From Candidatus Gastranaerophilales bacterium (lineage in GTDB: Bacteria > Cyanobacteriota > Vampirovibrionia > Gastranaerophilales > Gastranaerophilaceae): 64,000 nucleotides of DNA. Position numbers and translations under genes: made by a program. The notes under the pieces are model-generated. The model had not been told where the DNA came from, made no database searches, and saw only the letters and a list, made by a program, of their open reading frames with translations. Shown here piece after piece: positions 1 through 64,000 of the stretch (position 1 is its first letter; every line of letters begins with the position of its first letter). Location of the stretch: NCBI GenBank assembly GCA_944322675.1, contig CALUPO010000005.1:1-64000 (forward strand), given 5' to 3'.

Positions 1-158
1 ATACATCATTAAAGCTTTATATTTATCTTCTTTTGTGTAACGTTTAGGCTTTTGTGGGAATGTTTTGCCACAATTTGAACAAAGCATACGTTGGGTTACT
101 CTATTTTTTTCCGTTTTTTCTTACTTTATTGCTTTGGCAATGGGGACATATTGACATT
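1..158 (-). pseudogene. IS1-type InsA-like transposase N-terminus, frameshifted and cut by the window edge
   Basis: Reading leftward from the ATG at 158, which has a good Shine-Dalgarno (AAGGAGG, about 164-170), gives a CPHC start, then RMLCSNCGKTF and a basic stretch. This is the CxxC...CxxC zinc-ribbon pattern of InsA-type proteins of IS1-like elements. The frame is broken after about 18 codons: a run of seven A's is followed directly by TAG. With one A fewer the frame stays open to the window edge. Either the gene is decayed or the homopolymer is miscalled. A programmed shift is unlikely this early, because IS1 shifts at the end of insA. The body of the element lies outside the window. Confidence 0.5.
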
Positions 159-213
159 AAAAACCTCCTTCTTTTAAGAATATTATACATTATTTTGCCT
201 AATATGGCAATGA

Positions 214-530
214 AATGTTAACAATTCCCGCTTAAAGGGAAAGGGATAATAAAAAAGTTGGAGAATGAGGTCAACAATGGCAACCCATACGCAGATTGGA
301 ACAAGCAGTGCTTAATGAAACATTGTCGGACAGCCGTCTGTTTGAGTGCGAAGCACGAGTTAAGGCTGTTCGGGTTGAATTTAGCACAGCTGTGACAATC
401 AAGTGGGTTGCGGTTTTGTGCAGCTTTTGCGTAAAAGCTGCCCCGTCCGGAGGACATTAAAATATTGAGACTTGTATACAACTTTACACAAAACTTAGTC
501 TAAACTTATATATAAATCCTAAAATTAATT
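214..530 (+). repeat. Structured intergenic repeat, copy A
   Basis: No gene lies here. The stretch matches the repeats at 10.3-11.2 kb. Paired segments seen directly: GCAACCCA (280-287) with TGGGTTGC (404-411), P1; ACAGCC (330-335) with GGCTGT (364-369), P2; inside it GTGC-GAA-GCAC (346-356); GCAGCTTTT with AAAAGCTGC (420-441), P3; and the mini-hairpin GTCC-GGA-GGAC (445-455), P4. The tail to about 530 (ACTTGTATACAACTTT and on) recurs at 11466-11525. The long minus-strand open frame here is only a by-product of the repeat. It could be a structured RNA or a mobile palindromic DNA element. Confidence 0.7.
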
Positions 531-617
531 ATTAAGTTTTGTAAAAAAAAATGTAAATTTTGAAATTATACAAAATTTATATACTTTATATATATGTAAG
601 ACAAAGGAAACAAAAAG

Positions 618-797
618 ATGGCAATAGAAACAATTAATCAAGACATGAATAAAAGATTAGCTGAAATATATAGCGAAAAATTAACAGTAAATTTAGACGC
701 AAAATCAACATTGAATCCGGATGATTTCTGGAAATCAATGAATATAATAGCAGGAACAAATAAAGCTTTAATGAATTATAGAGTTGTTCCTCAATAA
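618..797 (+). CDS. Small hypothetical protein (59 aa)
   Basis: This short gene of 59 codons starts with ATG at 618 and ends with TAA at 797. An AAAGGA Shine-Dalgarno lies at 603-608, and a strong intrinsic terminator follows 30 bases after the stop, so it looks like a complete single-gene transcript. The product is soluble and mildly acidic, starts MAIETINQDMNKRL and has a DDFWKSMNIIAGT stretch. No signal peptide or membrane segment is visible. I recognise no family. The reverse-strand open frame over the same bases is a shadow. Confidence 0.55.
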   Translation: MAIETINQDMNKRLAEIYSEKLTVNLDAKSTLNPDDFWKSMNIIAGTNKALMNYRVVPQ

Positions 798-827
798 AAA
801 TTTTTCCCCATACCAAATCTAGTAATG

Positions 828-858
828 CCTGAGAAAAGAAAAACTCAGGTTTTTTTTA
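828..858 (+). terminator. Intrinsic terminator after the 59-aa gene
   Basis: The stem CCTGAG...CTCAGG is followed directly by eight T's. Confidence 0.85.
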
Positions 859-933
859 TCCTTGTTAACACAAAATAAAGCTAATTATTAATTTATATTA
901 TTTTAAATTAACATTTCTTTACAATATTGAATT

Positions 934-2127
934 TTAATGACCGCCACGTGCAAGTATTATTTTATATTTATATTTTTGTGCATTTAAATAATCTGATGAA
1001 ACACGTTTTGAAACTTTGCAAATTTTATTGCATATTTTTTCAGCTTCATCAAATTTACGTTTTTCAAAAAAACAATCAATAGCCTTAAAAGCATTTTTTA
1101 TATAATATTTATCAGGATTAACAAATTGTTTTAAATCTTTTATTTTTTGTAAAATATTACTATTAATCCTGTGTGTCAAAACGTAATAATTTGTATATTC
1201 TGACAATGCAAGTTCATAATTTGCATTATTTTCATATTCCTGAGCAATTGTAAGATGTCTATTTACACTTTCATCATCAAATGCTTTTGTCTTTATATAT
1301 AGCATTCTTTGTATAATATTTGAATAATCAAGTTTTGATTCATTTGAATTTATAAACAAATCATAATAACTATAAGCATAATCGTATTTTTCAAGCTTAT
1401 CGTAACACAATGCCATTTTATAAATAAAACTTTTATTGCTGCCGCTTAATATATAAGCGTTTTCGTAATAATCAAGAGCTTTTTCATAATTTTTATCAGC
1501 AAAAAATAAATTAGCCAAATTTAATAATACACTTTTAGAAGGATAATGTTTAACAGCTTTGGCATAAAGTTTCACACACTTTTCAAAATCATTTAAAGAA
1601 AAAGCTTCTTTTCCTTTCATAATATATTTTTTAGAAATTTCAATATTCCGGTTCAAAGTTTCTTTAACTTCTTTATATTCATTTAAATCATAATTTTCAT
1701 CATATTTAATATATCGTTCATAGGCTTTCAAAGATTGATAATATAAATTTAATTTTGAATAAGCAACCCCAATATTTAAATTCACACAAGGATAATCAAT
1801 CTGATTTAAAAGTGTAATAAAATAATAATTTATTGCACGACTATAATTTCCATTTATCATTTCAAGATTGCCAAGCAAAAAATATGCACCATTGTACACC
1901 GGTACTTTTTTTAATGCTTCATTTAGATTATTTAATGCATTATCATTGTCATTTAACTTAATATAATAACTTCCAATAAGTGAATATACATAAGAGCTTT
2001 TATTTGATTCAGGTTCAAGTTTTAGTATGTTTATTGCATTTACATAATCGTTATTTTTTGCTGCCTCAATAGCTTTATCAATATTAGTTTTTTCCGGATT
2101 ATCCTTTTCAATAATTTTTTCATTCAT
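934..2127 (-). CDS. Tetratricopeptide-repeat protein
   Basis: A 397-aa protein built almost entirely of TPR-like helical pairs. Examples are the blocks around residues 45-80 (YSLIGSYYIKLNDNDNALNN), 80-115, 175-245 and 290-330. TPR proteins are scaffolds for protein-protein contacts. There is no signal peptide or membrane segment, so it is probably cytoplasmic. It starts 2 bases after the stop of the 118-aa gene upstream and is surely co-transcribed with it. The partner cannot be read from the sequence. Confidence 0.75.
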   Translation of the reverse strand: MNEKIIEKDNPEKTNIDKAIEAAKNNDYVNAINILKLEPESNKSSYVYSLIGSYYIKLNDNDNALNNLNEALKKVPVYNGAYFLLGNLEMINGNYSRAINYYFITLLNQIDYPCVNLNIGVAYSKLNLYYQSLKAYERYIKYDENYDLNEYKEVKETLNRNIEISKKYIMKGKEAFSLNDFEKCVKLYAKAVKHYPSKSVLLNLANLFFADKNYEKALDYYENAYILSGSNKSFIYKMALCYDKLEKYDYAYSYYDLFINSNESKLDYSNIIQRMLYIKTKAFDDESVNRHLTIAQEYENNANYELALSEYTNYYVLTHRINSNILQKIKDLKQFVNPDKYYIKNAFKAIDCFFEKRKFDEAEKICNKICKVSKRVSSDYLNAQKYKYKIILARGGH

Positions 2128-2129
2128 TA

Positions 2130-2486
2130 TTAACTAAAAATGTCATTATAAAACTTATCATTATCAATTATTTTATTTAAAACATTATCAAGATTTGCAT
2201 TATCATAATTTATACATTTTGCATTTTCAAGAAGTGTATTTTTATCTTGAAATAAAAGATTTTTAAATTTCTTTATATCATTTTCTCTTTCAAAAATATT
2301 ATAAGCTGCATTTGAAATGCTGCTTTCGTCGACTATTTCGTCATTTGACAATTTTGAAGTATTATCTTTTGCTGCATCATTTGATATTTTATCCGCAGAT
2401 AAAACATTTGTCGTTCCATAAGCCAAATGCAATTTTAATTTAAGCAAATTATCATTGCCTGCATTATTATTAACGCCATTATACAT
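2130..2486 (-). CDS. Hypothetical protein (118 aa), first gene of a TPR operon
   Basis: The protein is Asn/Asp-rich and low-complexity, with no recognised domain, signal peptide or membrane segment. It ends 2 bases before the TPR gene, so the two are probably translated together; it may be that protein's small partner. The region upstream (2487-2640) is very AT-rich and shared with the divergent HD-GYP gene. Confidence 0.55.
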   Translation of the reverse strand: MYNGVNNNAGNDNLLKLKLHLAYGTTNVLSADKISNDAAKDNTSKLSNDEIVDESSISNAAYNIFERENDIKKFKNLLFQDKNTLLENAKCINYDNANLDNVLNKIIDNDKFYNDIFS

Positions 2487-2639
2487 AAAAAATAAATCCC
2501 TGTTTTCCCCAACTTTATAACAAATATAATATAATATTTTTTATATTATTTCCATAATGTAAACAATGTAGTTTATATTAAAAGTTATACTTTTAGTTAA
2601 GATTTGTAAACAATTAGTATAAAATTTTATAAAAAAACT

Positions 2640-2666
2640 AAAAGTTTTTGCAATTATAGCCGATAA
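2640..2666 (+). promoter_or_regulatory. Sigma-28 (FliA)-type promoter of the HD-GYP gene
   Basis: AAAAGTTT (2640-2647), exactly 11 bases, then GCCGATAA (2659-2666). The known sigma-28 consensus is TAAAGTTT-N11-GCCGATAA, so the -10 is perfect and the -35 has one mismatch. It ends 42 bases before the start codon. Confidence 0.75.
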
Positions 2667-2708
2667 TATAAATATAAAGAAAGAGAAGTTTTACTGGTGG
2701 TTAAAATT

Positions 2709-4088
2709 ATGAATAAAAAACAAAAAAATGAACAAAAAGGTGCCTCTTTGTTTGCCCGCAGCACAAATCTTATTGATATTGACCCTATGGAAGAAATTTT
2801 TGCTCTCAATATGGGTGATTTTTTAATTGAACATTTAATATCAGATGAACTTGTCCAAAAAATGTCAAAACATGATAAGAAAAAAGACAAATCCATCGAT
2901 AATTTAAAAACACAACTTAACGAACTTATTTCGATATATTCAATAAGTAACACATTAAACATTCTAGGTTTGGAACAAAAAGAAGATTACCTTATTTATA
3001 ACTCAATAGCCTCAAGTTTAACAAAAATGCTTGATGTAAAAGTTTGCCATATACTTTTATCAAACAAACTTATGCACAATTTTAATCACGACCAAAATGA
3101 CCTGATTTTATGCGGAACATCAAATAACAGCTTATCTTCTCAATTGGATGAGAAAAAATCCGGTATAAAATTTGATGAAAGTAATATAAACATAAAAAAT
3201 ATTTTTGAAAAAAATGAAATATCAGTTTTAAATTTTGGTGATATTAAATTTGAATTTGATAAAGATCTTGAAATTGAAAATTTAAAATTTACAGCTTTAA
3301 TTCCCATGTACAACAACCTTGGGCATATAGGGATTATCATTTTACATAATGACAAAGTTATAGCACAACATTATTTAAATCTTGCAAATGTTTTAAGTGT
3401 GTTATTTGCGACATCTTTATATCTTCAAAAATTAATAAATGAAACTATTTTAATGATAAAAGATAAAAATTCAAATGAAATGGATCTAAAACATATGCGT
3501 GCAGAGTTGACATCTATGATTTGTGACTTAGGTCTTGCCCAGCAAAACTTTGTTGAAACACTTGCCAAAAGTGTCAATGAAAAAAGTGAATACAAAACAA
3601 ATCACGCTCAAAATGTTGCATTGTTGTCAAAAGAAATATGCAAAGAACTTGAATTAAATGAAAAAACAACAGACCTAATATACTATGCAGGGCTGCTTCA
3701 AAACATAGGTAAAATTATTTTACCGCAAAATATTTTTTCAAAATCAGGAAAACTCACAAAAGAAGAATGGCAAAAATTAAATGACCACACAAATTTTGGT
3801 GTCAATCTTCTTATGAATATTAACTTTCTGTCGGAAATTATTCCATATATTCACTATAATCGTGAACGTTACGATGGCGTTGATTCACAATACGGTCTTA
3901 AAGGCAATAGTATCCCTCTTGGATCACGTATAATTGCCGTTGCAGATGCCTATTGTGCTTTAACCTCTGATAGACCGCATAGAAAAAAAATGGATAATAT
4001 TGAAGCCTTAAATGTTATTAAAAGTGAAGCTGCCACAAAATGGGATCCTATTATTGTTGACACTTTGTATAAAATAAAAACAAGATAA
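2709..4088 (+). CDS. Degenerate HD-GYP domain protein (likely non-catalytic c-di-GMP sensor)
   Basis: Start chosen at ATG 2709 because GGTGG (2696-2700) is correctly spaced before it; a GTG at 2697 would overlap that site. The 459-aa protein has an N-terminal region, a GAF-like middle (about 80-240) and a C-terminal HD-GYP fold (about 295-455), recognised from the KSGKLTKEEW, DHTNFG, ADAYCALTSDRPHR blocks. HD-GYP proteins hydrolyse c-di-GMP. Here the HD metal-binding pair is QN (LLQNIGKI) and the usual HHExxDGxGYP is HYNRERYDGVDSQYG, so several metal ligands are lost. It is probably a binding or signalling protein, not an enzyme. It is read from a sigma-28 promoter and lies 6 bases before the hydrolase-like gene. 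Confidence 0.8.
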   Translation: MNKKQKNEQKGASLFARSTNLIDIDPMEEIFALNMGDFLIEHLISDELVQKMSKHDKKKDKSIDNLKTQLNELISIYSISNTLNILGLEQKEDYLIYNSIASSLTKMLDVKVCHILLSNKLMHNFNHDQNDLILCGTSNNSLSSQLDEKKSGIKFDESNINIKNIFEKNEISVLNFGDIKFEFDKDLEIENLKFTALIPMYNNLGHIGIIILHNDKVIAQHYLNLANVLSVLFATSLYLQKLINETILMIKDKNSNEMDLKHMRAELTSMICDLGLAQQNFVETLAKSVNEKSEYKTNHAQNVALLSKEICKELELNEKTTDLIYYAGLLQNIGKIILPQNIFSKSGKLTKEEWQKLNDHTNFGVNLLMNINFLSEIIPYIHYNRERYDGVDSQYGLKGNSIPLGSRIIAVADAYCALTSDRPHRKKMDNIEALNVIKSEAATKWDPIIVDTLYKIKTR

Positions 4089-4094
4089 AAATTT

Positions 4095-4886
4095 ATGAAA
4101 AAATTATTAATTTATATTTTAATAGTATTTCTTTGTTTTAATATATTATGTATAAATTCTTCAAATGCAAAAACAAAAAAAACATATAAACCACGAAACG
4201 TTATTCAAAAAGTTGAGGTTAATGCAAAGGATAACTTTATTATCCATGGAACTTTATACTATTATAAATCAAAACCTGCCATTAAACGGCCATTAGTTAT
4301 AATGTTGCATTCGCTTGGCGGATGTCAGAATGATTTTAAACCCTTAATAGATTTATTCATTTCATCAAATTATAATGTACTCACCATTGATATGCGTGGA
4401 CACGGTTTGAGCATTAAAAATTCAAATAATATAACAAGGACATGGCAATATTTCCCAAAATCAACATTTCTAAAATATCCCACTGATATTGCAGATTACT
4501 ACAAAACATTATTTGCAAAATACAATAAATATATAAACGAAAATAAATTAGTATTCATAGGCGGAGATATTGGTGCCAATACAGCCATTTTAACAGCCTA
4601 TGAATTAAAATTACAACCAAAAGCCTTTGTTCTTTTATCTCCAACACTTAATTTTAAAGGTCTTTATATACCAATAAAACTTACATCCCTTAAATCCAAT
4701 ATTATGGCAGTTTCAAGCCTAAATGACAGACATTCAATGAAGGGAATTCAAGATGTAAATAAATATGCACAAAATGAATATTTAATAAAATTATACCCAA
4801 AAGGCTCAAACGGTGTTTCTCTTATTTATTCAAACCCTGCTTTAAAAAATGACATTTTAAATTTTGTTAAATTACATACTAACTGA
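4095..4886 (+). CDS. Exported alpha/beta-hydrolase-fold protein, catalytic residues replaced
   Basis: A 263-aa protein with an N-terminal signal peptide (MKKLLIYILIVFL..., cleavage near the residues NAK at about 24-26). The fold is clear: VIMLHSLGG oxyanion region, TIDMRGHG strand-turn, and a nucleophile elbow at FIGGDIGAN. The elbow should be GxSxG; here Ser is Asp. The usual C-terminal catalytic His (in a GxHG-type loop) appears as GSNG. Asp nucleophiles exist in dehalogenases and epoxide hydrolases, but those keep the His, so this may be an inactive relative. It is second in the sigma-28-driven operon, and its 3' end overlaps the convergent ATPase gene by 15 bases. Confidence 0.65.
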   Translation: MKKLLIYILIVFLCFNILCINSSNAKTKKTYKPRNVIQKVEVNAKDNFIIHGTLYYYKSKPAIKRPLVIMLHSLGGCQNDFKPLIDLFISSNYNVLTIDMRGHGLSIKNSNNITRTWQYFPKSTFLKYPTDIADYYKTLFAKYNKYINENKLVFIGGDIGANTAILTAYELKLQPKAFVLLSPTLNFKGLYIPIKLTSLKSNIMAVSSLNDRHSMKGIQDVNKYAQNEYLIKLYPKGSNGVSLIYSNPALKNDILNFVKLHTN

Positions 4887-7799
4887 ATTATAAGTTTCAA
4901 GTCGTTCTTCAATATGAAATATTATGTTTTCTATATTTAATTTTTGTGCCGTTTTTAATGCCTTTTTATACAAATTGCATATGTTTTTTATAAGAATATT
5001 TTTATCATTTTCATCATTATTTAACATATTTTCATAAATTGTTGCATAAGTTATGGTAATTTGTAAATTTAAATACTTTAAATCCTCAATAGTTGCCAAT
5101 CTTAGTGCTTTTTCAAGATACATTTTGGCATTTGTATAATTTTGAGTAGAAATGTATATTTTTGCAATGAGTATTTTATAAAGTATTATAAAAATATAAT
5201 TATTTATTTTTGGATTTTTAGCAATTGATAATGCCTTTTTTGCTATTTCAAGTGATTTTTCACATTCATTTGTCTTAAGACTTAATTTTGCTATTAAATA
5301 CCAGCAAAATAAAGCACCAATTGCTATTTTTTCATCAACAAATATTCTTAACTGTTCAGCAATTATATCATAAGCTTTTTTATTATTATTTCTACTTGTT
5401 AATGTAACACCTAGAATTGCTTTAAACATATTTTTTGAAAATTTATCATTTGTATTATTTGCAAACATAGTATAAGAAAGCAAATGTTTGTTTATATATT
5501 CATAATCATCAATTAGAATCCTATTTATAATTAATACAAGATTCACATGGGATAATATTTTGGGGTCTATTTCTTTTTCATAAGCTGTTTTTGCTATTTC
5601 ATTTAATATTTTATCTGATTCTATAACATCCCCTGCAAAAGATAAATAAAAAGCATAAGCAACTTTTAATTTTGCTTCAAAATCATTATTTTTTATCTTA
5701 TTTAACTTTATTGTTTCAATTAAATCGTCATATTTATCCAAAAACCTGTGGCTGCCGCAAATTGATAGTGAATAAATAAGTTTTAAATTTGCATTTAACC
5801 AGGTGTCAAATAAAATATTTTTTGGTATTTTTTTATTTATACCGGGATTTAAAAGTGCATTTTCAACAGATGGTATAATTTCATTTTCAACAAGATGAAT
5901 TATTTCAGTGTAATTTCCAATATTAAATAAAGCTGTCAACTGTTTTGATTTGATAACTGCTTTTTCAAGTTCATATCCGTTTTCATTTATATTTTCTAAG
6001 ACAAGATTAATTGTTTCAATAAGCCCAAGGTAATTTTGACTATATTTACATGCCTCAACAAAATAAGAAGACAAATCAACAACTTTAACACAATCATTTT
6101 GTTTTTTAGCAATATCGATATTTTTTGATAAATACTTTATTGAATCCTCAGGAGATTTTTGATATAAAAGTTTTCCAAGTTCTATTTCACTTTCATTTAG
6201 GTACGTTGCTTTACCTTCAAAATTAAGATTTTTCACAAAATTTAAACACTGTTTTTGACATATTACATACTCATTTGTATCACCCAGAAAAGCACTTTGT
6301 TTTTTATTTATTTCCCAGTATTTAAATGCAAGATCATCACCGATATTTTGTGCAATAAGTGCTTTTAATACGTTATTTGACAAAACATATCTATTTAACA
6401 CCTTGAATATAACAGAATTATACAACTTATATTTCTTATCATTTTTAATATATTCAAAAATAATCTGCCAGATTGTAGAATTTTTAAACATATAATTTAT
6501 AGTGTCAATTTGTTTTATATATCCTTTACTCTTTAGAAAATTTATTATAGTTTTAAAATTTTTGCTATTTGTCTTGACACACTCATAAAGAATATTTATA
6601 TTGAAAAAATTGCCAAGTAATGATGCCATACATAATGCTTTTAATGATATTCTGGAAATATCATTTAAATTATTTAAACGTATTTTTAATATTTCAATAA
6701 TATTTTGAGGAAAAATAAAATTATTTATTTCATCGCTTATTTTACACATATTATTTTCATAAGTAAACATATTTAAATCTTTTAAATATAGAATAACTTC
6801 CTCAATATAAGCTTTTGAACCAAAGGATAATTCATAAATTCTATGTTTTATATGTTGCGGTATTATATTTTTTCCACCGCACAAAGCATCAATGATTTTA
6901 TAAGTTTCATTTTCACTTACACTATTTAGTGTCAAATTTTTATAATTGCTTTCGTTAAGATTTTTACAATATAAACATGCTTCAATATTTTTATGATTTT
7001 TATAAGTTATTATTATTTTGTTATTAAGACTTTCAATAAAATAATTATTATTTACAAATTCATTTAAAAATTCGTATGATGAACCATCAACAAGGTCAAA
7101 ATCGTCAATTAGAATAAGTGTTTGGGAACTTGAAGTTATTGTGGTAAAAATTTTTACAAAAATATTGTGAACTTTTTGCTTATTAATTAAAATATTTTCA
7201 AAGGTATCAGATTCTTGAGGATATAAAATGTTAATAAAAATATCAATTTCATCACTTTTTAAATCCAAAAAAATATCTTTAAAAAATTCAACATGCCGGT
7301 TTTTAAATTCATTTATATCACGTATAAAATAAGGGAAATTAAAATAATTTAAAATAAGCTTAACAAGAAGCCCGTAAGGTGCAATTTGTGTATATGAATC
7401 TAAATTTGCATAAAGTATATTATATTTTTTAAAAAGATTATGATAAATACTTTTACTTAAAGAACTTTTACCACTGCCTTCAATACCGCCTATGCCTATA
7501 ATTTTTGTGTTATTATCATTTAAATAATTAAAAACTTTTTGCTTAATTGTCAACTTAGGTCGGTTTATTGTGTTTGGAAGTCTTTGAGAGCATTTACGAC
7601 AGTTTTTTTGAACTGAAAAATTTGCAGCGTTACAATTTGGACAAAAAACAATAAGTTCTGTTTTGCAGTTTTGACAAAAACGGTTATTAATACGGTTCAA
7701 AGTATTGCATTTAGGACAATGATACTTAAGCAAAACACCGCATTGAGGGCATTTTTCGCAATTATCATCTACATTACTTTTGCATTTTGGACATATCAT
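4872..7799 (-). CDS. Zinc-ribbon / STAND-type ATPase with C-terminal helical repeats
   Basis: A 975-aa regulator-like protein. Residues 1-72 hold about three CxxC...CxxC zinc ribbons. A P-loop NTPase follows, with Walker A GGIEGSGKSS near 104-113 and Walker B LILIDDFD near 230. The second half (about 480-960) is alpha-helical and TPR-like. This order matches STAND/MalT-like NTPases, which assemble on binding a ligand and pass the signal through an attached effector. No cyclase, kinase or DNA-binding output domain is visible, so the output is unclear. It is a single gene, convergent with the hydrolase-like gene and divergent from the PilZ gene. Confidence 0.7.
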   Translation of the reverse strand: MICPKCKSNVDDNCEKCPQCGVLLKYHCPKCNTLNRINNRFCQNCKTELIVFCPNCNAANFSVQKNCRKCSQRLPNTINRPKLTIKQKVFNYLNDNNTKIIGIGGIEGSGKSSLSKSIYHNLFKKYNILYANLDSYTQIAPYGLLVKLILNYFNFPYFIRDINEFKNRHVEFFKDIFLDLKSDEIDIFINILYPQESDTFENILINKQKVHNIFVKIFTTITSSSQTLILIDDFDLVDGSSYEFLNEFVNNNYFIESLNNKIIITYKNHKNIEACLYCKNLNESNYKNLTLNSVSENETYKIIDALCGGKNIIPQHIKHRIYELSFGSKAYIEEVILYLKDLNMFTYENNMCKISDEINNFIFPQNIIEILKIRLNNLNDISRISLKALCMASLLGNFFNINILYECVKTNSKNFKTIINFLKSKGYIKQIDTINYMFKNSTIWQIIFEYIKNDKKYKLYNSVIFKVLNRYVLSNNVLKALIAQNIGDDLAFKYWEINKKQSAFLGDTNEYVICQKQCLNFVKNLNFEGKATYLNESEIELGKLLYQKSPEDSIKYLSKNIDIAKKQNDCVKVVDLSSYFVEACKYSQNYLGLIETINLVLENINENGYELEKAVIKSKQLTALFNIGNYTEIIHLVENEIIPSVENALLNPGINKKIPKNILFDTWLNANLKLIYSLSICGSHRFLDKYDDLIETIKLNKIKNNDFEAKLKVAYAFYLSFAGDVIESDKILNEIAKTAYEKEIDPKILSHVNLVLIINRILIDDYEYINKHLLSYTMFANNTNDKFSKNMFKAILGVTLTSRNNNKKAYDIIAEQLRIFVDEKIAIGALFCWYLIAKLSLKTNECEKSLEIAKKALSIAKNPKINNYIFIILYKILIAKIYISTQNYTNAKMYLEKALRLATIEDLKYLNLQITITYATIYENMLNNDENDKNILIKNICNLYKKALKTAQKLNIENIIFHIEERLETYNSVSM

Positions 7800-7870
7800 A
7801 GGAATTTTTAACCGATATAAATATATATAATATTATATCAAAAAAAATTGTAAATTTTTTTATATTTTAT

Positions 7871-7897
7871 TAAAGTTTTGAAAAAAACGGCCGATAT
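7871..7897 (+). promoter_or_regulatory. Sigma-28 (FliA)-type promoter of the PilZ gene
   Basis: TAAAGTTT (7871-7878), exactly 11 bases, then GCCGATAT (7890-7897). The -35 is a perfect match to the sigma-28 consensus and the -10 has seven of eight bases. It ends 31 bases before the ATG, with the Shine-Dalgarno AAGGTGAG in between. Confidence 0.8.
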
Positions 7898-7928
7898 AAA
7901 AAATAAGAAGTATTAAGGTGAGACTTTT

Positions 7929-8429
7929 ATGAAAATTATTAAGAAATTTATATTGATAACATTAATATATATTCTAAGTGCATGCTTTTTTTCAAACAAT
8001 ATATCATTTAGCAGAACCCATTCAAGCTCATCTGTTTTGCCAACACAGGTGTTGCATGATAAAAACATAAGTCGCAGCAGTTCATCAAATCAGAAGGATT
8101 CCAAAAATCTTCCACCGGCATCACTAAATCGTCAAGCTTTGAGGTTTAAAGTGGATGAATCAATTGAATGGTATTCTTCATCACCTCATATTATTAAACT
8201 TATTGATATATCAACAAAAGGTCTTGGTGCTTTAACTGATGGCGAAATTCAAATTGATGAAATAGTTAGCTTTAAAATATTATATAAAGGACTCAATCTG
8301 ATAGTTGATGGAAAAACCGCAAGGTGTGATGAACAAACAAAAGTATGCGGGTTTGAATTTACAAATATGGACCCTGTCACTGCTAATTGTTTTTTGTATA
8401 TGAATCTTGTTATGCAAAATAAAAATTAA
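7929..8429 (+). CDS. PilZ-like domain protein with a lipoprotein-type signal
   Basis: A 166-aa protein. Residues 1-19 form a hydrophobic signal ending in a lipobox-like LSAC (16-19), then a Ser-rich linker. Residues about 65-160 look like PilZ, the c-di-GMP-binding domain: an RQALR (RxxxR) motif followed some 30 residues later by DISTKG (DxSxxG). PilZ acts in the cytoplasm, so an export signal is odd. Either the segment is an inner-membrane anchor with the domain inside, or a PilZ fold has been moved outside and reused. A sigma-28 promoter precedes it. There is no internal Met that would give a cytoplasmic version. Confidence 0.65.
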   Translation: MKIIKKFILITLIYILSACFFSNNISFSRTHSSSSVLPTQVLHDKNISRSSSSNQKDSKNLPPASLNRQALRFKVDESIEWYSSSPHIIKLIDISTKGLGALTDGEIQIDEIVSFKILYKGLNLIVDGKTARCDEQTKVCGFEFTNMDPVTANCFLYMNLVMQNKN

Positions 8430-8465
8430 TTAATTTCATAATTTTATTGTATGATCTATCATATT

Positions 8466-8499
8466 GATTTCAAAAATTTATTTTTGAAATCTTTTTTTT
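8466..8499 (+). terminator. Intrinsic terminator after the PilZ gene
   Basis: A perfect stem of 12 bp (GATTTCAAAAAT with its complement), a two-base loop, then eight T's. Confidence 0.9.
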
Positions 8500-8600
8500 G
8501 TTCTTGTTTAACATAAGAATATATTTTATGTTGTATTTAAATAATCAATATATTTGTGTTATAATTTGATTGAGTTAATATATCCGGAATATAATAATCT

Positions 8601-10094
8601 ATGGATGATAATAAATTAAGTTTTAAATATAAAATTCGTAACTGTAGTGCTGATGATCCACAAGAACTTGAAAATCTACTTAATGAAATGAGTGATGAAG
8701 GTTGGGATATTTTCAATATAAATGAATATGAACATAATGGTGAATATGAATATAGTGTTATATTTATGAAAGAAAAATCAGATTATGATTATGAAGAAAA
8801 GATAACAGGCACCTTTAACAATGACAAAAATAATGATGTTTATGATTCACTTGGTATAAAAACACAACTTGATCGCCTTATGATAACAAATGAATCACCA
8901 TATCAAAGTTGTGTTGAAATTCAAAGTAAAATCAAAGAAGTTCGGGATAAAATAGCCTCGGTTAAATCACAAATTGACAATACAAATGACTATAGAAGAA
9001 ATGAATTAAATGATGAAATTTCACATTATTTAAATTTTCTTTATGAACTCAAACAAAAACTTAAAGATGTCGTTTCGCCTGATTATCTTGAATCCAAAAT
9101 AGGAGAAGAAAAAATTGTTATATCTTTGACAAGTGAACTTCTAAAACTTATTGACCCGGATTGTGAAGCCCCTTTACTTTCAAGCGTTGTTAACATAAGA
9201 AATAAATTTGTCGAAGAACTTGGATATATAATACCCAAAGTTAAGTTTGAAATAGATGATAATTTACCTTTGAATAGTTATAATATAAAAATACACAATG
9301 TTGTTGTTTTTCAAAGTGTGGTTTGTTGTGGTTCTTTGATGTTTTACCGGGATGAATTAAATCTTTTTAAGTATCCCGAAAATACAATAAAAGAAACTTG
9401 TCCTTTAACTTTAAAAAAAATTGTATGGATTGATGAGGCTAAAGCTAAAGATTTCTGGAAAAAAGGTAAAAAACCTGAAGATGTTATAGCTTCAAATTTA
9501 TACAAAGTTTGTCAAAAAAATATAGACTCCATTTTTGATTATAATGATGTAAATCGCTATTTGGAAAAAGTTGCATTAAAAAATTTCTTTCTTGTTGAAA
9601 ATATTATTCCAGAACAACTTCAAGTGGCTGAAGTTAAAAAAATATTGTCATCTTTAATTGAGGAAAATATAAGTATTCGGGATATTGTTTATATTATTGA
9701 AAAAATAAATGATATTATTGCTTTTAGCGGAAAAGATGACTTACTAAAAAAACTTCGTATAGCTTTAAAAGCCCAAATATCAGGACGTTATGCCAATGAA
9801 AATAATACAATATACGGTTTTAAACTTGGAGAAAAATTATGCCAAACTTTTGAATCATATATTGATGAAAATAGTAAAACTAGTCTTATAAGCAAACAAA
9901 AACTTAAAAATTTAACTCAAAAAATAAAAAAGACATCAGCATCACTTGAATTAAACCGGATTATTATTTTTGTTCCTATATCAATACGTGAGGTTTTTTA
10001 TAATATTATAAAACTTTATATTTACGATGTTGTTGTTCTTGCTTTTGAGGAAGTTCATGAAAACTTTAAAGCAGCTATTATTGCAGAATTATAA
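8601..10094 (+). CDS. Soluble FlhA C-terminal-domain-like protein (FHIPEP family) without the membrane part
   Basis: A 497-aa protein with no membrane helix. Residues 1-60 resemble a DUF4177-type domain (ELENLLNEMSDEGWDIF). A coiled-coil stretch covers about 110-160. From about 165 to the end it follows the cytoplasmic domain of FlhA/type III export gates block by block: LIDPDCEAPLLSSVVNIRNK, ELGYIIPKVKFEIDDNLPLN, SYNIKIHNVVV, VWIDEAKAKDF, VAEVKKILSSLIEENISIRD and KLRIALKAQISGRY. In FlhA this domain docks chaperone-substrate pairs during export. A stand-alone copy cannot form a gate; it may be a docking, adaptor or regulatory protein. It follows the sigma-28-driven PilZ gene, but has its own TATAAT-like promoter near 8561 after the terminator. 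Confidence 0.65.
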   Translation: MDDNKLSFKYKIRNCSADDPQELENLLNEMSDEGWDIFNINEYEHNGEYEYSVIFMKEKSDYDYEEKITGTFNNDKNNDVYDSLGIKTQLDRLMITNESPYQSCVEIQSKIKEVRDKIASVKSQIDNTNDYRRNELNDEISHYLNFLYELKQKLKDVVSPDYLESKIGEEKIVISLTSELLKLIDPDCEAPLLSSVVNIRNKFVEELGYIIPKVKFEIDDNLPLNSYNIKIHNVVVFQSVVCCGSLMFYRDELNLFKYPENTIKETCPLTLKKIVWIDEAKAKDFWKKGKKPEDVIASNLYKVCQKNIDSIFDYNDVNRYLEKVALKNFFLVENIIPEQLQVAEVKKILSSLIEENISIRDIVYIIEKINDIIAFSGKDDLLKKLRIALKAQISGRYANENNTIYGFKLGEKLCQTFESYIDENSKTSLISKQKLKNLTQKIKKTSASLELNRIIIFVPISIREVFYNIIKLYIYDVVVLAFEEVHENFKAAIIAEL

Positions 10095-10220
10095 AATTAT
10101 ATAAGGGACTTATATACAAGTTTACACAAAGTTTCTCCGTCCGGAGGACATTAAAATATTTTTAAATAATTCTTAAAAAAATTGTAAAACAAAGCTGCAT
10201 TAAAACCACCCTCACCCCAG

Positions 10221-10242
10221 CCCTCTCCCTTTAGGGAGAGGG
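10221..10242. repeat. G/C-rich palindrome of the CCCTCTCCCT / AGGGAGAGGG type
   Basis: Ten-base perfect arms with a TT loop, preceded by ACCCTCACCCCAGC. Sequences of this form are known as widespread small repetitive palindromes in many bacteria. It stands just before structured repeat copy B and at the start of the 10.1-11.5 kb gene-free region. Confidence 0.7.
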
Positions 10243-10318
10243 AGATAGGAAAAGATCTTTACCCCCCTAAAAAAAGAAAGCGGAAAATAAAAAAGTTTGA
10301 GAAAGAGGTCAACAATGC

Positions 10319-10500
10319 CAACCCATACGCAGGTTTGAGTAATAGTCACAGACGAAACATTGTCAAAGCCTCCTTTTGTTTGAGTGCACATTGTGCACGA
10401 GTTAAGGAGGCTCAAGTTGAGTCATGTGAATATACGAAAACCAAGTGGGTTGAAAGGTTTTGGTTACTTTTGACTGCAAAAGTAACCCCGTCCGGAGGAC
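10319..10500 (+). repeat. Structured intergenic repeat, copy B
   Basis: Same architecture as copy A with different stems. P1: CAACCCA (10319-10325) with TGGGTTG (10446-10452). P2: AGCCTCC (10367-10373) with GGAGGCT (10406-10412). Inner hairpin: GTGCAC-ATT-GTGCAC (10384-10398). P3: GGTTACTTTT (10462-10471) with AAAAGTAACC (10478-10487). P4: GTCCGGAGGAC (10490-10500). The joining segments CATACGCAG, TGTTTGAG and CGAGTTAA are constant between copies. P2 and P3 differ from copy A on both strands in a compensatory way. The minus-strand open frame across it is spurious. Confidence 0.75.
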
Positions 10501-10520
10501 ATTAAATTTCGTGTGGGGGG

Positions 10521-10549
10521 ATATGGGGGAGGCTTTGCCTCCCCCATAT
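10521..10549. repeat. Perfect palindrome ATATGGGGGAGGC with TTT loop
   Basis: Thirteen-base perfect arms (10521-10533 and 10537-10549) around TTT. An identical palindrome with an AAA loop is at 11208-11236. Each sits between a structured repeat (copies B and D) and a type-2 repeat. Confidence 0.9.
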
Positions 10550-10560
10550 ATTACTAATTC

Positions 10561-10691
10561 CCGCCGTAGGAAAGACGCCCGATTGAAATGAGGGCGGATA
10601 CCTCAGGCGGAAAAAAACCAAAGCTGACAGCAAGAAGTGCAATAGGTGAAGTTAAACAGAGTAACCCCGTCCGGAGGACGTTAAAATATTT
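10561..10691 (+). repeat. Second type of structured repeat, copy 1
   Basis: Nested pairs are visible: CCGCC (10561-10565) with GGCGG (10606-10610), AGG with CCT, and CGCCC (10576-10580) with GGGCG (10592-10596). After a linker it ends with the same GTCCGGAGGAC mini-hairpin (10669-10679) and TTAAAATATTT tail as the first repeat type. The second copy is at 11248-11375. Confidence 0.7.
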
Positions 10692-10738
10692 TTAAATAAT
10701 TTTTTGAAAAAAATTTTAAATATTTAAATAAAATTAAA

Positions 10739-10916
10739 GCCTTTCAGGCAGAGGCACTTTTTGTGGAAAAAGTGCCCAAAACCGTAACCCGACTTGGCAC
10801 TCACATTCTCACTAAACTCAACTCAAGCAGCCTTAACTCGTGCTTCACACTCAAACAGAAGGCTGCCTGTTGTTGTTTCGTTAAGTGATAATTGTTCGTG
10901 CCTGCGAATGGGTTAC
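10739..10916 (-). repeat. Structured intergenic repeat, copy C (reverse orientation)
   Basis: This is the most divergent copy and the best test of the structure. P1 is GTAACCC with GGGTTAC (plus-strand positions 784-790 and 910-916 of the 10-kb block), where copy A has GCAACCC/GGGTTGC. P2 is GCAGCC with GGCTGC, P3 is GGCACTTTTT with AAAAAGTGCC, and the P4 hairpin is GCCT-GAA-AGGC where the other copies have GTCC-GGA-GGAC. Every stem differs in sequence but stays paired. The constant joining segments are kept. Confidence 0.7.
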
Positions 10917-11008
10917 ATTTGTTGACTTTTTCCTACAATTGTTTAATAAGTCTTGAAAAAGACAAGTGTTGAAATAAGCTAAATGTTGTTGAGTATAATT
11001 AAAATATA

Positions 11009-11187
11009 CAACCCATACGCAGGTTTGAGTAATAGTCACAGACGAAACATTGTCAAAGCCTCCTTTTGTTTGAGTGCACATAGTGCACGAGTTAAGGAGG
11101 CTTAAGTTGAGTCGTGTGAATATACGAAAACCAAGTGGGTTGAGGTTTTGTGCAGCTTTTGCGTAAAAGCTGCCCCGTCCGGAGGAC
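11009..11187 (+). repeat. Structured intergenic repeat, copy D
   Basis: Starts 690 bases after copy B and is nearly identical to it through P1 and P2. Its P3 (GCAGCTTTT with AAAAGCTGC) is that of copy A. So the stems reassort between copies, as expected from recombination or gene conversion among many genomic copies. P4 GTCCGGAGGAC is at 11177-11187. Confidence 0.75.
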
Positions 11188-11207
11188 GTTAAATTTCACG
11201 TGGGGGG

Positions 11208-11236
11208 ATATGGGGGAGGCAAAGCCTCCCCCATAT
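11208..11236. repeat. Perfect palindrome ATATGGGGGAGGC with AAA loop
   Basis: Arms identical to those at 10521-10549, but the loop is AAA where the other has TTT. The unit therefore looks inverted relative to its partner. Confidence 0.9.
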
Positions 11237-11247
11237 ATTACTAATTC

Positions 11248-11375
11248 CCGCCGTAGGAAAGACGCCCGAATTAAATGAGGGCGGATACCTCAGGCGGAAA
11301 AAAACCAAAGCCGACAGCAAGAAGTGCAATAGGCGAAGTTAAACAGAGTAACCCCGTCCGGAGGACGTTAAAATA
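11248..11375 (+). repeat. Second type of structured repeat, copy 2
   Basis: CCGCC (11248-11252) pairs with GGCGG (11293-11297), with the same inner stems as copy 1. The few differences lie mostly in loops and linkers. It ends with GTCCGGAGGAC at 11356-11366. Confidence 0.7.
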
Positions 11376-11445
11376 TTTAATTTGTTGAAATTTAACAATT
11401 TTGACACCCTAACCCCAACCCTAACGCTTAAAATGGAGAGAGAGA

Positions 11446-11530
11446 AAATTATCCGGAAGACATCGAAATATTGAAACTTGTATACAACTTTTCACAAAAC
11501 TTAGTGTAAGCTAATATATAAATCCCTTAT
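11446..11530 (+). repeat. Shared repeat tail upstream of the ispG 3' end
   Basis: The segment from TATCCGGAAGACAT to TATATAAATCCC matches the tail of copy A (about 445-530): ACTTGTATACAACTTT, CACAAAACTTAGT and ATATATAAATCC are common. A looser version is at 10105-10160. The P4-like hairpin is altered here (TCCGGAAGA). It looks like the remnant of a fifth copy. Confidence 0.55.
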
Positions 11531-11577
11531 GTAAAAATATAATTAAAATAGTTTTAATAATCAACAAAATTAAAAAC

Positions 11578-12657
11578 TTATTGAGTCAAATATTGATTAA
11601 GAATATTTTCAAATTCACTTAATAAAAATTCTTCCTTAACTTTTTTAATAATTTCACCTTTTTTAAATATATAACCTTCGCCAATTCCGCCTGCGATTCC
11701 AAAATCAGCATGACTGGCTTCGCCGGGGCCATTGACAGCACATCCCATAACAGCTATTGTCAAAGGGGTTTTTATGTGTTTAAACTTATTTTCAACTTTA
11801 TGTGCTAAATCAATAAGATTAATTTTACATCTTCCGCATGTTGGACAGGATATAAAATTTATACCAACATTTCGAAGATTTAAAGATCTCAAAATTGTAT
11901 AAGCGGCATTAACTTCTTCAATTGGATTTTCACTTAAAGAAACACGTATTGTATCGCCTATTCCCTCAAGAAGCAACGGAGAAAATGCAAGAGATGATTT
12001 TATCAAACCTGTTTTTAAAGTACCTGCTTCAGTTAATCCAAGATGAAGAGGATAATTGATTTTACTATCAATTAATCTATAAGCATCAATTGTTGTTTTT
12101 ACATCAGATGCTTTAAGTGATACTTTTATTAAGTCAAAATCATTATCTTCAAGTATTTTTATATGTTCCAATGCGGATTCAACCATTTTTTCACTTAAAC
12201 TTAAATCTTCACGTTCCTTATATTTTTTATCAAGAGAACCGGCATTTATTCCAATACGTATCGGAATATTATATCTTTTAGCACTTTTAACAACTTTTTT
12301 TACATTTTCATCTTTTCCAATATTCCCCGGATTTAACCTTAATGCGTCCACTCCCATATCTATTGCAGTTAAAGCGAGCCTATAATCAAAATGAATATCA
12401 GCAACAATTGGTATAGGTGACTTTTTCTTTATATCTTTTATAGCACAGGCAGCATCATTATTTAATATAGCCAAACGTATAATTTCGCACCCGGCATCAT
12501 AAAGTTCCTCAATTTGGTTTAATGTACCTTTTATGTCACAAGTATTTGTTGTGCACATTGATTGAACAGCTATTTTTCCATTTTGTCCGCCTATTTCAAC
12601 ATTACCTATTTTAATTTTCTTCTTTATACGTGAATTTTTAAGTATTTTTGTATCCAT
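11578..12657 (-). CDS. ispG: 4-hydroxy-3-methylbut-2-en-1-yl diphosphate synthase (flavodoxin)
   Basis: IspG (GcpE) converts MEcPP to HMBPP, the penultimate step of the MEP isoprenoid pathway, using a [4Fe-4S] cluster. The 359-aa length is normal for the bacterial two-domain form. The N-terminal TIM barrel shows VQSMCTTNTCD, EIIRLAI and ADIHFDYRLAL. The C-terminal domain holds the cluster cysteines in SCPTCGRCKINL and MGCAVNGPGEASHADFGIAGG. Start taken at ATG 12657. The MscS gene lies just upstream on the same strand, with a 27-base gap. Confidence 0.95.
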   Translation of the reverse strand: MDTKILKNSRIKKKIKIGNVEIGGQNGKIAVQSMCTTNTCDIKGTLNQIEELYDAGCEIIRLAILNNDAACAIKDIKKKSPIPIVADIHFDYRLALTAIDMGVDALRLNPGNIGKDENVKKVVKSAKRYNIPIRIGINAGSLDKKYKEREDLSLSEKMVESALEHIKILEDNDFDLIKVSLKASDVKTTIDAYRLIDSKINYPLHLGLTEAGTLKTGLIKSSLAFSPLLLEGIGDTIRVSLSENPIEEVNAAYTILRSLNLRNVGINFISCPTCGRCKINLIDLAHKVENKFKHIKTPLTIAVMGCAVNGPGEASHADFGIAGGIGEGYIFKKGEIIKKVKEEFLLSEFENILNQYLTQ

Positions 12658-12684
12658 TCAATTTAATCCTTTATGTTGTATATT

Positions 12685-13536
12685 TTAAACTATATTTGAA
12701 GTTTTATTCTTAATTTCAATTGTTTTTGTGGGATATGCAAAATCTATATTATTTTCACTAAATTTATCATAAATACTAAATAATAATTCTTGTTTAACAT
12801 CTAAATATTCATAATATGATGTCTTATTTGAATAAGCCAGAATAAGAATATTAACTGAATACTCACCTAAACTTTCAAGTGAAACATGCATATTTGCTTT
12901 GTCAATATTTTGATTTGTGTTTAAGATATCATAAGCAAGTTCAATAGCAAGTTTTATAATTTCTTTATTAACATTATAAGTTAAAGTAATAGTTTCACTT
13001 ATAAGTCGTTTATTTCTGCGTGAAATATTTGACACCACCTGATTGGCAGTGACATTATTAGGAATTATAATTAAAGAATTGTCCATTGTTCTTAATTTTG
13101 TTGAACGTAAATTTATATCAACAACAGTACCCTCAACATTTTTTCCCATAATATCCTGACTTATATAAATATAATCACCAACTTTATATGCATTATCCAA
13201 TATTAAAGCAACCGAACCAAAAAGATTTGCAATAGTTTCCTTAGCAGCAAAACCAATCGCCAAACCGCCAATACCAATCCCTGCAAGAAGTGATGTTGCT
13301 TCAATACCATAACGTTTTAAAAATATTATGACTACAAAAAACAAAAACACAACTTTTATAACATTATCTAAAAGTGGTAAAAATCTTAATAATAAATTAT
13401 TCGAATCTTTTTGTTTTAATATTTGGGATAAATTTTTTGAAAACCTACCTATAATATTTATCCCTAAAGAAGTTATAACAATATAAAATATAACCCGTAT
13501 CACTTCATCAATATGCGTTTGTAAAAATGTCAGCAT
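12685..13536 (-). CDS. Small-conductance mechanosensitive channel family protein (MscS)
   Basis: A 283-aa inner-membrane channel. Hydrophobic helices lie near residues 9-28 and 55-75, followed by the pore helix LLAGIGIGGLAIGFAAKETI (about 85-105) and the beta domain start NLFGSVALILDNAYKVGDYI. The C-terminal domain ends at about 275. MscS channels open under membrane tension to release solutes in osmotic downshock. The length is that of the simple MscS type, with no extra periplasmic domain. It is probably read together with ispG downstream. Confidence 0.9.
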   Translation of the reverse strand: MLTFLQTHIDEVIRVIFYIVITSLGINIIGRFSKNLSQILKQKDSNNLLLRFLPLLDNVIKVVFLFFVVIIFLKRYGIEATSLLAGIGIGGLAIGFAAKETIANLFGSVALILDNAYKVGDYIYISQDIMGKNVEGTVVDINLRSTKLRTMDNSLIIIPNNVTANQVVSNISRRNKRLISETITLTYNVNKEIIKLAIELAYDILNTNQNIDKANMHVSLESLGEYSVNILILAYSNKTSYYEYLDVKQELLFSIYDKFSENNIDFAYPTKTIEIKNKTSNIV

Positions 13537-13801
13537 AAACCCCTACACACACTTTTTAACTTCAACATAAATTATATCATATAAAATAAAAGATATTAAT
13601 AATTTTATACTTTATTTGCTTTAATGACTTTCTTAACAATAAGAAAAAGAGCTTGATTTGAAAAATTTTTAATAGTCTAAAAAATATACAGTATATAATT
13701 ATTATGATATATTACAAATATTAAGGTCTTGTTATTATAAATATTAATTTTAATATTTGCCGTTTATTATAATGACAAAATTAAAAAAAAGGATAATAAA
13801 T

Positions 13802-14764
13802 ATGAAAAAACTTTATATAGCTTTTACTTTAGTTTTGTGCACTTCATTATTATCTCAAGCTTCTAATATGCAAGTCAATCCTGAAGCAAAATCTTTTAAA
13901 TATTCAACAACAATAGAAAAAGAAAGACCCGCACTTGATGATATCACAAGAAATTTAATCTTAGCATATCGTAAGAATCCTACAGAGGAAAATAAGCAGG
14001 CTTTAAGAAGACAAATTGCACTTAATTATGATAAAGTTCTTGCAAAGAAAAAAGCTAAACTTACACAGTTAAAACAGACAGCAAGGGAACAAGCTAAAAT
14101 TGATGAAATGCAAGAAATTTTCAATGACATGATTAAAGATAGAGAAAATCGTATAGAGCAAACATTAAGCAGATTCACAGACACTCGTTTAAGACCTGGC
14201 GTTCGTGAGTCAAAAGATGGATACCTACCGGTTTTAGGTGCGGCTCAAAATGTTTCTATAGGATATACAACAGTTACAAATGAAGAATATGCAAAATTCG
14301 TTAATGCAACCGGGAGAAAAGCCCCATCCAATTGGACAAACGGTGTAATGCCGGAGAATATGGCAAAATATCCGGTTACAAATGTTTCTTATAATGATGC
14401 AATTGCATATTGTAATTGGCTATCTAAAGTTGATAACTTAGCAAATTACAGGCTTCCTACTGAAAAAGAATGGGAGCAAGCAGCAGGACACATGCCAAAA
14501 GATGCTGAATTCAATGCAGGTGAAAATAAGGGTTTAACTCCCGCTTATGCATATTCAAGCACTTTATCTGCAAGCGGTGCCATAAACATGTGGGGCAATG
14601 TATGGGAATGAACATCTACAACAAGAAAACAAAATACAAAAGCTGTTAAAGGCGGAGCTTGGAATTCCAAAAGAACAGATTGCCGGACTGAATATAGAGA
14701 GGAAAGCCGTAATCAAAATTCAGGTTATTCAAATGTCGGATTTCGTGTTGTTCGTATAAAATAA
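13802..14764 (+). pseudogene. Formylglycine-generating-enzyme-like (SUMF1/FGE-sulfatase) gene interrupted by TGA
   Basis: Start at ATG 13802, nine bases after AAAGGA. It encodes a signal peptide (MKKLYIAFTLVLCTSLLSQA), a charged helical segment (about 60-130) and an FGE/SUMF1-like domain: TTVTNEEYAKFVNATG, KYPVTNVSYNDAIAYCNWLS, YRLPTEKEWEQAAG and MWGNVWE. TGA then interrupts at 14609-14611. In this family the next residue is Trp (GNVWEW), so TGG has become TGA. The same frame continues with TSTTRKQN, KGGAWNSKRTDCRTEYR and GFRVVRIK to TAA at 14764, a normal FGE-like end. TGA is a regular stop elsewhere in the window, so this is most likely a recent nonsense mutation, with read-through as the alternative. 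Confidence 0.75.
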
Positions 14765-14809
14765 ATTTAAAAACTTTTTTTAATTTTTTAAATAGAAAAA
14801 GTATAATTT

Positions 14810-14836
14810 GCGGCATAATGCCGCTTATCTTTTTAT
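14810..14836 (+). terminator. Intrinsic terminator after the FGE-like gene
   Basis: GCGGCA-TAA-TGCCGC stem followed by TTATCTTTTT. The half-sequence GCCGCTTATCTTTTT recurs near 15575, and a close hairpin version is at 15881-15907. Confidence 0.8.
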
Positions 14837-14863
14837 TGTGTCGTTAATATTGTAAAGACTCTG

Positions 14864-14914
14864 CCGTTGGAATATTACAACATGAGGCTTGTTCTGGGGC
14901 TGAAGTGTGTGTGA
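14864..14914 (+). pseudogene. C-terminal gene fragment 1
   Basis: Read to TGA at 14912, this encodes LEYYNMRLVLGLKCV. It resembles the end of the fragment at 15906-16046 (EYYNMRNLLGFKCS). It has no start of its own and follows a terminator. It is probably the remnant of one of a set of related small genes; the family is unknown. Confidence 0.3.
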
Positions 14915-14994
14915 TACTGTATCATCTCTAGTTTTATGAACTTTTGAATTGTTGTATAATAAAACAAAGAAATAAGTTTTGGATTTGTGATATT

Positions 14995-15507
14995 ATGATT
15001 ATTTTGATAACTGGAGCATCTCATACGGGCAAAACTGTTCTTGCTCAAAAATTGCTTGAAAAATATAAGTACCCTTATTTTTCAATAGACCATTTAAAAA
15101 TGGGATTAATTCGTAGCGGCTATTTCAAGCTTACCCCAGAAGAAGATGATAAACTCGTAAATTTTTTATGGCCGATTATAAGTGAAATGATTAAAACTAT
15201 CATAGAAAACAATCAGAACCTTATTATTGAAGGATGCTATATTCCATTTGATTGGGCTAAAGATTTTGAAAAGAAATATATACAATACATTAAATACTAT
15301 TGTCTTATAATGACCAAAGATTATATAAAAAAACACTTTGCAGACATAAAAAAACATGCAAATTTAATAGAAAACCGATTAAGTGATGAATGTTGTACAA
15401 TGAATAATCTTTTAGAAGATAACTCAAAGTTTTTAAATCTTGCCATAAAATATAATGCAAATTATGTACTTATTGATGATGAATATAAAATTAATATTGA
15501 TTTGTAA
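14995..15507 (+). CDS. Small P-loop kinase-like ATPase
   Basis: A 170-aa protein from ATG 14995; an upstream ATG at 14944 would place 17 residues before the first beta strand. Walker A is GASHTGKT at residues about 6-13, followed by YPYFSIDHLKMGLIRSG, the substrate and lid region typical of small nucleoside or 2-phosphoglycerate-type kinases, and NLIIEGCYI as the Walker-B-like strand. The substrate cannot be assigned. It stands alone between repeats and fragments and is the last intact chromosomal gene before island 1. Confidence 0.6.
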   Translation: MIILITGASHTGKTVLAQKLLEKYKYPYFSIDHLKMGLIRSGYFKLTPEEDDKLVNFLWPIISEMIKTIIENNQNLIIEGCYIPFDWAKDFEKKYIQYIKYYCLIMTKDYIKKHFADIKKHANLIENRLSDECCTMNNLLEDNSKFLNLAIKYNANYVLIDDEYKINIDL

Positions 15508-15730
15508 TACATATAAGATTGTATATAGTCTTTAGTTATGGCAAATAATTTATAAAAATAAAAGCAATTTTATGCCGCTTATCTTTTTTATGATGTACTT
15601 GACGGGGCAAAGTTTGAACTTTTTATCAAAAAATTTATCAAGATTTTAAATGAAGCTGACACTATTTAGCTTCATGAAAGAATTAGAAGTTACTTGAACT
15701 TCCAAACTTCAATAATAGCAATAAAAAAAA
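15508..15730 (+). other. Gene-free stretch with decayed coding remnants, left flank of island 1
   Basis: It contains GCCGCTTATCTTTTTT (near 15575) and a short frame reading YDVLDGAKFELFIKKFIKIL that stops at TAG near 15668, followed by further in-frame codons. It also has a hairpin TGAAGCT...AGCTTCA near 15650. No intact gene is visible. If island 1 were excised, this stretch would lie just downstream of tRNA-Leu. Confidence 0.4.
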
Positions 15731-15747
15731 TGTTGAAGAAGGGACTT
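15731..15747 (+). repeat. Candidate attL of island 1
   Basis: TGTTGAAGAAGGGACTT matches 16 of 17 bases of TGTCGAAGAAGGGACTT at 32975-32991, which is the 3' end of tRNA-Leu. The two copies are direct repeats 17,244 bases apart and bracket the accessory genes. Confidence 0.65.
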
Positions 15748-15869
15748 TACCTGAGCGTAGGCGAGAATATGAAATTCGAGCCTTACAGCGAAGGTATGTC
15801 GATTTATCGACTGAACCTTTGTATTTTGCTCAAGCTAAGCAAAATACAAGTGAAAGTCACCTGACATAA
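15741..15869 (+). other. Candidate detached 3' end of the island 1 serine recombinase gene
   Basis: Joining the right att repeat to this left one keeps the recombinase frame open: after the shared Glu-Glu-Gly-Thr it reads LPERRREYEIRALQRRY and on for 41 codons to TAA at 15867-15869. In the integrated state the recombinase ends instead at a TGA formed at the tRNA junction. So the attP site would lie inside the recombinase gene. This is inferred from the sequence and has not been tested. Confidence 0.5.
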
Positions 15870-15880
15870 TAAAAAAGATT

Positions 15881-15907
15881 GCGGCTTTGTGCCGCTTGTC
15901 TTTTTTA
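15881..15907 (+). terminator. Intrinsic terminator at the left end of island 1
   Basis: GCGGC-TTTGT-GCCGC stem, then TTGTCTTTTTT. It follows the end of the detached recombinase frame by 11 bases and is closely similar to the terminator at 14810-14836. Confidence 0.75.
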
Positions 15908-16046
15908 TGGTGTCGATAAGCTCCCGAATATGGAACCTTTTAGCTACAGTTCAAAGACATTATATAGTGAACTTATATCAATCATGAAACAATCAACTCA
16001 AGAGTATTACAATATGAGAAATCTTTTAGGATTTAAGTGCTCATAA
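15906..16046 (+). pseudogene. C-terminal gene fragment 2
   Basis: Frame open to TAA at 16044-16046, reading YGVDKLPNMEPFSYSSKTLY and ending EYYNMRNLLGFKCS. It has no convincing start, since the terminator overlaps its beginning. The end is homologous to the fragment at 14864-14914, which suggests a duplicated, decayed family. No function recognised. Confidence 0.3.
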
Positions 16047-16104
16047 GAGTTGGAATTACCTTTGTGGTATAATAGTATTGTTGAAATTTTTTAGGGATAT
16101 ATGA

Positions 16105-17244
16105 ATGGATATTCTGATTATAGGGAATGGTTTTGACCTAGCACATGGTTTAAAAACTTCATATAAGGATTTTTTGGACTTTTGCAAGGAGCAAATGAAA
16201 GCATCCAATCCGGTAACATATTTTGATTATAAACGGTGTCTAAAAACTAACCTTTGGATGAAACATTTTATAGAAAGACAAAAGCAACCTGGAGATACTT
16301 GGATAGACCTAGAAAATGAAATTCTCAATATTGTAAAAATTATAAATAAGCATCCTACAGCTACAAATAGCGGAACTGTATCTTTATTTTGTCCGCAAGT
16401 ATTGACATGTAATTTATCTGAGTTATCTTTTTCTTTCAATCAATTTAAGGATAAGTATTTCAGACGACCAAATAATATTAAATGCAAAGCAACAAATAAT
16501 TATGAAATTTTATCTCCATCTAACAATAATTTATATGAAGTATACTTTGAAAAACCTCGATACTTTATTAATTTTTTATATGACCAACTAAGAGAATTTA
16601 CAAAGGCTTTTGAACAATATCTAAGCAATGAGATTATGACTAAATTAGTTAGAGATGATAAATATATACTAACTTTACCAACAAGCAATACTAGATTATG
16701 TGTTTTAAGTTTTAATTATACTGATACATGTTTTAAACTGTATGACCACAGCAGAAATCCTAATACTGAATATAGTATTGAAACGATATTCATACATGGC
16801 AAAGTTCAAAATAGTAATGACTGCGGACTTGTACTTGGAACAAAGACTTTTAAAAGTTCTGATGATTATGCAGCTATTTCTCCAGATTTCAACATATTCA
16901 AAAAACACTATCAACGACATAAATACGGAACAATTGAGTCATATCAAGATTTGTTGAAAAAACTAATAAACCAAGAACAGAAAATTAAACCAGTTTTTCA
17001 TATTATCGGGCATTCGTTAGAAGAAACAGACCATAAAATATTAAGGCACATATTAACAGCAAATAAAAATGCTACTATAAAAATTTACTATCATAGTGAA
17101 GACGCACAAGAAAAAATGATGCGTAATATTGATGATATTATTGGTGAAGAAGAAGTAATGACACGAGTTCAGTTTATAGACCAACATGATACAAAAAGAG
17201 GAATCCTCAGACCTGTAAATAATGAAGTTTTAACTTTATCTTAA
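16105..17244 (+). CDS. AbiH-family abortive-infection protein
   Basis: A 379-aa protein that begins with the AbiH signature MDILIIGNGFDLAHGLKTSY, a Rossmann-like nucleotide-binding start. Later it has VLSFNYTDTCFKLY, TIFIHGKV and HIIGHSLEETDHKIL, the conserved C-terminal blocks of the family (PF14253). AbiH was described as a lactococcal phage-resistance gene whose mechanism is poorly known. Start at ATG 16105, nine bases after AGGG. It is the first intact gene of island 1 and precedes the type I restriction locus, as expected in a defence island. Confidence 0.85.
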   Translation: MDILIIGNGFDLAHGLKTSYKDFLDFCKEQMKASNPVTYFDYKRCLKTNLWMKHFIERQKQPGDTWIDLENEILNIVKIINKHPTATNSGTVSLFCPQVLTCNLSELSFSFNQFKDKYFRRPNNIKCKATNNYEILSPSNNNLYEVYFEKPRYFINFLYDQLREFTKAFEQYLSNEIMTKLVRDDKYILTLPTSNTRLCVLSFNYTDTCFKLYDHSRNPNTEYSIETIFIHGKVQNSNDCGLVLGTKTFKSSDDYAAISPDFNIFKKHYQRHKYGTIESYQDLLKKLINQEQKIKPVFHIIGHSLEETDHKILRHILTANKNATIKIYYHSEDAQEKMMRNIDDIIGEEEVMTRVQFIDQHDTKRGILRPVNNEVLTLS

Positions 17245-17397
17245 TATTTATTTTCATAATATATAGCTACATTGTTAAAGAGGTTGTTTTTATTAATGTT
17301 AGCTGCGTTTGATGCATATATGTGAATATTAGAATTTTTACTGCAAATACCATAAACTGCATTTTTATAGTAAAATACAACAAAGGAGAATTCTACT

Positions 17398-18855
17398 ATG
17401 GCAACTATTCTAGAGCAAAAATCACAGATTGATAAACTATGGGAAACATTTTGGTCTAACGGGATATCAAACCCCCTAACCGTGATAGAACAAATTTCAT
17501 ATCTCCTTTTTATCAAAGAGCTTGATGAAAAACATACTCTGGAAGAAAGAAAGTCTCTAAAGTTTAAAAAGCCTATTGAGCAACCAATATTTAAAGATGA
17601 TACAGATTCTCAAATAATGCGTTGGTCGAGGTTTAAAGACTTGAAACCTAGTGAGATGTTTGATGTTGTCCAAAATAAAGTCTTTCCTTTTATTAAGACT
17701 TTGGGTGGTGATAAGTTTGCTCAATATATGCAAAATGCGGTATTTATGATACCAACTCCCGGATTATTGGCTACTGCCGTAGATATGATTTCTAACTTAG
17801 AGATGAAAGATATTGATACTAAAGGGGATTTGTATGAATACCTTTTGTCTAAAATAGCTCAAGCAGGTGTAAACGGTCAATTCAGAACCCCAAGGCATAT
17901 TGGTAAAATGATGGTGGAATTGGCTGATATTAAACCGGATGATATTATTTGCGACCCGGCATGCGGTACGGCAGGCTTTTTAGTTTGTGCAACTCTATAC
18001 CTTAGAGAAAAATATCCTGAAGCATTTATGGATGCAAAGTTTAACAAACACTTTAGCGAAAATATGTTTTATGGTTACGATTTTGATTATTCTATGTTGC
18101 GTATAGCCTCAATGAATATGATGACACACGGACACAAAAACCCTAATATAGAATATCAAGATTCATTATCTGAAGATGTTTCAAGTTTAGCTGACTTTTG
18201 TACTTGTGTTATAGCTAACCCTCCATTTAAAGGTTCACTTAATGAAGATACTATCGCTAAAAATATAGTATCAGCCGTTAAAACTACAAAAACAGAGCTT
18301 CTGTTTTTAGCCTTGATGATTAGAATACTAAAATCAGGCGGTAGAGCCTGCGTCATAGTTCCTGATGGGGTACTGTTTGGAACGTCAAATGCTCATTTAT
18401 CCATAAGAAAAAAACTTATTGATGAACAACAACTGCAAGCGGTAATTTCTATGCCTTCAGGTGTTTTTAAACCCTATGCAGGAGTGTCAACAGCAATTTT
18501 AATATTCACTAAGACAAATTCAGGCGGTACAGATAAAGTCTGGTTCTATGATATGCAAAACTATGGCTTTACACTAAACGATAACCGCACACCAATAGAT
18601 GAAAATGATATCCCTGATATTATTAAAACCTACAAAAACAGATTTAATGAAGATAATACAGATAAAAAAGCTAAACACTTCTTTGTGGATGTAGATGAGA
18701 TTAGAAAGAATAACTACGACCTAAGTATCAACAAGTACAAAGAAGTAGAATATGAACAAGTCCAATACGACTCACCAAAAACAATTTTAGCTGAGATACA
18801 AGCACTTGAAACCGAAGTCCAACAAGGCTTGGCTGAATTGGAGGCTATGCTGTAG
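17398..18855 (+). CDS. hsdM: Type I restriction-modification DNA methyltransferase subunit
   Basis: A 485-aa HsdM. It has the N-terminal helical HsdM_N region, the SAM-binding motif DPACGTAGFL (about 190-200) and the N6-adenine catalytic motif NPPF (about 275). With HsdS it methylates the recognition sequence; with HsdR it forms the restriction complex. A strong AAAGGAG Shine-Dalgarno precedes the ATG. The stop codon shares a base with the GTG start of hsdS, so the two are translationally coupled. Confidence 0.95.
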   Translation: MATILEQKSQIDKLWETFWSNGISNPLTVIEQISYLLFIKELDEKHTLEERKSLKFKKPIEQPIFKDDTDSQIMRWSRFKDLKPSEMFDVVQNKVFPFIKTLGGDKFAQYMQNAVFMIPTPGLLATAVDMISNLEMKDIDTKGDLYEYLLSKIAQAGVNGQFRTPRHIGKMMVELADIKPDDIICDPACGTAGFLVCATLYLREKYPEAFMDAKFNKHFSENMFYGYDFDYSMLRIASMNMMTHGHKNPNIEYQDSLSEDVSSLADFCTCVIANPPFKGSLNEDTIAKNIVSAVKTTKTELLFLALMIRILKSGGRACVIVPDGVLFGTSNAHLSIRKKLIDEQQLQAVISMPSGVFKPYAGVSTAILIFTKTNSGGTDKVWFYDMQNYGFTLNDNRTPIDENDIPDIIKTYKNRFNEDNTDKKAKHFFVDVDEIRKNNYDLSINKYKEVEYEQVQYDSPKTILAEIQALETEVQQGLAELEAML

Positions 18856-19967
18856 TGGTAGAATTTATAAAGTTAGGTTCTTTGGTAGATATTAGAACAG
18901 GTAAGTTGAATGCAAATGCAGCCAATGAGAATGGGTGTTATCCATTTTTTACATGTTCTGTTGAACCTTTAACGATAAATACCTACGCTTATGATTGCGA
19001 GAGTGTTTTGATTGCTGGTAATGGGGACTTAAATATTAAATATTACAATGGTAAATTTAATGCTTATCAAAGAACATATATTATTGAATCAAAAGATAAA
19101 GCCATATTAAGTGTGAGATTTTTGTATTATTTTTTATGTGAATATATTGATACATTAAGGAATAATTCTATCGGTGGGGTAATAAAATATATTAAGTTAA
19201 GTGATTTAACAGATATTAATTTCCCATTAATACCAATTAAAGAGCAGCAACGTATAGTAAAGATATTAGATAAGGCAGAAGAGATACGCACAAAGAAAAA
19301 GCTTGCAAACGAAAAGCTGGATGAATTCCTAAAATCAACTTTCATCGACATGTTCGGCGACCCTGTTACTAATCCAAAAGACTTCCCAACTCAAAAATTA
19401 AATGATATTGCTACATTAAAAAATGGTATTAACTTTTTAAAGGGGGATAGTGGATTCAAAGTTAAATGTCTAGGTGTATCAAATTTTAAAGATAATAATT
19501 TTATAGTTGATAGTACTAATTTCAATGTAGTAGAGGTTTCTAATAAACCAAGTGAAGATTATTATCTAAAGAAAAATGATATAGTTTTTGTTAGGTCTAA
19601 TGGTAGTAAAGAATTAGTCGGTAGAACTGTACTAATTAAAACCGAAGAAAAAATAGTATTTAGTGGTTTTTGTATAAGATGTAGATTAACTAGCAATATG
19701 AATCCAATTTATTTATTAATGTTATTAAAAACAGAATCTATGAAAAATGCTTTTAGTCATGACGGTCATGGTTGTAATATTAAAAGTTTAAATCAACAAA
19801 TGCTGGGTAATTTAGATATTATTATTTCACCACTAGAACTTCAAAACCAATTTGCCCAAATAGTCCAAAAAGTCGAAGCTCAAAAGGAAAAGAACCAAAA
19901 AGTAATCGAACAGATGGACAACCTCTTTAACTCGCTTATGCAACAAGCGTTTAAAGGAGAATTATAA
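18855..19967 (+). CDS. hsdS: Type I restriction-modification specificity subunit
   Basis: A 370-aa HsdS starting with GTG at the last base of the hsdM stop. It has two target-recognition domains (about 1-130 and 175-330), each followed by a conserved helical spacer: KEQQRIVKILDKAEEIRTKK in the middle and LQNQFAQIVQKVEAQKEKNQ at the end. The target sequence cannot be deduced. Its stop TAA overlaps the ATG of the next gene. Confidence 0.9.
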   Translation: MVEFIKLGSLVDIRTGKLNANAANENGCYPFFTCSVEPLTINTYAYDCESVLIAGNGDLNIKYYNGKFNAYQRTYIIESKDKAILSVRFLYYFLCEYIDTLRNNSIGGVIKYIKLSDLTDINFPLIPIKEQQRIVKILDKAEEIRTKKKLANEKLDEFLKSTFIDMFGDPVTNPKDFPTQKLNDIATLKNGINFLKGDSGFKVKCLGVSNFKDNNFIVDSTNFNVVEVSNKPSEDYYLKKNDIVFVRSNGSKELVGRTVLIKTEEKIVFSGFCIRCRLTSNMNPIYLLMLLKTESMKNAFSHDGHGCNIKSLNQQMLGNLDIIISPLELQNQFAQIVQKVEAQKEKNQKVIEQMDNLFNSLMQQAFKGEL

Positions 19968-20509
19968 TGCCAGAAATAAACTTTGTTGAATTAACCAAAC
20001 AAATAGGATTTTTGATTATTGGTTATTGGGCAAGAGATATATACGAGTGGACGAAGAATGAATGTAAACCTAAGAAGTATATTTGGAGACCAGAAAAACC
20101 ATTAATAAATCCAAATGCCAATAAAGACATAAGTAAACATCCTAAAGACTACAGAATTGACTTCAAATCTAATTACATAGAGAATATAGGGAATTGTGTT
20201 CAAGGTGAAGAGGCATTATTGCAACACTTGATAAAGTATATAAACACTCCAAAAGGCAAATATAAGATATATGAAGGTACATCTTATGGAAATGAGCAGG
20301 CACAAACTATATTTACTGAAAAGAACCTTGTAGAATTCCAAAGACAATGTGAAAGAATGATGATCAAAATTCTCAAAGAAGAGAATTATGTAGATTATAT
20401 AGAAGAAGTTTATAGCGTTGAACGGAAAAGAGACGAACTTCATATAGCTCTTAAGTTATGCGGTAATGGGAATTCTTCACTTTGGATTGTCCCAAAACTT
20501 AAGAAATAA
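19967..20509 (+). CDS. Hypothetical protein embedded in the hsd operon (180 aa)
   Basis: It starts inside the hsdS stop (TAATG), so it is co-translated with the restriction genes. The N-terminus is hydrophobic and aromatic (IGFLIIGYWARDIYEW), possibly a weak membrane or interface helix. The rest is charged and soluble. I recognise no domain. Its position between hsdS and hsdR suggests an accessory role in the locus, or simple passenger status. Confidence 0.6.
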   Translation: MPEINFVELTKQIGFLIIGYWARDIYEWTKNECKPKKYIWRPEKPLINPNANKDISKHPKDYRIDFKSNYIENIGNCVQGEEALLQHLIKYINTPKGKYKIYEGTSYGNEQAQTIFTEKNLVEFQRQCERMMIKILKEENYVDYIEEVYSVERKRDELHIALKLCGNGNSSLWIVPKLKK

Positions 20510-20540
20510 TGTTTCAATATAATATTTCGAGGTAATAAGT

Positions 20541-20582
20541 ATGGTCAATTTTGAATTTCCAATGTCAAAATCAAGTATTTGA
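20541..20582 (+). other. Possible 13-codon reading frame before the HEPN gene
   Basis: ATG at 20541 with a GAGG-like site just before it encodes MVNFEFPMSKSSI, then TGA. Its start resembles the first residues of HsdR (MSNFEF), so it may be a remnant of an ancestral hsdR start rather than a leader peptide. Confidence 0.2.
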
Positions 20583-20596
20583 AGGAAAACTATAAT

Positions 20597-21343
20597 ATGC
20601 CAAAATTCACTACCCAATTAAATGCAGACAAAATATTAAGCAAATGGATAGAAGGATATAAAACAAATCCTGACAAATATAAAAAACACTTAGCATTTGT
20701 TGCATATCAGGCTTGGTGTAATATGGTGCCAAAATCAGAAGAGTGTAAGAAATATCCACTTACTTTTTTGTGCGATTTTGATGTTAATAGTACTATAGAA
20801 TGGCTAGTTAATGGAAAAAGAGAATCCAAAAACAAACATAGGTTTAATTTTTTAGGGACAATATTAACAGAAGCAAAGAAATACTATGACACAAAAGAAT
20901 ATTTTTTAAGTCTAGTATTGTATGCAACATATATAGAGCATTGGTTTAATGATTTAATAAATTGTCTAGCGATAACTAAAAATTTAGATGATGGCACAAC
21001 TGAAAAACTGATTAAGATGTTTACAAACGATAGTAGGCTTGATTTATTATGGTCGCTCTTTGATTTGCCTGAAATTGATGAAAAGGTTAAAAAAGACATA
21101 AAAATGATATTTGATACGCGTAACTATTTTATTCACTATAAATGGAAACCAAAAAACTACGAAGAAGGAATTGCACAAATAGAAAAATCCATGGTTTACA
21201 CCGAAAAAGCTCAAGAGATAATTGAATATTTGAATGAGTATGTAAAAGAGAATATTTACAATAAAGAATTCTTGGAGAAATTCTTTGCTAATTTAATCTA
21301 TAAACAATCAGGAATAACTATAGAAGAAGAATATAAGAAATAA
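20597..21343 (+). CDS. HEPN-like domain protein (candidate RNase or toxin)
   Basis: A 248-aa protein; start at ATG 20597 because AAGGA lies ten bases before it. The second half contains a helical segment (SLVLYATYIEHWFNDLINCL) and then TRNYFIHYK. The latter is the Rx4H motif (Arg-Asn-Tyr-Phe-Ile-His) of HEPN nucleases, found in many toxins and phage-defence proteins that cut RNA. There is no obvious partner antitoxin such as MNT next to it. It sits between hsdS and hsdR. Confidence 0.5.
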   Translation: MPKFTTQLNADKILSKWIEGYKTNPDKYKKHLAFVAYQAWCNMVPKSEECKKYPLTFLCDFDVNSTIEWLVNGKRESKNKHRFNFLGTILTEAKKYYDTKEYFLSLVLYATYIEHWFNDLINCLAITKNLDDGTTEKLIKMFTNDSRLDLLWSLFDLPEIDEKVKKDIKMIFDTRNYFIHYKWKPKNYEEGIAQIEKSMVYTEKAQEIIEYLNEYVKENIYNKEFLEKFFANLIYKQSGITIEEEYKK

Positions 21344-21426
21344 AAAGAAATAAAAGTATTGCAAAATATTTAAAAGTATTGTAAAATGAATATGGGCTGG
21401 TATCTTTGTATATCTCGGTCCACCAC

Positions 21427-21449
21427 GGCAGGTGTTATACCTGCCTTTT
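21427..21449 (+). terminator. Hairpin with short T-run before the DUF3800 gene
   Basis: GGCAGGT-GTTAT-ACCTGCC followed by TTTT. It would separate the HEPN gene from the next one. Confidence 0.55.
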
Positions 21450-21472
21450 AAATTGACAGAAGGGAATGATAG

Positions 21473-22189
21473 TTGAGAGAACTAAGTATATTCATTGATG
21501 AATCAGGAGATTTTGGCGATTATCAAGAACACTGTCCTTTTTATATTATATCTTTTATTTTCCACAACCAAGAATGTTCTATTACAGAACAGGTTGAAAA
21601 ATTAGACCAGTTTTTGGAGTATAACAATCTAAAGAGACATAATATACATACTGCACCTTTAATAAGAAAAGAAAAAAGTTACAAAGATACAGATATTTCT
21701 TTAAGAAGTAAACTTTTTAGGCAGTTATTTAATTTTGTTAGAAGCGTTGATATTTCGTATAAAACTATTGTTGTTGATAAAAGAACGTATAAGAATCAAA
21801 TGGATATAGTTAAAATGATTACAAAAGAGTTGTCATCATTCATTAGAAATAATTATTCTTTTTTTCAACAATTTGAAAATATCATAGTTTATTATGACAA
21901 CGGTCAGGTTCAATTAAATAAAACTTTAGTTGCTATCTTTGGTGCAATGTTTGGTGAAAATATTGATTTTAGAGGTATAGAACCTAATAATTTCAAACTG
22001 TTTCAAGCAGCAGATTTGATATGCACTTTAGAACTAATAAAGAATAAACTATCATGTGGCAAAAGCCTTACGGCTTCTGAGCAAAAGTTTTTTGGCTCCG
22101 CTTCTAAATTAAGAAAAAATTATCTTAAATTTTTTGAAGCTATAGAATTTGGCAGAAAGATAAGACAAGATTTATCGCTTAAATCTTAA
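21473..22189 (+). CDS. DUF3800 domain protein
   Basis: A 238-aa protein beginning with LSIFIDESGDFGDY, the acidic start characteristic of DUF3800, a family with an RNase H-like fold often found in phage-defence islands. Further conserved positions appear in IVYYDNGQ and FQAADLICTLE. Together they offer acidic residues for metal binding, but activity is unproven. The start is TTG with AAGGG about nine bases upstream; no in-frame ATG fits. Confidence 0.75.
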   Translation: MRELSIFIDESGDFGDYQEHCPFYIISFIFHNQECSITEQVEKLDQFLEYNNLKRHNIHTAPLIRKEKSYKDTDISLRSKLFRQLFNFVRSVDISYKTIVVDKRTYKNQMDIVKMITKELSSFIRNNYSFFQQFENIIVYYDNGQVQLNKTLVAIFGAMFGENIDFRGIEPNNFKLFQAADLICTLELIKNKLSCGKSLTASEQKFFGSASKLRKNYLKFFEAIEFGRKIRQDLSLKS

Positions 22190-22225
22190 GTTGTGTTATA
22201 CTTATCTGTAAGATAAGGTGCTGGT

Positions 22226-25200
22226 ATGAGCAATTTTGAATTCCTAAAAAATGAATGGTTTGACATATATGAATTAGCTAAAGAAGCTGAAGAGTTTGTT
22301 TATGCAAAGCCTGTATTTGCGTGTCTTACCAATAGAAAAGCTCTGGAAAAAGCTGTTATTTGGATGTACAAAAATGACAGTGATTTGATTTTGCCATACG
22401 ATACTTCCTTAAGTTCTTTAATTTATGAGCAGAGCTTTAAGAACTTGCTACCACCACCTTTATTGCCAAAGGTTAATGTAGTTAAAAAGCTGGGAAATAT
22501 TGCAGCACATGATATAGGTAAATTAACCTCTAAAGATGCTCTACAATCGTCTTATGAATTGTTTTATTTCTTGTATTGGTTATATAGGGTATATTCAGTT
22601 GCTGAGCCTGTTATCGGTTTGCAATTTGATGCTTCAAAAGTTCCAACACAAACCAAAGAACAACAAGAGATAGAACGATTAAAAAAGATTATTGAAGCTC
22701 GTGAACAAGAAGAGATAGCGGAAAAAGACTTAATAAAAGAAAACCAAGAGTTACTGGAGAAAATCCAAAAAATTAAAGAACAGAACAAAGTTCACCAGCC
22801 TAGTAATTACAACTATAATGAAGCTCAAACAAGAAAGTATTTGATTGATGTTCTATTAAAAGAAGTAGGTTGGGATATAACAAAACCTGATGCAATAGAA
22901 TATGAAGTATCTGGCATGCCAAAGACATACAGCTCTTCATCTGGTATAGGTTATGTTGATTACGTTTTATGGGGTGATGATGGTAAACCTTTAGGACTTG
23001 TTGAAGCTAAAAGAACAACAAAAGATGCCAAAATAGGAAGAGAACAGGCTGAACTATATGCGAATTGTTTAGAAAAAAAGTTTGGACAAAGACCAATAAT
23101 TTTCTATTCTAATGGTTATAAACACTATATTTGGGATGACAAAAATTATCCTCCTAGAGAAGTTGCTGGGTTTTATTCAAAAGAAGCATTAGAAAGACTA
23201 ATAACAAGACGTAACATAAAAAAAGACCTTATTAATGTTGATATAAATAAGACTATTACAGAAAGACCATACCAAGAAAGAGTTATCAAAAGTGTATGTG
23301 AAAACTTTCAAAACAAAAGTAGAAAGTCATTGCTTGTTATGGCAACAGGTACTGGTAAAACAAGAGTTGCAATTTCTATTGTAGATATTTTAACCAGATA
23401 TAATTGGGCAAAGAGAATTTTGTTTTTAGCAGACAGAACTTCTTTGGTAGTACAAGCTCAAAGGAATTTTGCCAAGCATTTACCAGAACTAAATCCTGTT
23501 GATATAACAAAGTCCAATAATAATGATTATACAAATAGAGTTGTTATATCTACATATCAAACAATGATGAATTTGATAGATGCCAAAAAGGGAGATAATA
23601 AAATATTTTCCGCTGGGCATTTTGACTTGATAATTATTGATGAAGCTCATAGGAGTGTATATAAGAAATTTGGTGAAATATTTAATTATTTCGATGCAAT
23701 GATGTTGGGTTTAACTGCAACTCCAAGAGATGATATAGATAAAGATACTTATAAAGTGTTTGAATTGGAAAAAGGTGTACCAACTGATTATTATGACTAT
23801 GATACCGCTATCAAAGAAGGGTATTTAGTACCATTTGAAAGTTTTAACACTGGAACAAAATTCCTGACACAAGGTATAAAGTATTATGATTTATCACCTG
23901 ATGAAAAGGAAGAATATGAACTGAAGTTTTATGATGAAGAAACTGATACGCTTCCTCCTATGATAAATGCCTCTGAATTAAACAAGTGGCTTTTTAATGT
24001 TGATACTGTTGATAAGATACTAGAATGTTTAATGACTAATGGTATTAAAGTTAATGGTGGCGATAAGTTAGGGAAAACTATAATATTTGCAGCAAATGAA
24101 CAACATGCAAGATTTATTGAAGAAAGATTTAACGCAAATTATAAGAAGTATAACAGTGAATTTGCTAGGGTTATAACTCATCAAACTAAATATTCACAGA
24201 ATTTAATAGACCAATTCTCAGACAAAGACAAAGAACCAACAATAGCTATTTCTGTTGATAAGTTAGATACTGGTATAGATGTTATCGAAGTAGTTAATTT
24301 GGTATTCTTTAAAGTTGTTAGGTCAAAAACTAAATTTCATCAAATGATAGGTAGAGGAACAAGATTATGTCCTAACTTATTTGGCTTAAATAAAAATAAG
24401 GAAAAATTCTATATATTTGATGCTTGTGGAAATTTCGAATATTTTGATATGAATCCTGATGGTGCAAAGACATCCGATACTATGCCTATTTCTCAAAGAG
24501 TATTCTTAAAGAAATTAGAATTGGCAGAAAAAATAAAGGATGATGATGAGATATTAAGACTGTTATCTAAAAAAATTAAAGATGACTTATGTTCTACTGT
24601 TAAAACAATGGATAGAGATAATTTCATTGTAAGAAGACAATTAGAAACCGTAGAAAGTTTTTCTGCTAGAGAACGATGGGATAATATAGATGATATAGAC
24701 TTCATTAACATAGAAAAAAAGTTATCTAAATTGCCAAATAACAATGAAGATGAAGAAGAAAATTGTAAATATTTTGATTTAATGATTTTAAATTCACAGT
24801 TGGCAATATATGGTAAAGATGCGAAAAAACTTGAAAAATACCAAAAAGACTTGATTAAAATAGCAAGCAAGCTAGAGCAAAAATCTTCAATTCCTATGAT
24901 AAACAAAGAATTAGAAATTATACAGGAAATTCAGACTGATGACTTTTGGTGCAATGTAACAATTTCAGACTTGGAAAATGTAAGAATAAGACTCAGAGAC
25001 TTAATTAAATTTCTAGATAAAGAACAAAGAGAAATGGTTGTAACTAATTTTGAGGATGAAAGTATAACAAATATTCAACCCCAAACAGTACCAAATCCAG
25101 TACCAAGTATTGATATGGAAAGATATGAAAAGAAAGTAAAAGCATTTTTACTAGAGCATAAAGATGTGTTAGCTTTGTATAAATTGCAACATAATAAAAA

Positions 25201-25591
25201 ATTAACCTACGCTGATATAGAACAATTGCAAAAGATTTTAGAACAAAGCTCTGATATTGTCTCTATTGAAAGCCTTCATAATCTTCAAGGGGGATTAGGT
25301 CTTGGTGAGTTTATTAGAAAGATAATTGGTTTAGATGTTGAATCTATCAAAGAAGTTTTTGCCGAATATTTAGATAGCAATAAGTTTAATTCTAATCAAA
25401 TAAGATTTATAGAAATGATAATAGAGTATTTGAGAGTTAATGGCACAATGTTAGATTTAAGTATTTTATATGAACAGCCTTTTACTTATTCAAATACAGA
25501 TGGAATTGATGGTGTATTTTCGAGCAATGATTCAGACAAGATTATACATTTAATCAAAACTATAAATGACCATGCAATTATATCTTTATAA
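22226..25591 (+). CDS. hsdR: Type I restriction enzyme endonuclease/translocase subunit
   Basis: A 1121-aa HsdR. An N-terminal DUF4145-like helical domain (about 1-130) is followed by a coiled coil (145-190) and the nuclease domain with VDYVLWGDDGKPLGLVEAKR (PD-(D/E)xK). The SF2 translocase has Walker A ATGTGKT (near 375), DEAH at about 470 and GLTATPR. The C-terminal helicase lobe has DTGIDVIEVVNLVFF and QMIGRGTRLC. The C-terminal part binds the HsdM/HsdS core. All motifs look intact, so the system is probably active. hsdR is separated from hsdMS by three extra genes. Confidence 0.95.
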   Translation: MSNFEFLKNEWFDIYELAKEAEEFVYAKPVFACLTNRKALEKAVIWMYKNDSDLILPYDTSLSSLIYEQSFKNLLPPPLLPKVNVVKKLGNIAAHDIGKLTSKDALQSSYELFYFLYWLYRVYSVAEPVIGLQFDASKVPTQTKEQQEIERLKKIIEAREQEEIAEKDLIKENQELLEKIQKIKEQNKVHQPSNYNYNEAQTRKYLIDVLLKEVGWDITKPDAIEYEVSGMPKTYSSSSGIGYVDYVLWGDDGKPLGLVEAKRTTKDAKIGREQAELYANCLEKKFGQRPIIFYSNGYKHYIWDDKNYPPREVAGFYSKEALERLITRRNIKKDLINVDINKTITERPYQERVIKSVCENFQNKSRKSLLVMATGTGKTRVAISIVDILTRYNWAKRILFLADRTSLVVQAQRNFAKHLPELNPVDITKSNNNDYTNRVVISTYQTMMNLIDAKKGDNKIFSAGHFDLIIIDEAHRSVYKKFGEIFNYFDAMMLGLTATPRDDIDKDTYKVFELEKGVPTDYYDYDTAIKEGYLVPFESFNTGTKFLTQGIKYYDLSPDEKEEYELKFYDEETDTLPPMINASELNKWLFNVDTVDKILECLMTNGIKVNGGDKLGKTIIFAANEQHARFIEERFNANYKKYNSEFARVITHQTKYSQNLIDQFSDKDKEPTIAISVDKLDTGIDVIEVVNLVFFKVVRSKTKFHQMIGRGTRLCPNLFGLNKNKEKFYIFDACGNFEYFDMNPDGAKTSDTMPISQRVFLKKLELAEKIKDDDEILRLLSKKIKDDLCSTVKTMDRDNFIVRRQLETVESFSARERWDNIDDIDFINIEKKLSKLPNNNEDEEENCKYFDLMILNSQLAIYGKDAKKLEKYQKDLIKIASKLEQKSSIPMINKELEIIQEIQTDDFWCNVTISDLENVRIRLRDLIKFLDKEQREMVVTNFEDESITNIQPQTVPNPVPSIDMERYEKKVKAFLLEHKDVLALYKLQHNKKLTYADIEQLQKILEQSSDIVSIESLHNLQGGLGLGEFIRKIIGLDVESIKEVFAEYLDSNKFNSNQIRFIEMIIEYLRVNGTMLDLSILYEQPFTYSNTDGIDGVFSSNDSDKIIHLIKTINDHAIISL

Positions 25592-25753
25592 ATAAAATGT
25601 GTAGGAAATATTCAATCAATTATTGCTAGATATAGTGCTTAGACTTGTAAATAAAACTTTGATTTGAGTATATGACGTATTTTCAAATCTTTAAACAGTT
25701 CTGTTTTGGGTTAATTTGTATTTGGAAGAAAATATTCGTGGATTTAGTAAGAC

Positions 25754-25788
25754 AAAAGCCTTGTAAGGGTTAATATTACAAGGCTTTT
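25754..25788. terminator. Bidirectional terminator between hsdR and the tyrosine recombinase
   Basis: AAAAGCCTTGTAA pairs with TTACAAGGCTTTT. A/T tracts at both ends suit the two converging genes. Confidence 0.8.
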
Positions 25789-25814
25789 ATGCATTTTAAG
25801 GAGCAATGTTAGAT

Positions 25815-26363
25815 TTATAGTTCAAATTGTCTTAATGTGTTTTCTATATTATCTTGAGTTATTCCGATATACCTCAAGGTAATGGATGGACTGGAATGGT
25901 TCAAAAGATATTGCAAAATAGCTACGTCGTGAAACGTCTGATAATGATGATATCCAAAAGTTTTTCTTAGAGTATGTGTTCCGACATTATCTGTTATTTG
26001 AGCTTTTCTACAAGCATCATTGATAATAATATAAGCCATTACCCTTGTTATTGGTTTGTTTGAGCCATTGCGACTCTTAAATAAGTACTCATTATCAAGT
26101 TTACCTTTAATATACTCATCAATCATTGATTGTAGATTACCCAAAAGGGGGAATCGTTTAATTTTCCCGGTTTTTTGCTCTTTAATTTCAACATGAGATT
26201 TTCCTTTAACATCGACAACCTTTAACTTTAAAAGGTCTGATATCCTTAAACCAGTATTTATTCCAATAGTGAAAAGTAGCAAATCACGGCTACCATTTTC
26301 CTTTAGATAGGTTTTAATTTCTTCAATCTTATTTTTATCTCTAATAGGTTGAACATATTTCAT
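25815..26363 (-). CDS. Short tyrosine recombinase (catalytic domain only)
   Basis: A 182-aa phage-integrase-family protein. The catalytic set is visible: Arg in GINTGLRISDLLKL, HTLRKTFG (His and Arg), the second His in LLNHSS, and Tyr in LRYIG. It lacks the N-terminal core-binding domain of full integrases. Such short forms are common on plasmids and mobile elements, often as dimer resolvases. It is the last gene of the leftward small-gene cassette. It is probably not the enzyme that inserted island 1, since the serine recombinase lies at the att site. Confidence 0.85.
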   Translation of the reverse strand: MKYVQPIRDKNKIEEIKTYLKENGSRDLLLFTIGINTGLRISDLLKLKVVDVKGKSHVEIKEQKTGKIKRFPLLGNLQSMIDEYIKGKLDNEYLFKSRNGSNKPITRVMAYIIINDACRKAQITDNVGTHTLRKTFGYHHYQTFHDVAILQYLLNHSSPSITLRYIGITQDNIENTLRQFEL

Positions 26364-26500
26364 TAATCACCTCATTTTCTGCTGTTATGTTAAATTAAAT
26401 TTTATTATATGAACCAATGTGTTAAATTAAGTTGTTATTTAGTTTGTTTATTTAGTCGCTTTTTCTTGTATAGCTTGACTTTGAGTTGTTTTATTTCGAC

Positions 26501-26524
26501 TTAACACAATCTATATTGTGTTAA
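26501..26524. promoter_or_regulatory. Perfect palindrome TTAACACAAT-CTAT-ATTGTGTTAA
   Basis: Ten-base perfect arms in the gap between the 62-aa gene and the recombinase. Related half-sites (TGTTAAATTAA) lie at about 26384, 26430 and 26742. It could be an operator or the core of a recombination site. Confidence 0.5.
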
Positions 26525-26539
26525 ATTGGAGTATGCCAA

Positions 26540-26728
26540 TTAAAGGCATTCAATAGATACTTTTATGTTGTATGTATTTTGCTCAATAGTATCAATCAAT
26601 GCTAATATTCCATTAAATTTACGATTTGTATTTTGATTTACTGACTCATAATTCCAAAGCATATCCTTTAACACTGTTACAAGTGCATAAGTTGTTTCTA
26701 ATAGTTCTAATATTTCTTTTTGTTCCAT
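26540..26728 (-). CDS. Small hypothetical protein (62 aa)
   Basis: A small, probably helical protein (MEQKEILELLETTYALVTVL...) with a good Shine-Dalgarno (AAAGGAAC). It lies in the leftward cassette between protein C and the recombinase. There is no counterpart in the second cassette within this window. Family unknown. Confidence 0.5.
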   Translation of the reverse strand: MEQKEILELLETTYALVTVLKDMLWNYESVNQNTNRKFNGILALIDTIEQNTYNIKVSIECL

Positions 26729-26799
26729 TGTTGTTCCTTTATTTGTGCTGTTAAATTAATTTTTCAGAATTTAGCTAAACTTTACCTTCTGCCACACAA

Positions 26800-27105
26800 T
26801 CACTTTTTATAGATGATTAAATCAATTCCAAAAGGCTTGATATGGATAATTGCCTCAGCTTTATTCTTGAATTTAAATATCAAATCTAAATCATCTGTAA
26901 TTTTTATAAGTTCTAAACCGTATGGCTCAAGCTCTTTTAGAATCAAATCCTTATAGCAATTAAAGTCTAAATCCTCATCCTTATCATACAGATGGCAATA
27001 TTTGTAATAGGATAAAACAATTTCTGACTGTGATTCCTTAACTTTTTTGAGTTGTTCTTTGAAATCTTCAAATGTTTTTATTTTAACTTTTTCTATTTTT
27101 CCCAT
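26800..27105 (-). CDS. Cassette protein C (101 aa), unknown function
   Basis: A charged 101-aa protein, identical at about 84 of 101 positions to the one at 63416-63721. Conserved core: YYKYCHLYDKDEDLDF and NKAEAIIHIKPFGID. The Shine-Dalgarno GGAAT precedes the ATG. It is the last of the three genes common to both cassettes and precedes a recombinase in both. No family recognised; the strong conservation shows it is a real gene. Confidence 0.7.
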   Translation of the reverse strand: MGKIEKVKIKTFEDFKEQLKKVKESQSEIVLSYYKYCHLYDKDEDLDFNCYKDLILKELEPYGLELIKITDDLDLIFKFKNKAEAIIHIKPFGIDLIIYKK

Positions 27106-27126
27106 TTTTAATTCCTTTTTTTATAT

Positions 27127-27146
27127 AAGGGGGAATTATCCCCCTT
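27127..27146. repeat. Intergenic hairpin AAGGGGG...CCCCCTT
   Basis: Seven-base G/C arms around a six-base AT loop, in the gap between genes B and C. It belongs to the set at 27631, 61958, 62469 and 63188. Confidence 0.8.
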
Positions 27147-27150
27147 GAAA

Positions 27151-27591
27151 TTAGTGCTCTGAACTTAGTAGCAGGGTGTAAACAATTGGATTTACCGATG
27201 CTAATTCTAAAAAGAATTTATATGTTGTAATCTCCTCATTGTCTTTAGTAGGCAAATCAATAAACGGAATAATTTGCTTAGCTACTGATATACATTCGTG
27301 ATAATTGTTACCAATCCAACCTTCTCTATAAATCTCAAAGTAACCTTGATGATTTTTATCTACTACAATCTCAACGACAAAGAATGACTCTTCTTCTGTT
27401 TCATATGTTTTTAATATGTCTGGCATGTATGAAATAACGGTATCAATCAGCCAATGGGCATCCAAAGTCTGTGCAAAGTCTAAAATTCCTTCTGTATATA
27501 ATAGGTTACTGCAATAATTGCGTTTGTATAATCTTTCAGAGCCAAAGTTTCTGCTAAATACTTTATTAACATCGTTATATGTTGCTATCAT
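27151..27591 (-). CDS. Cassette protein B (146 aa), DUF6876-like
   Basis: Start at ATG 27591, after AAAGGA. The block YTEGILDFAQTLDAHWLID resembles the DUF6876 pattern of phage and plasmid proteins. About half the residues match the copy at 62027-62464, far fewer than in neighbours A and C, so B diverges faster. Function unknown. Confidence 0.65.
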   Translation of the reverse strand: MIATYNDVNKVFSRNFGSERLYKRNYCSNLLYTEGILDFAQTLDAHWLIDTVISYMPDILKTYETEEESFFVVEIVVDKNHQGYFEIYREGWIGNNYHECISVAKQIIPFIDLPTKDNEEITTYKFFLELASVNPIVYTLLLSSEH

Positions 27592-27630
27592 TTTCAAATC
27601 CTTTCATATATCACTATTACTTAACTTTTA

Positions 27631-27660
27631 CCCCCTAAGGGGAAGGGGAATAATCCCCTT
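27631..27660. repeat. Double intergenic hairpin between cassette genes A and B
   Basis: CCCC-TAA-GGGG (27632-27642), then AAGGGG...CCCCTT (27643-27660). The same double design lies between A and B in the second cassette (61958-61987). Confidence 0.8.
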
Positions 27661-27949
27661 ATGAAATTGTGAATTTTCTATAATTGGTTTGCTTAATGAA
27701 AGAGTTATATAGTTCTAAATATTTCTTTTTAAATGCCGATGTGTTGAAATTGTTTCTAACAACATTTGTGAATCTTATTGTGAATGCTCCGACCTCTAAT
27801 TCTTCTAAGCCAGCATTATCCAATAACTTTTTAAGTTCAGCTTCTTTTTCTTCACGAAGTTCTTTGAGCTCTTTTTCTTTTGCTTCATAGCTTTTGATAA
27901 GTCTAATTTCTTCTTCTAAGTTTAGGTTTGTTGTAATAATTTTTTGCAT
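27659..27949 (-). CDS. Cassette protein A (96 aa), phage-type coiled-coil protein
   Basis: Start at ATG 27949, with AAGGAG eight bases before it; the longer open frame upstream has no such site. Residues 10-50 form a highly charged coiled coil, followed by a beta-rich end (VGAFTIRFTNVVRNNFNTSA, FKKKYLELYNSF). This layout resembles phage proteins of the Gp157/host-nuclease-inhibitor type, but that is only a resemblance. It differs from the copy at 61666-61959 by four substitutions and one residue of length. First gene of the leftward cassette. Confidence 0.7.
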   Translation of the reverse strand: MQKIITTNLNLEEEIRLIKSYEAKEKELKELREEKEAELKKLLDNAGLEELEVGAFTIRFTNVVRNNFNTSAFKKKYLELYNSFIKQTNYRKFTIS

Positions 27950-28009
27950 TGTCTTGCTCCTTATATTTGCTTTTGTATTACTGCAAACCCGTACGCTGTT
28001 TGCAATTTC

Positions 28010-28038
28010 ATGATGTAGCCTTTTTGCTATCTTGTCAA
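28010..28038 (-). promoter_or_regulatory. Promoter of the leftward cassette (TTGACA-N17-CATCAT)
   Basis: On the minus strand TTGACA (38-33 of the 28-kb block), 17 bases, then CATCAT. The same pair with the same spacing precedes the second cassette at 61581-61609. The surrounding bases AAGAT and AAAAA are also kept. Confidence 0.55.
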
Positions 28039-28083
28039 GTTTATGGTATAATTTCTGCAGCAAAACTTAATGTTGACAAGATA
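28028..28083. promoter_or_regulatory. Eleven-base inverted repeat, candidate operator
   Basis: TATCTTGTCAA (28028-28038) and TTGACAAGATA (28073-28083) are perfect inverted copies in the divergent promoter region. The left arm overlaps the -35 of the cassette promoter. The HTH protein encoded at 28126 is the natural candidate to bind here. Confidence 0.55.
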
Positions 28084-28125
28084 AAACTAATGAATAAGCT
28101 ATAATTAGAATTGGAGATAAACCGA

Positions 28126-28419
28126 ATGAGAAAAACAAAAATAAAAGTTCCTCCAAAATACAAGGTCCCAGATGAAGTAAAGAATAGGGTAAGAGATTTC
28201 ATGAATGACTTTATGAAGGAACAAAACTTGACAAAATCAGCACTTGCTGAATTAATGCATGAAAAATTGGGGAGGTCAGGTTGCCGTCCTAGTCTTGTCA
28301 AGAAGTTTTCTAACGCAACTTTTCAACTTGCTGAAGTCATGGAAATTTTAGACCTCTTTAATTGTGAATTAAAAATAATTCCCAAAACGCAGATAGAGGC
28401 ACCCAGCAATAAAGATTAA
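28126..28419 (+). CDS. Small HTH-type regulator
   Basis: A 97-aa protein; start ATG 28126, with GGAG nine bases upstream. After a basic N-terminus (MRKTKIKVPPKYKVP), residues about 27-75 look like an XRE-type helix-turn-helix: LTKSALAELMHEKLGR, then SLVKKFSNATFQLAEVMEIL. It is divergent from the cassette and separated from it by the inverted repeat at 28028-28083, so it probably controls both promoters. Confidence 0.6.
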   Translation: MRKTKIKVPPKYKVPDEVKNRVRDFMNDFMKEQNLTKSALAELMHEKLGRSGCRPSLVKKFSNATFQLAEVMEILDLFNCELKIIPKTQIEAPSNKD

Positions 28420-28518
28420 GACATAAACTAAACATCACACGGAAATTTTCAGCAATTTGTGAAACTTTTACCTATAATTGTAAATAAGATAATATTGAAA
28501 ATCATATAGGAGATGCTC

Positions 28519-29439
28519 TTGAATTATATAGATAATATAGCTTTAACACTATTAACAAGTCTTCTAATAAAGCCAGAGATTACTTTTTATTGCTATGATA
28601 GAGAGTCTCAAGAAGAATTAAAAACTTATATTAGAAGTATAAAATTTGCTCTTGATGATATGAACATATGCGATTCAGGAATAATATATAATCTTTCAGA
28701 ATGCCCGCTTGCAATAACAATAATAAACAATAATCGAGAATCTCTTATTAATGTTCTTCGTGAATATGTGAATTTGTACAAGAGTAAAAAGTTGATTGAG
28801 CCTGGCGATATTAATACTTTTGAAACATTTGAACATTTGCACAATGATTTAATGCTATTGGTAAAGGATGCCAGAGTTGATATAACAAAATACAAACTAA
28901 ATGAAATAAAATTTGCTCCTGTTATATTGGCAAATTACTTTATTAATAATGATTTTATAGGAGAATTATTGATTGATACAGCTGAACCAGAAAATGCTCC
29001 TTACCCTATTAGAATATATAAGTATACTTCAAATGATAAAGATGAATGGGATGGTCTTTTTGAATACTGGCAAGAATATTTTGTTTGTCATTATGAATTA
29101 AATATGGAGTGGTACTTAAAGAATTATAATAAAACCAAACTACACAAACCTGTAATAACCTATCCTCCACAACAACTGAGTATGTATCTTCATATAGAAA
29201 AGCGTGTTAGAAATGGCGAAAAGGTAATATATGAGGATAATATAAGAAAAATTTTAGGTCTTGGATATAGTAAAAAAGATACAGACGTTTTAAACAATGC
29301 TGTTAAAGAATTAAATGCTTGGTATAGAAAAATAAAATGTACAGATGATAAAAAAGTCAAAATTATCAAGAAGAAGAGAGGAGAGGATTATTACGAGCTT
29401 CAAAAAGCTTTCATCTTAGAATGCCAAACTAAGCCTTAG
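28519..29439 (+). CDS. Hypothetical protein with a C-terminal winged-helix-like region
   Basis: About 306 aa. An ATG at 28513 directly abuts the Shine-Dalgarno (AGGAG, 28508-28512) and cannot be served by it; TTG 28519 is six bases downstream and fits. The N-terminal half is not recognised. Residues about 240-300 (KILGLGYSKKDTDVLNNAVK, then a basic stretch) look like a DNA-binding helix-wing element. It stands alone, followed by a terminator. Possibly an element-encoded regulator or replication accessory protein. Confidence 0.5.
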   Translation: MNYIDNIALTLLTSLLIKPEITFYCYDRESQEELKTYIRSIKFALDDMNICDSGIIYNLSECPLAITIINNNRESLINVLREYVNLYKSKKLIEPGDINTFETFEHLHNDLMLLVKDARVDITKYKLNEIKFAPVILANYFINNDFIGELLIDTAEPENAPYPIRIYKYTSNDKDEWDGLFEYWQEYFVCHYELNMEWYLKNYNKTKLHKPVITYPPQQLSMYLHIEKRVRNGEKVIYEDNIRKILGLGYSKKDTDVLNNAVKELNAWYRKIKCTDDKKVKIIKKKRGEDYYELQKAFILECQTKP

Positions 29440-29468
29440 TTTCAAGTTTAAAATGTTACATGACTTTA

Positions 29469-29512
29469 CAGAAAGAGCTGTTGTTTAGATAACGACAGTT
29501 CTTTCTGTTTTG
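29469..29512 (+). terminator. Terminator after the winged-helix-like gene
   Basis: AGAAAGAGCTGTTGTT pairs with AACGACAGTTCTTTCT (with one mismatched position), followed by GTTTTG. Confidence 0.7.
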
Positions 29513-29595
29513 TGAAAATAAGGAAGCATTTTTCCCCTTAGTTCCTTAGATTTAAGGTGATTTTATATTTATAGGAACCCAAAAAGAGGAAATAA

Positions 29596-31140
29596 ATGTC
29601 AAAGAATAATAATACAAAAAATGAATCAATTAATATATTGAATGATATATCTAGCACTGGTGATACAAAGACAAATGATTTTGACTTGATTGCTGATAAG
29701 TTACCAGCTCTAAGTACTATTAGAACACAAATCAGAAGTGCAAATAATCTTATTAAGGCAGGACATACTTTATCTCAAAGAATAGAGTTTGACCGTCTCA
29801 AAATTGCTTTAAACTTAATTCAATTTGGAGAAACTGTTGGATTTGAAAATCTAAAAATGGAAGATGTTGAAAATCCTAAAGACCCACCGTCATACACACA
29901 AGACCAGCAGCTTAAATGGGATTTATTACATGATGCATTGTATGCAATGGATGAAATACAGAGTAGCACTCAAAAACAAGATAATACCAATGATTGTTTT
30001 GATGAAATTGATGTATTTATACCTAATGAATTTAAATCGGATATTGAACCTGAGCCTTATAAAGAGCCTATAAAAGAAGAAACAACTACTTCTAGTGCCA
30101 ATATACCCAATGGAATTGTTGATATCTTAAAAGACAAAACTGTAAAAAAACGTATCAGATATGAAAACTTTAAAAGCACTATTGGCATGTTAAATATGTA
30201 TATCAGTAATGGTTATTTTGTGGTTGATTTATCAGGTAAATGGATGCATAGCAAAAGTGTTCTTGGAAGTCTTAATAAAGATAATATAAGGGAAGCATTG
30301 CAAAAAGTTCTTAACTTACAAGTTGTTAGTTTTAATCTTGATAAATTTATAAAGCACGCACAAGTATTTGTGTGTGATGTATGTCTTGATTTAGCACTAG
30401 ATTCCAAGCAACAGGTTGAGAGATATATTGATGGATTAAGCTCATTCTTCCCAATTTCAACAAATAGATTCAATATAGCAAAATATAAAAGACATGGTTT
30501 AATACTAAAACCTAAAGCTCAAAATGGAGGTTTTTCTCTAATTGTCTACTCTAAAGGGGAAGAACTTGATTGTAGTGTTAAAAGAAGTTCAAAAGCAACT
30601 AGATACACAATTGGTATTGGTGCAGAAGGTGAAAAACTAGCCCAAAGAACATTAAGATTTGAAGCAAAATTCTATAAGTTAAAAGATGCAAGAAAATATC
30701 TTGGGATAAGCAAAGATGAGAATTGTGTACTTTCTTTAAATGAAGTATTGAACAGTAAAACTCCTACTATATTACTGATGTTTGAACTGTTTTCAGGTCA
30801 AGCCAATGTACTTTTAGAACATCTTGAATGGCTACATGATTTAGTAATAAAACCAGATGAATTAACACTTAAAGAAATATTTCTTGCAGAACGATTTATT
30901 CAAATCTTAAAAGAAAACAATTTTGATTTAGCAATTGTTCGTAGTCATATTAAAACGGAATATATTAACGTTAGTGATACAGAATTAGAAGAATTTAATC
31001 GATTATCCAACCAAAAAAGAAATGTTTTAAATTATCTTGTCTATAGAAAACCCAAATCTATAACAATAATGTTAGATATTCTTAATAGAATACAACGTTA
31101 TTATCAAATAGTAACGGAAAAAGAAGGTGCAAATGGCTAA
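29596..31140 (+). CDS. Large element protein, possible replication initiator
   Basis: A 514-aa protein. The N-terminal 150 residues are acidic and low-complexity. The region 200-420 contains DLSGKWMHSKSVLG, FVCDVCLDLAL, LIVYSKGEEL and LRFEAKFYKLKDARKYLGI. The last two resemble the motifs (a Tyr-x-Lys step and an LRxE strand) of phage/plasmid Rep proteins of the filamentous-phage gpII type. That match is weak and based on pattern only. It is followed without a gap by the 63-aa gene and the serine recombinase, so the three form one operon. Confidence 0.4.
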   Translation: MSKNNNTKNESINILNDISSTGDTKTNDFDLIADKLPALSTIRTQIRSANNLIKAGHTLSQRIEFDRLKIALNLIQFGETVGFENLKMEDVENPKDPPSYTQDQQLKWDLLHDALYAMDEIQSSTQKQDNTNDCFDEIDVFIPNEFKSDIEPEPYKEPIKEETTTSSANIPNGIVDILKDKTVKKRIRYENFKSTIGMLNMYISNGYFVVDLSGKWMHSKSVLGSLNKDNIREALQKVLNLQVVSFNLDKFIKHAQVFVCDVCLDLALDSKQQVERYIDGLSSFFPISTNRFNIAKYKRHGLILKPKAQNGGFSLIVYSKGEELDCSVKRSSKATRYTIGIGAEGEKLAQRTLRFEAKFYKLKDARKYLGISKDENCVLSLNEVLNSKTPTILLMFELFSGQANVLLEHLEWLHDLVIKPDELTLKEIFLAERFIQILKENNFDLAIVRSHIKTEYINVSDTELEEFNRLSNQKRNVLNYLVYRKPKSITIMLDILNRIQRYYQIVTEKEGANG

Positions 31141-31324
31141 GAAAATCACTATTGATTTTGTACCTAATAATGAGACCGTTAATGTTGCCGTGGATAGTGC
31201 CTTATTAACACAGTTAATGGTTACAATAACACAAATTGGTATCAGAATTGATAACCATAAAAGTAATAATGATATAATAGTAAAGGAGAAAGAAAATGAC
31301 GAAAAATCTCAACAACAAAGGTAG
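31133..31324 (+). CDS. Small hypothetical protein (63 aa)
   Basis: ATG at 31133 with GAAGG before it; it overlaps the end of the previous gene by eight bases, and its own 3' end overlaps the recombinase start by 29 bases. This is tight translational coupling. The product is MAKKITIDFVPNNETVNVAV..., beta-rich then charged. It may be a recombination directionality factor or other helper, purely from position. Confidence 0.5.
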   Translation: MAKKITIDFVPNNETVNVAVDSALLTQLMVTITQIGIRIDNHKSNNDIIVKEKENDEKSQQQR

Positions 31325-32993
31325 AAAAATTGTAGTAGGATACGGTAGAGTAAGTTCTGCTGAACAGGCTAGTAGCGGACTTAGCCTTGATATGCAACGT
31401 GAACAATGCGAACTTAAAGCGAAGAAAAGTGGTTGCGAATTTGTTTATTTTGAAGACCGAGGTAAAACCGGGTCTAATATGAATCGTAAAGGCATAAGGG
31501 ACATGCTTCGATATATAAAAGAACATCGTAACGAAGTAGCATATGTTGTTGTTTGGAAACTAGATAGACTCTCTCGGTGTCAAGAGGATTTCTTTGCTGA
31601 CATTCTAAGACCAATTAAAAAATATAATTGTACAATTGCCAGTATCATGGAAAATTTTGATGATATTAGAAAAGAAAGAAAAGTTCTTCTGGGTGTATAT
31701 ATAGGTCAAACAGAAGATGAACTGGATAATATCAAAGATAGAACGAGTTCTGTTTTAAGTTCTAGAGCCAAGAATGGTTATCAGCTGGGGAAAGCTCCTG
31801 TTGGATACTTGAATGCTCGTGATGAGCACAGGCATGGAATTATAATCCCTGACCCAGAGAAGAAAGATTACATTAAACATTGTTTTGAGTTGTATGCAAC
31901 GGGATTATTCTCCTATGATAGGGTTGGTAAAGAGCTTGCAAAGTATGGATTTGTTGACGGTAATGGTAGACCATACCCCAAAAAACGTATTGAAGACATT
32001 TTAAAAAGTCCAGTTTATATTGGTAAAGTTGTTCATAAAGGTGAAGTTTATGACGGTAAGCATGAAGCGATAATATCGGATGAGTTATTTTATAGGGTTC
32101 AATTACTCTTAAAAGGTTCTGAGAGTCGGAGTCCTAAGGGTCTGGTTTATAATTATTCAAACTTTATTAAATGTGCTAAGTGCGGTTACAGTATGGTTGG
32201 CATAACTAAAAAAGGTGCCCACAATAGCGGAACTTATGTATATTATCATTGTTCAAATTATTCCAAAGCACATCAGAAAGAAAAGAACATCAATGAAAAT
32301 TTGATTGATGAAGCAATTCAAGAGGTAATTGATAGTTTTGATATTACAGAAAAAGAAATTAAAGTTATCAAGAAAGAAATATTCAATGCTATTGATGACT
32401 TAAAGAAATATGAGCATAAGTCCATAGAGGAACTTAGAAAGCAATATGATGAAGTTGTAGATAGCATTACATCGCATTTAATTCAGAAGAATAATGATAT
32501 TAGCGATATTACCAGAGGTGAAATTCTACGCAAATTAGAAGCTAAGAAGGAAAGTATTGCTAGAAATATAGCATACCTAGCAGAGAACTCCAAAGATACA
32601 ACTAAACGTATCAGTATATTAATAGACTTTGCTAATCGTATTCCAGAGCTTTATCTTAAAGCAACACTGGATGAGAAACGTTTGATATTAAATACTATTA
32701 CGGAAAGTATTACTTATGATGAAGATACTAACAAATTAACAGTGAAATTGAGACCTGTATTTGAACATTTGAGGCAATTAAAACTTGCTAAAAAACAAAA
32801 ATTTTCAGCAGACATTGAAACCTTGACTGGAACCCTTGAAACACGCTCAGAGCAAGCTAAACAAGCCCTCAAAAATAGTGCTTTGAATTTAACCAAAATA
32901 ACAGTAATTGGAACCCGCAAAAGTCGCTTGAATACTAAAATAGAGCCCCATAACGAAGGCTCTAAAAAGTTAAATGTCGAAGAAGGGACTTGA
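31296..32993 (+). CDS. Large serine recombinase, integrase of island 1
   Basis: A 565-aa protein. The N-terminal catalytic domain has YGRVSSAEQASSGLSLDMQ with the nucleophile Ser, then VVWKLDRLSR. It continues with a recombinase domain (about 170-270), a zinc ribbon (CAKCGYSMVG... YYHCSNY) and a coiled coil (about 350-440). The ATG follows AAAGGAG. It lies at the right end of the island, and its TGA (32991-32993) is made at the tRNA junction. Its last codons run through a tRNA terminator hairpin and the att repeat, which is unusual. In the excised circle the frame would continue 41 codons into the sequence now at 15747-15869. Confidence 0.9.
   Translation: MTKNLNNKGRKIVVGYGRVSSAEQASSGLSLDMQREQCELKAKKSGCEFVYFEDRGKTGSNMNRKGIRDMLRYIKEHRNEVAYVVVWKLDRLSRCQEDFFADILRPIKKYNCTIASIMENFDDIRKERKVLLGVYIGQTEDELDNIKDRTSSVLSSRAKNGYQLGKAPVGYLNARDEHRHGIIIPDPEKKDYIKHCFELYATGLFSYDRVGKELAKYGFVDGNGRPYPKKRIEDILKSPVYIGKVVHKGEVYDGKHEAIISDELFYRVQLLLKGSESRSPKGLVYNYSNFIKCAKCGYSMVGITKKGAHNSGTYVYYHCSNYSKAHQKEKNINENLIDEAIQEVIDSFDITEKEIKVIKKEIFNAIDDLKKYEHKSIEELRKQYDEVVDSITSHLIQKNNDISDITRGEILRKLEAKKESIARNIAYLAENSKDTTKRISILIDFANRIPELYLKATLDEKRLILNTITESITYDEDTNKLTVKLRPVFEHLRQLKLAKKQKFSADIETLTGTLETRSEQAKQALKNSALNLTKITVIGTRKSRLNTKIEPHNEGSKKLNVEEGT
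32935..32964 (-). terminator. Terminator of tRNA-Leu, inside the recombinase coding sequence
   Basis: On the minus strand TAGAGCC...GGCTCTA followed by TTTTAG, starting 11 bases after the tRNA 3' end. It is part of island DNA, so the element supplies a terminator to the tRNA it occupies, while the plus strand still encodes the recombinase. Confidence 0.7.
32975..32991 (+). repeat. Candidate attR of island 1
   Basis: TGTCGAAGAAGGGACTT, the 3' end (acceptor and T-arm side) of tRNA-Leu on the other strand. It is the partner of 15731-15747. The tRNA is intact on this side. Confidence 0.65.
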
Positions 32994-33056
32994 ACCCTCA
33001 AGGATTGCTCCACACGCCCCTCAAACGTGCGCGTATACCGATTCCGCCACTTCGAC
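32975..33056 (-). tRNA. tRNA-Leu(GAG)
   Basis: An 82-base class II tRNA. The acceptor GTCGAAG pairs with CTTCGAC plus discriminator A. The anticodon stem CACGT/GCGTG encloses the loop TTGAGGG, giving anticodon GAG. The T-arm is GGGTTCAAGTCCC and the long variable arm expected of Leu is present. CCA is not encoded. It lies 17 bases after nusA on the same strand and is the integration site of island 1. Confidence 0.9.
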
Positions 33057-33073
33057 AATTTTTTATTTTTTAT

Positions 33074-34321
33074 TTATTCATCACCTTCAACAATTTGTGA
33101 TGTTTCGTTAAAATCATCTTCATCAAAAGCTCTTTGAGACAATTCTTCCTGAATTTCATCATCAATATTGTAATTTTCATTTGTTGAATCTTCCTGATTA
33201 TTATCATTAAATTCATCAAAATTATCTTCAGCCACATTTTGAGTATCATTATTTTTTTCGAATAATTTAGCTTGAGTTTCACTTTTAATATCAATTTTCC
33301 AATTGGTAAGTTTATGTGCAAGACGAACATTTTGCCCATCCCTTCCAATAGCAAGACTTAACTGATCATCAGGAACAACAACAAGTGCTTCCTGAGCATT
33401 TTCATCGTCTGCTAAGATATCAACACTTAAAACACGAGCAGGCGAAAGTGCATTTACTATAAATTCAACAGGATTATCAGAATATCGAACAATATCAATT
33501 TTTTCATTTTTCAATTCGTTAACAATTGTCTGTATACGGCTTCCACGAGGTCCTATACAAGCACCAACAGAATCAACTTCAGGATCATTTGAATGAACGG
33601 CAATTTTAGTTCTAAAACCGGCCTCACGGAATATTGATTTTATTTCTACAATACCATCTTCTATTTCAGGCACTTCAAGTTCAAACAGCTCACGAACTAT
33701 TTCAGGATGTGCATGTGAAACAATAACCTGTGGAAGACGATTGTTATCTTTTACATTCAAGACAAAAACACGTATACGGTTGCCGGGTTTATAAAATTCA
33801 CCGGGTATTTGTTCTTTTTGAGGCAATATAGCGTCAGTTTTGCCAATATTTACATAAACTGTTCTATTTTCAACACGTTGAATGATACCTGTAACAAGCG
33901 TACCTTTTTTACTCATAAATTCTTCTAAAACATTTTTTCTTTCAGCTTCGCGAATTCTTTGAGTTATAACCTGTTTTGCACTTTGTGCAGCTATACGTCC
34001 AAAGTCATCAGGTGTCACTTCAATTTTAACTTCATCTTCAAGTTCAACATCTTCATCTATTTCTTTTGCTGCGTCTAGTGATATTTGTGTATTTTCATCT
34101 TCAACATTTTCAACAACAACTTTTGTACGAAATACACCTATTTCACCTGATTGTTCGTCTAAAATAGCTTCTATATTTGAAGCATCTTTATCTCTTATTT
34201 GTTTTTTATAAGCGGCAACCATAGCATCGCATAATGAATTAATTATTACTTCTTTTGATATTCCACGTTCACGTTCAAGTTCTTCACTTGCTTCAAATAG
34301 TGCCATTCCTATTCTAATCAT
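33074..34321 (-). CDS. nusA: Transcription termination/antitermination protein NusA
   Basis: A 415-aa NusA, an RNA-polymerase-bound factor in pausing, termination and antitermination. Blocks: N-terminal domain (ALFEASEELERERGISKEVI), S1 domain (about 140-205, GTLVTGIIQRVENRTVYVNI), and KH domains (SVGACIGPRGSRIQTIVNEL, then LAIGRDGQNVRLAHKL). It ends in an acidic tail of about 60 residues instead of the C-terminal repeats of E. coli NusA. It follows rimP by 29 bases. The usual ylxR/infB genes do not follow; tRNA-Leu and island 1 do. Confidence 0.95.
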   Translation of the reverse strand: MIRIGMALFEASEELERERGISKEVIINSLCDAMVAAYKKQIRDKDASNIEAILDEQSGEIGVFRTKVVVENVEDENTQISLDAAKEIDEDVELEDEVKIEVTPDDFGRIAAQSAKQVITQRIREAERKNVLEEFMSKKGTLVTGIIQRVENRTVYVNIGKTDAILPQKEQIPGEFYKPGNRIRVFVLNVKDNNRLPQVIVSHAHPEIVRELFELEVPEIEDGIVEIKSIFREAGFRTKIAVHSNDPEVDSVGACIGPRGSRIQTIVNELKNEKIDIVRYSDNPVEFIVNALSPARVLSVDILADDENAQEALVVVPDDQLSLAIGRDGQNVRLAHKLTNWKIDIKSETQAKLFEKNNDTQNVAEDNFDEFNDNNQEDSTNENYNIDDEIQEELSQRAFDEDDFNETSQIVEGDE

Positions 34322-34350
34322 AATATTATTTCCTCTTTTAATTTATTATT

Positions 34351-34821
34351 TTACTCAAATACAAGATTACTGCTTTTAATTTCATCTTTATTTATATAAT
34401 ATTTATCTTTTGTATGAACTTCTTCAATTAAGACACCAAGTTCCTCACTATAATCCAAAATTTTTCCTTCAACTTTATAATCCGGGAATATTTTATTGGA
34501 TTTTGTCTTTATTAAGATATTTTTTCCTTTGAATATTAAATATTCCTTTTCAGATTTTAACTTTCGTGTCAAGCCTGGTGAGGACACTTCAAGTGAATAC
34601 TTAAAATCAATAAGTTCATCAAGAAAATCACCCAAACTTCTTGAGATATTTTCACAATCATCAATAGTTACAGGTTTTGTTTTTGAATATATGAATATTT
34701 TTAAAATATCCCTTTCATATTCTTTTGCAAAATCAATTTCAACAGGTATAAAACCAAAACGCATAAGTGTATTTTCAATCAATGGTGTAATTTTAATTAT
34801 TAATTCTTTTTTATCTGACAT
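34351..34821 (-). CDS. rimP: Ribosome maturation factor RimP
   Basis: A 156-aa protein needed for 30S subunit maturation. Signature: LRF/MRFGFIPVEIDF at the start, VTIDDCENISRSLGDFLD and YSLEVSSPGLTRKLKSEKEY in the middle. The rimP-nusA order is the conserved one. A terminator-like hairpin lies in the leader just upstream. Confidence 0.92.
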   Translation of the reverse strand: MSDKKELIIKITPLIENTLMRFGFIPVEIDFAKEYERDILKIFIYSKTKPVTIDDCENISRSLGDFLDELIDFKYSLEVSSPGLTRKLKSEKEYLIFKGKNILIKTKSNKIFPDYKVEGKILDYSEELGVLIEEVHTKDKYYINKDEIKSSNLVFE

Positions 34822-34852
34822 ACTTTTAATTTATATACCCGAAACTAAGTTA

Positions 34853-34894
34853 CACAATAAAAAAGAAACGGAGTAAAATCGACCGTTCCTTTCT
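34853..34894 (-). promoter_or_regulatory. Terminator-like hairpin in the rimP-nusA leader
   Basis: On the minus strand AGAAAGGAACGG pairs with CCGTTTCTTTT (one mismatch), followed by a T-rich tract, about 30 bases before rimP. Position and form suggest attenuation or NusA autocontrol. It could instead be the terminator of a short leader RNA. Confidence 0.5.
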
Positions 34895-35033
34895 ATCACA
34901 TTTTTATATTAACATTAATATTATAATATAGCAATATTTTAATTACAAAAATTAACAATATGTAAAAAAAAATTAATAAATTTTATAATCTTTAACAAAA
35001 TAACAAAAAAATCAAATATCCATTTAAAAATAC

Positions 35034-35062
35034 TTGAAAAATAATATACTTTGGGATAAAAT
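35034..35062 (+). promoter_or_regulatory. Promoter of the TPR lipoprotein-lgt-purH operon
   Basis: TTGAAA (35034-35039), 17 bases, TAAAAT (35057-35062), about 50 bases before the ATG. Confidence 0.55.
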
Positions 35063-35111
35063 TACATTAATAATTTGTAAGTTAAATAAAAATTGGGATA
35101 GATAATAAATT

Positions 35112-35690
35112 ATGCAAAAGTTACTTTCAATATTAATTTTACTTTTTATATCAGTAATCACAACAGCCTGCATTAACAATTTTGCAGTTCAGGAATTGAA
35201 TAATAAAGCCAAAGAATATCTTGAAAATGGAGACACACAAACTGCAATATGCCGCTTAAAATCCAGTTTAGATTTGGATAACACAGTTTATGAAACACAT
35301 TACAACCTTGGAATTGCATACTTAAATGCAAAAGAATACGAAAATGCTTTAAAAGAATTTGATGAAACATTAAAATTAAAACCTGATTTTTCAAGTTCTT
35401 ATTTCTCAAAAGGTATTGTTTATGAAGATATGTTTTATGAGTTAAGTGAAGATTTATCCGACGAAAATAAAACGGATGATATTAAAGATGATAAAGATGA
35501 TAATGACAATGATAAAGAAGACGATAAAACAAGCAAGATAACACTATCACAAGAAGAGTTGCTTTCAAAAAGTATTGAAAATTATAAATTATATTTAGAA
35601 AATGAAAAAGAAGCCTCAGATTATAATGATGTAAGTCAAAAAATTAAAGAACTTGAGGATAAACTATCCAAATTAAATGAAAAACAATAA
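35112..35690 (+). CDS. TPR lipoprotein
   Basis: A 192-aa protein. Residues 1-20 are a lipoprotein signal with the lipobox TTAC. Two or three TPR units follow (KAKEYLENGDTQTAICRLKS, THYNLGIAYLNAKEYENALK, PDFSSSYFSKGIVYED), then a very acidic Asp/Lys-rich linker (about 115-145) and a helical end. It is probably an envelope scaffold. Neatly, the next gene (3 bases on) is lgt, whose enzyme lipidates such proteins. Confidence 0.8.
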   Translation: MQKLLSILILLFISVITTACINNFAVQELNNKAKEYLENGDTQTAICRLKSSLDLDNTVYETHYNLGIAYLNAKEYENALKEFDETLKLKPDFSSSYFSKGIVYEDMFYELSEDLSDENKTDDIKDDKDDNDNDKEDDKTSKITLSQEELLSKSIENYKLYLENEKEASDYNDVSQKIKELEDKLSKLNEKQ

Positions 35691-35693
35691 AAA

Positions 35694-36521
35694 ATGCAAA
35701 GCCCTTCAAGCCCGATATTTTTAAATTTAGGTTTTATTAAAATTCATTATTATGGTGCGATAATGGCTTTTGCTATTGCTTTTGGATATATTGTAACAAA
35801 ATATATTGCAATTAAGCATTATAAAAATTTATTGAACCTAAAAATTTTAAGTGATTTATTTCCAATAATAACAATAGCAGGCATACTTGGAGGAAGATTT
35901 TATTATGTTATTGTTGATTATAAATATTATATCCATCATATAAGTGAAATACCCGCAATATGGCTTGGCGGATTGTCAATACATGGTGCTATTCTGGGTG
36001 GTTTTTTGGGCGGTTTATTGTATTTAAAATATAAACATCAAAAAATTCTTATTTATGCAGATGTTTTTGCCTATGGCTTGCTTTTGGGACAGGCTATAGG
36101 AAGATGGGGAAACTATTTTAACATTGAAGCATACGGATTGCCCACTAATTTGCCCTGGAAAATGTTTGTGCCTATTTTTTATCGCGATTTGAAATATCTT
36201 GATTATGAATACTTTCACCCTGCATTTCTTTATGAATCTTTATGGAATTTATTATGCTTTTTTGTTCTTTACTTTGTTTTGAGACGTTTTATTCAAAAAT
36301 ATGAAGGGGTAACATTTTTTGTTTATTTAATTTTGTATTCAATTGGAAGAATTTTTATTGAAAATTTACGCATTGATTCTGTTCTTTATGTTTTTAATAA
36401 CATTCCTGTTGCTATTTTTGTTAGTATAATAATCATTGTTTTAAGTGTTCTTGCAATTTGTTTTATATTTAAAAATAATATAACTATAGTTAAAGATAAA
36501 TGGAGAAAATGTATCAAATGA
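35694..36521 (+). CDS. lgt: Prolipoprotein diacylglyceryl transferase
   Basis: A 275-aa polytopic inner-membrane enzyme that transfers diacylglycerol from phosphatidylglycerol to the lipobox Cys, the first step of lipoprotein maturation. Seen: LGGRFYYV, the essential His in LSIHGAILGG, and the Lgt signature GQAIGRWGNYFNIEAYG. Seven hydrophobic segments are visible. The TGA stop overlaps the purH start (ATGA), which also proves that TGA is a stop codon here. Confidence 0.95.
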   Translation: MQSPSSPIFLNLGFIKIHYYGAIMAFAIAFGYIVTKYIAIKHYKNLLNLKILSDLFPIITIAGILGGRFYYVIVDYKYYIHHISEIPAIWLGGLSIHGAILGGFLGGLLYLKYKHQKILIYADVFAYGLLLGQAIGRWGNYFNIEAYGLPTNLPWKMFVPIFYRDLKYLDYEYFHPAFLYESLWNLLCFFVLYFVLRRFIQKYEGVTFFVYLILYSIGRIFIENLRIDSVLYVFNNIPVAIFVSIIIIVLSVLAICFIFKNNITIVKDKWRKCIK

Positions 36522-38059
36522 CAAATGTTGCTTTAATAAGTGTTTATAATAAAGATGGATTGGTTGAATTTGCAAAAGAGCTAACATTAAAATATAATTT
36601 TGAAATAATATCAACAAGTTCCACGTATAACTATTTAAATGAAAACGGAATAAAATGTATAAAAATCGAGGATATAACAGGGTTTAAGGAAATACTTGAA
36701 GGCAAAGTAAAAACCCTTCATCCAAAAGTTCATGCAGGTTTGCTTGCAGACCCAAAACAAATTGACGATTTACAATGTCTAAATGAACTTAATATTAAGC
36801 CTATAAAAATGGCTGTTGTTAATCTATATCCTTTTGAATCAATATCAAATGAATCGGATGATATTGATGAACTTGTAAAAAATATTGATATTGGCGGAGT
36901 TGCAATTATTCGTGCTGCTGCTAAAAATTTTAAGAATGTGACTTGTGTTTGTTGTATAGATGATTATAATAAAGTTCTTGAGGATCTTAAAAATAATAAT
37001 GGAGAAAACTCATACAATATAAATAAACAACTTGCGACAAAAGCTTTTTATGAAACATCTAGATATGATGCATTAATAAGCAATAAGTTAAGTGAACTTT
37101 TTGATGATGACAGGTATTTAAATTTAAATATAAAAAAAATAAAGAATTTAAGATATGGAGAAAACCCTCATCAAAATGCATTACTATATGAATTGCCATT
37201 TTTTGAAAATAAAATTGCAGATTATGAAATATTAAACGGAAAAGAGTTATCGTATAATAATTATCTTGATATGACCTATGCGTTAAATATAGCAAGTGAA
37301 TTTTATGATGTTCCTTGTTGTGCAATTATCAAACACAACATACCCTGTGGTGTAGCACTTGGTGCAAATTCTTATGAGGCATATCAAAAAGCACTTGACT
37401 GTGATCCTATAAGTGCTTTTGGAGGAGTTGTTGCTTTCACTAAAAATGTTGATATAAACACTGCAAAACACTTAAAAGAGCTTTTTCTTGAAGTTATTAT
37501 TGCTTCTGATTTTGATGATGATGCACTTGAACTTTTACGTTTGAAGAAAAATTTAAGGCTTATAAAACTAAATACAAAACTTGAAGTATATAAAAGAATA
37601 ATATCTAAAGAAATAAAAATTACTCCCTTCGGGACTCTTGTACAAAACCATGATTTAAAAGAACTTGATAAAGAAACATTTAAAGTTGTCACAAAAACAA
37701 AGCCCAACAGTTCTGATATTGAGGATTTAATTTTTGCCTGGAAAGTTGTAAAACATGTAAAATCGAATGCAATAGTTATAGCAAAAGATTTTAAAACTTT
37801 AGGTATTTCAGGCGGGAATACAAGTCGGGTTGAAAGTTGTGAAATATCCTTAAATAAAGCTTGTGACGGTTCAAAAGATGCTGTTATGGCTTCTGATGGC
37901 TTTTTCCCGGCTATTGACAACATTCAATTTGCCGCTCAAGGAAGAATTAAAGCTATAATCCAACCCGGCGGTAGTATAAAGGATAAAGATGTTATTGAAC
38001 AAGCTGATAAATATAATATAGCTATGATAACAACAGGCATAAGACACTTTAAACATTAA
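36518..38059 (+). CDS. purH: Bifunctional AICAR transformylase / IMP cyclohydrolase
   Basis: A 513-aa PurH carrying out the last two steps of IMP synthesis. Start taken at ATG 36518, overlapping the lgt stop (ATGA); the frame is open upstream to 36500 without benefit. The N-terminal MGS-like cyclohydrolase part shows GKVKTLHPKVHAGLL and VVNLYPF. The transformylase part shows RYGENPHQNA, the catalytic Lys-His in IIKHNIPCG, DPISAFGG and, at the end, PGGSIKDKDVI and MITTGIRHFKH. Full length. Confidence 0.95.
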   Translation: MTNVALISVYNKDGLVEFAKELTLKYNFEIISTSSTYNYLNENGIKCIKIEDITGFKEILEGKVKTLHPKVHAGLLADPKQIDDLQCLNELNIKPIKMAVVNLYPFESISNESDDIDELVKNIDIGGVAIIRAAAKNFKNVTCVCCIDDYNKVLEDLKNNNGENSYNINKQLATKAFYETSRYDALISNKLSELFDDDRYLNLNIKKIKNLRYGENPHQNALLYELPFFENKIADYEILNGKELSYNNYLDMTYALNIASEFYDVPCCAIIKHNIPCGVALGANSYEAYQKALDCDPISAFGGVVAFTKNVDINTAKHLKELFLEVIIASDFDDDALELLRLKKNLRLIKLNTKLEVYKRIISKEIKITPFGTLVQNHDLKELDKETFKVVTKTKPNSSDIEDLIFAWKVVKHVKSNAIVIAKDFKTLGISGGNTSRVESCEISLNKACDGSKDAVMASDGFFPAIDNIQFAAQGRIKAIIQPGGSIKDKDVIEQADKYNIAMITTGIRHFKH

Positions 38060-38304
38060 AATTAAAAAAAACTTAGCTAAATGATATACCACTTGCAATT
38101 CTTTTTCTTTTTTATGCAAGATATATGTTCTTGTAACATATTGATTAAGATATTTAGCAAGTTTCTTTGCAATAAATCTACTTTCTATTCTTAAAGTTTT
38201 AATTTTCCTTTTAATATTATTTCTTAGTTTATGTATATTTACTAATATATTTATATGTAATATTAATATTACAAAATAAGGTTATAATACAGTATACACA
38301 TGTA
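38060..38304. other. AT-rich intergenic stretch after purH
   Basis: No supported gene. A hairpin CTTGCAATTC...ATGCAAG near 38092-38120 with T-rich flanks may end purH transcription. The rest is featureless A/T-rich sequence. Confidence 0.4.
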
Positions 38305-38332
38305 TTTACAAGATTTTATTTTATGCTATAAT
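38305..38332 (+). promoter_or_regulatory. Sigma-70-type promoter of the 122-aa gene
   Basis: TTTACA, 16 bases, TATAAT. It ends 27 bases before the ATG, with GGAGG in between. Confidence 0.6.
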
Positions 38333-38359
38333 TTTTTGTAAATTAAATGGAGGTTTATT

Positions 38360-38728
38360 ATGGCAAAAGCAAAGAATCAAGTAATTGAAGGTAAATTTAA
38401 AGGACAGTATTTAATTAAAGACGTAAATAATATTGTATCAATATCGTATGGATTTTTTAAATCTTACCAAATAACAAAAGAAAATGTTGAAAAAATTGAA
38501 CTATTAACGGCTGAAAAATCAAAAGATATAGGAAGTTCAGTTGCACGTGGTCTGGTGGGCGGAATATTATTAGGGCCGGTAGGATTAGTGGCCGGTGCAT
38601 TAGTAGGTAAGGATAGCAACATAAACCGCTTTGAAATAACGTATAAAGATGGTGAGAAGTCACTTGTTGAGGTTGATAAAAAGCTAGGTGACTGTATTTT
38701 AAGCGTTAAATGGGAGCTAGAAAATTAA
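38360..38728 (+). CDS. Hypothetical protein with a glycine-rich hydrophobic segment (122 aa)
   Basis: N-terminal beta-rich part (about 1-50), then GLVGGILLGPVGLVAGALVG (about 67-86), a glycine-zipper-like stretch that could insert in a membrane or pack helices, then a beta-rich end. No family recognised with certainty. It has its own promoter and a strong Shine-Dalgarno. Confidence 0.65.
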   Translation: MAKAKNQVIEGKFKGQYLIKDVNNIVSISYGFFKSYQITKENVEKIELLTAEKSKDIGSSVARGLVGGILLGPVGLVAGALVGKDSNINRFEITYKDGEKSLVEVDKKLGDCILSVKWELEN

Positions 38729-38937
38729 ACTATTATACACAAAAGTTATTTATATACTTATTTACCACTCAATATTATTGCATTTAAGTATAATATAATT
38801 TTAATTTTTTCCTATTTTAAAATTATTTTATTGCTTTAAACTAAAAAAAGTTGCAAAAAATGATAAAGAATGATAAACTTAAATTAATAATTAATATTGT
38901 TTTAAGTAAAAAATGATAAATTTAATTTGGAGAAAAC

Positions 38938-39261
38938 GTGAATAGTGTTATAATAGTGGGAAGATGTGGTCAAGATCCTGAAATGAAATATTTTGAATCA
39001 GGTAAAGTTAAAACAACATTTTCTTTAGCAGTAAACAGATGGGATACAAAAACAAAATCCGAAGTGACTGATTGGTTTAATATCGAATTTTGGGATAAAC
39101 AAGCAGAGGTGGCAGGTGAATATGTAAAAAAGGGCCGGCAGGTTGCACTCGATGGAAAACTTACGGTTAGCAACTGGACAACACCTCAAGGTGAAACCAG
39201 AACAAGATATCTAATACGCGGCAACAATTTACGTTTGTTGGGGTCAAAAGCTGAAGGATAA
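38938..39261 (+). CDS. ssb: Single-stranded DNA-binding protein, short form
   Basis: A 107-aa SSB consisting of the OB-fold only: MNSVIIVGRCGQDPEMKYF, FSLAVNRWD, TDWFNIEFWDKQAEVAGEYV and RYLIRGNNLRLLG. The usual Gly-rich linker and acidic DDDIPF-type tip, which recruits partner proteins, are absent. GTG start at 38938 after GGAG. It stands alone, so either partner recruitment differs in this organism or another SSB is encoded elsewhere. Confidence 0.88.
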   Translation: MNSVIIVGRCGQDPEMKYFESGKVKTTFSLAVNRWDTKTKSEVTDWFNIEFWDKQAEVAGEYVKKGRQVALDGKLTVSNWTTPQGETRTRYLIRGNNLRLLGSKAEG

Positions 39262-39326
39262 GTTTTTTAAATTAAATATTTTTGTGCAATAATGAAATTA
39301 GAATAATAAATTGAAAGTTGGGTTTT

Positions 39327-40643
39327 ATGTTTGGTTCAAGCTTAATAGGCATTATTGCTGATGATTTAACCGGTGCAAATGATACTGCATTGCAGTTTCA
39401 TATGCGTGGCTGTAATACAAGAATTGTTTTAAACAGCGAAAGTTCCCTTGACGATGCAAACTTAAAAAATGCACAGGCTTGTGCTATTTCAACTGAAACA
39501 CGTAATGCAGACATTAATACTGCTTATGAAAAAACAAAATCAGCCTGCCAAAAACTTTATGATAATTTTAATGTTGAATATTTTTATAAAAAAATAGATT
39601 CAACTTTACGCGGTAATATTGCAGCTGAGATAAAGGCTATAATGGATGTATTAAATAATGATGCAGCAATTATTGTGCCGGCTTTTCCAAAAGAAAACAG
39701 AAGCACAATTGGAAGTTATCACCTTCTAAAAGGTGTGCCCATCGAAAGAACAGAACTGGCGAGGGATCCTAAATTCCCAATTTATGAATCACATATACCT
39801 ACTATTTTAAAAAATCAATTTAAAGAACTTGAATGCGATATAAAAATCGGAGTTATTGAATTTAAAACTGTTGTTAAAGGTGCTGCTTTAATTTTGACAG
39901 AAATACACAGGCTTATAAATGAAGGTATTAAAGTTATTATAATAGATGCTCAATCATCAATTGATCTTGAACAAATAGCACTTTCGGTTAAAAAGTCAAC
40001 ATTTAATCTTCTTCCTGTTGGTGCTGCAGGATTTGCTTCGGCATTAAGCAATATATGGCTTCCGGATGTAAAAAATAACAGGATTAATATAAAAATACAA
40101 AAGCAGCCAAAATTAATAGTTTCAGGAAGTGCAACCCAGCTTACTGCTTTACAAATTGCAAAGTTAAAAGATGAATATGATGATTGTTTATATTCTTATT
40201 CCCTTAAACTTGAGGATATAATTAAAGGGGTAAGTGAAGATTTTATTGAACGTATTTCTTCGCATTTATTGAAGGGTAAAAATGTTCTTGTTCATACTTC
40301 AGATTTAATTGAAGATCGTGAAAATTTTCAGCAATTTTTACTTGATAATGAAATATCCTATGAAAGTTTTTTGACAAAAATTTCAGGTTATCTTGCAAAT
40401 CTTGTTGAATTAACGCTTAATAAAGCCTGTGCTATTTTAATACTAATTGGCGGCGAAACCTCATTTGAATGTTGTAATGCTATAAATAGCGAAATTCTTC
40501 AGGTTATTGACGAAGTTACCTATGCCATTCCTTTATGTATGGATTATAAAGCTCAACTTATAGTTACAAAATCAGGAAATTTAGGAAATGCAAACACAAT
40601 TGTGGATATCATAAAATATTTTGATTGTCATGATGAACAATAA
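39327..40643 (+). CDS. Four-carbon acid sugar kinase family protein (DUF1537)
   Basis: A 438-aa protein. The N-terminal domain begins IGIIADDLTGANDTALQFHM, the hallmark of this kinase family, followed by KKIDSTLRGN and PAFPKENRSTIGSYHLLKGV. The C-terminal nucleotide-binding domain has LIGGETSFECCNAI. Members phosphorylate D-threonate, D-erythronate and related acids. The next gene, overlapping it, is a PdxA-family dehydrogenase; in known pathways this pair oxidises the phosphorylated acid. Start ATG 39327 is preferred to the upstream TTG. Confidence 0.85.
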   Translation: MFGSSLIGIIADDLTGANDTALQFHMRGCNTRIVLNSESSLDDANLKNAQACAISTETRNADINTAYEKTKSACQKLYDNFNVEYFYKKIDSTLRGNIAAEIKAIMDVLNNDAAIIVPAFPKENRSTIGSYHLLKGVPIERTELARDPKFPIYESHIPTILKNQFKELECDIKIGVIEFKTVVKGAALILTEIHRLINEGIKVIIIDAQSSIDLEQIALSVKKSTFNLLPVGAAGFASALSNIWLPDVKNNRINIKIQKQPKLIVSGSATQLTALQIAKLKDEYDDCLYSYSLKLEDIIKGVSEDFIERISSHLLKGKNVLVHTSDLIEDRENFQQFLLDNEISYESFLTKISGYLANLVELTLNKACAILILIGGETSFECCNAINSEILQVIDEVTYAIPLCMDYKAQLIVTKSGNLGNANTIVDIIKYFDCHDEQ

Positions 40644-41607
40644 ACTCGGAATAACTTTAGGTGATATAAATGGAATTGGCATTGAAGTCACTCTAAAAGC
40701 TTTAAATAAATTAAAAGATGTGGGAAGTTATATTTTATTTGGGTCAAAATCTGTTTTTGATTTTCATATTAAATATTTGAATATTAAACCTTGCTTTAAT
40801 TTTGACTTTGTTGATATTGATGAAGAGGAAGATGAAAATATAAAAAATCTGGATAAGACGGTTTTATGGGGGCAAAATGCTGTTAATTCCGGAGTTATTT
40901 CATATTATTCCCTAAAAAAAGCAATTGAATTTGCAAATAATAATGATATTGGGGCAATTATAACATCACCAACATCCAAAACAGCAATTGAAATGGCAGG
41001 ATTTCATTATAGCGGTCAAACTGAAATATTACAAAAATATTTAAAAAATGATTCTAAATTTCAAAATAAAGCACAAATGCTTTTTTGTGCAGGGGATAGC
41101 TTTCGTGTTCTTCTTCTTACAAGGCATTTAAGTATAAATGATGTTCCCAAAAATATAAATATAAATATGATTTTGGAAAATGTAATAAACATAAATAATA
41201 TATTAATCAATAATTTTAAAATAAAAAAGCCAAAAATTGCAATGTGTGCATTAAATCCACACGCAGGTGAAAACGGACTTTTAGGAAAGGAAGAAATTAA
41301 TATTATAAATCCAGCTATAGGTAAATTAAAGGCTATGGGAATTGATATAGAAGGTGCATTTAGTGCTGATAGTTTATTTACTTTAAAAAATATTGAAAAA
41401 TATGATTTATTTATAAGCTGCTATCATGATCAAGGGCTAATTCCAATTAAGTTGTTATATTTCGATAAACTTGTAAACACAACGGTAGGATTATCTAAAA
41501 TAAGAACATCACCATCACACGGCACAGCTTTTGATATAGCCGGTAAAAATAAAGCAAATGAATCAAGTATGATTGAAGCAATAAAACTTGCTATAAAACT
41601 TAAGTAA
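40630..41607 (+). CDS. pdxA: PdxA-family 4-phospho-acid dehydrogenase
   Basis: About 325 aa. Signatures: GITLGDINGIGIEV at the start, ITSPTSKTAIEMAGFHYSGQ, the metal-binding His in MCALNPHAGENG, and SCYHDQGLIPIK near the end. PdxA oxidises 4-phosphohydroxy-L-threonine in vitamin B6 synthesis; PdxA2 acts on 4-phospho-D-threonate or D-erythronate. Overlap with the DUF1537 kinase gene favours the PdxA2-type catabolic role, but the B6 role cannot be excluded. ATG at 40630 or 40633 are both possible. Confidence 0.85.
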   Translation: MMNNKLGITLGDINGIGIEVTLKALNKLKDVGSYILFGSKSVFDFHIKYLNIKPCFNFDFVDIDEEEDENIKNLDKTVLWGQNAVNSGVISYYSLKKAIEFANNNDIGAIITSPTSKTAIEMAGFHYSGQTEILQKYLKNDSKFQNKAQMLFCAGDSFRVLLLTRHLSINDVPKNININMILENVININNILINNFKIKKPKIAMCALNPHAGENGLLGKEEINIINPAIGKLKAMGIDIEGAFSADSLFTLKNIEKYDLFISCYHDQGLIPIKLLYFDKLVNTTVGLSKIRTSPSHGTAFDIAGKNKANESSMIEAIKLAIKLK

Positions 41608-41987
41608 AATAAATATTTCTAAAACTTAAAAAATAAAAACTTGACAAATTCATAATATCTAATTTTATAACAAATAATATTAATTATTACTTTACCTCAA
41701 AAAACTTATATAATGCTTGAATCAAGTAGTTTTTATATATTCTTAATAAAAATTAATGTAAATTTTTTATATAAACATCACTAACAATTAAAATACAATA
41801 AGGACAATAAAAGACATGAGATTATAAAAAAAATAATGTAAAAAAAAAAGCATGAAGATTAAAAAAATTGACCATTTTAAATAGATTTGTTTTACTATAT
41901 TTATATGATTTAATAAAATTATTTTAAAATGATCTTATTAAAAAAATAATAAAAATGTAAGAGTAAATTGTAAAGAAGGAGTTAATT
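41608..41987. other. AT-rich intergenic stretch before cobO
   Basis: No gene seen. A short hairpin CTTGA-A-TCAAG followed by TAGTTTTT (about 41716-41735) may terminate pdxA. I looked for a cobalamin riboswitch ahead of cobO and saw none of its conserved segments. Confidence 0.4.
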
Positions 41988-42521
41988 GTGTTAGACCACG
42001 GCTATATACAAATTTATACAGGAGATGGAAAAGGGAAGACAACAGCATCATTAGGTTTGGCATTAAGAGCTCTGGGACATAACTGGAAAGTGTTAATAAT
42101 ACAATTTACCAAAGGAGATCAAGGAACTTCTTATGGAGAAATAGCTTCATCTTATAAATTTAAAAATAATCTTGATGTATTTCAATATGGAATGGATAGA
42201 ATAATATACTCCCACAATATTTGTATGGAAGATTTTAAAGAAGCAAAAAAAGGTTGGGATAAGGCAAAAGAAGCTATTCAATCTGGCAAATACCAGCTTA
42301 TTATTCTGGATGAGATAAATATATGTATTGATTTAGGAATGATAAAAGTTTCGGATGTAAAGCAAGCTTTAATAAATAAACCTGAGAATTTAGAAATAGT
42401 CTTAACAGGACGTCGTGCACATCCGGAACTTATAGCTTTGGCTCACCTTGTTACTGAAATGAAACCTATAAAACATTATTTTGATGTAGGTGTTATGGCA
42501 CGTCAAGGAATTGAATATTAA
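41988..42521 (+). CDS. cobO: Corrinoid adenosyltransferase (CobA/CobO type)
   Basis: A 177-aa enzyme that transfers the adenosyl group from ATP to the corrinoid cobalt, giving adenosylcobalamin or its precursors. It has the P-loop TGDGKGKTTASLGLAL, VLIIQFTKG, LIILDEINICIDLG and LTGRRAHPELI. GTG start after AAGGAG. No other cobalamin genes lie nearby, so it probably serves salvage. Its end converges on the Cys-rich gene (8-base gap). Confidence 0.92.
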   Translation: MLDHGYIQIYTGDGKGKTTASLGLALRALGHNWKVLIIQFTKGDQGTSYGEIASSYKFKNNLDVFQYGMDRIIYSHNICMEDFKEAKKGWDKAKEAIQSGKYQLIILDEINICIDLGMIKVSDVKQALINKPENLEIVLTGRRAHPELIALAHLVTEMKPIKHYFDVGVMARQGIEY

Positions 42522-42529
42522 AGAAAATT

Positions 42530-43090
42530 TTAATTACATACATTACATTGTTTTTTAGCTTTTTTTAAGGCTTTATTACATTTTTTTATTTCTTTTTTCA
42601 TACGTTTATAGTCTCTTTTTTGACTTTTTGAAAGAAGACATAAAAATCTTTTTTCGTATTCTTTTCGCTCACATCTAAATTCTCTTCTAAACTGTTTTAT
42701 ATCGTTTTTGAGTTCTTTAGCTTCAAAAGAACAAGGAGAACATTTTTCAAGCTCTTGAAGTTTACGTTTTTTTAAGCAAATTTTTTCCTCATAACATTTA
42801 AATCTTAAAGCATATTCATCATCAAGCCTTTGAATCTGGCAAACTTGTGTTTCAGTAAGGCAAAGCTGGGCATATATTTTTTCCCTTTGTGTATCAAATG
42901 TACACTTGTTTGGGAAAAATTTCTCACAATTATTATTTTCTTGACAGCAAGAATCACAATCGGCATTTGTTTGTAAATTTTGATTATCATCACAATTTAA
43001 TGGACATGATGCAGCATTGGATAAAGCCGGATAAAAGACATTTAAAAATGCAAAAAACAACACAACTACTTGAGCTAGTAACTTTTTCAT
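42530..43090 (-). CDS. Cysteine-rich periplasmic Spy/CpxP-like protein
   Basis: A 186-aa protein with a signal peptide (MKKLLAQVVVLFFAFLNVFY..., ending near SNA). Then comes a Cys cluster (CPLNCDDNQN, CDSCCQENNNCEKF) and a helical domain with LTETQVCQIQRLDDEY and a second such motif near LLSKSQKRDYKRM, the LTxxQ pattern of Spy/CpxP periplasmic stress chaperones. About sixteen cysteines suggest disulfides or metal binding. Function inferred only. Confidence 0.65.
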   Translation of the reverse strand: MKKLLAQVVVLFFAFLNVFYPALSNAASCPLNCDDNQNLQTNADCDSCCQENNNCEKFFPNKCTFDTQREKIYAQLCLTETQVCQIQRLDDEYALRFKCYEEKICLKKRKLQELEKCSPCSFEAKELKNDIKQFRREFRCERKEYEKRFLCLLSKSQKRDYKRMKKEIKKCNKALKKAKKQCNVCN

Positions 43091-43187
43091 ATAATAACCC
43101 TTTATAAATTATCCTAAAAATATTATATTAAGGTAAATTAAAAATAAATATTACCACATTGGATAAAATAAAGTATTAAAACAAAAC

Positions 43188-43919
43188 TTACATACTAATA
43201 GTAGAAAAATTAACCGTTGAGTTTACATTCCCGCCATCAGGTGTAGTATTAATAAGTTCAATAACTTCGTCATTAATAATACTATTACTTTGCTTTTTAG
43301 AAGCAACATTTGAAGGATTAAGCGGCACAAGATCATGCGGTTCTATTTTACCAATAGGAGCAATAGTTGTTTTTTCAATATCATTATTTTTGGCTTGATT
43401 ACGACTATTTTTCACTTTTGATATCATAGGATCAGGTGTTGTTTTTTGTCTATTATATTCACTCATAATTTTAGAAATAAATCGTTTAGTTTCACCAAAA
43501 GGAGGAACACCTTTATATCGTTTAACATTGCCTGGCCCTGCATTATAAGCAGCAAGTGCAAGTTCGGTTGAGCCAAACATTGAATACATCATACGATAGT
43601 AAACAAGCCCTGCTTTCACATTTTCGCTCAAATCATAAGGATTATACCCTATTTTTTTTGCAGTTTGTGGCATAAGTTGAAAAACACCCACTGCACCGTG
43701 TGCACTTCGTGCTTCATGCCTAAAACCTGACTCTGCTTTTGCAATACTTAAAGCTAAAGCGGGGTCAATACCTAAATCCAAAGCGTGCTTAACAATATAC
43801 TGTTTAACCGTAGTAACCTTATCATTTGTGCTTTTACCGGTTTGAGACATAGCACACATTGGTGTTGTTGTAATTATTCCTGTTATCAAGATGAGCTTAA
43901 GTAGCTTTTTAATATTCAT
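43188..43919 (-). CDS. Lytic transglycosylase (SLT domain)
   Basis: A 243-aa exported murein-cleaving enzyme. Start moved to ATG 43919, nine bases after GAGGAG; the longer frame to 43961 has no site. A signal peptide is followed by the SLT domain: the catalytic Glu in IAKAESGFRHEA, then GAVGVFQLMPQTAKKIG, VYYRMMYSMFGS and ALAAYNAGPGNVKRY. The C-terminal 80 residues are a low-complexity tail. Confidence 0.92.
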   Translation of the reverse strand: MNIKKLLKLILITGIITTTPMCAMSQTGKSTNDKVTTVKQYIVKHALDLGIDPALALSIAKAESGFRHEARSAHGAVGVFQLMPQTAKKIGYNPYDLSENVKAGLVYYRMMYSMFGSTELALAAYNAGPGNVKRYKGVPPFGETKRFISKIMSEYNRQKTTPDPMISKVKNSRNQAKNNDIEKTTIAPIGKIEPHDLVPLNPSNVASKKQSNSIINDEVIELINTTPDGGNVNSTVNFSTISM

Positions 43920-44336
43920 CTTCAATTTCTCCTCTGCTCTTATCTGCTTATTACGTTTCAATTCGCTTATGGATTTGCTACTTGTTATTTTAATGTTATT
44001 ACAAAAAAAATTTTACGCAACCCCTAACCCTTTATTTTAGCTTATTATGGCACTTTTTTAATCTTCAAATCCCAAAGTATGATTATGATAACAAGGAATG
44101 TTAAGTTTTGTTAACAAGAAAAATAATTGAGATTTATACAATAAATATTATATATTTATTATATAAATATTTAAAAAAAATTTATATTTGTTTAAATATC
44201 TAAATATTTTATGATTTTTTATTTTAACTGTGGTAAATTAAACATAAGGTTTTCAAATATAAACAATTTTGTTAATATTTTACAATGTTAATATTAGTAA
44301 GTGTATTTAATTAATGTAATTGCGAGGAGACAAAAT
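43920..44336. other. Divergent intergenic region between the transglycosylase and the winged-helix gene
   Basis: About 400 bases of A/T-rich sequence. No open frame, tRNA or clear hairpin supported. It must hold the promoters of both neighbours, but no convincing -35/-10 pair stands out. Confidence 0.35.
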
Positions 44337-44933
44337 ATGCCAAATTATTTGACAAAAGAGGACATTAAACGCTGGAGAAGCTCACTTGAAAGATGTACTT
44401 TGGAACAGTATGCTGAAAAACTTGGCAAGGTTATCCAAAATGAAAAAGAAACTTATGACATTATTGATATGGTATTTGAAAAAAACGGAAAAGAAAATGA
44501 TACTTATGCCAATAAATCCAATGATGCGTATTTTAACCGTTATAATGGCGAAAAAATTACATCCAATTTAAATATGCCAAGTATAAAGAAAAAACCTTTG
44601 AACATTGTTAAACCTGAAAAAATGGCAAATAAGTCAATAAATAAAAATTCTATAAGTAATAATATTGAGAATAAAAATAAACCGGCAAAAGAAAACCTGT
44701 CATCAATTTTAAATAATGAAATATCATTTAATAAACCTCTTACAGATAGAGAACAAATGGTGTTTGAACATTTTTATAAAAATAAAAATACAACTGTTTA
44801 TGCAAAAGATTTAGCACAAATTTTGTCTCTTCCAAGGGATTACGTTTATAAATATATAAAAAATTTAAGAGCAAAGTTAAGTCGGGATATTCTTATCAAT
44901 TGTGAAAAAGGCGGGTATATTTTAAAATTATAA
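44337..44933 (+). CDS. Winged-helix DNA-binding protein
   Basis: A 198-aa protein; ATG 44337 follows GAGGAG. The N-terminal 55 residues are helical (YLTKEDIKRWRSSLERCTLE). An Asn/Lys-rich linker (about 60-130) leads to a C-terminal winged helix (LTDREQMVFEHFYKNKNTTV ... LRAKLSRDILINCEKGGYIL) like the OmpR/PhoB output domain. No receiver domain is present. It lies 15 bases before the activase-like gene and may regulate it. Confidence 0.65.
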   Translation: MPNYLTKEDIKRWRSSLERCTLEQYAEKLGKVIQNEKETYDIIDMVFEKNGKENDTYANKSNDAYFNRYNGEKITSNLNMPSIKKKPLNIVKPEKMANKSINKNSISNNIENKNKPAKENLSSILNNEISFNKPLTDREQMVFEHFYKNKNTTVYAKDLAQILSLPRDYVYKYIKNLRAKLSRDILINCEKGGYILKL

Positions 44934-44948
44934 GAAAAAATAATTACT

Positions 44949-46121
44949 ATGAATAAAGCAAAAAATAAAGATAAAGATAAAGATAAAAAAAAGTTAAAAG
45001 TTGCATTCCCCCATATGGGCACAATATATATAGCCTGGGCAACATGTTTAAGACGTCTTGGTGTTGAGCCTTTTATTCCACCATATACAAGCAAAAAAAC
45101 GTTATCAATAGGCACAAAAAATTCACCGGAATCTATATGCTTGCCTTATAAACTTATTTTGGGAAATTTTGTTGAAGCAATAGAAGCAGGTGCTGATTAC
45201 GTTGCTATGATTGGATCACCTGGAATATGCCGCTTGGGTGAGTATGGGAAAAGTATAAAAAATAATTTAAAAAATATGGGATATGAGTCCAATTATATTG
45301 AACTTCAACTATATGACGGAATAAAAGGATTATATAAGTTTATAGTTGAACTTACTCCGGTTCGTAATCCTTTTGTTATTTTAAGTGCCATAAATATTAT
45401 GATACAAAAGATATTTGTACTTGATAAACTTGAACAAATACTTTCATTCTACCGTGCACGTGAAATAAAACCCGGAACAGCTGAACGTGCTTTTAAACAA
45501 GGATTACATTTAATCTATGAAGCCAACACATTAAAAGAACTTAAGAATGCAAAAAAAGAAGTAATTAATAATATAAGAAAAACCCCTATTGATAAAAAAC
45601 GTGATATTGTTTATGTTGATATAACAGGCGAAATATTTTTAGTTCTTGATTATTTTGCAAATCAAAATATTGAAAAAGAACTTGGCAAAATGGGAGTTCA
45701 AACTCGAAGAACATTAACAGTGTCAAGTTTTTTAAAAGATGCTATAATTCCCAAATTTTTGAAAAAAGGTGAAACTCATCTTGAGCGTGCTTTTCGTCTT
45801 GCCAAACCATATTTGAAACGCGACATTGGAGGGGATGCTCTTGAATCTGTAAGTGATGTAATATATGCCAATAAACAGGGTAAAGATGGCATTATTCATA
45901 TAAGCCCTTTTACCTGTATGCCTGAAATTATGTCACAAAATATTTTTCCAAAAATACGTGAAGATGTTGATATCCCCATTTTAACTCTTATTATGGATGA
46001 ACAAACAGGAAAAGCAGGATATATAACCCGTCTTGAAGCTTTTGTTGATTTAATGCGAAGAAAAAAAAGAAAAAATAAACTTAAAGCCGCAAAGGAATTT
46101 GTTCCTCAAAAAATACTTTAA
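44949..46121 (+). CDS. 2-hydroxyacyl-CoA dehydratase activase-like protein (DUF2229 type)
   Basis: A 390-aa protein with KVAFPHMGTIYIAWATCLRR, NSPESICLPYKLILGN and GSPGICRLGEYG, the Cys-containing blocks of the DUF2229/CoA-dehydratase-activator family, which hold an iron-sulfur cluster. Towards the end it has HISPFTCMPEIMSQNI and LTLIMDEQTGKAGYITRLEAF. The ATPase (BadF/HgdC) domain normally linked to it is not in this protein or next to it. The substrate is unknown; the family is common in anaerobes. Confidence 0.8.
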   Translation: MNKAKNKDKDKDKKKLKVAFPHMGTIYIAWATCLRRLGVEPFIPPYTSKKTLSIGTKNSPESICLPYKLILGNFVEAIEAGADYVAMIGSPGICRLGEYGKSIKNNLKNMGYESNYIELQLYDGIKGLYKFIVELTPVRNPFVILSAINIMIQKIFVLDKLEQILSFYRAREIKPGTAERAFKQGLHLIYEANTLKELKNAKKEVINNIRKTPIDKKRDIVYVDITGEIFLVLDYFANQNIEKELGKMGVQTRRTLTVSSFLKDAIIPKFLKKGETHLERAFRLAKPYLKRDIGGDALESVSDVIYANKQGKDGIIHISPFTCMPEIMSQNIFPKIREDVDIPILTLIMDEQTGKAGYITRLEAFVDLMRRKKRKNKLKAAKEFVPQKIL

Positions 46122-46123
46122 CT

Positions 46124-47815
46124 TCAGGCAAAAGTTTGATAATCTTTTAATTCCTCAATAGCCTTATAATTTGCAACACGAGATGCTTCTTTTTGTTGTT
46201 TTGTAGCAAACATTTCAAGAATAAATGCCGGAATTATAGATAACATTGCTGAGCCTAAAAAAGTTGCTATGTATTTTACATTTATACTGTCATTTGGACT
46301 TAAAATATCATTTTTTTTAGCAAGTTTACCTCCAAGACTAGCTCCAATACCAACAGATATCAATTTTATTGGATTTGAAACAATTTCCCAGAAAGCTTCA
46401 ATATTTTCTGAATATTTTTGAGAATTGTCATCTATTTTATTAAATGCAAAAAATGTATTACGCTGAAATTTTGCTGCTTCTTTTTCCTGCTCTTTGGTTA
46501 TTTTTATTTGTTTTAATGCTTTATTATATTTTTTATCCTTATCATCATTTTCTTTTACGTATTTTTTATATTCTTTATATTCTTTTATAATTTTAGGTAT
46601 AAACTTAAAAATGTTATCTTTTTCTTCTTTTTTTAATTTTATTTTGCTTTCATCAACTGCATTAATTTCTTCATCACTATAATAAATATAACTTGCAGGA
46701 TTATTTCTCATCTCCTCAATTGCTTTAAATCGAGCAATTTGAGATGAAAGTTTTTCAAGATTTGTAAAATAAGAAGTTATTGCTAATGAACTTATTAAAG
46801 GTACAAGATAAGAAATACAAAATTTTAAAGTTTTATTTTTTATATTTTTTGTTAAGTTTGACAAACTAAACATACCAAGAGCTGATAAACCATTTGCAAC
46901 AATAGATACACCTAGAGTCAATAATTCTGTATTTTCTGAATAATCCTGCGATTTTATATCAATTTTTTCAATCATTGAAGTAAGAAGTTCTTTATCTTTT
47001 TTGGCTTCTAAAATTTCTCTTTCAGTTAAGTTTTTATTATAATTTTCTTTTATCTCTTTATTTATCTCATCAAAATATTTTGTTCTTAATTTATTTATTT
47101 CATCTTTTTCATTTAATAAATTTAAAACAGTATTATATGCTTTAATTGGATTAAGCATCTGGAATGGTTTTTGTAATTTGGCATTTTGTTTTTCCTTTTT
47201 AGTTAGCTTGATATTTTTGACTAAATTATCGACTTCTTCCTTTTGATTTTTATCTAAAATTGCAAATTGATTGTAATCATTTAATTCATCTTTCATTGCT
47301 TCAAATCTTGCAGTTTTTGAAGCTGCAATCTCGCATTTTGCACTAAATATAGAAAAAGGTATCTGACCAATCATCATTCCCAAATACGTTCCTAATATTG
47401 ACCATGAACCAGCAGAAGCAAGAGGAAGTATATTTAAATCTTTAGATGAAATTGCTTTTTTTGTAAATTTTTCAATAATTTTTTTTGTAATATTTTGTCC
47501 AAATTTACTATATCCAATAGCTCCCATTAAAACATAGCCAATATATGATGCAATTTCTAAAGCACTGCGTTGAAAACTTTGGATGGTTTGTTCTGTATCT
47601 TGTGCTTTCTCTTGAGAATAATCATCCATAATATCAACAGCATTAAATAAAATGTCAGCTTTTGCTTTTGCTTTTTTTAATTCTTCTTCACTTGGAGGTT
47701 TGGTTTTAAAAAGATATTCTTTTTTTGCATTATAAATATCACGTTGCTTTTGCCAAGCTTTGTATTTTGGTAATTCTTTTCTATAATCTTTATACGTTTG
47801 ACCAACACTATGCAT
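46124..47815 (-). CDS. Membrane protein with three internal repeats
   Basis: A 563-aa protein made of three related modules (about 55-180, 275-375 and 455-560). Each has a segment like KIDIKSQDYSENTELL, two hydrophobic helices and an amphipathic end like SSQIARFKAIEEM or ASRVANYKAIEEL. Charged coiled-coil linkers join them. I do not recognise the family. It resembles a tandemly triplicated membrane unit with no signal peptide. Convergent with the activase-like gene. Confidence 0.65.
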   Translation of the reverse strand: MHSVGQTYKDYRKELPKYKAWQKQRDIYNAKKEYLFKTKPPSEEELKKAKAKADILFNAVDIMDDYSQEKAQDTEQTIQSFQRSALEIASYIGYVLMGAIGYSKFGQNITKKIIEKFTKKAISSKDLNILPLASAGSWSILGTYLGMMIGQIPFSIFSAKCEIAASKTARFEAMKDELNDYNQFAILDKNQKEEVDNLVKNIKLTKKEKQNAKLQKPFQMLNPIKAYNTVLNLLNEKDEINKLRTKYFDEINKEIKENYNKNLTEREILEAKKDKELLTSMIEKIDIKSQDYSENTELLTLGVSIVANGLSALGMFSLSNLTKNIKNKTLKFCISYLVPLISSLAITSYFTNLEKLSSQIARFKAIEEMRNNPASYIYYSDEEINAVDESKIKLKKEEKDNIFKFIPKIIKEYKEYKKYVKENDDKDKKYNKALKQIKITKEQEKEAAKFQRNTFFAFNKIDDNSQKYSENIEAFWEIVSNPIKLISVGIGASLGGKLAKKNDILSPNDSINVKYIATFLGSAMLSIIPAFILEMFATKQQKEASRVANYKAIEELKDYQTFA

Positions 47816-47892
47816 AAACTAATTTTTCTCTCGTTTCTGAATATATAAAAACTCTAAAAAAATTTTTTGCTAGCAAAAAATGTAAAGTTTTA

Positions 47893-48507
47893 TTAATTTT
47901 TATCAGCAGTCACAAGTGACAAAATATAGTTATAAGCGTTTATTGATTCCTTGCATATTGGCAAATTACGGTCAAGCAGGCTTTTTATTGTATATTTAAA
48001 ACACAATAAGCAAGCACGATTCAATCCATTTTCTTTATCAAGTTCTTCTAATATCATTTTTCTAAAATCTGCATTTCTTGTTTTTGGCTCAATTTTATCA
48101 GAAAGAAAAACTATTTTTTCAAAATCACTCATGCCAACACGACCAACCGTATGATATTTTATAGCATCAAGTATTTCTTGATCATCAATGTTAAATTCCT
48201 TTTTCGCAACACAACATCCGACAGGAGCATGATAAGTTTTATAATTTGCAAGATCAAAATCAACACAAATATCCTCATTTTTTTCAAGATGCTCTTTTAA
48301 TTTATCAACTGTGAAGCATTTGGCACAATCATGAAGCAAAGCCGCTATTTTTATTTTGTTTTCATCATAATCAACATTAAATTTTTTAGCAAGCTCAAGT
48401 GCCTGTTCCATAGTGCCAATTGAATGTATATACTTTTCCTCGCTTAAATTTTTCTTTAGCCAATTTTTATATATTTCAACATCATTACTTGTATAAATTC
48501 TTTTCAT
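47893..48507 (-). CDS. yqeK: YqeK-type HD phosphohydrolase (symmetrical Ap4A hydrolase family)
   Basis: A 204-aa HD-domain protein. The HD motif is AALLHDCAKCF, with a first His in HSIGTMEQA and further ligands in YHAPVG and IKYHTVGR. YqeK proteins hydrolyse diadenosine tetraphosphate and are typically encoded right after nadD, as here. Its 5' end overlaps nadD by 23 bases on the same strand. Confidence 0.9.
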   Translation of the reverse strand: MKRIYTSNDVEIYKNWLKKNLSEEKYIHSIGTMEQALELAKKFNVDYDENKIKIAALLHDCAKCFTVDKLKEHLEKNEDICVDFDLANYKTYHAPVGCCVAKKEFNIDDQEILDAIKYHTVGRVGMSDFEKIVFLSDKIEPKTRNADFRKMILEELDKENGLNRACLLCFKYTIKSLLDRNLPICKESINAYNYILSLVTADKN

Positions 48508-49099
48508 AAATATACTCTTTAACTTCCTCAGGCACCATATAATCTATTGACTTATTTGTTCTAACATTTTCACGAATCTGGCTTGATGAAATATCATAAG
48601 GAGCAAAATCTAAAATCGAAAATTCATAGTCATTTTCTTTCAATTTTTCAATTTTTTTATCTATTATATTTACATTAATATTATCATCTAATTTCCGTGG
48701 AAAAACAAGGAATTTAACAATATCTTTCAATTGTTTTGATTTATGCCACCTAGCAACACTCAAAAAGGCGTCATATCCAATTATAAAATTTATTCTGCCT
48801 TCAATTTGACCTTGATATTTTTTATACAAAGCAACAATTGTGTTGTATGTATATGAAACATTATTCATTTTATACTCAATATCACTACAAGCAAATTTTT
48901 CGTTGTTTTTAACTGCTATTTGCACCATTTTTAATCTATCTTGTGCTATATTTTCGTCTAAATCTTGCTTGAATGGCGAAATATAAGTGGGTATAAATAT
49001 TATTTTATCAAAATTAAAATTTTCCTCAACAAATTCCGCCATTTTTATATGACCGTTATGAATCGGGTTAAAAGTTCCACATAATAAACAAATTTTCAT
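48485..49099 (-). CDS. nadD: Nicotinate-nucleotide adenylyltransferase
   Basis: A 204-aa enzyme making deamido-NAD from NaMN and ATP. It starts with the signature LLCGTFNPIHNGHIKMAEF and has the family's FIIGYDAFLSVARWHKSKQL and the C-terminal SSSQIRENV-type motif (ISSSQIREN). It lies 3 bases after the uridine kinase-like gene and overlaps yqeK, so all three form one operon. Confidence 0.95.
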   Translation of the reverse strand: MKICLLCGTFNPIHNGHIKMAEFVEENFNFDKIIFIPTYISPFKQDLDENIAQDRLKMVQIAVKNNEKFACSDIEYKMNNVSYTYNTIVALYKKYQGQIEGRINFIIGYDAFLSVARWHKSKQLKDIVKFLVFPRKLDDNINVNIIDKKIEKLKENDYEFSILDFAPYDISSSQIRENVRTNKSIDYMVPEEVKEYIYEKNLYK

Positions 49100-49102
49100 T
49101 AA

Positions 49103-50032
49103 TTATATTACCTTTAAAGTACAATTATTTTTATAATATATTTTATCAATTATATTTAATATTTTAAGTATAAACTCGTTATATTTAGTTAACTTAGCCT
49201 CACCTGAAAGAATAATATCAGCATATTTACTGTTAGGCTCAATATAAATTTTAGCCTTGCTTAATGCATTTTCATAAACAGAATTAGCCGAGTCACCAAG
49301 ATTACGTTTAATAGCACGTTCAAAAAATCTTTGTTTTTGGACTCTTTTTGAAATATCAACATAAATTTTAAAATCAAGCACATCGTGTAATTCTTCATTC
49401 AAAGTAAACAACCCTTCGGTTATTATTATTTTTGAACTTTTAACAAATTGAACATTATCATATCTTTTTGCAGTGCCTGACATATCATATTTTGGAGTGA
49501 AAACATTATTGCCGCTTAATAATTCATAAATATGCTTTGCCATAAGATTCAATTCAAAAGCTTCGGGGCAATCCAAATCATAATTTCGAGCAAAATTATC
49601 AAAACCTCCATAATACCTCACCAAATCGGAGCGGTCATAATAATAATCATCAGTATTGATTCTGCATATTGAATTTTCTATCTTGCGTCTATTTGCATAA
49701 TCCAATATTGTATTTATTATTTCCTCTGTTATTGTTGATTTTCCACTTGCTGTTTGACCTGAAATACCAACTGCACAAGAGCGGGTTATTTCACCTGATA
49801 AAAACATCGCAAGTTTTGAAATTAAATTATCAGATATAAAAATTAAGATAGAATCACTGGATTCTATCTCATCTCTAAATACTTTTTCTAATTCTTTTTC
49901 AATTTTTTCAAATCGTGAAAATTCATTACTATTTTTAGCAATATAATTTTCATTATTTTCTATCAACGATAAACAACCACTATCAACTTTCAACTGTGAT
50001 ACCACAAGATGTCCTTTCAAATATTTTAACAA
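49103..50032 (-). CDS. Uridine kinase / phosphoribulokinase-family kinase
   Basis: A 309-aa protein. About 85 N-terminal residues precede the kinase fold. Walker A is GISGQTASGKSTITEE (near 92-107), then INTDDYYYDRS, LDCPEAFELNL and IIITEGLFTL, the pattern of uridine kinase Udk, which phosphorylates uridine or cytidine. The extra N-terminal domain is unusual for Udk, so the substrate is not certain. First gene of the kinase-nadD-yqeK operon. Confidence 0.8.
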   Translation of the reverse strand: MLKYLKGHLVVSQLKVDSGCLSLIENNENYIAKNSNEFSRFEKIEKELEKVFRDEIESSDSILIFISDNLISKLAMFLSGEITRSCAVGISGQTASGKSTITEEIINTILDYANRRKIENSICRINTDDYYYDRSDLVRYYGGFDNFARNYDLDCPEAFELNLMAKHIYELLSGNNVFTPKYDMSGTAKRYDNVQFVKSSKIIITEGLFTLNEELHDVLDFKIYVDISKRVQKQRFFERAIKRNLGDSANSVYENALSKAKIYIEPNSKYADIILSGEAKLTKYNEFILKILNIIDKIYYKNNCTLKVI

Positions 50033-50098
50033 TCTTAATTAAATTTTATCACATAGCAGTTTTTATACAAGTCTATTTTCAAAAATATTTTACAAAAA

Positions 50099-50509
50099 TT
50101 AAATATTAAGTTTAGAGCAATAATTAATATAATTCATTCTTGCATCATATTCGTTTTTTGAAACCTGTTTATCCATATAATAATAAGTATAAGTCCAGGT
50201 TTCATAAGGAGGAAGAGGGGATTGTGAAGAAGAATCTTTTAGCGTTTTATTTTCCACCTCACGTGGACTTACCTCCATTTCTCTTGGTGTTTTGGGACTT
50301 TCAGGACTCAATGGACTTATTGGACTTTTAACATTTGATAATAAGTTTTGACTTTTAATAAATACATCTTGCGTTTTAGATGAATTTAGCATATTTTTAT
50401 TAGAAACTAAATCCTTAAGCGAACGGGTTGTTGTGCTTTTTTTCAAAAAACTCTTTTGTTTTCCCGCATATATTTGTGGATTTAATTTTGCTGAAACATT
50501 ACCTACCAT
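50099..50509 (-). CDS. Hypothetical protein with a Ser-Pro repeat segment (136 aa)
   Basis: ATG 50509 follows AAGGAG; the frame upstream to 50548 is not needed. The middle contains a run of SP/TP steps (SPISPLSPESPKTPRE), and the C-terminus is aromatic (WTYTYYYMDKQ). No signal peptide. Function unknown. It lies downstream of the 71-aa gene, with a 16-base gap. Confidence 0.5.
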   Translation of the reverse strand: MVGNVSAKLNPQIYAGKQKSFLKKSTTTRSLKDLVSNKNMLNSSKTQDVFIKSQNLLSNVKSPISPLSPESPKTPREMEVSPREVENKTLKDSSSQSPLPPYETWTYTYYYMDKQVSKNEYDARMNYINYCSKLNI

Positions 50510-50525
50510 TTTACTCTCCTTATTA

Positions 50526-50741
50526 TTAATATTTATAATGACATTCACAAGTTTTATTCAAAAAACTATTTGAATAACTTTTTTGATATAAACTTTCTTT
50601 TTGTTTTCTATATTGTTGTTTTTCATTAAATAATTGAACTTCTTTTAACTTATTTAAATTGTTTTGTACCGATTCAAGCTTATGTAAATCGTTATATACT
50701 GAAAAACACCGGCGTATAGTTGTATTGAAACCTACTTGCAT
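50526..50741 (-). CDS. Small hypothetical protein (71 aa)
   Basis: A basic, probably helical protein starting MQVGFNTTIRRCFSVYNDL and ending in a Cys-containing tail (CECHYKY). It is paired with the Ser-Pro protein downstream. No family recognised. No clear Shine-Dalgarno (the bases before the ATG are A/T-rich), so the start is uncertain. Confidence 0.4.
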   Translation of the reverse strand: MQVGFNTTIRRCFSVYNDLHKLESVQNNLNKLKEVQLFNEKQQYRKQKESLYQKSYSNSFLNKTCECHYKY

Positions 50742-50896
50742 GACTAGTGTATCCTAATTTATTACTTTTTATTATATTTATTACAAAAATAAAATTATGT
50801 CAAGTAATTTATTTTTTAACCATATATTTTTTTTAATGATAAAATAAAAAATAAAAGTATTATGCAAAAGTAAAAATTAAGGGAGAAATTAAGATT

Positions 50897-52561
50897 ATGA
50901 AAAAACTTTCACCACTTCAAGAAGAAAGGTTAAAATACCAACCCAAATTACCGGAATCGTTAAAACATGGAATTGCATCCTTAAAACTAAATAAAGGTGA
51001 AAAAACAAAAGCTGTAAAAGATGAAGATGAAATAGCAAAATTGTTTCCTAATTGTTATGGAGCACCTTTTATTGAGTTTTCATATAATCAAAATGAAAAC
51101 AATGAAACTTCTCAAAAAAATGTAGGTGTTATTTTATCAGGCGGACAGGCACCAGGCGGACATAATGTAATTTCTGGATTATATGATGCTTTAAAAAATG
51201 CAAATAAAAATAACAAACTTTATGGATTCTTAGGCGGTCCATCAGGCATCATTGAAGGCAATTATATTGAATTTGATGATAAGAAAATTGACGAATATCG
51301 CAACACCGGAGGGTTTGATATAATCGGTTCAGGCCGCACAAAGTTAGAAACAGAAGAACAGTTTGAAAAAGCATTAAATGTGTGCAAGAAACTTAATATT
51401 GAAGGTATAGTTATAATTGGAGGAGATGATTCAAATACAAATGCTTGTATGCTTGCTGAATGGTTAAGTGCTAAAAAATCAGGCATTCAAGTTGTTGGTT
51501 GCCCAAAAACTATTGATGGTGATTTGAAAAATGAACAAATTGAAATTTCTTTTGGCTTTGATACAGCTACAAAAACTTATGGAGAATTAATAGGCAACAT
51601 TCAAAAAGATGCAAATAGTGCTAAAAAATACTGGCACTTTATTAAAATTATGGGAAGAAGTGCATCCCATGTTGCACTGGAAGCTGCTTTACAAACACAA
51701 CCTAATATAACATTAATTTCAGAAGAAGTCGAAAATAAAAAAATGTCACTGGACCAAATTGTAACTTATATTGCCAACATTGTTGCAAAACGTTCTCAAA
51801 TGGGCAAAAATTTTGGTATTGCCATAATACCTGAAGGCTTAATTGAATTTATCCCCGAAATGAAATCAATGATCGCAAATTTGAACGATTTAATGGCTAA
51901 ATTAGAAAAAGACTCTAATTATATAAATGCTAATAATGAAGAAAAATTTGCCATTATCGAAAATGAACTTGAGGCTAATAATAAACATGTATTTGCTTCA
52001 TTACCCCGGTTAATTAAAGCACAATTGCTCATGGACCGTGATCCTCATGGTAATGTTCAAGTTTCAAAAATTGAAACTGAAAAGTTGCTAATTGAAATGG
52101 TTAAAACTAAATTAGGAAAAATGAAAGAAGAAGGTAAATTTAACGGCAAATTTCAAGACCAGGCTCATTTCTTTGGTTACGAAGGACGCTGTGCGTTTCC
52201 TTCAAATTTTGATGCTGACTATTGTTATTCACTTGGTTATAACGCATTTGCACTTTTAAATTTTGGTTTAACAGGATATTTATCATCCATAAAAAACTTA
52301 ACAAAAGATTCAAAAGACTGGGTTGCAGGCGGCGTACCTTTAACCATGATGATGAATATGGAAAAACGTCACGGCAAATACAAACCTGTAATTCAAAAAG
52401 CTCTTGTGGATTTAAACGGTCCTGTTTTTAACATCTTGAAGCAAAATCGTGAAAATTGGGCTTTAAATGATGAGTACTTGTTCCCTGGTGCAATACAATA
52501 CTTTGGACCTTCAAGCGTTTGTGATTTAAAAACCCGTACAATTGTTTTAGAACAACAATAA
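50897..52561 (+). CDS. pfp: Diphosphate-fructose-6-phosphate 1-phosphotransferase
   Basis: A 554-aa PPi-dependent phosphofructokinase of the long type found in plants and spirochaetes. It has GVILSGGQAPGGHNVISGLY, IIGGDDSNTNACMLAEW (GGDD marks PPi use, where ATP enzymes have GGDG), CPKTIDGDLKN and KIMGRSASHVALE. The reaction is reversible glycolysis/gluconeogenesis that saves ATP, common in anaerobes. A single gene with its own terminator. Confidence 0.93.
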   Translation: MKKLSPLQEERLKYQPKLPESLKHGIASLKLNKGEKTKAVKDEDEIAKLFPNCYGAPFIEFSYNQNENNETSQKNVGVILSGGQAPGGHNVISGLYDALKNANKNNKLYGFLGGPSGIIEGNYIEFDDKKIDEYRNTGGFDIIGSGRTKLETEEQFEKALNVCKKLNIEGIVIIGGDDSNTNACMLAEWLSAKKSGIQVVGCPKTIDGDLKNEQIEISFGFDTATKTYGELIGNIQKDANSAKKYWHFIKIMGRSASHVALEAALQTQPNITLISEEVENKKMSLDQIVTYIANIVAKRSQMGKNFGIAIIPEGLIEFIPEMKSMIANLNDLMAKLEKDSNYINANNEEKFAIIENELEANNKHVFASLPRLIKAQLLMDRDPHGNVQVSKIETEKLLIEMVKTKLGKMKEEGKFNGKFQDQAHFFGYEGRCAFPSNFDADYCYSLGYNAFALLNFGLTGYLSSIKNLTKDSKDWVAGGVPLTMMMNMEKRHGKYKPVIQKALVDLNGPVFNILKQNRENWALNDEYLFPGAIQYFGPSSVCDLKTRTIVLEQQ

Positions 52562-52587
52562 GAGGTTATTTTAACATATTAAAAAAT

Positions 52588-52622
52588 AAAACACCATTAT
52601 TATTTAACAATGGTGTTTTATT
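52588..52622. terminator. Terminator shared by pfp and the GNAT gene
   Basis: AAACACCATT pairs with AATGGTGTTT; T-rich on the right, A-rich on the left, so it can work both ways. The GNAT stop codon lies in its loop. Confidence 0.85.
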
Positions 52623-53197
52623 TTGTCAAAAACTAAATTAACATTTTTTATATTTGAATATAAAACTTTAAAAGATTCTTCAATATGATTTAAAATTAAA
52701 TTCCGATTTATATTTTGAATACTAAGTGGCTTATATAAAAGTTTCATTTCATAATCATTGTAAATTTCATTTGGAAGGAAATATTTTATATTTGAATCAA
52801 AACAACCAAGCCGCTTATAAAAATTTAAACGTTTTGTTGTGCTAATATCTTTTTTATCTTCCTTTTCAACTTCAAAGTATACACATTTTAAATTTTTATA
52901 TTTTTCAAAACTTTGATTTAAAATCAAAGTTCCAAATCCTTTTGAATGGAAATCTTTAAAAATTGCAAAATAATCAACCCATATAAAATCACTTAAATAA
53001 TACAAAATATAACCTTTTATTTCGTTATTATCCTCAAAAACGGCAATTTTATATTTATTTGTTTTAAATAAAGATTTAATATGTTCAAATGATTTTAATT
53101 CACACTTTGGAAATTGTTGAAGCATATCATTATAAATAAATTTAAAATCTTCAAAGTCATTTATATTTTTTAAATTCATAATGATTAAATTATACAT
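52604..53197 (-). CDS. GNAT-family N-acetyltransferase
   Basis: A 197-aa protein with the GNAT core: IKGYILYYLSDFIWVDYFAI (beta4), then FHSKGFGTLILNQSF, the acetyl-CoA loop (R/QxxGxG/A-like) and helix, and CVYFEVEK, with FYKRLGCF later. Substrate unknown. ATG at 53197 or 53179 are both possible, neither with a clear Shine-Dalgarno. Confidence 0.8.
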   Translation of the reverse strand: MYNLIIMNLKNINDFEDFKFIYNDMLQQFPKCELKSFEHIKSLFKTNKYKIAVFEDNNEIKGYILYYLSDFIWVDYFAIFKDFHSKGFGTLILNQSFEKYKNLKCVYFEVEKEDKKDISTTKRLNFYKRLGCFDSNIKYFLPNEIYNDYEMKLLYKPLSIQNINRNLILNHIEESFKVLYSNIKNVNLVFDKIKHHC

Positions 53198-53218
53198 GAT
53201 TAAACTTACAATATAAAG

Positions 53219-54139
53219 TTATTTATTGCAATTACAATTATCATCTTCATTTATGGTTTTACCAAAAATAATTCTTAAGCCTCCAAAATTTTTGGATAAG
53301 GTATTTTTAATGCCACAGGTTATATCATCAACATTATTTATTATATTATCAACATGCATGATTTGTGAATTAATAGTGGTTGGAATTTGTTTATCAATTG
53401 AATCTGTTAATATGGTTAAATTTTGTGTAGTTGTTTTTATATTTCCAAGTGAAGAATTAAGCTGTGAAAATGTATTTTCAAGTTCATTTTGGTTAATAGC
53501 ATAATTAAATTTTGAAGTAATCTGGTTTAAATTATTTGAAGCATTGCTAATATTTTGAGTTGTTTTATATAAGTTATTTTGGTTTTGAACAGCCAAATTT
53601 TGCATTGTTTTGAACAAATCACCAAGACTTAAAATAGTGTTATCAAGATCTTTAATAGTTTTTGCAATATCTCTTTGAATACTTTTCAAATCTTCAGGAT
53701 TTTGGTTTTGAAAAAATTCCTCTACTTGAAACATTGATGTTCCTTTGATAATGTTTTTAGTTTTTAATTTTTCAAGTGAAGGTGATGATGGATAAATAAG
53801 CTCAACAAAATCTCGATTTTTATCATTAATTTTGACTCTTCTAAACTCGGCATATGTGTTTCTTGGTAAATTTAAATCTTTTGGAAACAAAACAAGTGTC
53901 ATACGTGACTTTGTATAGGATTTATTAGGACGAATGCCTATACATCGACCTATTTTAAAACCATTATAAATAACAGGAGGATATCCTCTAAAAGGCCGAA
54001 GCTTTGTATATTCAACTGTAATATATGTATAGCTTAAAATTTTAAATATAAAATATATTAAAAATACACAAAACAAAATAAAGAAAGTTTTTAAAAAATT
54101 AGGTTTTGTAATAAAAAAATTTTTAATCTTCTCAATCAT
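53219..54139 (-). CDS. MCE/MlaD-family protein
   Basis: A 306-aa protein with one N-terminal membrane helix (about 18-40) and an MCE domain (about 45-120: PVIYNGFKIGRCIGIRPN, LVLFPKDLNLPRNTYAEF). A long helical C-terminus rich in Asn/Gln follows. MlaD proteins form the hexameric periplasmic part of lipid transporters between the two membranes, which supports a Gram-negative envelope. The MlaE/MlaF partners are not adjacent in this window. Confidence 0.85.
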   Translation of the reverse strand: MIEKIKNFFITKPNFLKTFFILFCVFLIYFIFKILSYTYITVEYTKLRPFRGYPPVIYNGFKIGRCIGIRPNKSYTKSRMTLVLFPKDLNLPRNTYAEFRRVKINDKNRDFVELIYPSSPSLEKLKTKNIIKGTSMFQVEEFFQNQNPEDLKSIQRDIAKTIKDLDNTILSLGDLFKTMQNLAVQNQNNLYKTTQNISNASNNLNQITSKFNYAINQNELENTFSQLNSSLGNIKTTTQNLTILTDSIDKQIPTTINSQIMHVDNIINNVDDITCGIKNTLSKNFGGLRIIFGKTINEDDNCNCNK

Positions 54140-54411
54140 ATAAACAATATATTATTTTTTTAAAATAAATTTATTCACTAATTGATTAATATCCAGAGGA
54201 ATATTAAGGGATTAATATAGCAAATTTCACTAAAAATAAATAAAACAGTTACAATATGCTTTTTTACTTTAAAAAGTATTCTTTTTCTTTTATATTTAAG
54301 TATATCCAACGGAAAATTATAATTATGTATAAATACTAATATTAATTTGTTGAATATTATTTAAATTTGTGATAAATTGTTTTTTGAAAAGAAAAAGGGA
54401 GGAACTAAAAA
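54140..54411. other. AT-rich gap upstream of the exported 149-aa protein
   Basis: About 270 bases without a supported gene. Promoter elements for the two divergent neighbours must lie here, but none is convincing. An imperfect inverted pair (ATTAATATCC...GGGATTAATAT, about 54182-54218) is seen. Confidence 0.35.
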
Positions 54412-54861
54412 ATGAAAAAAATATTATTTGTTGTTTTAGCATTATTTTTAGCAAGTAATTTAAGTTTTTGTGAAGAAGTGCAATCATCAAATGTGGAATA
54501 TCCTGAATATCAACCTTTAAAGCCTCAAACTATATTATATGATGGTAATAATTTAGGTGGTGTTAGAACACGTAATAATGAAACTAATTTTAAAGGCGGT
54601 GCATATCGTGAGGAAACTAATGGTGTTCAAATGGAAAATACCAATTATGTTGAAAAAGATAATTCTTTCCGTAAAGTAGATGATGGTGTTATGATTATTC
54701 GCGATAAGAAATATAAAAATGTTATAATTGACAATGAAAATAGTAATATAGATAAAGACATAAATAAAGACATAGAAGCAGATAAGGATATTAAAGATAC
54801 TAATAAGGGTATAAATCAAGAATTAAATCAAGATATCAATAAAAACATAAATCAAAATTAA
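54412..54861 (+). CDS. Exported low-complexity protein (149 aa)
   Basis: Signal peptide MKKILFVVLALFLASNLSFC, then a hydrophilic chain ending in degenerate short repeats of Asp/Asn-Ile-Asn/Lys (IDKDINKDIEADKDIKD...). A strong AGGGAGG site lies before the ATG. The repeat end is probably variable between strains. Function unknown. Last chromosomal protein gene before tRNA-Asn. Confidence 0.6.
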   Translation: MKKILFVVLALFLASNLSFCEEVQSSNVEYPEYQPLKPQTILYDGNNLGGVRTRNNETNFKGGAYREETNGVQMENTNYVEKDNSFRKVDDGVMIIRDKKYKNVIIDNENSNIDKDINKDIEADKDIKDTNKGINQELNQDINKNINQN

Positions 54862-54910
54862 AAAATACTTTACAATTAAGTTTTTTTATGTATAATAAAA
54901 TTATAAATAA

Positions 54911-54982
54911 TCCTCAGTAGCTCAATGGCGGAGCAACCGGCTGTTAACCGGTAGGTTGTTGGTTCGAGTCCAACCTGAGGAG
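54911..54982 (+). tRNA. tRNA-Asn(GTT)
   Basis: The acceptor TCCTCAG pairs with CTGAGGA, discriminator G. D-stem GCTC/GAGC, anticodon stem ACCGG/CCGGT with loop CTGTTAA giving GTT, T-arm GTTGG-TTCGAGT-CCAAC. CCA is not encoded. Accessory genes begin just downstream, but no second copy of its 3' end was found in the window. Confidence 0.93.
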
Positions 54983-55082
54983 TTTTTTATTGGAAAGGCT
55001 GTTTTTAATGACAGCCTTAAATATTGGATTAGGCTCTAATTATACTTGTAGTTTGAGAAAAAGTAGCAGATGAAATGAGAAA

Positions 55083-55553
55083 TTATATATGTATAAATTT
55101 AGTTATTAACTCTAAAAAATCTTTAAATTTCATCAAAATTGGTTTTCTTTTTTTCTCTATTATATAGCTCCATTTTTTTATAGAATTATTTGTTTCTACA
55201 TTTAAAACTTGATAAATATAATCTTTTTCTTTTTGTGTTCTTATAAAATTACTTAGATATTTATCAAGATATTTTAAAATTTCTTGTTTGATTTCAATAA
55301 TATTTCTTTTATAGCATTCTAAACTGTTTTCAAATTTGTTTTTATGCCTATATTCATTTAATTCTGTTGTTAATTCTTCATTAATACTTTTAAAAAAGTT
55401 TTTAATTGTAATTTCAAATAAATCTTTAGCCGTAGAACCTTTCATTAAGTTTTTAGAAAGTCCATAGGAAACTTGATTGTTGAAATATATATTTACTTCC
55501 TCATATTTTTTAATAAAAAAATCATCAATAAAATTATATTCTTTTGCAAACAT
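55083..55553 (-). CDS. Hypothetical helical protein (156 aa)
   Basis: A charged, mostly alpha-helical protein (MFAKEYNFIDDFFIKKYEEV...) without signal or membrane segment. It is divergent from the membrane nuclease gene, with a 73-base gap. No domain recognised; it could be a regulator or immunity-type partner, from position only. Confidence 0.45.
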   Translation of the reverse strand: MFAKEYNFIDDFFIKKYEEVNIYFNNQVSYGLSKNLMKGSTAKDLFEITIKNFFKSINEELTTELNEYRHKNKFENSLECYKRNIIEIKQEILKYLDKYLSNFIRTQKEKDYIYQVLNVETNNSIKKWSYIIEKKRKPILMKFKDFLELITKFIHI

Positions 55554-55626
55554 ATGAAACCTTTATTATTAAATACATTGTTTATTTCATGTTATCATAA
55601 TGAAAACTATTATTGGAGTGTTATTT

Positions 55627-56940
55627 ATGAAAAATAAAAATTTAGGAGAAAAGATTTTTGACTTTATAATATTTCATTTTTTATGGACTATTTATGGTGT
55701 TGAAATTATATGTGCACTAATTGTGGGTGGAATTTTTCTTTATGTAGCTGAAAAATTTAATCCTAATATTTCAAATGATTCTCAATGTTACATTTGCATA
55801 TTGTCAGCAATAATTGCAACAAACGCCTTTTCTTTTATATACGCTCAAAATAAAATTTCTGAAAAAGAGGAGGAAATAGAAAAGAAACAATCTTATGTCA
55901 TATCTTCATTAAAAAAATCAATTGAAGAACTTAAAAAAGATAAAGATAACGAAATAAAACAAATAAAAGAATATGCAATGGAATTAGATTCACAAAATCT
56001 TTTATTAGTTGAAAATATCCAAAAATCTTATAATAAATCAGGACAGTTTATTGCAGATCTAAAAACTTTTGAATATGAATTAACTGCACGACATCTTGAA
56101 ACAAAATCACACCCAGCACATCAAAAAGCTCAAGATGTCCGAGAATTAAAACAAAAAACAAAAGAATATATTAAAGAATACAAGCTAATGCGTTATGAAT
56201 ATGATATGTTGTTTAGTTTATTCCCTGAATTAGAAAATTATTTAGAATATTATTCAGCAGAAAAAGCTGAAACAATTGAAGAAGTTAAAGAAAATTACGA
56301 CTATGTACAATCTTGGATTAGTAAAGATGAGTATAGTTCGTTAGATGAAAACACTCGCAACCAACTTGCTTTAGATAGATATATCGAATCCCGTAAAAAG
56401 AATAAATGGGCGATTGGTCGTGATTATGAAATGTTCATCGGACATGAGTACGAGCAAAAAGGTTATAAAGTTACTTATACAGGTATTACAGATAGACTAG
56501 AAGATAAAGGCAGGGATTTAATTGCACAAAAAGACAATGAAATATTGATTATTCAATGTAAAAATTGGTCAAAATATAAAGAAATACACGAAAACCATAT
56601 TTGCCAGTTATTTGGTACGACAGTTCAATATAATATTGAAAATAATTCTTTATTTAAAGCAACTCCTGTCTTTATAACTTCTGCAACATTATCTGAAACA
56701 GCATTAAAATTTGCAGAATATCTAGGGGTACAAGTTATTCAAAATAAAAAACTTGAAGAATTTCCACGTATAAAATGCAATATTAATAATAAAGAAAAAA
56801 TTTATCATCTTCCTTTTGACCAACAATATGATAGAACAATTATTGGCGACCAAAAAGGCGAGTTCTTTGCTTGGACTGTTCAAGAAGCCGTTGATAAAGG
56901 TTTTAGACGGGCTAAAAAGTATTTTTATGTGAAACAATAA
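55627..56940 (+). CDS. Membrane-anchored Mrr-type restriction endonuclease
   Basis: A 437-aa protein; ATG 55627 fits GGAG (55615-55618) better than the ATG at 55600. Two hydrophobic segments (about 12-41 and 55-73) anchor it. A long coiled coil (about 77-190) leads to a PD-(D/E)xK nuclease domain (about 265-370): YEMFIGHEYEQKGY, the catalytic Asp in KGRDLIAQ and Q-x-K in IIQCKNW. Such proteins restrict foreign DNA near the membrane. It is followed after 14 bases by a cyclase-fold protein, so the two are co-transcribed. Confidence 0.8.
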   Translation: MKNKNLGEKIFDFIIFHFLWTIYGVEIICALIVGGIFLYVAEKFNPNISNDSQCYICILSAIIATNAFSFIYAQNKISEKEEEIEKKQSYVISSLKKSIEELKKDKDNEIKQIKEYAMELDSQNLLLVENIQKSYNKSGQFIADLKTFEYELTARHLETKSHPAHQKAQDVRELKQKTKEYIKEYKLMRYEYDMLFSLFPELENYLEYYSAEKAETIEEVKENYDYVQSWISKDEYSSLDENTRNQLALDRYIESRKKNKWAIGRDYEMFIGHEYEQKGYKVTYTGITDRLEDKGRDLIAQKDNEILIIQCKNWSKYKEIHENHICQLFGTTVQYNIENNSLFKATPVFITSATLSETALKFAEYLGVQVIQNKKLEEFPRIKCNINNKEKIYHLPFDQQYDRTIIGDQKGEFFAWTVQEAVDKGFRRAKKYFYVKQ

Positions 56941-56954
56941 TTAAGGATGTATTG

Positions 56955-57683
56955 ATGGGTAAAGAAAATTTTATGCATGAATTATTAAAACTTACTTTTC
57001 ATAAATATTGCATTGCTTATATAGATATTTTAGGTGCAAAAAAATACATTAATGATAATCCTGAAAATTTTCTAAACGATTTAAAAGCAATTCATGAGGA
57101 AGCTCTTTTAAATACAAGAATGTCGGAAATTATTTCACAAAGAAAATTTTTTGTAAAAATATTTTCAGATAATATATTAGTCGGAGCTCAAATTGTAGGA
57201 AATAATTCCTATCAAAAAGATAAAATTGAAGAAATTATACGTATTGCAGGAAATGTTTATAATAAAACATTGCAACTAGGTTATTTAGCAAGAGGAGCTA
57301 TAACTATAGGGGATCTTTGTGAAAATCAAACTTTTGTATATGGTAAAGCACTAGTAGAAGCTGTTGAAATGGAAGAAAAATTAGCCATTTACCCTCGGAT
57401 AATTGCAAAAAAAGAAATCAGGGACTTTTTGCCTAGTTTTTTTATAAACGAGAGAGATTATTTTTATACACTGAATACTTTTCCTTTTTTTGGATTATAT
57501 AAAAGTGAAAATTATAAAACCATTCTTCTTGATATGCTTTCTAAACATAAAGATGACTGTAAAATTAAACAAAAAATTATATGGACGATAAATCGTTTTA
57601 ATGAAAATTATATTAAGACTAATTCTAAATCAAAAACATTGCATTTAATTACTGAAAATGAAATCAATGAAAGATTAATATAA
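56955..57683 (+). CDS. Nucleotidyl-cyclase-fold protein (possible signal synthase)
   Basis: A 242-aa protein; ATG 56955 follows AAGGA. The order of motifs matches class III nucleotidyl cyclases: a first metal Asp in CIAYIDILGAKKYI (D24), a second in FVKIFSDNILVG (D72), then LARGAITIGDL (113-121) and VYGKALVEAVEMEEKLA (128-144). Both metal Asp are present, so it could be active. Pycsar defence systems pair a pyrimidine cyclase with a membrane or TIR effector; here the neighbour is a membrane nuclease. That parallel is inference. Confidence 0.5.
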   Translation: MGKENFMHELLKLTFHKYCIAYIDILGAKKYINDNPENFLNDLKAIHEEALLNTRMSEIISQRKFFVKIFSDNILVGAQIVGNNSYQKDKIEEIIRIAGNVYNKTLQLGYLARGAITIGDLCENQTFVYGKALVEAVEMEEKLAIYPRIIAKKEIRDFLPSFFINERDYFYTLNTFPFFGLYKSENYKTILLDMLSKHKDDCKIKQKIIWTINRFNENYIKTNSKSKTLHLITENEINERLI

Positions 57684-57974
57684 TATATTAGCTGGTAGGG
57701 TGCAATTTTTTGCACCAAAGAATGGTTATCTAACTAAGCCAATAATAATTTTAACTTCACAACACTCGGAAGTTTTTATCCTTTTTCTATCCTTGCAAAA
57801 ACTCAAACCTTGTCGGAGTTTGAGGTAAATTTTCCAAAACAAATAGGAAAAAAGGATAATTCTAAGGATAAGAAAAGGATAAAAAGGATAATTTTCTTAA
57901 ACTTGAGGAAGTGGATAAAATTTAAACAACACCTAAATTGTACCCAATTCCCTATTTCAAATTTATCCGTCAGG
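57684..57974. other. Structured, repeat-rich stretch at the end of the serine recombinase gene
   Basis: A perfect hairpin GGTGCAA-TTTT-TTGCACC (about 57698-57715), probably a terminator of the cyclase gene; a second hairpin CTCAAAC...GTTTGAG (about 57803-57825); and the AAGGATAA cluster listed separately. A 61-codon frame across it is not supported. Lying at the 3' end of the recombinase gene, it is where an attachment site could be expected. Confidence 0.45.
57851..57892 (+). repeat. Cluster of four AAGGATAA direct repeats
   Basis: AAGGATAA-like octamers at about 57852, 57864, 57875 and 57884, spaced 9-12 bases apart. Two inverted copies (ATCCTT) lie at about 57778-57794. It looks like iterons or a recombinase-binding array. 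Confidence 0.5.
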
Positions 57975-59408
57975 TTATATAGGCTCTATGACTAGGTTTT
58001 CGCCATCGTAAGAAAAGTTCGAACATACTATTTTTACAATCCTTCTTTTTTGTTCGGCATTTCCCTTAAGAAACGCACTATGACAGTCTTTGCAGAATTC
58101 TAATAATTGGTTCGATTGCTCAAAAAAGGTCTTGGTAGTTTTGAGTACTTCTTGCTCTTCAAGAATTAATTTTCTTCTTTCAGTTTCCCATTCTTGTATA
58201 TTTAATTTTAGACTTTCAGATGAGCCAAACCCACTTTCAAATGCTTCCTTTATCATTTTATCTATCTTATCAATTCTCTTTCTTATAATCTTTTTTTGTG
58301 TCTCATAACTTGAATTTTGTTGAGCATGAACTTTTCTTAATCCATCTATAACCAATTGTTTAGTTTCTTCTGGAACCGTGATTAATTTTAAAACATTAGT
58401 AAAAGCTTCATTAATTTTAATTTCGTTGATATAACTGTCTTTTTTGCAATCTCCACCACGATTACCTGTACAATGATAATGGATATAATATTTTACTCCA
58501 CCATTTTTGGTTGTTTTTTTATGTCGTTCTCCTGTAAAGTAGCAACCACATTTTGCACAAGTAATACAACCATTGTAAGGAAATTCTGTGTGAGTTTGTC
58601 TACCTTTATTTGGGGTATCAAGTCTTTTTTGTACGGCATAAAATGTAGCTTCGTCAATAATTGGAGGATAAGTACCTTCAACGAGGACATCATCATAATA
58701 AAACTTCCCAGTATATGCAAATCTACGAAGTATCATGTCGATTGAGGATTTACAAACTCTATTTCCTTTTTTGTTTCTAAACCCCATCTTATATAATTTA
58801 GAAGCAATTGTACGAGAAGAATCTCCATTTAAACACATAGTAAATGCTTGGCGAACAAAAAATGCATTTTCTTCATCTAGCACCATTTCTTTATATCTGC
58901 TACCAGGTTTTTCAATATTTTTATAACCATAAGGTGGATGATTAGGATATTGCCCTGTTGCAACTTTCCCCCTAATGCCTTCCTTTGTTCTTATTGCACC
59001 TGTTTTTCGTTCAAACTCGGCAAATACCATTGCAACCTGTCGCATAGCTTCAACTTGTAGTCCTTCACCATTTGCATCAGTTACAGTAAGTAATTCTATA
59101 TCATTACTTACAAAGAATGGAATAAGTGTTGCCGTATAATCACCAACATTTCTTGATATTCGGTCTAATTTCCATATTATAACAGCTTTTACTTTGTTCT
59201 TTTCATCACTACAATATTCTAATAAGCTTTGCAAACCAGGTCTATTTAAGTCTTTGGCTGAAATACCTTCATCCTTAAAAGTCTTAACTATTTTATAACC
59301 ATTTTTTAAAGCAAATTCCATATTGTTGGTAATCTGCTGACCTATACTGAATCCATGTTTTGCTTGGTCGTCAGAGGATACTCTCACATAACTAACTGCA
59401 TTTTCCAT
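57975..59408 (-). CDS. Large serine recombinase of the right-hand element
   Basis: About 477 aa from ATG 59408, chosen because GGAG lies a few bases before it. Catalytic domain: AVSYVRVSSDDQAKHGFSIG (nucleophile Ser), VIIWKLDRISRN. Then come the recombinase domain, a zinc ribbon (CAKCGCYFTGERHKKT ... YHCTGNRGGDC) and a coiled coil. It is only distantly similar to the island 1 recombinase. It follows the 82-aa gene by 2 bases. Its att sites are not identified. Confidence 0.9.
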   Translation of the reverse strand: MENAVSYVRVSSDDQAKHGFSIGQQITNNMEFALKNGYKIVKTFKDEGISAKDLNRPGLQSLLEYCSDEKNKVKAVIIWKLDRISRNVGDYTATLIPFFVSNDIELLTVTDANGEGLQVEAMRQVAMVFAEFERKTGAIRTKEGIRGKVATGQYPNHPPYGYKNIEKPGSRYKEMVLDEENAFFVRQAFTMCLNGDSSRTIASKLYKMGFRNKKGNRVCKSSIDMILRRFAYTGKFYYDDVLVEGTYPPIIDEATFYAVQKRLDTPNKGRQTHTEFPYNGCITCAKCGCYFTGERHKKTTKNGGVKYYIHYHCTGNRGGDCKKDSYINEIKINEAFTNVLKLITVPEETKQLVIDGLRKVHAQQNSSYETQKKIIRKRIDKIDKMIKEAFESGFGSSESLKLNIQEWETERRKLILEEQEVLKTTKTFFEQSNQLLEFCKDCHSAFLKGNAEQKRRIVKIVCSNFSYDGENLVIEPI

Positions 59409-59410
59409 TT

Positions 59411-59659
59411 TTATTCTCCATTGCATTGCATTATAGCATCGTCATTTTCATATTGCCAGGTCATAATTTCTTCAAACACACTAAGATATTGAACCAATCC
59501 TTTTGCAATATGTTCTTCTGAAATATCATCTTCAGGCTTAATATCTAGCTTAACTATAACATTGGTGGTTTTCTTACCTTTTCCAACAGTGAAAGAATAT
59601 TCTTCAATTTCTGAAGAATAAAGTGTTTGGTTATTAACTTTTTTACCAGTTTCTTTCAC
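59411..59659 (-). CDS. Small hypothetical protein upstream of the serine recombinase (82 aa)
   Basis: GTG start at 59659 with AAAGG upstream; it ends 2 bases before the recombinase ATG. The protein is beta-rich in the middle (TTNVIVKLDIKPEDDISEEH) and acidic. Small genes directly ahead of a serine integrase can encode its directionality factor, but this is only positional evidence. Confidence 0.5.
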   Translation of the reverse strand: MKETGKKVNNQTLYSSEIEEYSFTVGKGKKTTNVIVKLDIKPEDDISEEHIAKGLVQYLSVFEEIMTWQYENDDAIMQCNGE

Positions 59660-59826
59660 TATGAATATACCTTTAAATTATTGAAAGGAACTATTCCTTT
59701 GCCCTATATTCATAGTCTAAAATTGTTTTATGTTTACTAAAAGATACTGGGAAGTATTTAAGCTTGAATGCTTATTGTTTCTAGTTCAATGAATTTACTT
59801 TTGGTAAGATTAAAGTAATTTTATGT

Positions 59827-60744
59827 TTAAAGGAGAGACTTCTTAAAATCTTCATATTCTTTTTTCAAAGGGGGTGTTAGTTCTATTTTATTGCTTAACT
59901 CACGATATAATACCATATCTATATTAAATTCATTTTTGTTTTGCTTATTTAAATCAATTAAACGAAGTTTGCTATTTTTTGTTCTTTTTAGAATTTGACG
60001 AACACGAGTGTTAAATAAAGACCTTTCTTTATCAAATGTACTTTCGGATCTAAATGCTTTGCTTCTGAAAAATATATCTTTTTCTATTGAATAAGGCTCA
60101 AATTGTTTAATAGAATCAACAACACAAGAAAGAACATGATATATTCTCCATTGGGGTTCAGTTAATGATAATTCATCTGGATTTTTAGCATCAGTTTGTG
60201 TTCTGGGGTTATAGTTATTATAAAATTTAGAAATATCAACTACAGCTTCAAATCCAAAATCATTTTCATGATTTCCTTTATAGTTTTGGTGTTTTAACTT
60301 TATTGCAGATGTATGAGGTATCATTTCTTTAGGAGGAAATAATTCATACTTAAGTTCTTTTAAGATAATTTCATTTTTCGTTAATCCATACAACAAAATT
60401 GGGATAATCTCACTATTATTAATATAATAATGGGTTAAATTATGCTTAGCATTAATAGAATTTACGAATTCCCTTATTTTTGCTAGAAACGTATATTCTT
60501 CGTATGGATGAAGTTCATCATTAGAACAATATTCACCATATTCTCTTAAAAAATTCTCTAGTTCATCTATATTACACGTTTTTAGTTGTAAATTATAAGC
60601 TCCCTCTATTCCACGATAAATCCCACTTAAACACTTTTTATCCTTATTTAATTCTAAAAACTTGTTCCCATTATTTGTTATTTTCTGATACAAGTTAGTT
60701 AATTTTTTACAATAAAGTTCCGAGTTTTTCTGGAGCAGAATCAA
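59827..60744 (-). CDS. Hypothetical protein, probably 5'-frameshifted
   Basis: The open frame of 305 aa starts at a TTG without a Shine-Dalgarno. A second frame begins at ATG 60817, encodes MVDLSNFELCILLDLYYRHN and ends at 60707 inside the first. Joining them at the AAAAA run near 60727 would give one protein that continues smoothly (...SAPEK then NSELYCKKLTN). So the true gene may be about 330 aa with a one-base frameshift or a base-call error. The C-terminal half (about 200-300) is basic, possibly nucleic-acid-binding. No family recognised. Confidence 0.45.
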   Translation of the reverse strand: MILLQKNSELYCKKLTNLYQKITNNGNKFLELNKDKKCLSGIYRGIEGAYNLQLKTCNIDELENFLREYGEYCSNDELHPYEEYTFLAKIREFVNSINAKHNLTHYYINNSEIIPILLYGLTKNEIILKELKYELFPPKEMIPHTSAIKLKHQNYKGNHENDFGFEAVVDISKFYNNYNPRTQTDAKNPDELSLTEPQWRIYHVLSCVVDSIKQFEPYSIEKDIFFRSKAFRSESTFDKERSLFNTRVRQILKRTKNSKLRLIDLNKQNKNEFNIDMVLYRELSNKIELTPPLKKEYEDFKKSLL

Positions 60745-60884
60745 CTGAAATTAGCTTATTATGCCTATAATACAAATCTAATAATATACATAATTCAAAA
60801 TTTGATAAATCAACCATAAGGCTATTATAACAGAAACAATTCTTACAAGTTAATTGAAATGTACTAATCATTACATTTTTATAC

Positions 60885-61460
60885 ATGAAAGAAGACATAT
60901 TTAGAAATATCGGTGCTACAAATCATTCAATATCCAAAATTAGGGCTGAGAATGATTATTACGCAACAGACCCTATTGCAGGGTATTTGTTATTAGAAGT
61001 TGAACCAGATTTAGCCAACATCTGGGAATGTGCCTGTGGAGCAGGACACTTGGCAAAGGTATTTGAGTCTTTTAGGAAATTAAGTAAAGCTACAGATTTA
61101 ATTGATAGAGGTTATGGAGATGTTGAAGACTTCTTGCTTAATAAAGAGCCATATAATAACGGTGATATTGTTACCAATCCTCCATATAAGTATGCACAGC
61201 AGTTCGTTGAACATGCTTTAAGCAAGGTTGATGTTGGTCGCAAAGTCTGTATGTTTCTTAAAGTCCTGTTCTTGGAAGGGAAAGCAAGGAAAGAATTATT
61301 CAATAAATATCCTCCAAAGACTATTTATATTTCAAGTTCAAGAATTAATTGTGCAAAAAATGGCGATTTTGATACATATACATCTTCTGCTATTGCCTAT
61401 GCTTGGTTTATATGGGAAAAGGGCTATTGTGGAGAGACCATTATTAAATGGACTAATTAG
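60885..61460 (+). CDS. DNA N6-adenine methyltransferase, phage type
   Basis: A 191-aa protein. After DYYATDPIAGYLL it has the SAM-binding motif WECACGAGHLAK (about 47-58) and the catalytic NPPY in IVTNPPYKYAQQF (about 85). The length suits small phage or plasmid adenine methyltransferases without their own target domain. No restriction partner is beside it. Start ATG 60885 has no clear Shine-Dalgarno. Confidence 0.8.
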   Translation: MKEDIFRNIGATNHSISKIRAENDYYATDPIAGYLLLEVEPDLANIWECACGAGHLAKVFESFRKLSKATDLIDRGYGDVEDFLLNKEPYNNGDIVTNPPYKYAQQFVEHALSKVDVGRKVCMFLKVLFLEGKARKELFNKYPPKTIYISSSRINCAKNGDFDTYTSSAIAYAWFIWEKGYCGETIIKWTN

Positions 61461-61580
61461 TTTTTATTTACTCATTGAATTGCATTGCAGGGGGTAAAGT
61501 TTCAGAAATTTTGGACAGTTTCTGTGAGAATTTAATCTAAAACCCTTGTAAATTGTTACATGTAGCTCTATCAATATCAC

Positions 61581-61609
61581 TTGACAAGATGAGAAAAACG
61601 ATGCATCAT
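61581..61609 (+). promoter_or_regulatory. Promoter of the rightward cassette (TTGACA-N17-CATCAT)
   Basis: TTGACA (61581-61586), 17 bases, CATCAT (61604-61609), 57 bases before gene A'. It matches the promoter of the other cassette at 28010-28038 in both boxes, spacing and the AAGAT after the -35. Confidence 0.55.
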
Positions 61610-61665
61610 TAGACCGAAAGCAGTGCTGCTTCTAGTTATTAGGCAAAATAAAAAGGAGCAAAAAC

Positions 61666-61959
61666 ATGCAAAACAAAATTATCACAACAAACTTGAACCT
61701 TGAAAATGAAATCAGACTAATTAAAGCTTATGAAACAAAAGAGAAAGAACTAAAGGAACTTCGAGAAGAAAAAGAAGCTGAGTTAAAGAAACTACTTGAT
61801 AATGCAGGACTTGAGGAGTTAGAAGTCGGAGCATTTACAATCAGATTTACTAATGTTGTTAGAAACAACTTTAATACATCAGCTTTTAAGAAGAAATATC
61901 TAGAACTATATAATTCTTTTATCAAACAAACTACATATAGGAAATTCACGATTTCTTAG
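61666..61959 (+). CDS. Cassette protein A' (97 aa), phage-type coiled-coil protein
   Basis: Almost identical to the protein at 27659-27949: four substitutions and one extra residue. Charged coiled coil (about 10-50), then a beta-rich end. AAAGGAGC precedes the ATG. First gene of the rightward cassette. Function unknown. Confidence 0.7.
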   Translation: MQNKIITTNLNLENEIRLIKAYETKEKELKELREEKEAELKKLLDNAGLEELEVGAFTIRFTNVVRNNFNTSAFKKKYLELYNSFIKQTTYRKFTIS

Positions 61960-61987
61960 GGGATTAGTCCCCTCCCCTTTAAGGGGG
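61958..61987. repeat. Double intergenic hairpin between cassette genes A' and B'
   Basis: AGGGG-ATTAGT-CCCCT, then CCCCTT-T-AAGGGG. It begins at the last base before the A' stop. Same design as 27631-27660. Confidence 0.8.
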
Positions 61988-62026
61988 TAACAGTTAAACA
62001 ATAGTAAAAGATGAAAGGATTATAAA

Positions 62027-62464
62027 ATGACAGCAACATATAATACCGTAGAAAAGATTTATAGCAGAAATTATGGTAGTGATAGATTATTTAAAAGACC
62101 ATATTGCCAATGTTTGAATTACACACAAGGTATATTCGATTTTCAGAAAACACTAGATGCTTTTTGGATAGTCGATAATATGGTTTCATATATGCCAACA
62201 ATTATGAAATCTTATGAAGAAAAAGGTTTTGAATTTTATGCAGTAGAGATTGTTCTAAACAAAAACCATCAAGGCTACATGGAAGTATTTACAGAAGGAT
62301 ATGTTGGTAATGATTATAAAGAACATATAGAGATTATCAAGCAAGAAATACCATACATTGATTTACCTATTAATGGAAATGAAACAACAACATATAAGTT
62401 TTTCTTATCATTATCAGCATTAGAACCTGTTAAATTTACGTTTTACCTAACATCAGAATATTGA
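62027..62464 (+). CDS. Cassette protein B' (145 aa), DUF6876-like
   Basis: About half identical to 27151-27591. Kept blocks: YTQGIFDFQKTLDAFWIVDN, NKNHQGYMEVF and TTYKFFLSLSALEP. AAAGGA precedes the ATG. The much lower identity compared with A/A' and C/C' means this gene has diverged or been replaced independently. Confidence 0.65.
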   Translation: MTATYNTVEKIYSRNYGSDRLFKRPYCQCLNYTQGIFDFQKTLDAFWIVDNMVSYMPTIMKSYEEKGFEFYAVEIVLNKNHQGYMEVFTEGYVGNDYKEHIEIIKQEIPYIDLPINGNETTTYKFFLSLSALEPVKFTFYLTSEY

Positions 62465-62468
62465 TTAT

Positions 62469-62500
62469 AAGGGGATTTAATCCCCTACCCCTTAAAGGGG
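62469..62500. repeat. Double intergenic hairpin between cassette genes B' and D
   Basis: AGGGGATT...AATCCCCT, then CCCCTT-A-AAGGGG. Third of the set in this cassette. Confidence 0.8.
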
Positions 62501-62544
62501 TAATGGTTAAGAAGTAATAAATTAATGTGAAAGGATTTATAACA

Positions 62545-63180
62545 ATGGGACAAAGAACAGCATTTTTAATCAAAAGAACATACTGTGATGGAAAAGTAAA
62601 TATAAGATTAGTCCACCATCAATGGGGCATAGGTCGAGTTATGCACAATAACTTTATTAAAGCATTTATGGAAATGGTTACAAATAGAGAATATGAAAAG
62701 ACTCTAAAGGATTTTATGAAGATTATTGATTGCGAGCATTCACTGTATTTAGAAAGGAATTTCAGAAAGGGAAGTCTATCAATTCCAGATGTATTTGATA
62801 AGAAAGTTATAAAAAGATATTTCAATAAAACTGATAATAACAATGGAGGAATGATTATCGACATAAAAGAAAAACAATCTGATAAAGAGCCTTATGGATT
62901 AGATATTGAAGATTTAAAGATTGGTTTTATTGTAGGGTATGAAGAATGTGAGTATGACTACAATACAAGTAAATACATTGGAGATAAGCCATTTGAGAGA
63001 TTATACACAGGTGAAGAATACGTTAAAATCTCTTGTGATGGAGAGTATGCTTATCCAGAATTCTTAGAAATGTGGAAAGGATTTATAAATCAATATGATA
63101 TTAAAGAAATATCCGACTCAAATAAAGATACTGATGTGTTTAATATATCAGATAATCCAAGTGATGATTTGGTTGCATAG
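62545..63180 (+). CDS. Cassette protein D (211 aa), unknown
   Basis: ATG 62545 with AAAGGA ahead. It starts MGQRTAFLIKRTYCDGKVNI and has VHHQWGIGRVMHNNFIK, a pattern seen here only. The second half is acidic. There is no counterpart in the island 1 cassette, so it was inserted here or lost there. Function unknown. Confidence 0.6.
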   Translation: MGQRTAFLIKRTYCDGKVNIRLVHHQWGIGRVMHNNFIKAFMEMVTNREYEKTLKDFMKIIDCEHSLYLERNFRKGSLSIPDVFDKKVIKRYFNKTDNNNGGMIIDIKEKQSDKEPYGLDIEDLKIGFIVGYEECEYDYNTSKYIGDKPFERLYTGEEYVKISCDGEYAYPEFLEMWKGFINQYDIKEISDSNKDTDVFNISDNPSDDLVA

Positions 63181-63187
63181 ATGATTT

Positions 63188-63210
63188 TAAGGGGGATTAA
63201 TTCCCCCTTA
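63188..63210. repeat. Intergenic hairpin between cassette genes D and E
   Basis: TAAGGGGG pairs with CCCCCTTA around an AT loop. Same type as 27127-27146. Confidence 0.8.
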
Positions 63211-63231
63211 TATAAAATAAAGGAATTAATA

Positions 63232-63414
63232 ATGGAACGAAAAATAAAAATATTAATTGATTATTTATATGCTTTTAATGACTCATTTACAAAAGCAGAG
63301 TTGCAAAGAATACTAAGACGATTGAAAGATTGCGGTGTTAAAAATATGACTTTTGGAAATCAGAAATTTGAATTAACAAATGATTTCATCAAGTCAGTAA
63401 AAGGGGTTTGTTAG
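63232..63414 (+). CDS. Cassette protein E (60 aa), unknown
   Basis: ATG 63232 after AAAGGAA; the frame further upstream runs through the hairpin and is not coding. Small, basic, helical (MERKIKILIDYLYAFNDSFT...). Its TAG is one base before the next ATG. No family recognised. Confidence 0.5.
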   Translation: MERKIKILIDYLYAFNDSFTKAELQRILRRLKDCGVKNMTFGNQKFELTNDFIKSVKGVC

Positions 63415-63415
63415 T

Positions 63416-63721
63416 ATGAAAAAGATAGAGAAATTAAAGATTAAAACATATGAGGAGTTTAAAGAACAACTCAAAAAAGTCAAAGAAACTCAATCTGAAA
63501 TTATCTTGTCTTATTATAAATATTGTCATTTATACGATAAAGACGAGGATTTAGATTTCGATTTCTATAAAGATTTGATTTTAAAAGAGTTAGAGCTATA
63601 TGGTTTAGAACCTATTAAAATTACAGATGATTTTGATTTGATTTTCAGATTTAAGAATAAAGCTGAAGCAGTTATACATATCAAACCATTTGGCATTGAC
63701 TACCTTGTCTATAAACTATGA
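63416..63721 (+). CDS. Cassette protein C' (101 aa), unknown function
   Basis: About 84 of 101 residues match 26800-27105. As in the other cassette, it is the last shared gene and is followed by a recombinase gene. Conserved core KYCHLYDKDEDLDF. Confidence 0.7.
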   Translation: MKKIEKLKIKTYEEFKEQLKKVKETQSEIILSYYKYCHLYDKDEDLDFDFYKDLILKELELYGLEPIKITDDFDLIFRFKNKAEAVIHIKPFGIDYLVYKL

Positions 63722-63789
63722 TTGTGCCACAGGATGTAAACTTTATGGGAAATCTAAAAATTTCCTACGGCAAAAAGAAAGGATTAAAA

Positions 63790-64000
63790 ATGAGTAAAAT
63801 ATTTGCATATATAAGAGTTTCAACTCGTGAACAACACGAGAATAGACAACTGGATGCTCTTAAAGGTTTGAAAATAGATGAAATAATCGTAGAAAAGGCT
63901 TCTGGCAAAAACTTTGTAGGTAGAGAAAAATACCAACAAATGAAAGCACAATTAAGAGCAAGCGATTTATTGATTATTCACTCGATTGATAGATTTGGTC
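63790..64000 (+). CDS. Serine resolvase/invertase (Hin type), start only
   Basis: The first 70 residues before the window ends: FAYIRVSTREQHENRQLDAL with the nucleophile Ser, then SDLLIIHSIDRFG, the resolvase catalytic blocks. AAAGGA precedes the ATG. It follows the cassette in the position that the tyrosine recombinase holds in island 1. Confidence 0.9.
   Translation, partial: MSKIFAYIRVSTREQHENRQLDALKGLKIDEIIVEKASGKNFVGREKYQQMKAQLRASDLLIIHSIDRFG

Follow-up and report, generated by a model that had tools for sequence, protein, structure and literature searches.

Positions 8601 to 10,094 of the window, as we call the whole stretch of 64,000 nucleotides that was analysed, hold a forward-strand gene whose product, of 497 residues, carries the cytoplasmic domain of the flagellar export-gate protein FlhA (FlhA-C) and none of its membrane domain. 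The Pfam family FHIPEP (PF00771) aligns with residues 161-489 over columns 322-656 of its 657 (E 1.9e-49; 169 bits, cut-off 29), and the protein has no match to the profile before column 322, the part that covers the membrane gate of about 320 residues. The NCBIfam models of FlhA and SctV match only from columns 334 and 346 onward, and their whole-protein cut-offs are missed (153 against 772 bits for FlhA, 91 against 692 bits for SctV). Hydropathy reveals no membrane segment in the protein or in 107 relatives; the highest 19-residue value is 1.59 in the protein itself and at most 2.02 in the relatives, as against at least 2.7 in the full-length proteins FlhA1 and FlhA2 described below.

A profile of 19 relatives, searched against the PDB, matched the C-domains of FlhA and SctV, the best match being B. 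subtilis FlhA (3mix, E 9e-48). In the AlphaFold2 model (45 relatives, mean pLDDT 80), residues 168-497 (9102-10,091, forward strand) align with FlhA-C in Foldseek with E 1e-21, and comparison of the model with FlhA-C structures by VIA gave Z 30 over 326 residues at an rmsd of 3.7, with all four subdomains (D1, D2, D3 and D4) matched. An earlier note on this DNA had proposed that the C-terminal 330 or so residues follow the FlhA/FHIPEP cytoplasmic domain and that the export-gate membrane domain is absent, and the profile and structural comparisons bear out both points. The product of the gene is a third, soluble FlhA paralogue in which the FlhA-C fold is complete and the export-gate membrane domain is missing. 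The protein shares with FlhA/SctV (PF00771) the D1-D4 arrangement and the way in which conserved residues are placed in D3; it differs in having neither membrane gate nor GYXLI hinge nor hydrophobic dimple and in adding an N-terminal domain and a coiled coil.

The N-terminal module

The first domain, residues 8-58 (8622-8774, forward strand), has a predicted beta-alpha-beta-beta order in the AlphaFold2 model that agrees with DUF4177 (PF13783). The match to that family scores 17.3 bits, under the Pfam gathering threshold of 25; 33 of 45 members match it weakly, with a best E of 0.0018 among the 45. DUF4177 would seem the best-fitting name for the domain, although it falls below the Pfam cut-off, and the likeness consists of the order of secondary structure and the weak matches; what sets the domain apart is its fusion to a coiled coil and FlhA-C. 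A variable linker of low confidence follows (residues 59-99, 8775-8897, forward strand; pLDDT mostly below 50 over residues 60-95), and then a coiled-coil hairpin (residues 100-157, 8898-9071, forward strand) with modelled helices at residues 100-125 and 130-157. The hairpin is also marked by conservation, with P100, C104, Q108, K110, I111, K122 and N137 near-invariant. In describing a soluble, free-standing FlhA cytoplasmic domain whose N-terminal part is new, the earlier note was right.

The stalk proteins FliJ and SctO, which are antiparallel two-helix coiled coils associated with FlhA-C, offer a likeness to this hairpin. The stand-alone hairpin, however, has only 58 residues and is covalently part of the protein, and no match to the FliJ profile was seen; the families reported for the module do not include FliJ, in a search whose HMMER filters drop weak matches. 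Foldseek gave no PDB match below 0.001 for the module model, those listed being coiled coils or weak alpha-beta folds, and fold searches returned generic coiled coils at Z about 10, below the noise level of helical bundles. No other protein in 96 genomes from the other orders of the class carries the module, nor was it found in phage records, and the rest of the phylum gave nothing convincing (one marginal hit to the coiled coil, E 5e-4). As far as sampled, it occurs in the stand-alone architecture only.

Conservation and distribution

The Gastranaerophilales are gut-dwelling, non-photosynthetic relatives of cyanobacteria, and the named relatives of the protein come mostly from metagenome-assembled genomes of Candidatus Gastranaerophilales. 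Among 373 genomes of the order, each at least 85% complete, the stand-alone architecture is present and intact in 366, a count made by manual reading of match rows in which presence meant a match of E 1e-140 or better, too strong for FlhA. The open frames of the relatives run to about 490 residues. The seven genomes without the gene include drafts, 85-98% complete, and only three of the 366 that have it lack any FlhA match. Over 20 independent close pairs of stand-alone genes the median dN/dS is 0.044, so the gene is under purifying selection. A tree built from 47 C-domains places the stand-alone proteins together in a single clade (support 100/100) on a long stem of 1.5. They are a conserved family specific to the Gastranaerophilales, and no fragment. 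The FHIPEP family itself is known; what is new is a conserved soluble member with its own N-terminal module beside two full-length paralogues. The open-access full-text literature searched, on free-standing FlhA-C domains and on type III secretion in Melainabacteria, contained no description of this protein.

Copy number varies in places. Genome G275 has the full-length stand-alone gene twice on one contig, the copies being some 27 kb apart (C62:37548-38999 and C62:65548-67014), a pair that could reflect duplication or binning (4% contamination), and several others, including G024, G025, G030 and G039, have four or five matches each to the stand-alone profile, which may include additional FlhA proteins or split copies.

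Two full-length FlhA proteins and two export gene sets

A search of the source genome (2.1 Mb in 41 contigs) for full-length FlhA and other export genes, the check that the earlier note had in mind, found two FlhAs. FlhA1, on contig C2, is grouped with fliP, fliR, flhB and related genes; FlhA2, on contig C7, is isolated among unrelated genes; and the stand-alone gene lies on contig C5. The same genome contains a flgB-flgC-transglycosylase-flgF-flgG-fliE-fliF-x-fliH set, followed by motB, fliL and fliM. In other members of the order, flhA2 belongs to a cluster that reads flgF-flgG-flgB-flgC-transglycosylase-fliE-fliF-x-x-fliH-flhA2-fliI, and the FlhA2 set further includes SPOA-fliO-fliP-fliQ-fliR and flhB2. 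One flagellin-less genome adds FliJ-like, FliK-like and short FlgE-like genes, although some gene names in the FlhA2 set come from manual sequence reading and are marginal (FliJ-like at E 1.6e-4, FliK-like below the cut-off). Genome G065 has a conventional flgB-flgC-fliE-fliF-fliG-fliH-fliI cluster separate from the FlhA2 cluster, so that the two sets are distinct there; this is the one genome in which two separate basal-body sets were read directly.

The two sets have different distributions. Flagellin, scored as absent when there was no Pfam Flagellin_N match, is found in 47 of 82 genomes of the order and absent from 35. Two FliP proteins occur in 44 of the 47 flagellin-positive genomes and in none of the 35 flagellin-negative ones, and FliS is likewise missing from all 35. 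FlhA1 tracks flagellin, FliS and the conventional flagellar gene set, including the second FliP. FlhA2, on the other hand, is found in nearly all of the 82, the exceptions being incomplete or split, and is part of another, divergent gene set for flagellar-type export and the basal body, which is nearly order-wide and extends to flagellin-less members. The stand-alone gene is present in 46 of the 47 flagellin-positive genomes and in 32 of the 35 without flagellin and FliS, and so does not follow flagellin, FlhA1 or FliS.

The partial flagellar sets of the Gastranaerophilales have been interpreted as flagellum loss (PMC4040986, PMC5877343). The present distribution suggests that what the flagellin-less members keep is a second, coherent gene set, retained without detectable flagellin where incomplete sets had been read as loss. 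Genes of this set (FlhA2, FlhB2, a FliP-type protein of 213 residues, FliO, a SPOA protein, FliF, FliE and FlgB/C/F/G) were read at L054 6687-17377, L148 7302-11454, L228 850-10454, L225 9143-11774 and L223 2726-10926. Most of the other orders sampled in the class, where they have any FlhA, carry the set too, flagellin-less genomes included.

Likeness to FlhA2 and the altered chaperone site

To which of the two full-length proteins is the stand-alone protein closer? Scored with the stand-alone profile, 28 FlhA2 C-domains reach 220-280 bits and 30 FlhA1 C-domains 131-162 bits, with no overlap (medians 266 against 146 bits). Given the long stem in the tree, this closeness to FlhA2 rests on the profile scores and not on the branching point. 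FlhA2 of the same genomes (full-length, as at L035) is the closest protein by this measure, and positions like P351 and M354 in the linker are common to both. Identity between the stand-alone protein and FlhA2 is highest in D3 (37%) and D1 (32%) and only 19% in each of D2 and D4, whereas FlhA1 and FlhA2 are 32-35% identical in D1, D3 and D4. In the stand-alone family and likewise in FlhA2, though not in FlhA1, conservation is highest in D3 (about residues 312-390, 9534-9770, forward strand); its entropy in the stand-alone family is 1.03, against 1.51-2.01 elsewhere, while D4 is only 37% identical within the family. FlhA2 evolves much more slowly, with D3 identity of 88% between FlhA2 proteins as against 65%. 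The D1-D3 and D3-D3 contacts are those that build the nonameric FlhA/SctV ring (PMC7911332, PMC8223533).

The chaperone site has been remodelled. In Salmonella FlhA, export chaperones bind a hydrophobic dimple formed by D456, F459, L461 and T490, and the GYXLI hinge is needed (PMC10965912). Alignment of 107 stand-alone proteins, 30 FlhA1 and 28 FlhA2, which also defined the boundaries of D2 (about residues 246-291, 9336-9473, forward strand), shows that the acidic residue at D456 is kept in 96% of the stand-alone family, but that F459 is replaced by T or S in 95%, L461 is mostly K or R, and T490 has become R in 62% and K in 12%. At the hinge (368-372), positions 368-370 read S (97%), E (86%) and E (99%). 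FlhA1 retains E/F/L/T at the dimple and G-Y at the hinge. FlhA2, unlike the stand-alone protein, keeps the gate, has mostly D/Y/T at the dimple and retains G368, which is invariant (100%) in both full-length groups. The stand-alone D2 carries instead a conserved, family-specific W-W-G pattern (W276..W286..G289).

Genomic setting

Ahead of the stand-alone gene, 171 bp away on the same strand, lies a PilZ-domain gene (7929-8429; PF07238, E 4.9e-8), and a similar gene precedes the stand-alone gene of a sister genome at a gap of about 60 bp; co-transcription of the pair is possible. Before the PilZ gene is a sigma-28-like promoter, TAAAGTTT-N11-GCCGATA, at 7871-7896 of the forward strand (one exact match, with 0.00 expected in shuffles); it is only degenerate in the sister genome, so the call is tentative. 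A second sigma-28-like site (TAAA-N16-GCCGATA, 2639-2665) stands some 30 bp ahead of the HD-domain gene 2697-4088.

No single neighbourhood is conserved across the 99 distinct loci of the gene. Upstream, three same-strand contexts are the most common, none with export genes: an uncharacterised 181-aa gene (30 loci), a RicT-like PSP1 gene after bamA-skp (about 22) and a uridine-phosphorylase-like gene (19), the names bamA, skp, RicT and uridine-phosphorylase-like being manual readings. In none of the loci read is an export gene of the FlhA2 set the immediate neighbour of the stand-alone gene. Two family f7 genomes (G065 and G070) have it directly upstream of a conventional fliJ-fliK-flgD-flgE operon, and in three further loci flagellin genes lie within about 5 kb. 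The cues point toward flagellar regulation and yet away from a fixed operon, which weakens any confident assignment. In a family f7 locus, L042 5453-11573, the gene sits between rplT and fliJ-fliK-flgD-flgE.

Possible roles of the stand-alone protein

In the accepted picture FlhA/SctV is a membrane protein, and its cytoplasmic ring contains a single type of subunit. Where would a soluble FlhA-C fit? The earlier note had suggested chaperone docking or a decoy, in which the free domain would bind flagellar chaperone-substrate pairs and hold or titrate them. The fold does retain the D1-D2 cleft, as well as the acidic equivalent of D456, but of the three classic dimple positions F459 and T490 have changed (with L461 mostly basic as well) and the hinge reads S-E-E; together with the primacy of D3 in conservation, these changes leave the idea without support, and a dock or decoy of the usual kind appears unlikely from the residues involved. 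Retention in genomes that lack both flagellin and FliS goes further, in that a flagellin-chaperone decoy cannot be the conserved role of the protein. Taken over all its versions, the chaperone explanation is improbable. Only marginally less so is a flagellum-specific factor that works with FlhA1 or the hook operon. The two family f7 loci, the nearby flagellin genes and the sigma-28-like promoter ahead of the PilZ gene all speak for such a factor, and yet the gene is intact in 32 of 35 genomes without flagellin and the second FliP, and its profile likeness is to FlhA2 and not to FlhA1.

The membrane half, present in every other FlhA, is missing here, which might indicate the remains of a third FlhA gene in decay. 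That reading is scarcely credible; conservation in 366 of 373 genomes, the low dN/dS and a dedicated, conserved N-terminal module rule out chance or decay. In E. coli, genes of the fhiA/lfhA type are flhA genes that lack a part, stand beside an intact flhA and are remnants of a lost flagellar system. The stand-alone gene is likewise a partial flhA accompanied by intact ones, but differs in being conserved and in having an N-terminal module of its own. Perhaps, instead, the domain has been recruited to a job outside export, for instance scaffolding through the N-terminal module. The neighbours belong mostly to other pathways, and both the D2 and D4 faces have changed, D4 being poorly conserved even within the family; however, it is the ring-contact subdomain D3 that is best conserved and FlhA2-like, and the gene is kept beside the FlhA2 gate across the order. 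We consider such recruitment rather unlikely, though far from negligible.

The reading that we favour, with confidence somewhat short of even, places the stand-alone protein at the FlhA2 gate, where it would be a soluble subunit of the ring or an adaptor and bring docking faces of its own. We infer that its conserved D3 and D1 surfaces could pack with the FlhA2 cytoplasmic ring or stack under it, while the N-terminal module and the remodelled D2 and D4 faces would offer a docking surface different from that of FlhA2, making the protein a soluble sorting or regulatory subunit of the ring. Its order-wide retention alongside the FlhA2 gate, a presence independent of flagellin, the profile likeness to FlhA2 over FlhA1 and the conservation of D3, the ring-contact subdomain, are all consistent with this assignment. 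Several points weigh against it. The gene is not adjacent to those of the FlhA2 set, its only flagellar neighbourhood (family f7) being a conventional operon; D3 conservation also serves folding; and FlhA2 occurs in other orders of the class without the stand-alone protein, which therefore is not needed for every FlhA2 gate. Within the order, moreover, both genes are near-universal, so that their association has almost no contrast. The "new role" that the earlier note offered as its alternative fits better than docking or decoy, and would most probably lie with the FlhA2 export system.

A broader speculation, which we regard as doubtful, is that the FlhA2 set forms a filament-less second export machine, whose hetero-oligomeric or double-layered ring would combine FlhA2-C with the soluble FlhA-C paralogue and so gain a second docking specificity; the "partial flagellar gene sets" of the order would then be that machine rather than the products of decay. 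The literature searched contained no example of an export gate that has a soluble FlhA-C subunit. That a soluble paralogue is conserved throughout an order suggests that accessory subunits of the ring type can be added to type III export gates, and, if the proposal is true, the second set may be a route by which unknown proteins leave these uncultured gut bacteria.

Other features of the window

Upstream of the PilZ gene, on the opposite strand at 4872-7799, is the gene of a 975-aa protein with a double zinc ribbon, a weak AAA match and TPR; the sister locus L005 has a zinc-ribbon-like reading frame in the corresponding position. Downstream of the stand-alone gene, the non-coding stretch 10122-11398 holds imperfect direct repeats of 214 nt and 135 nt, about 690 bp apart and 94-98% identical, together with the motif ccgtccggagga. 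Farther along, positions 16105-26363 encode AbiH, the type I restriction-modification genes hsdM, hsdS and hsdR, and a short phage-integrase gene, likely a defence island.
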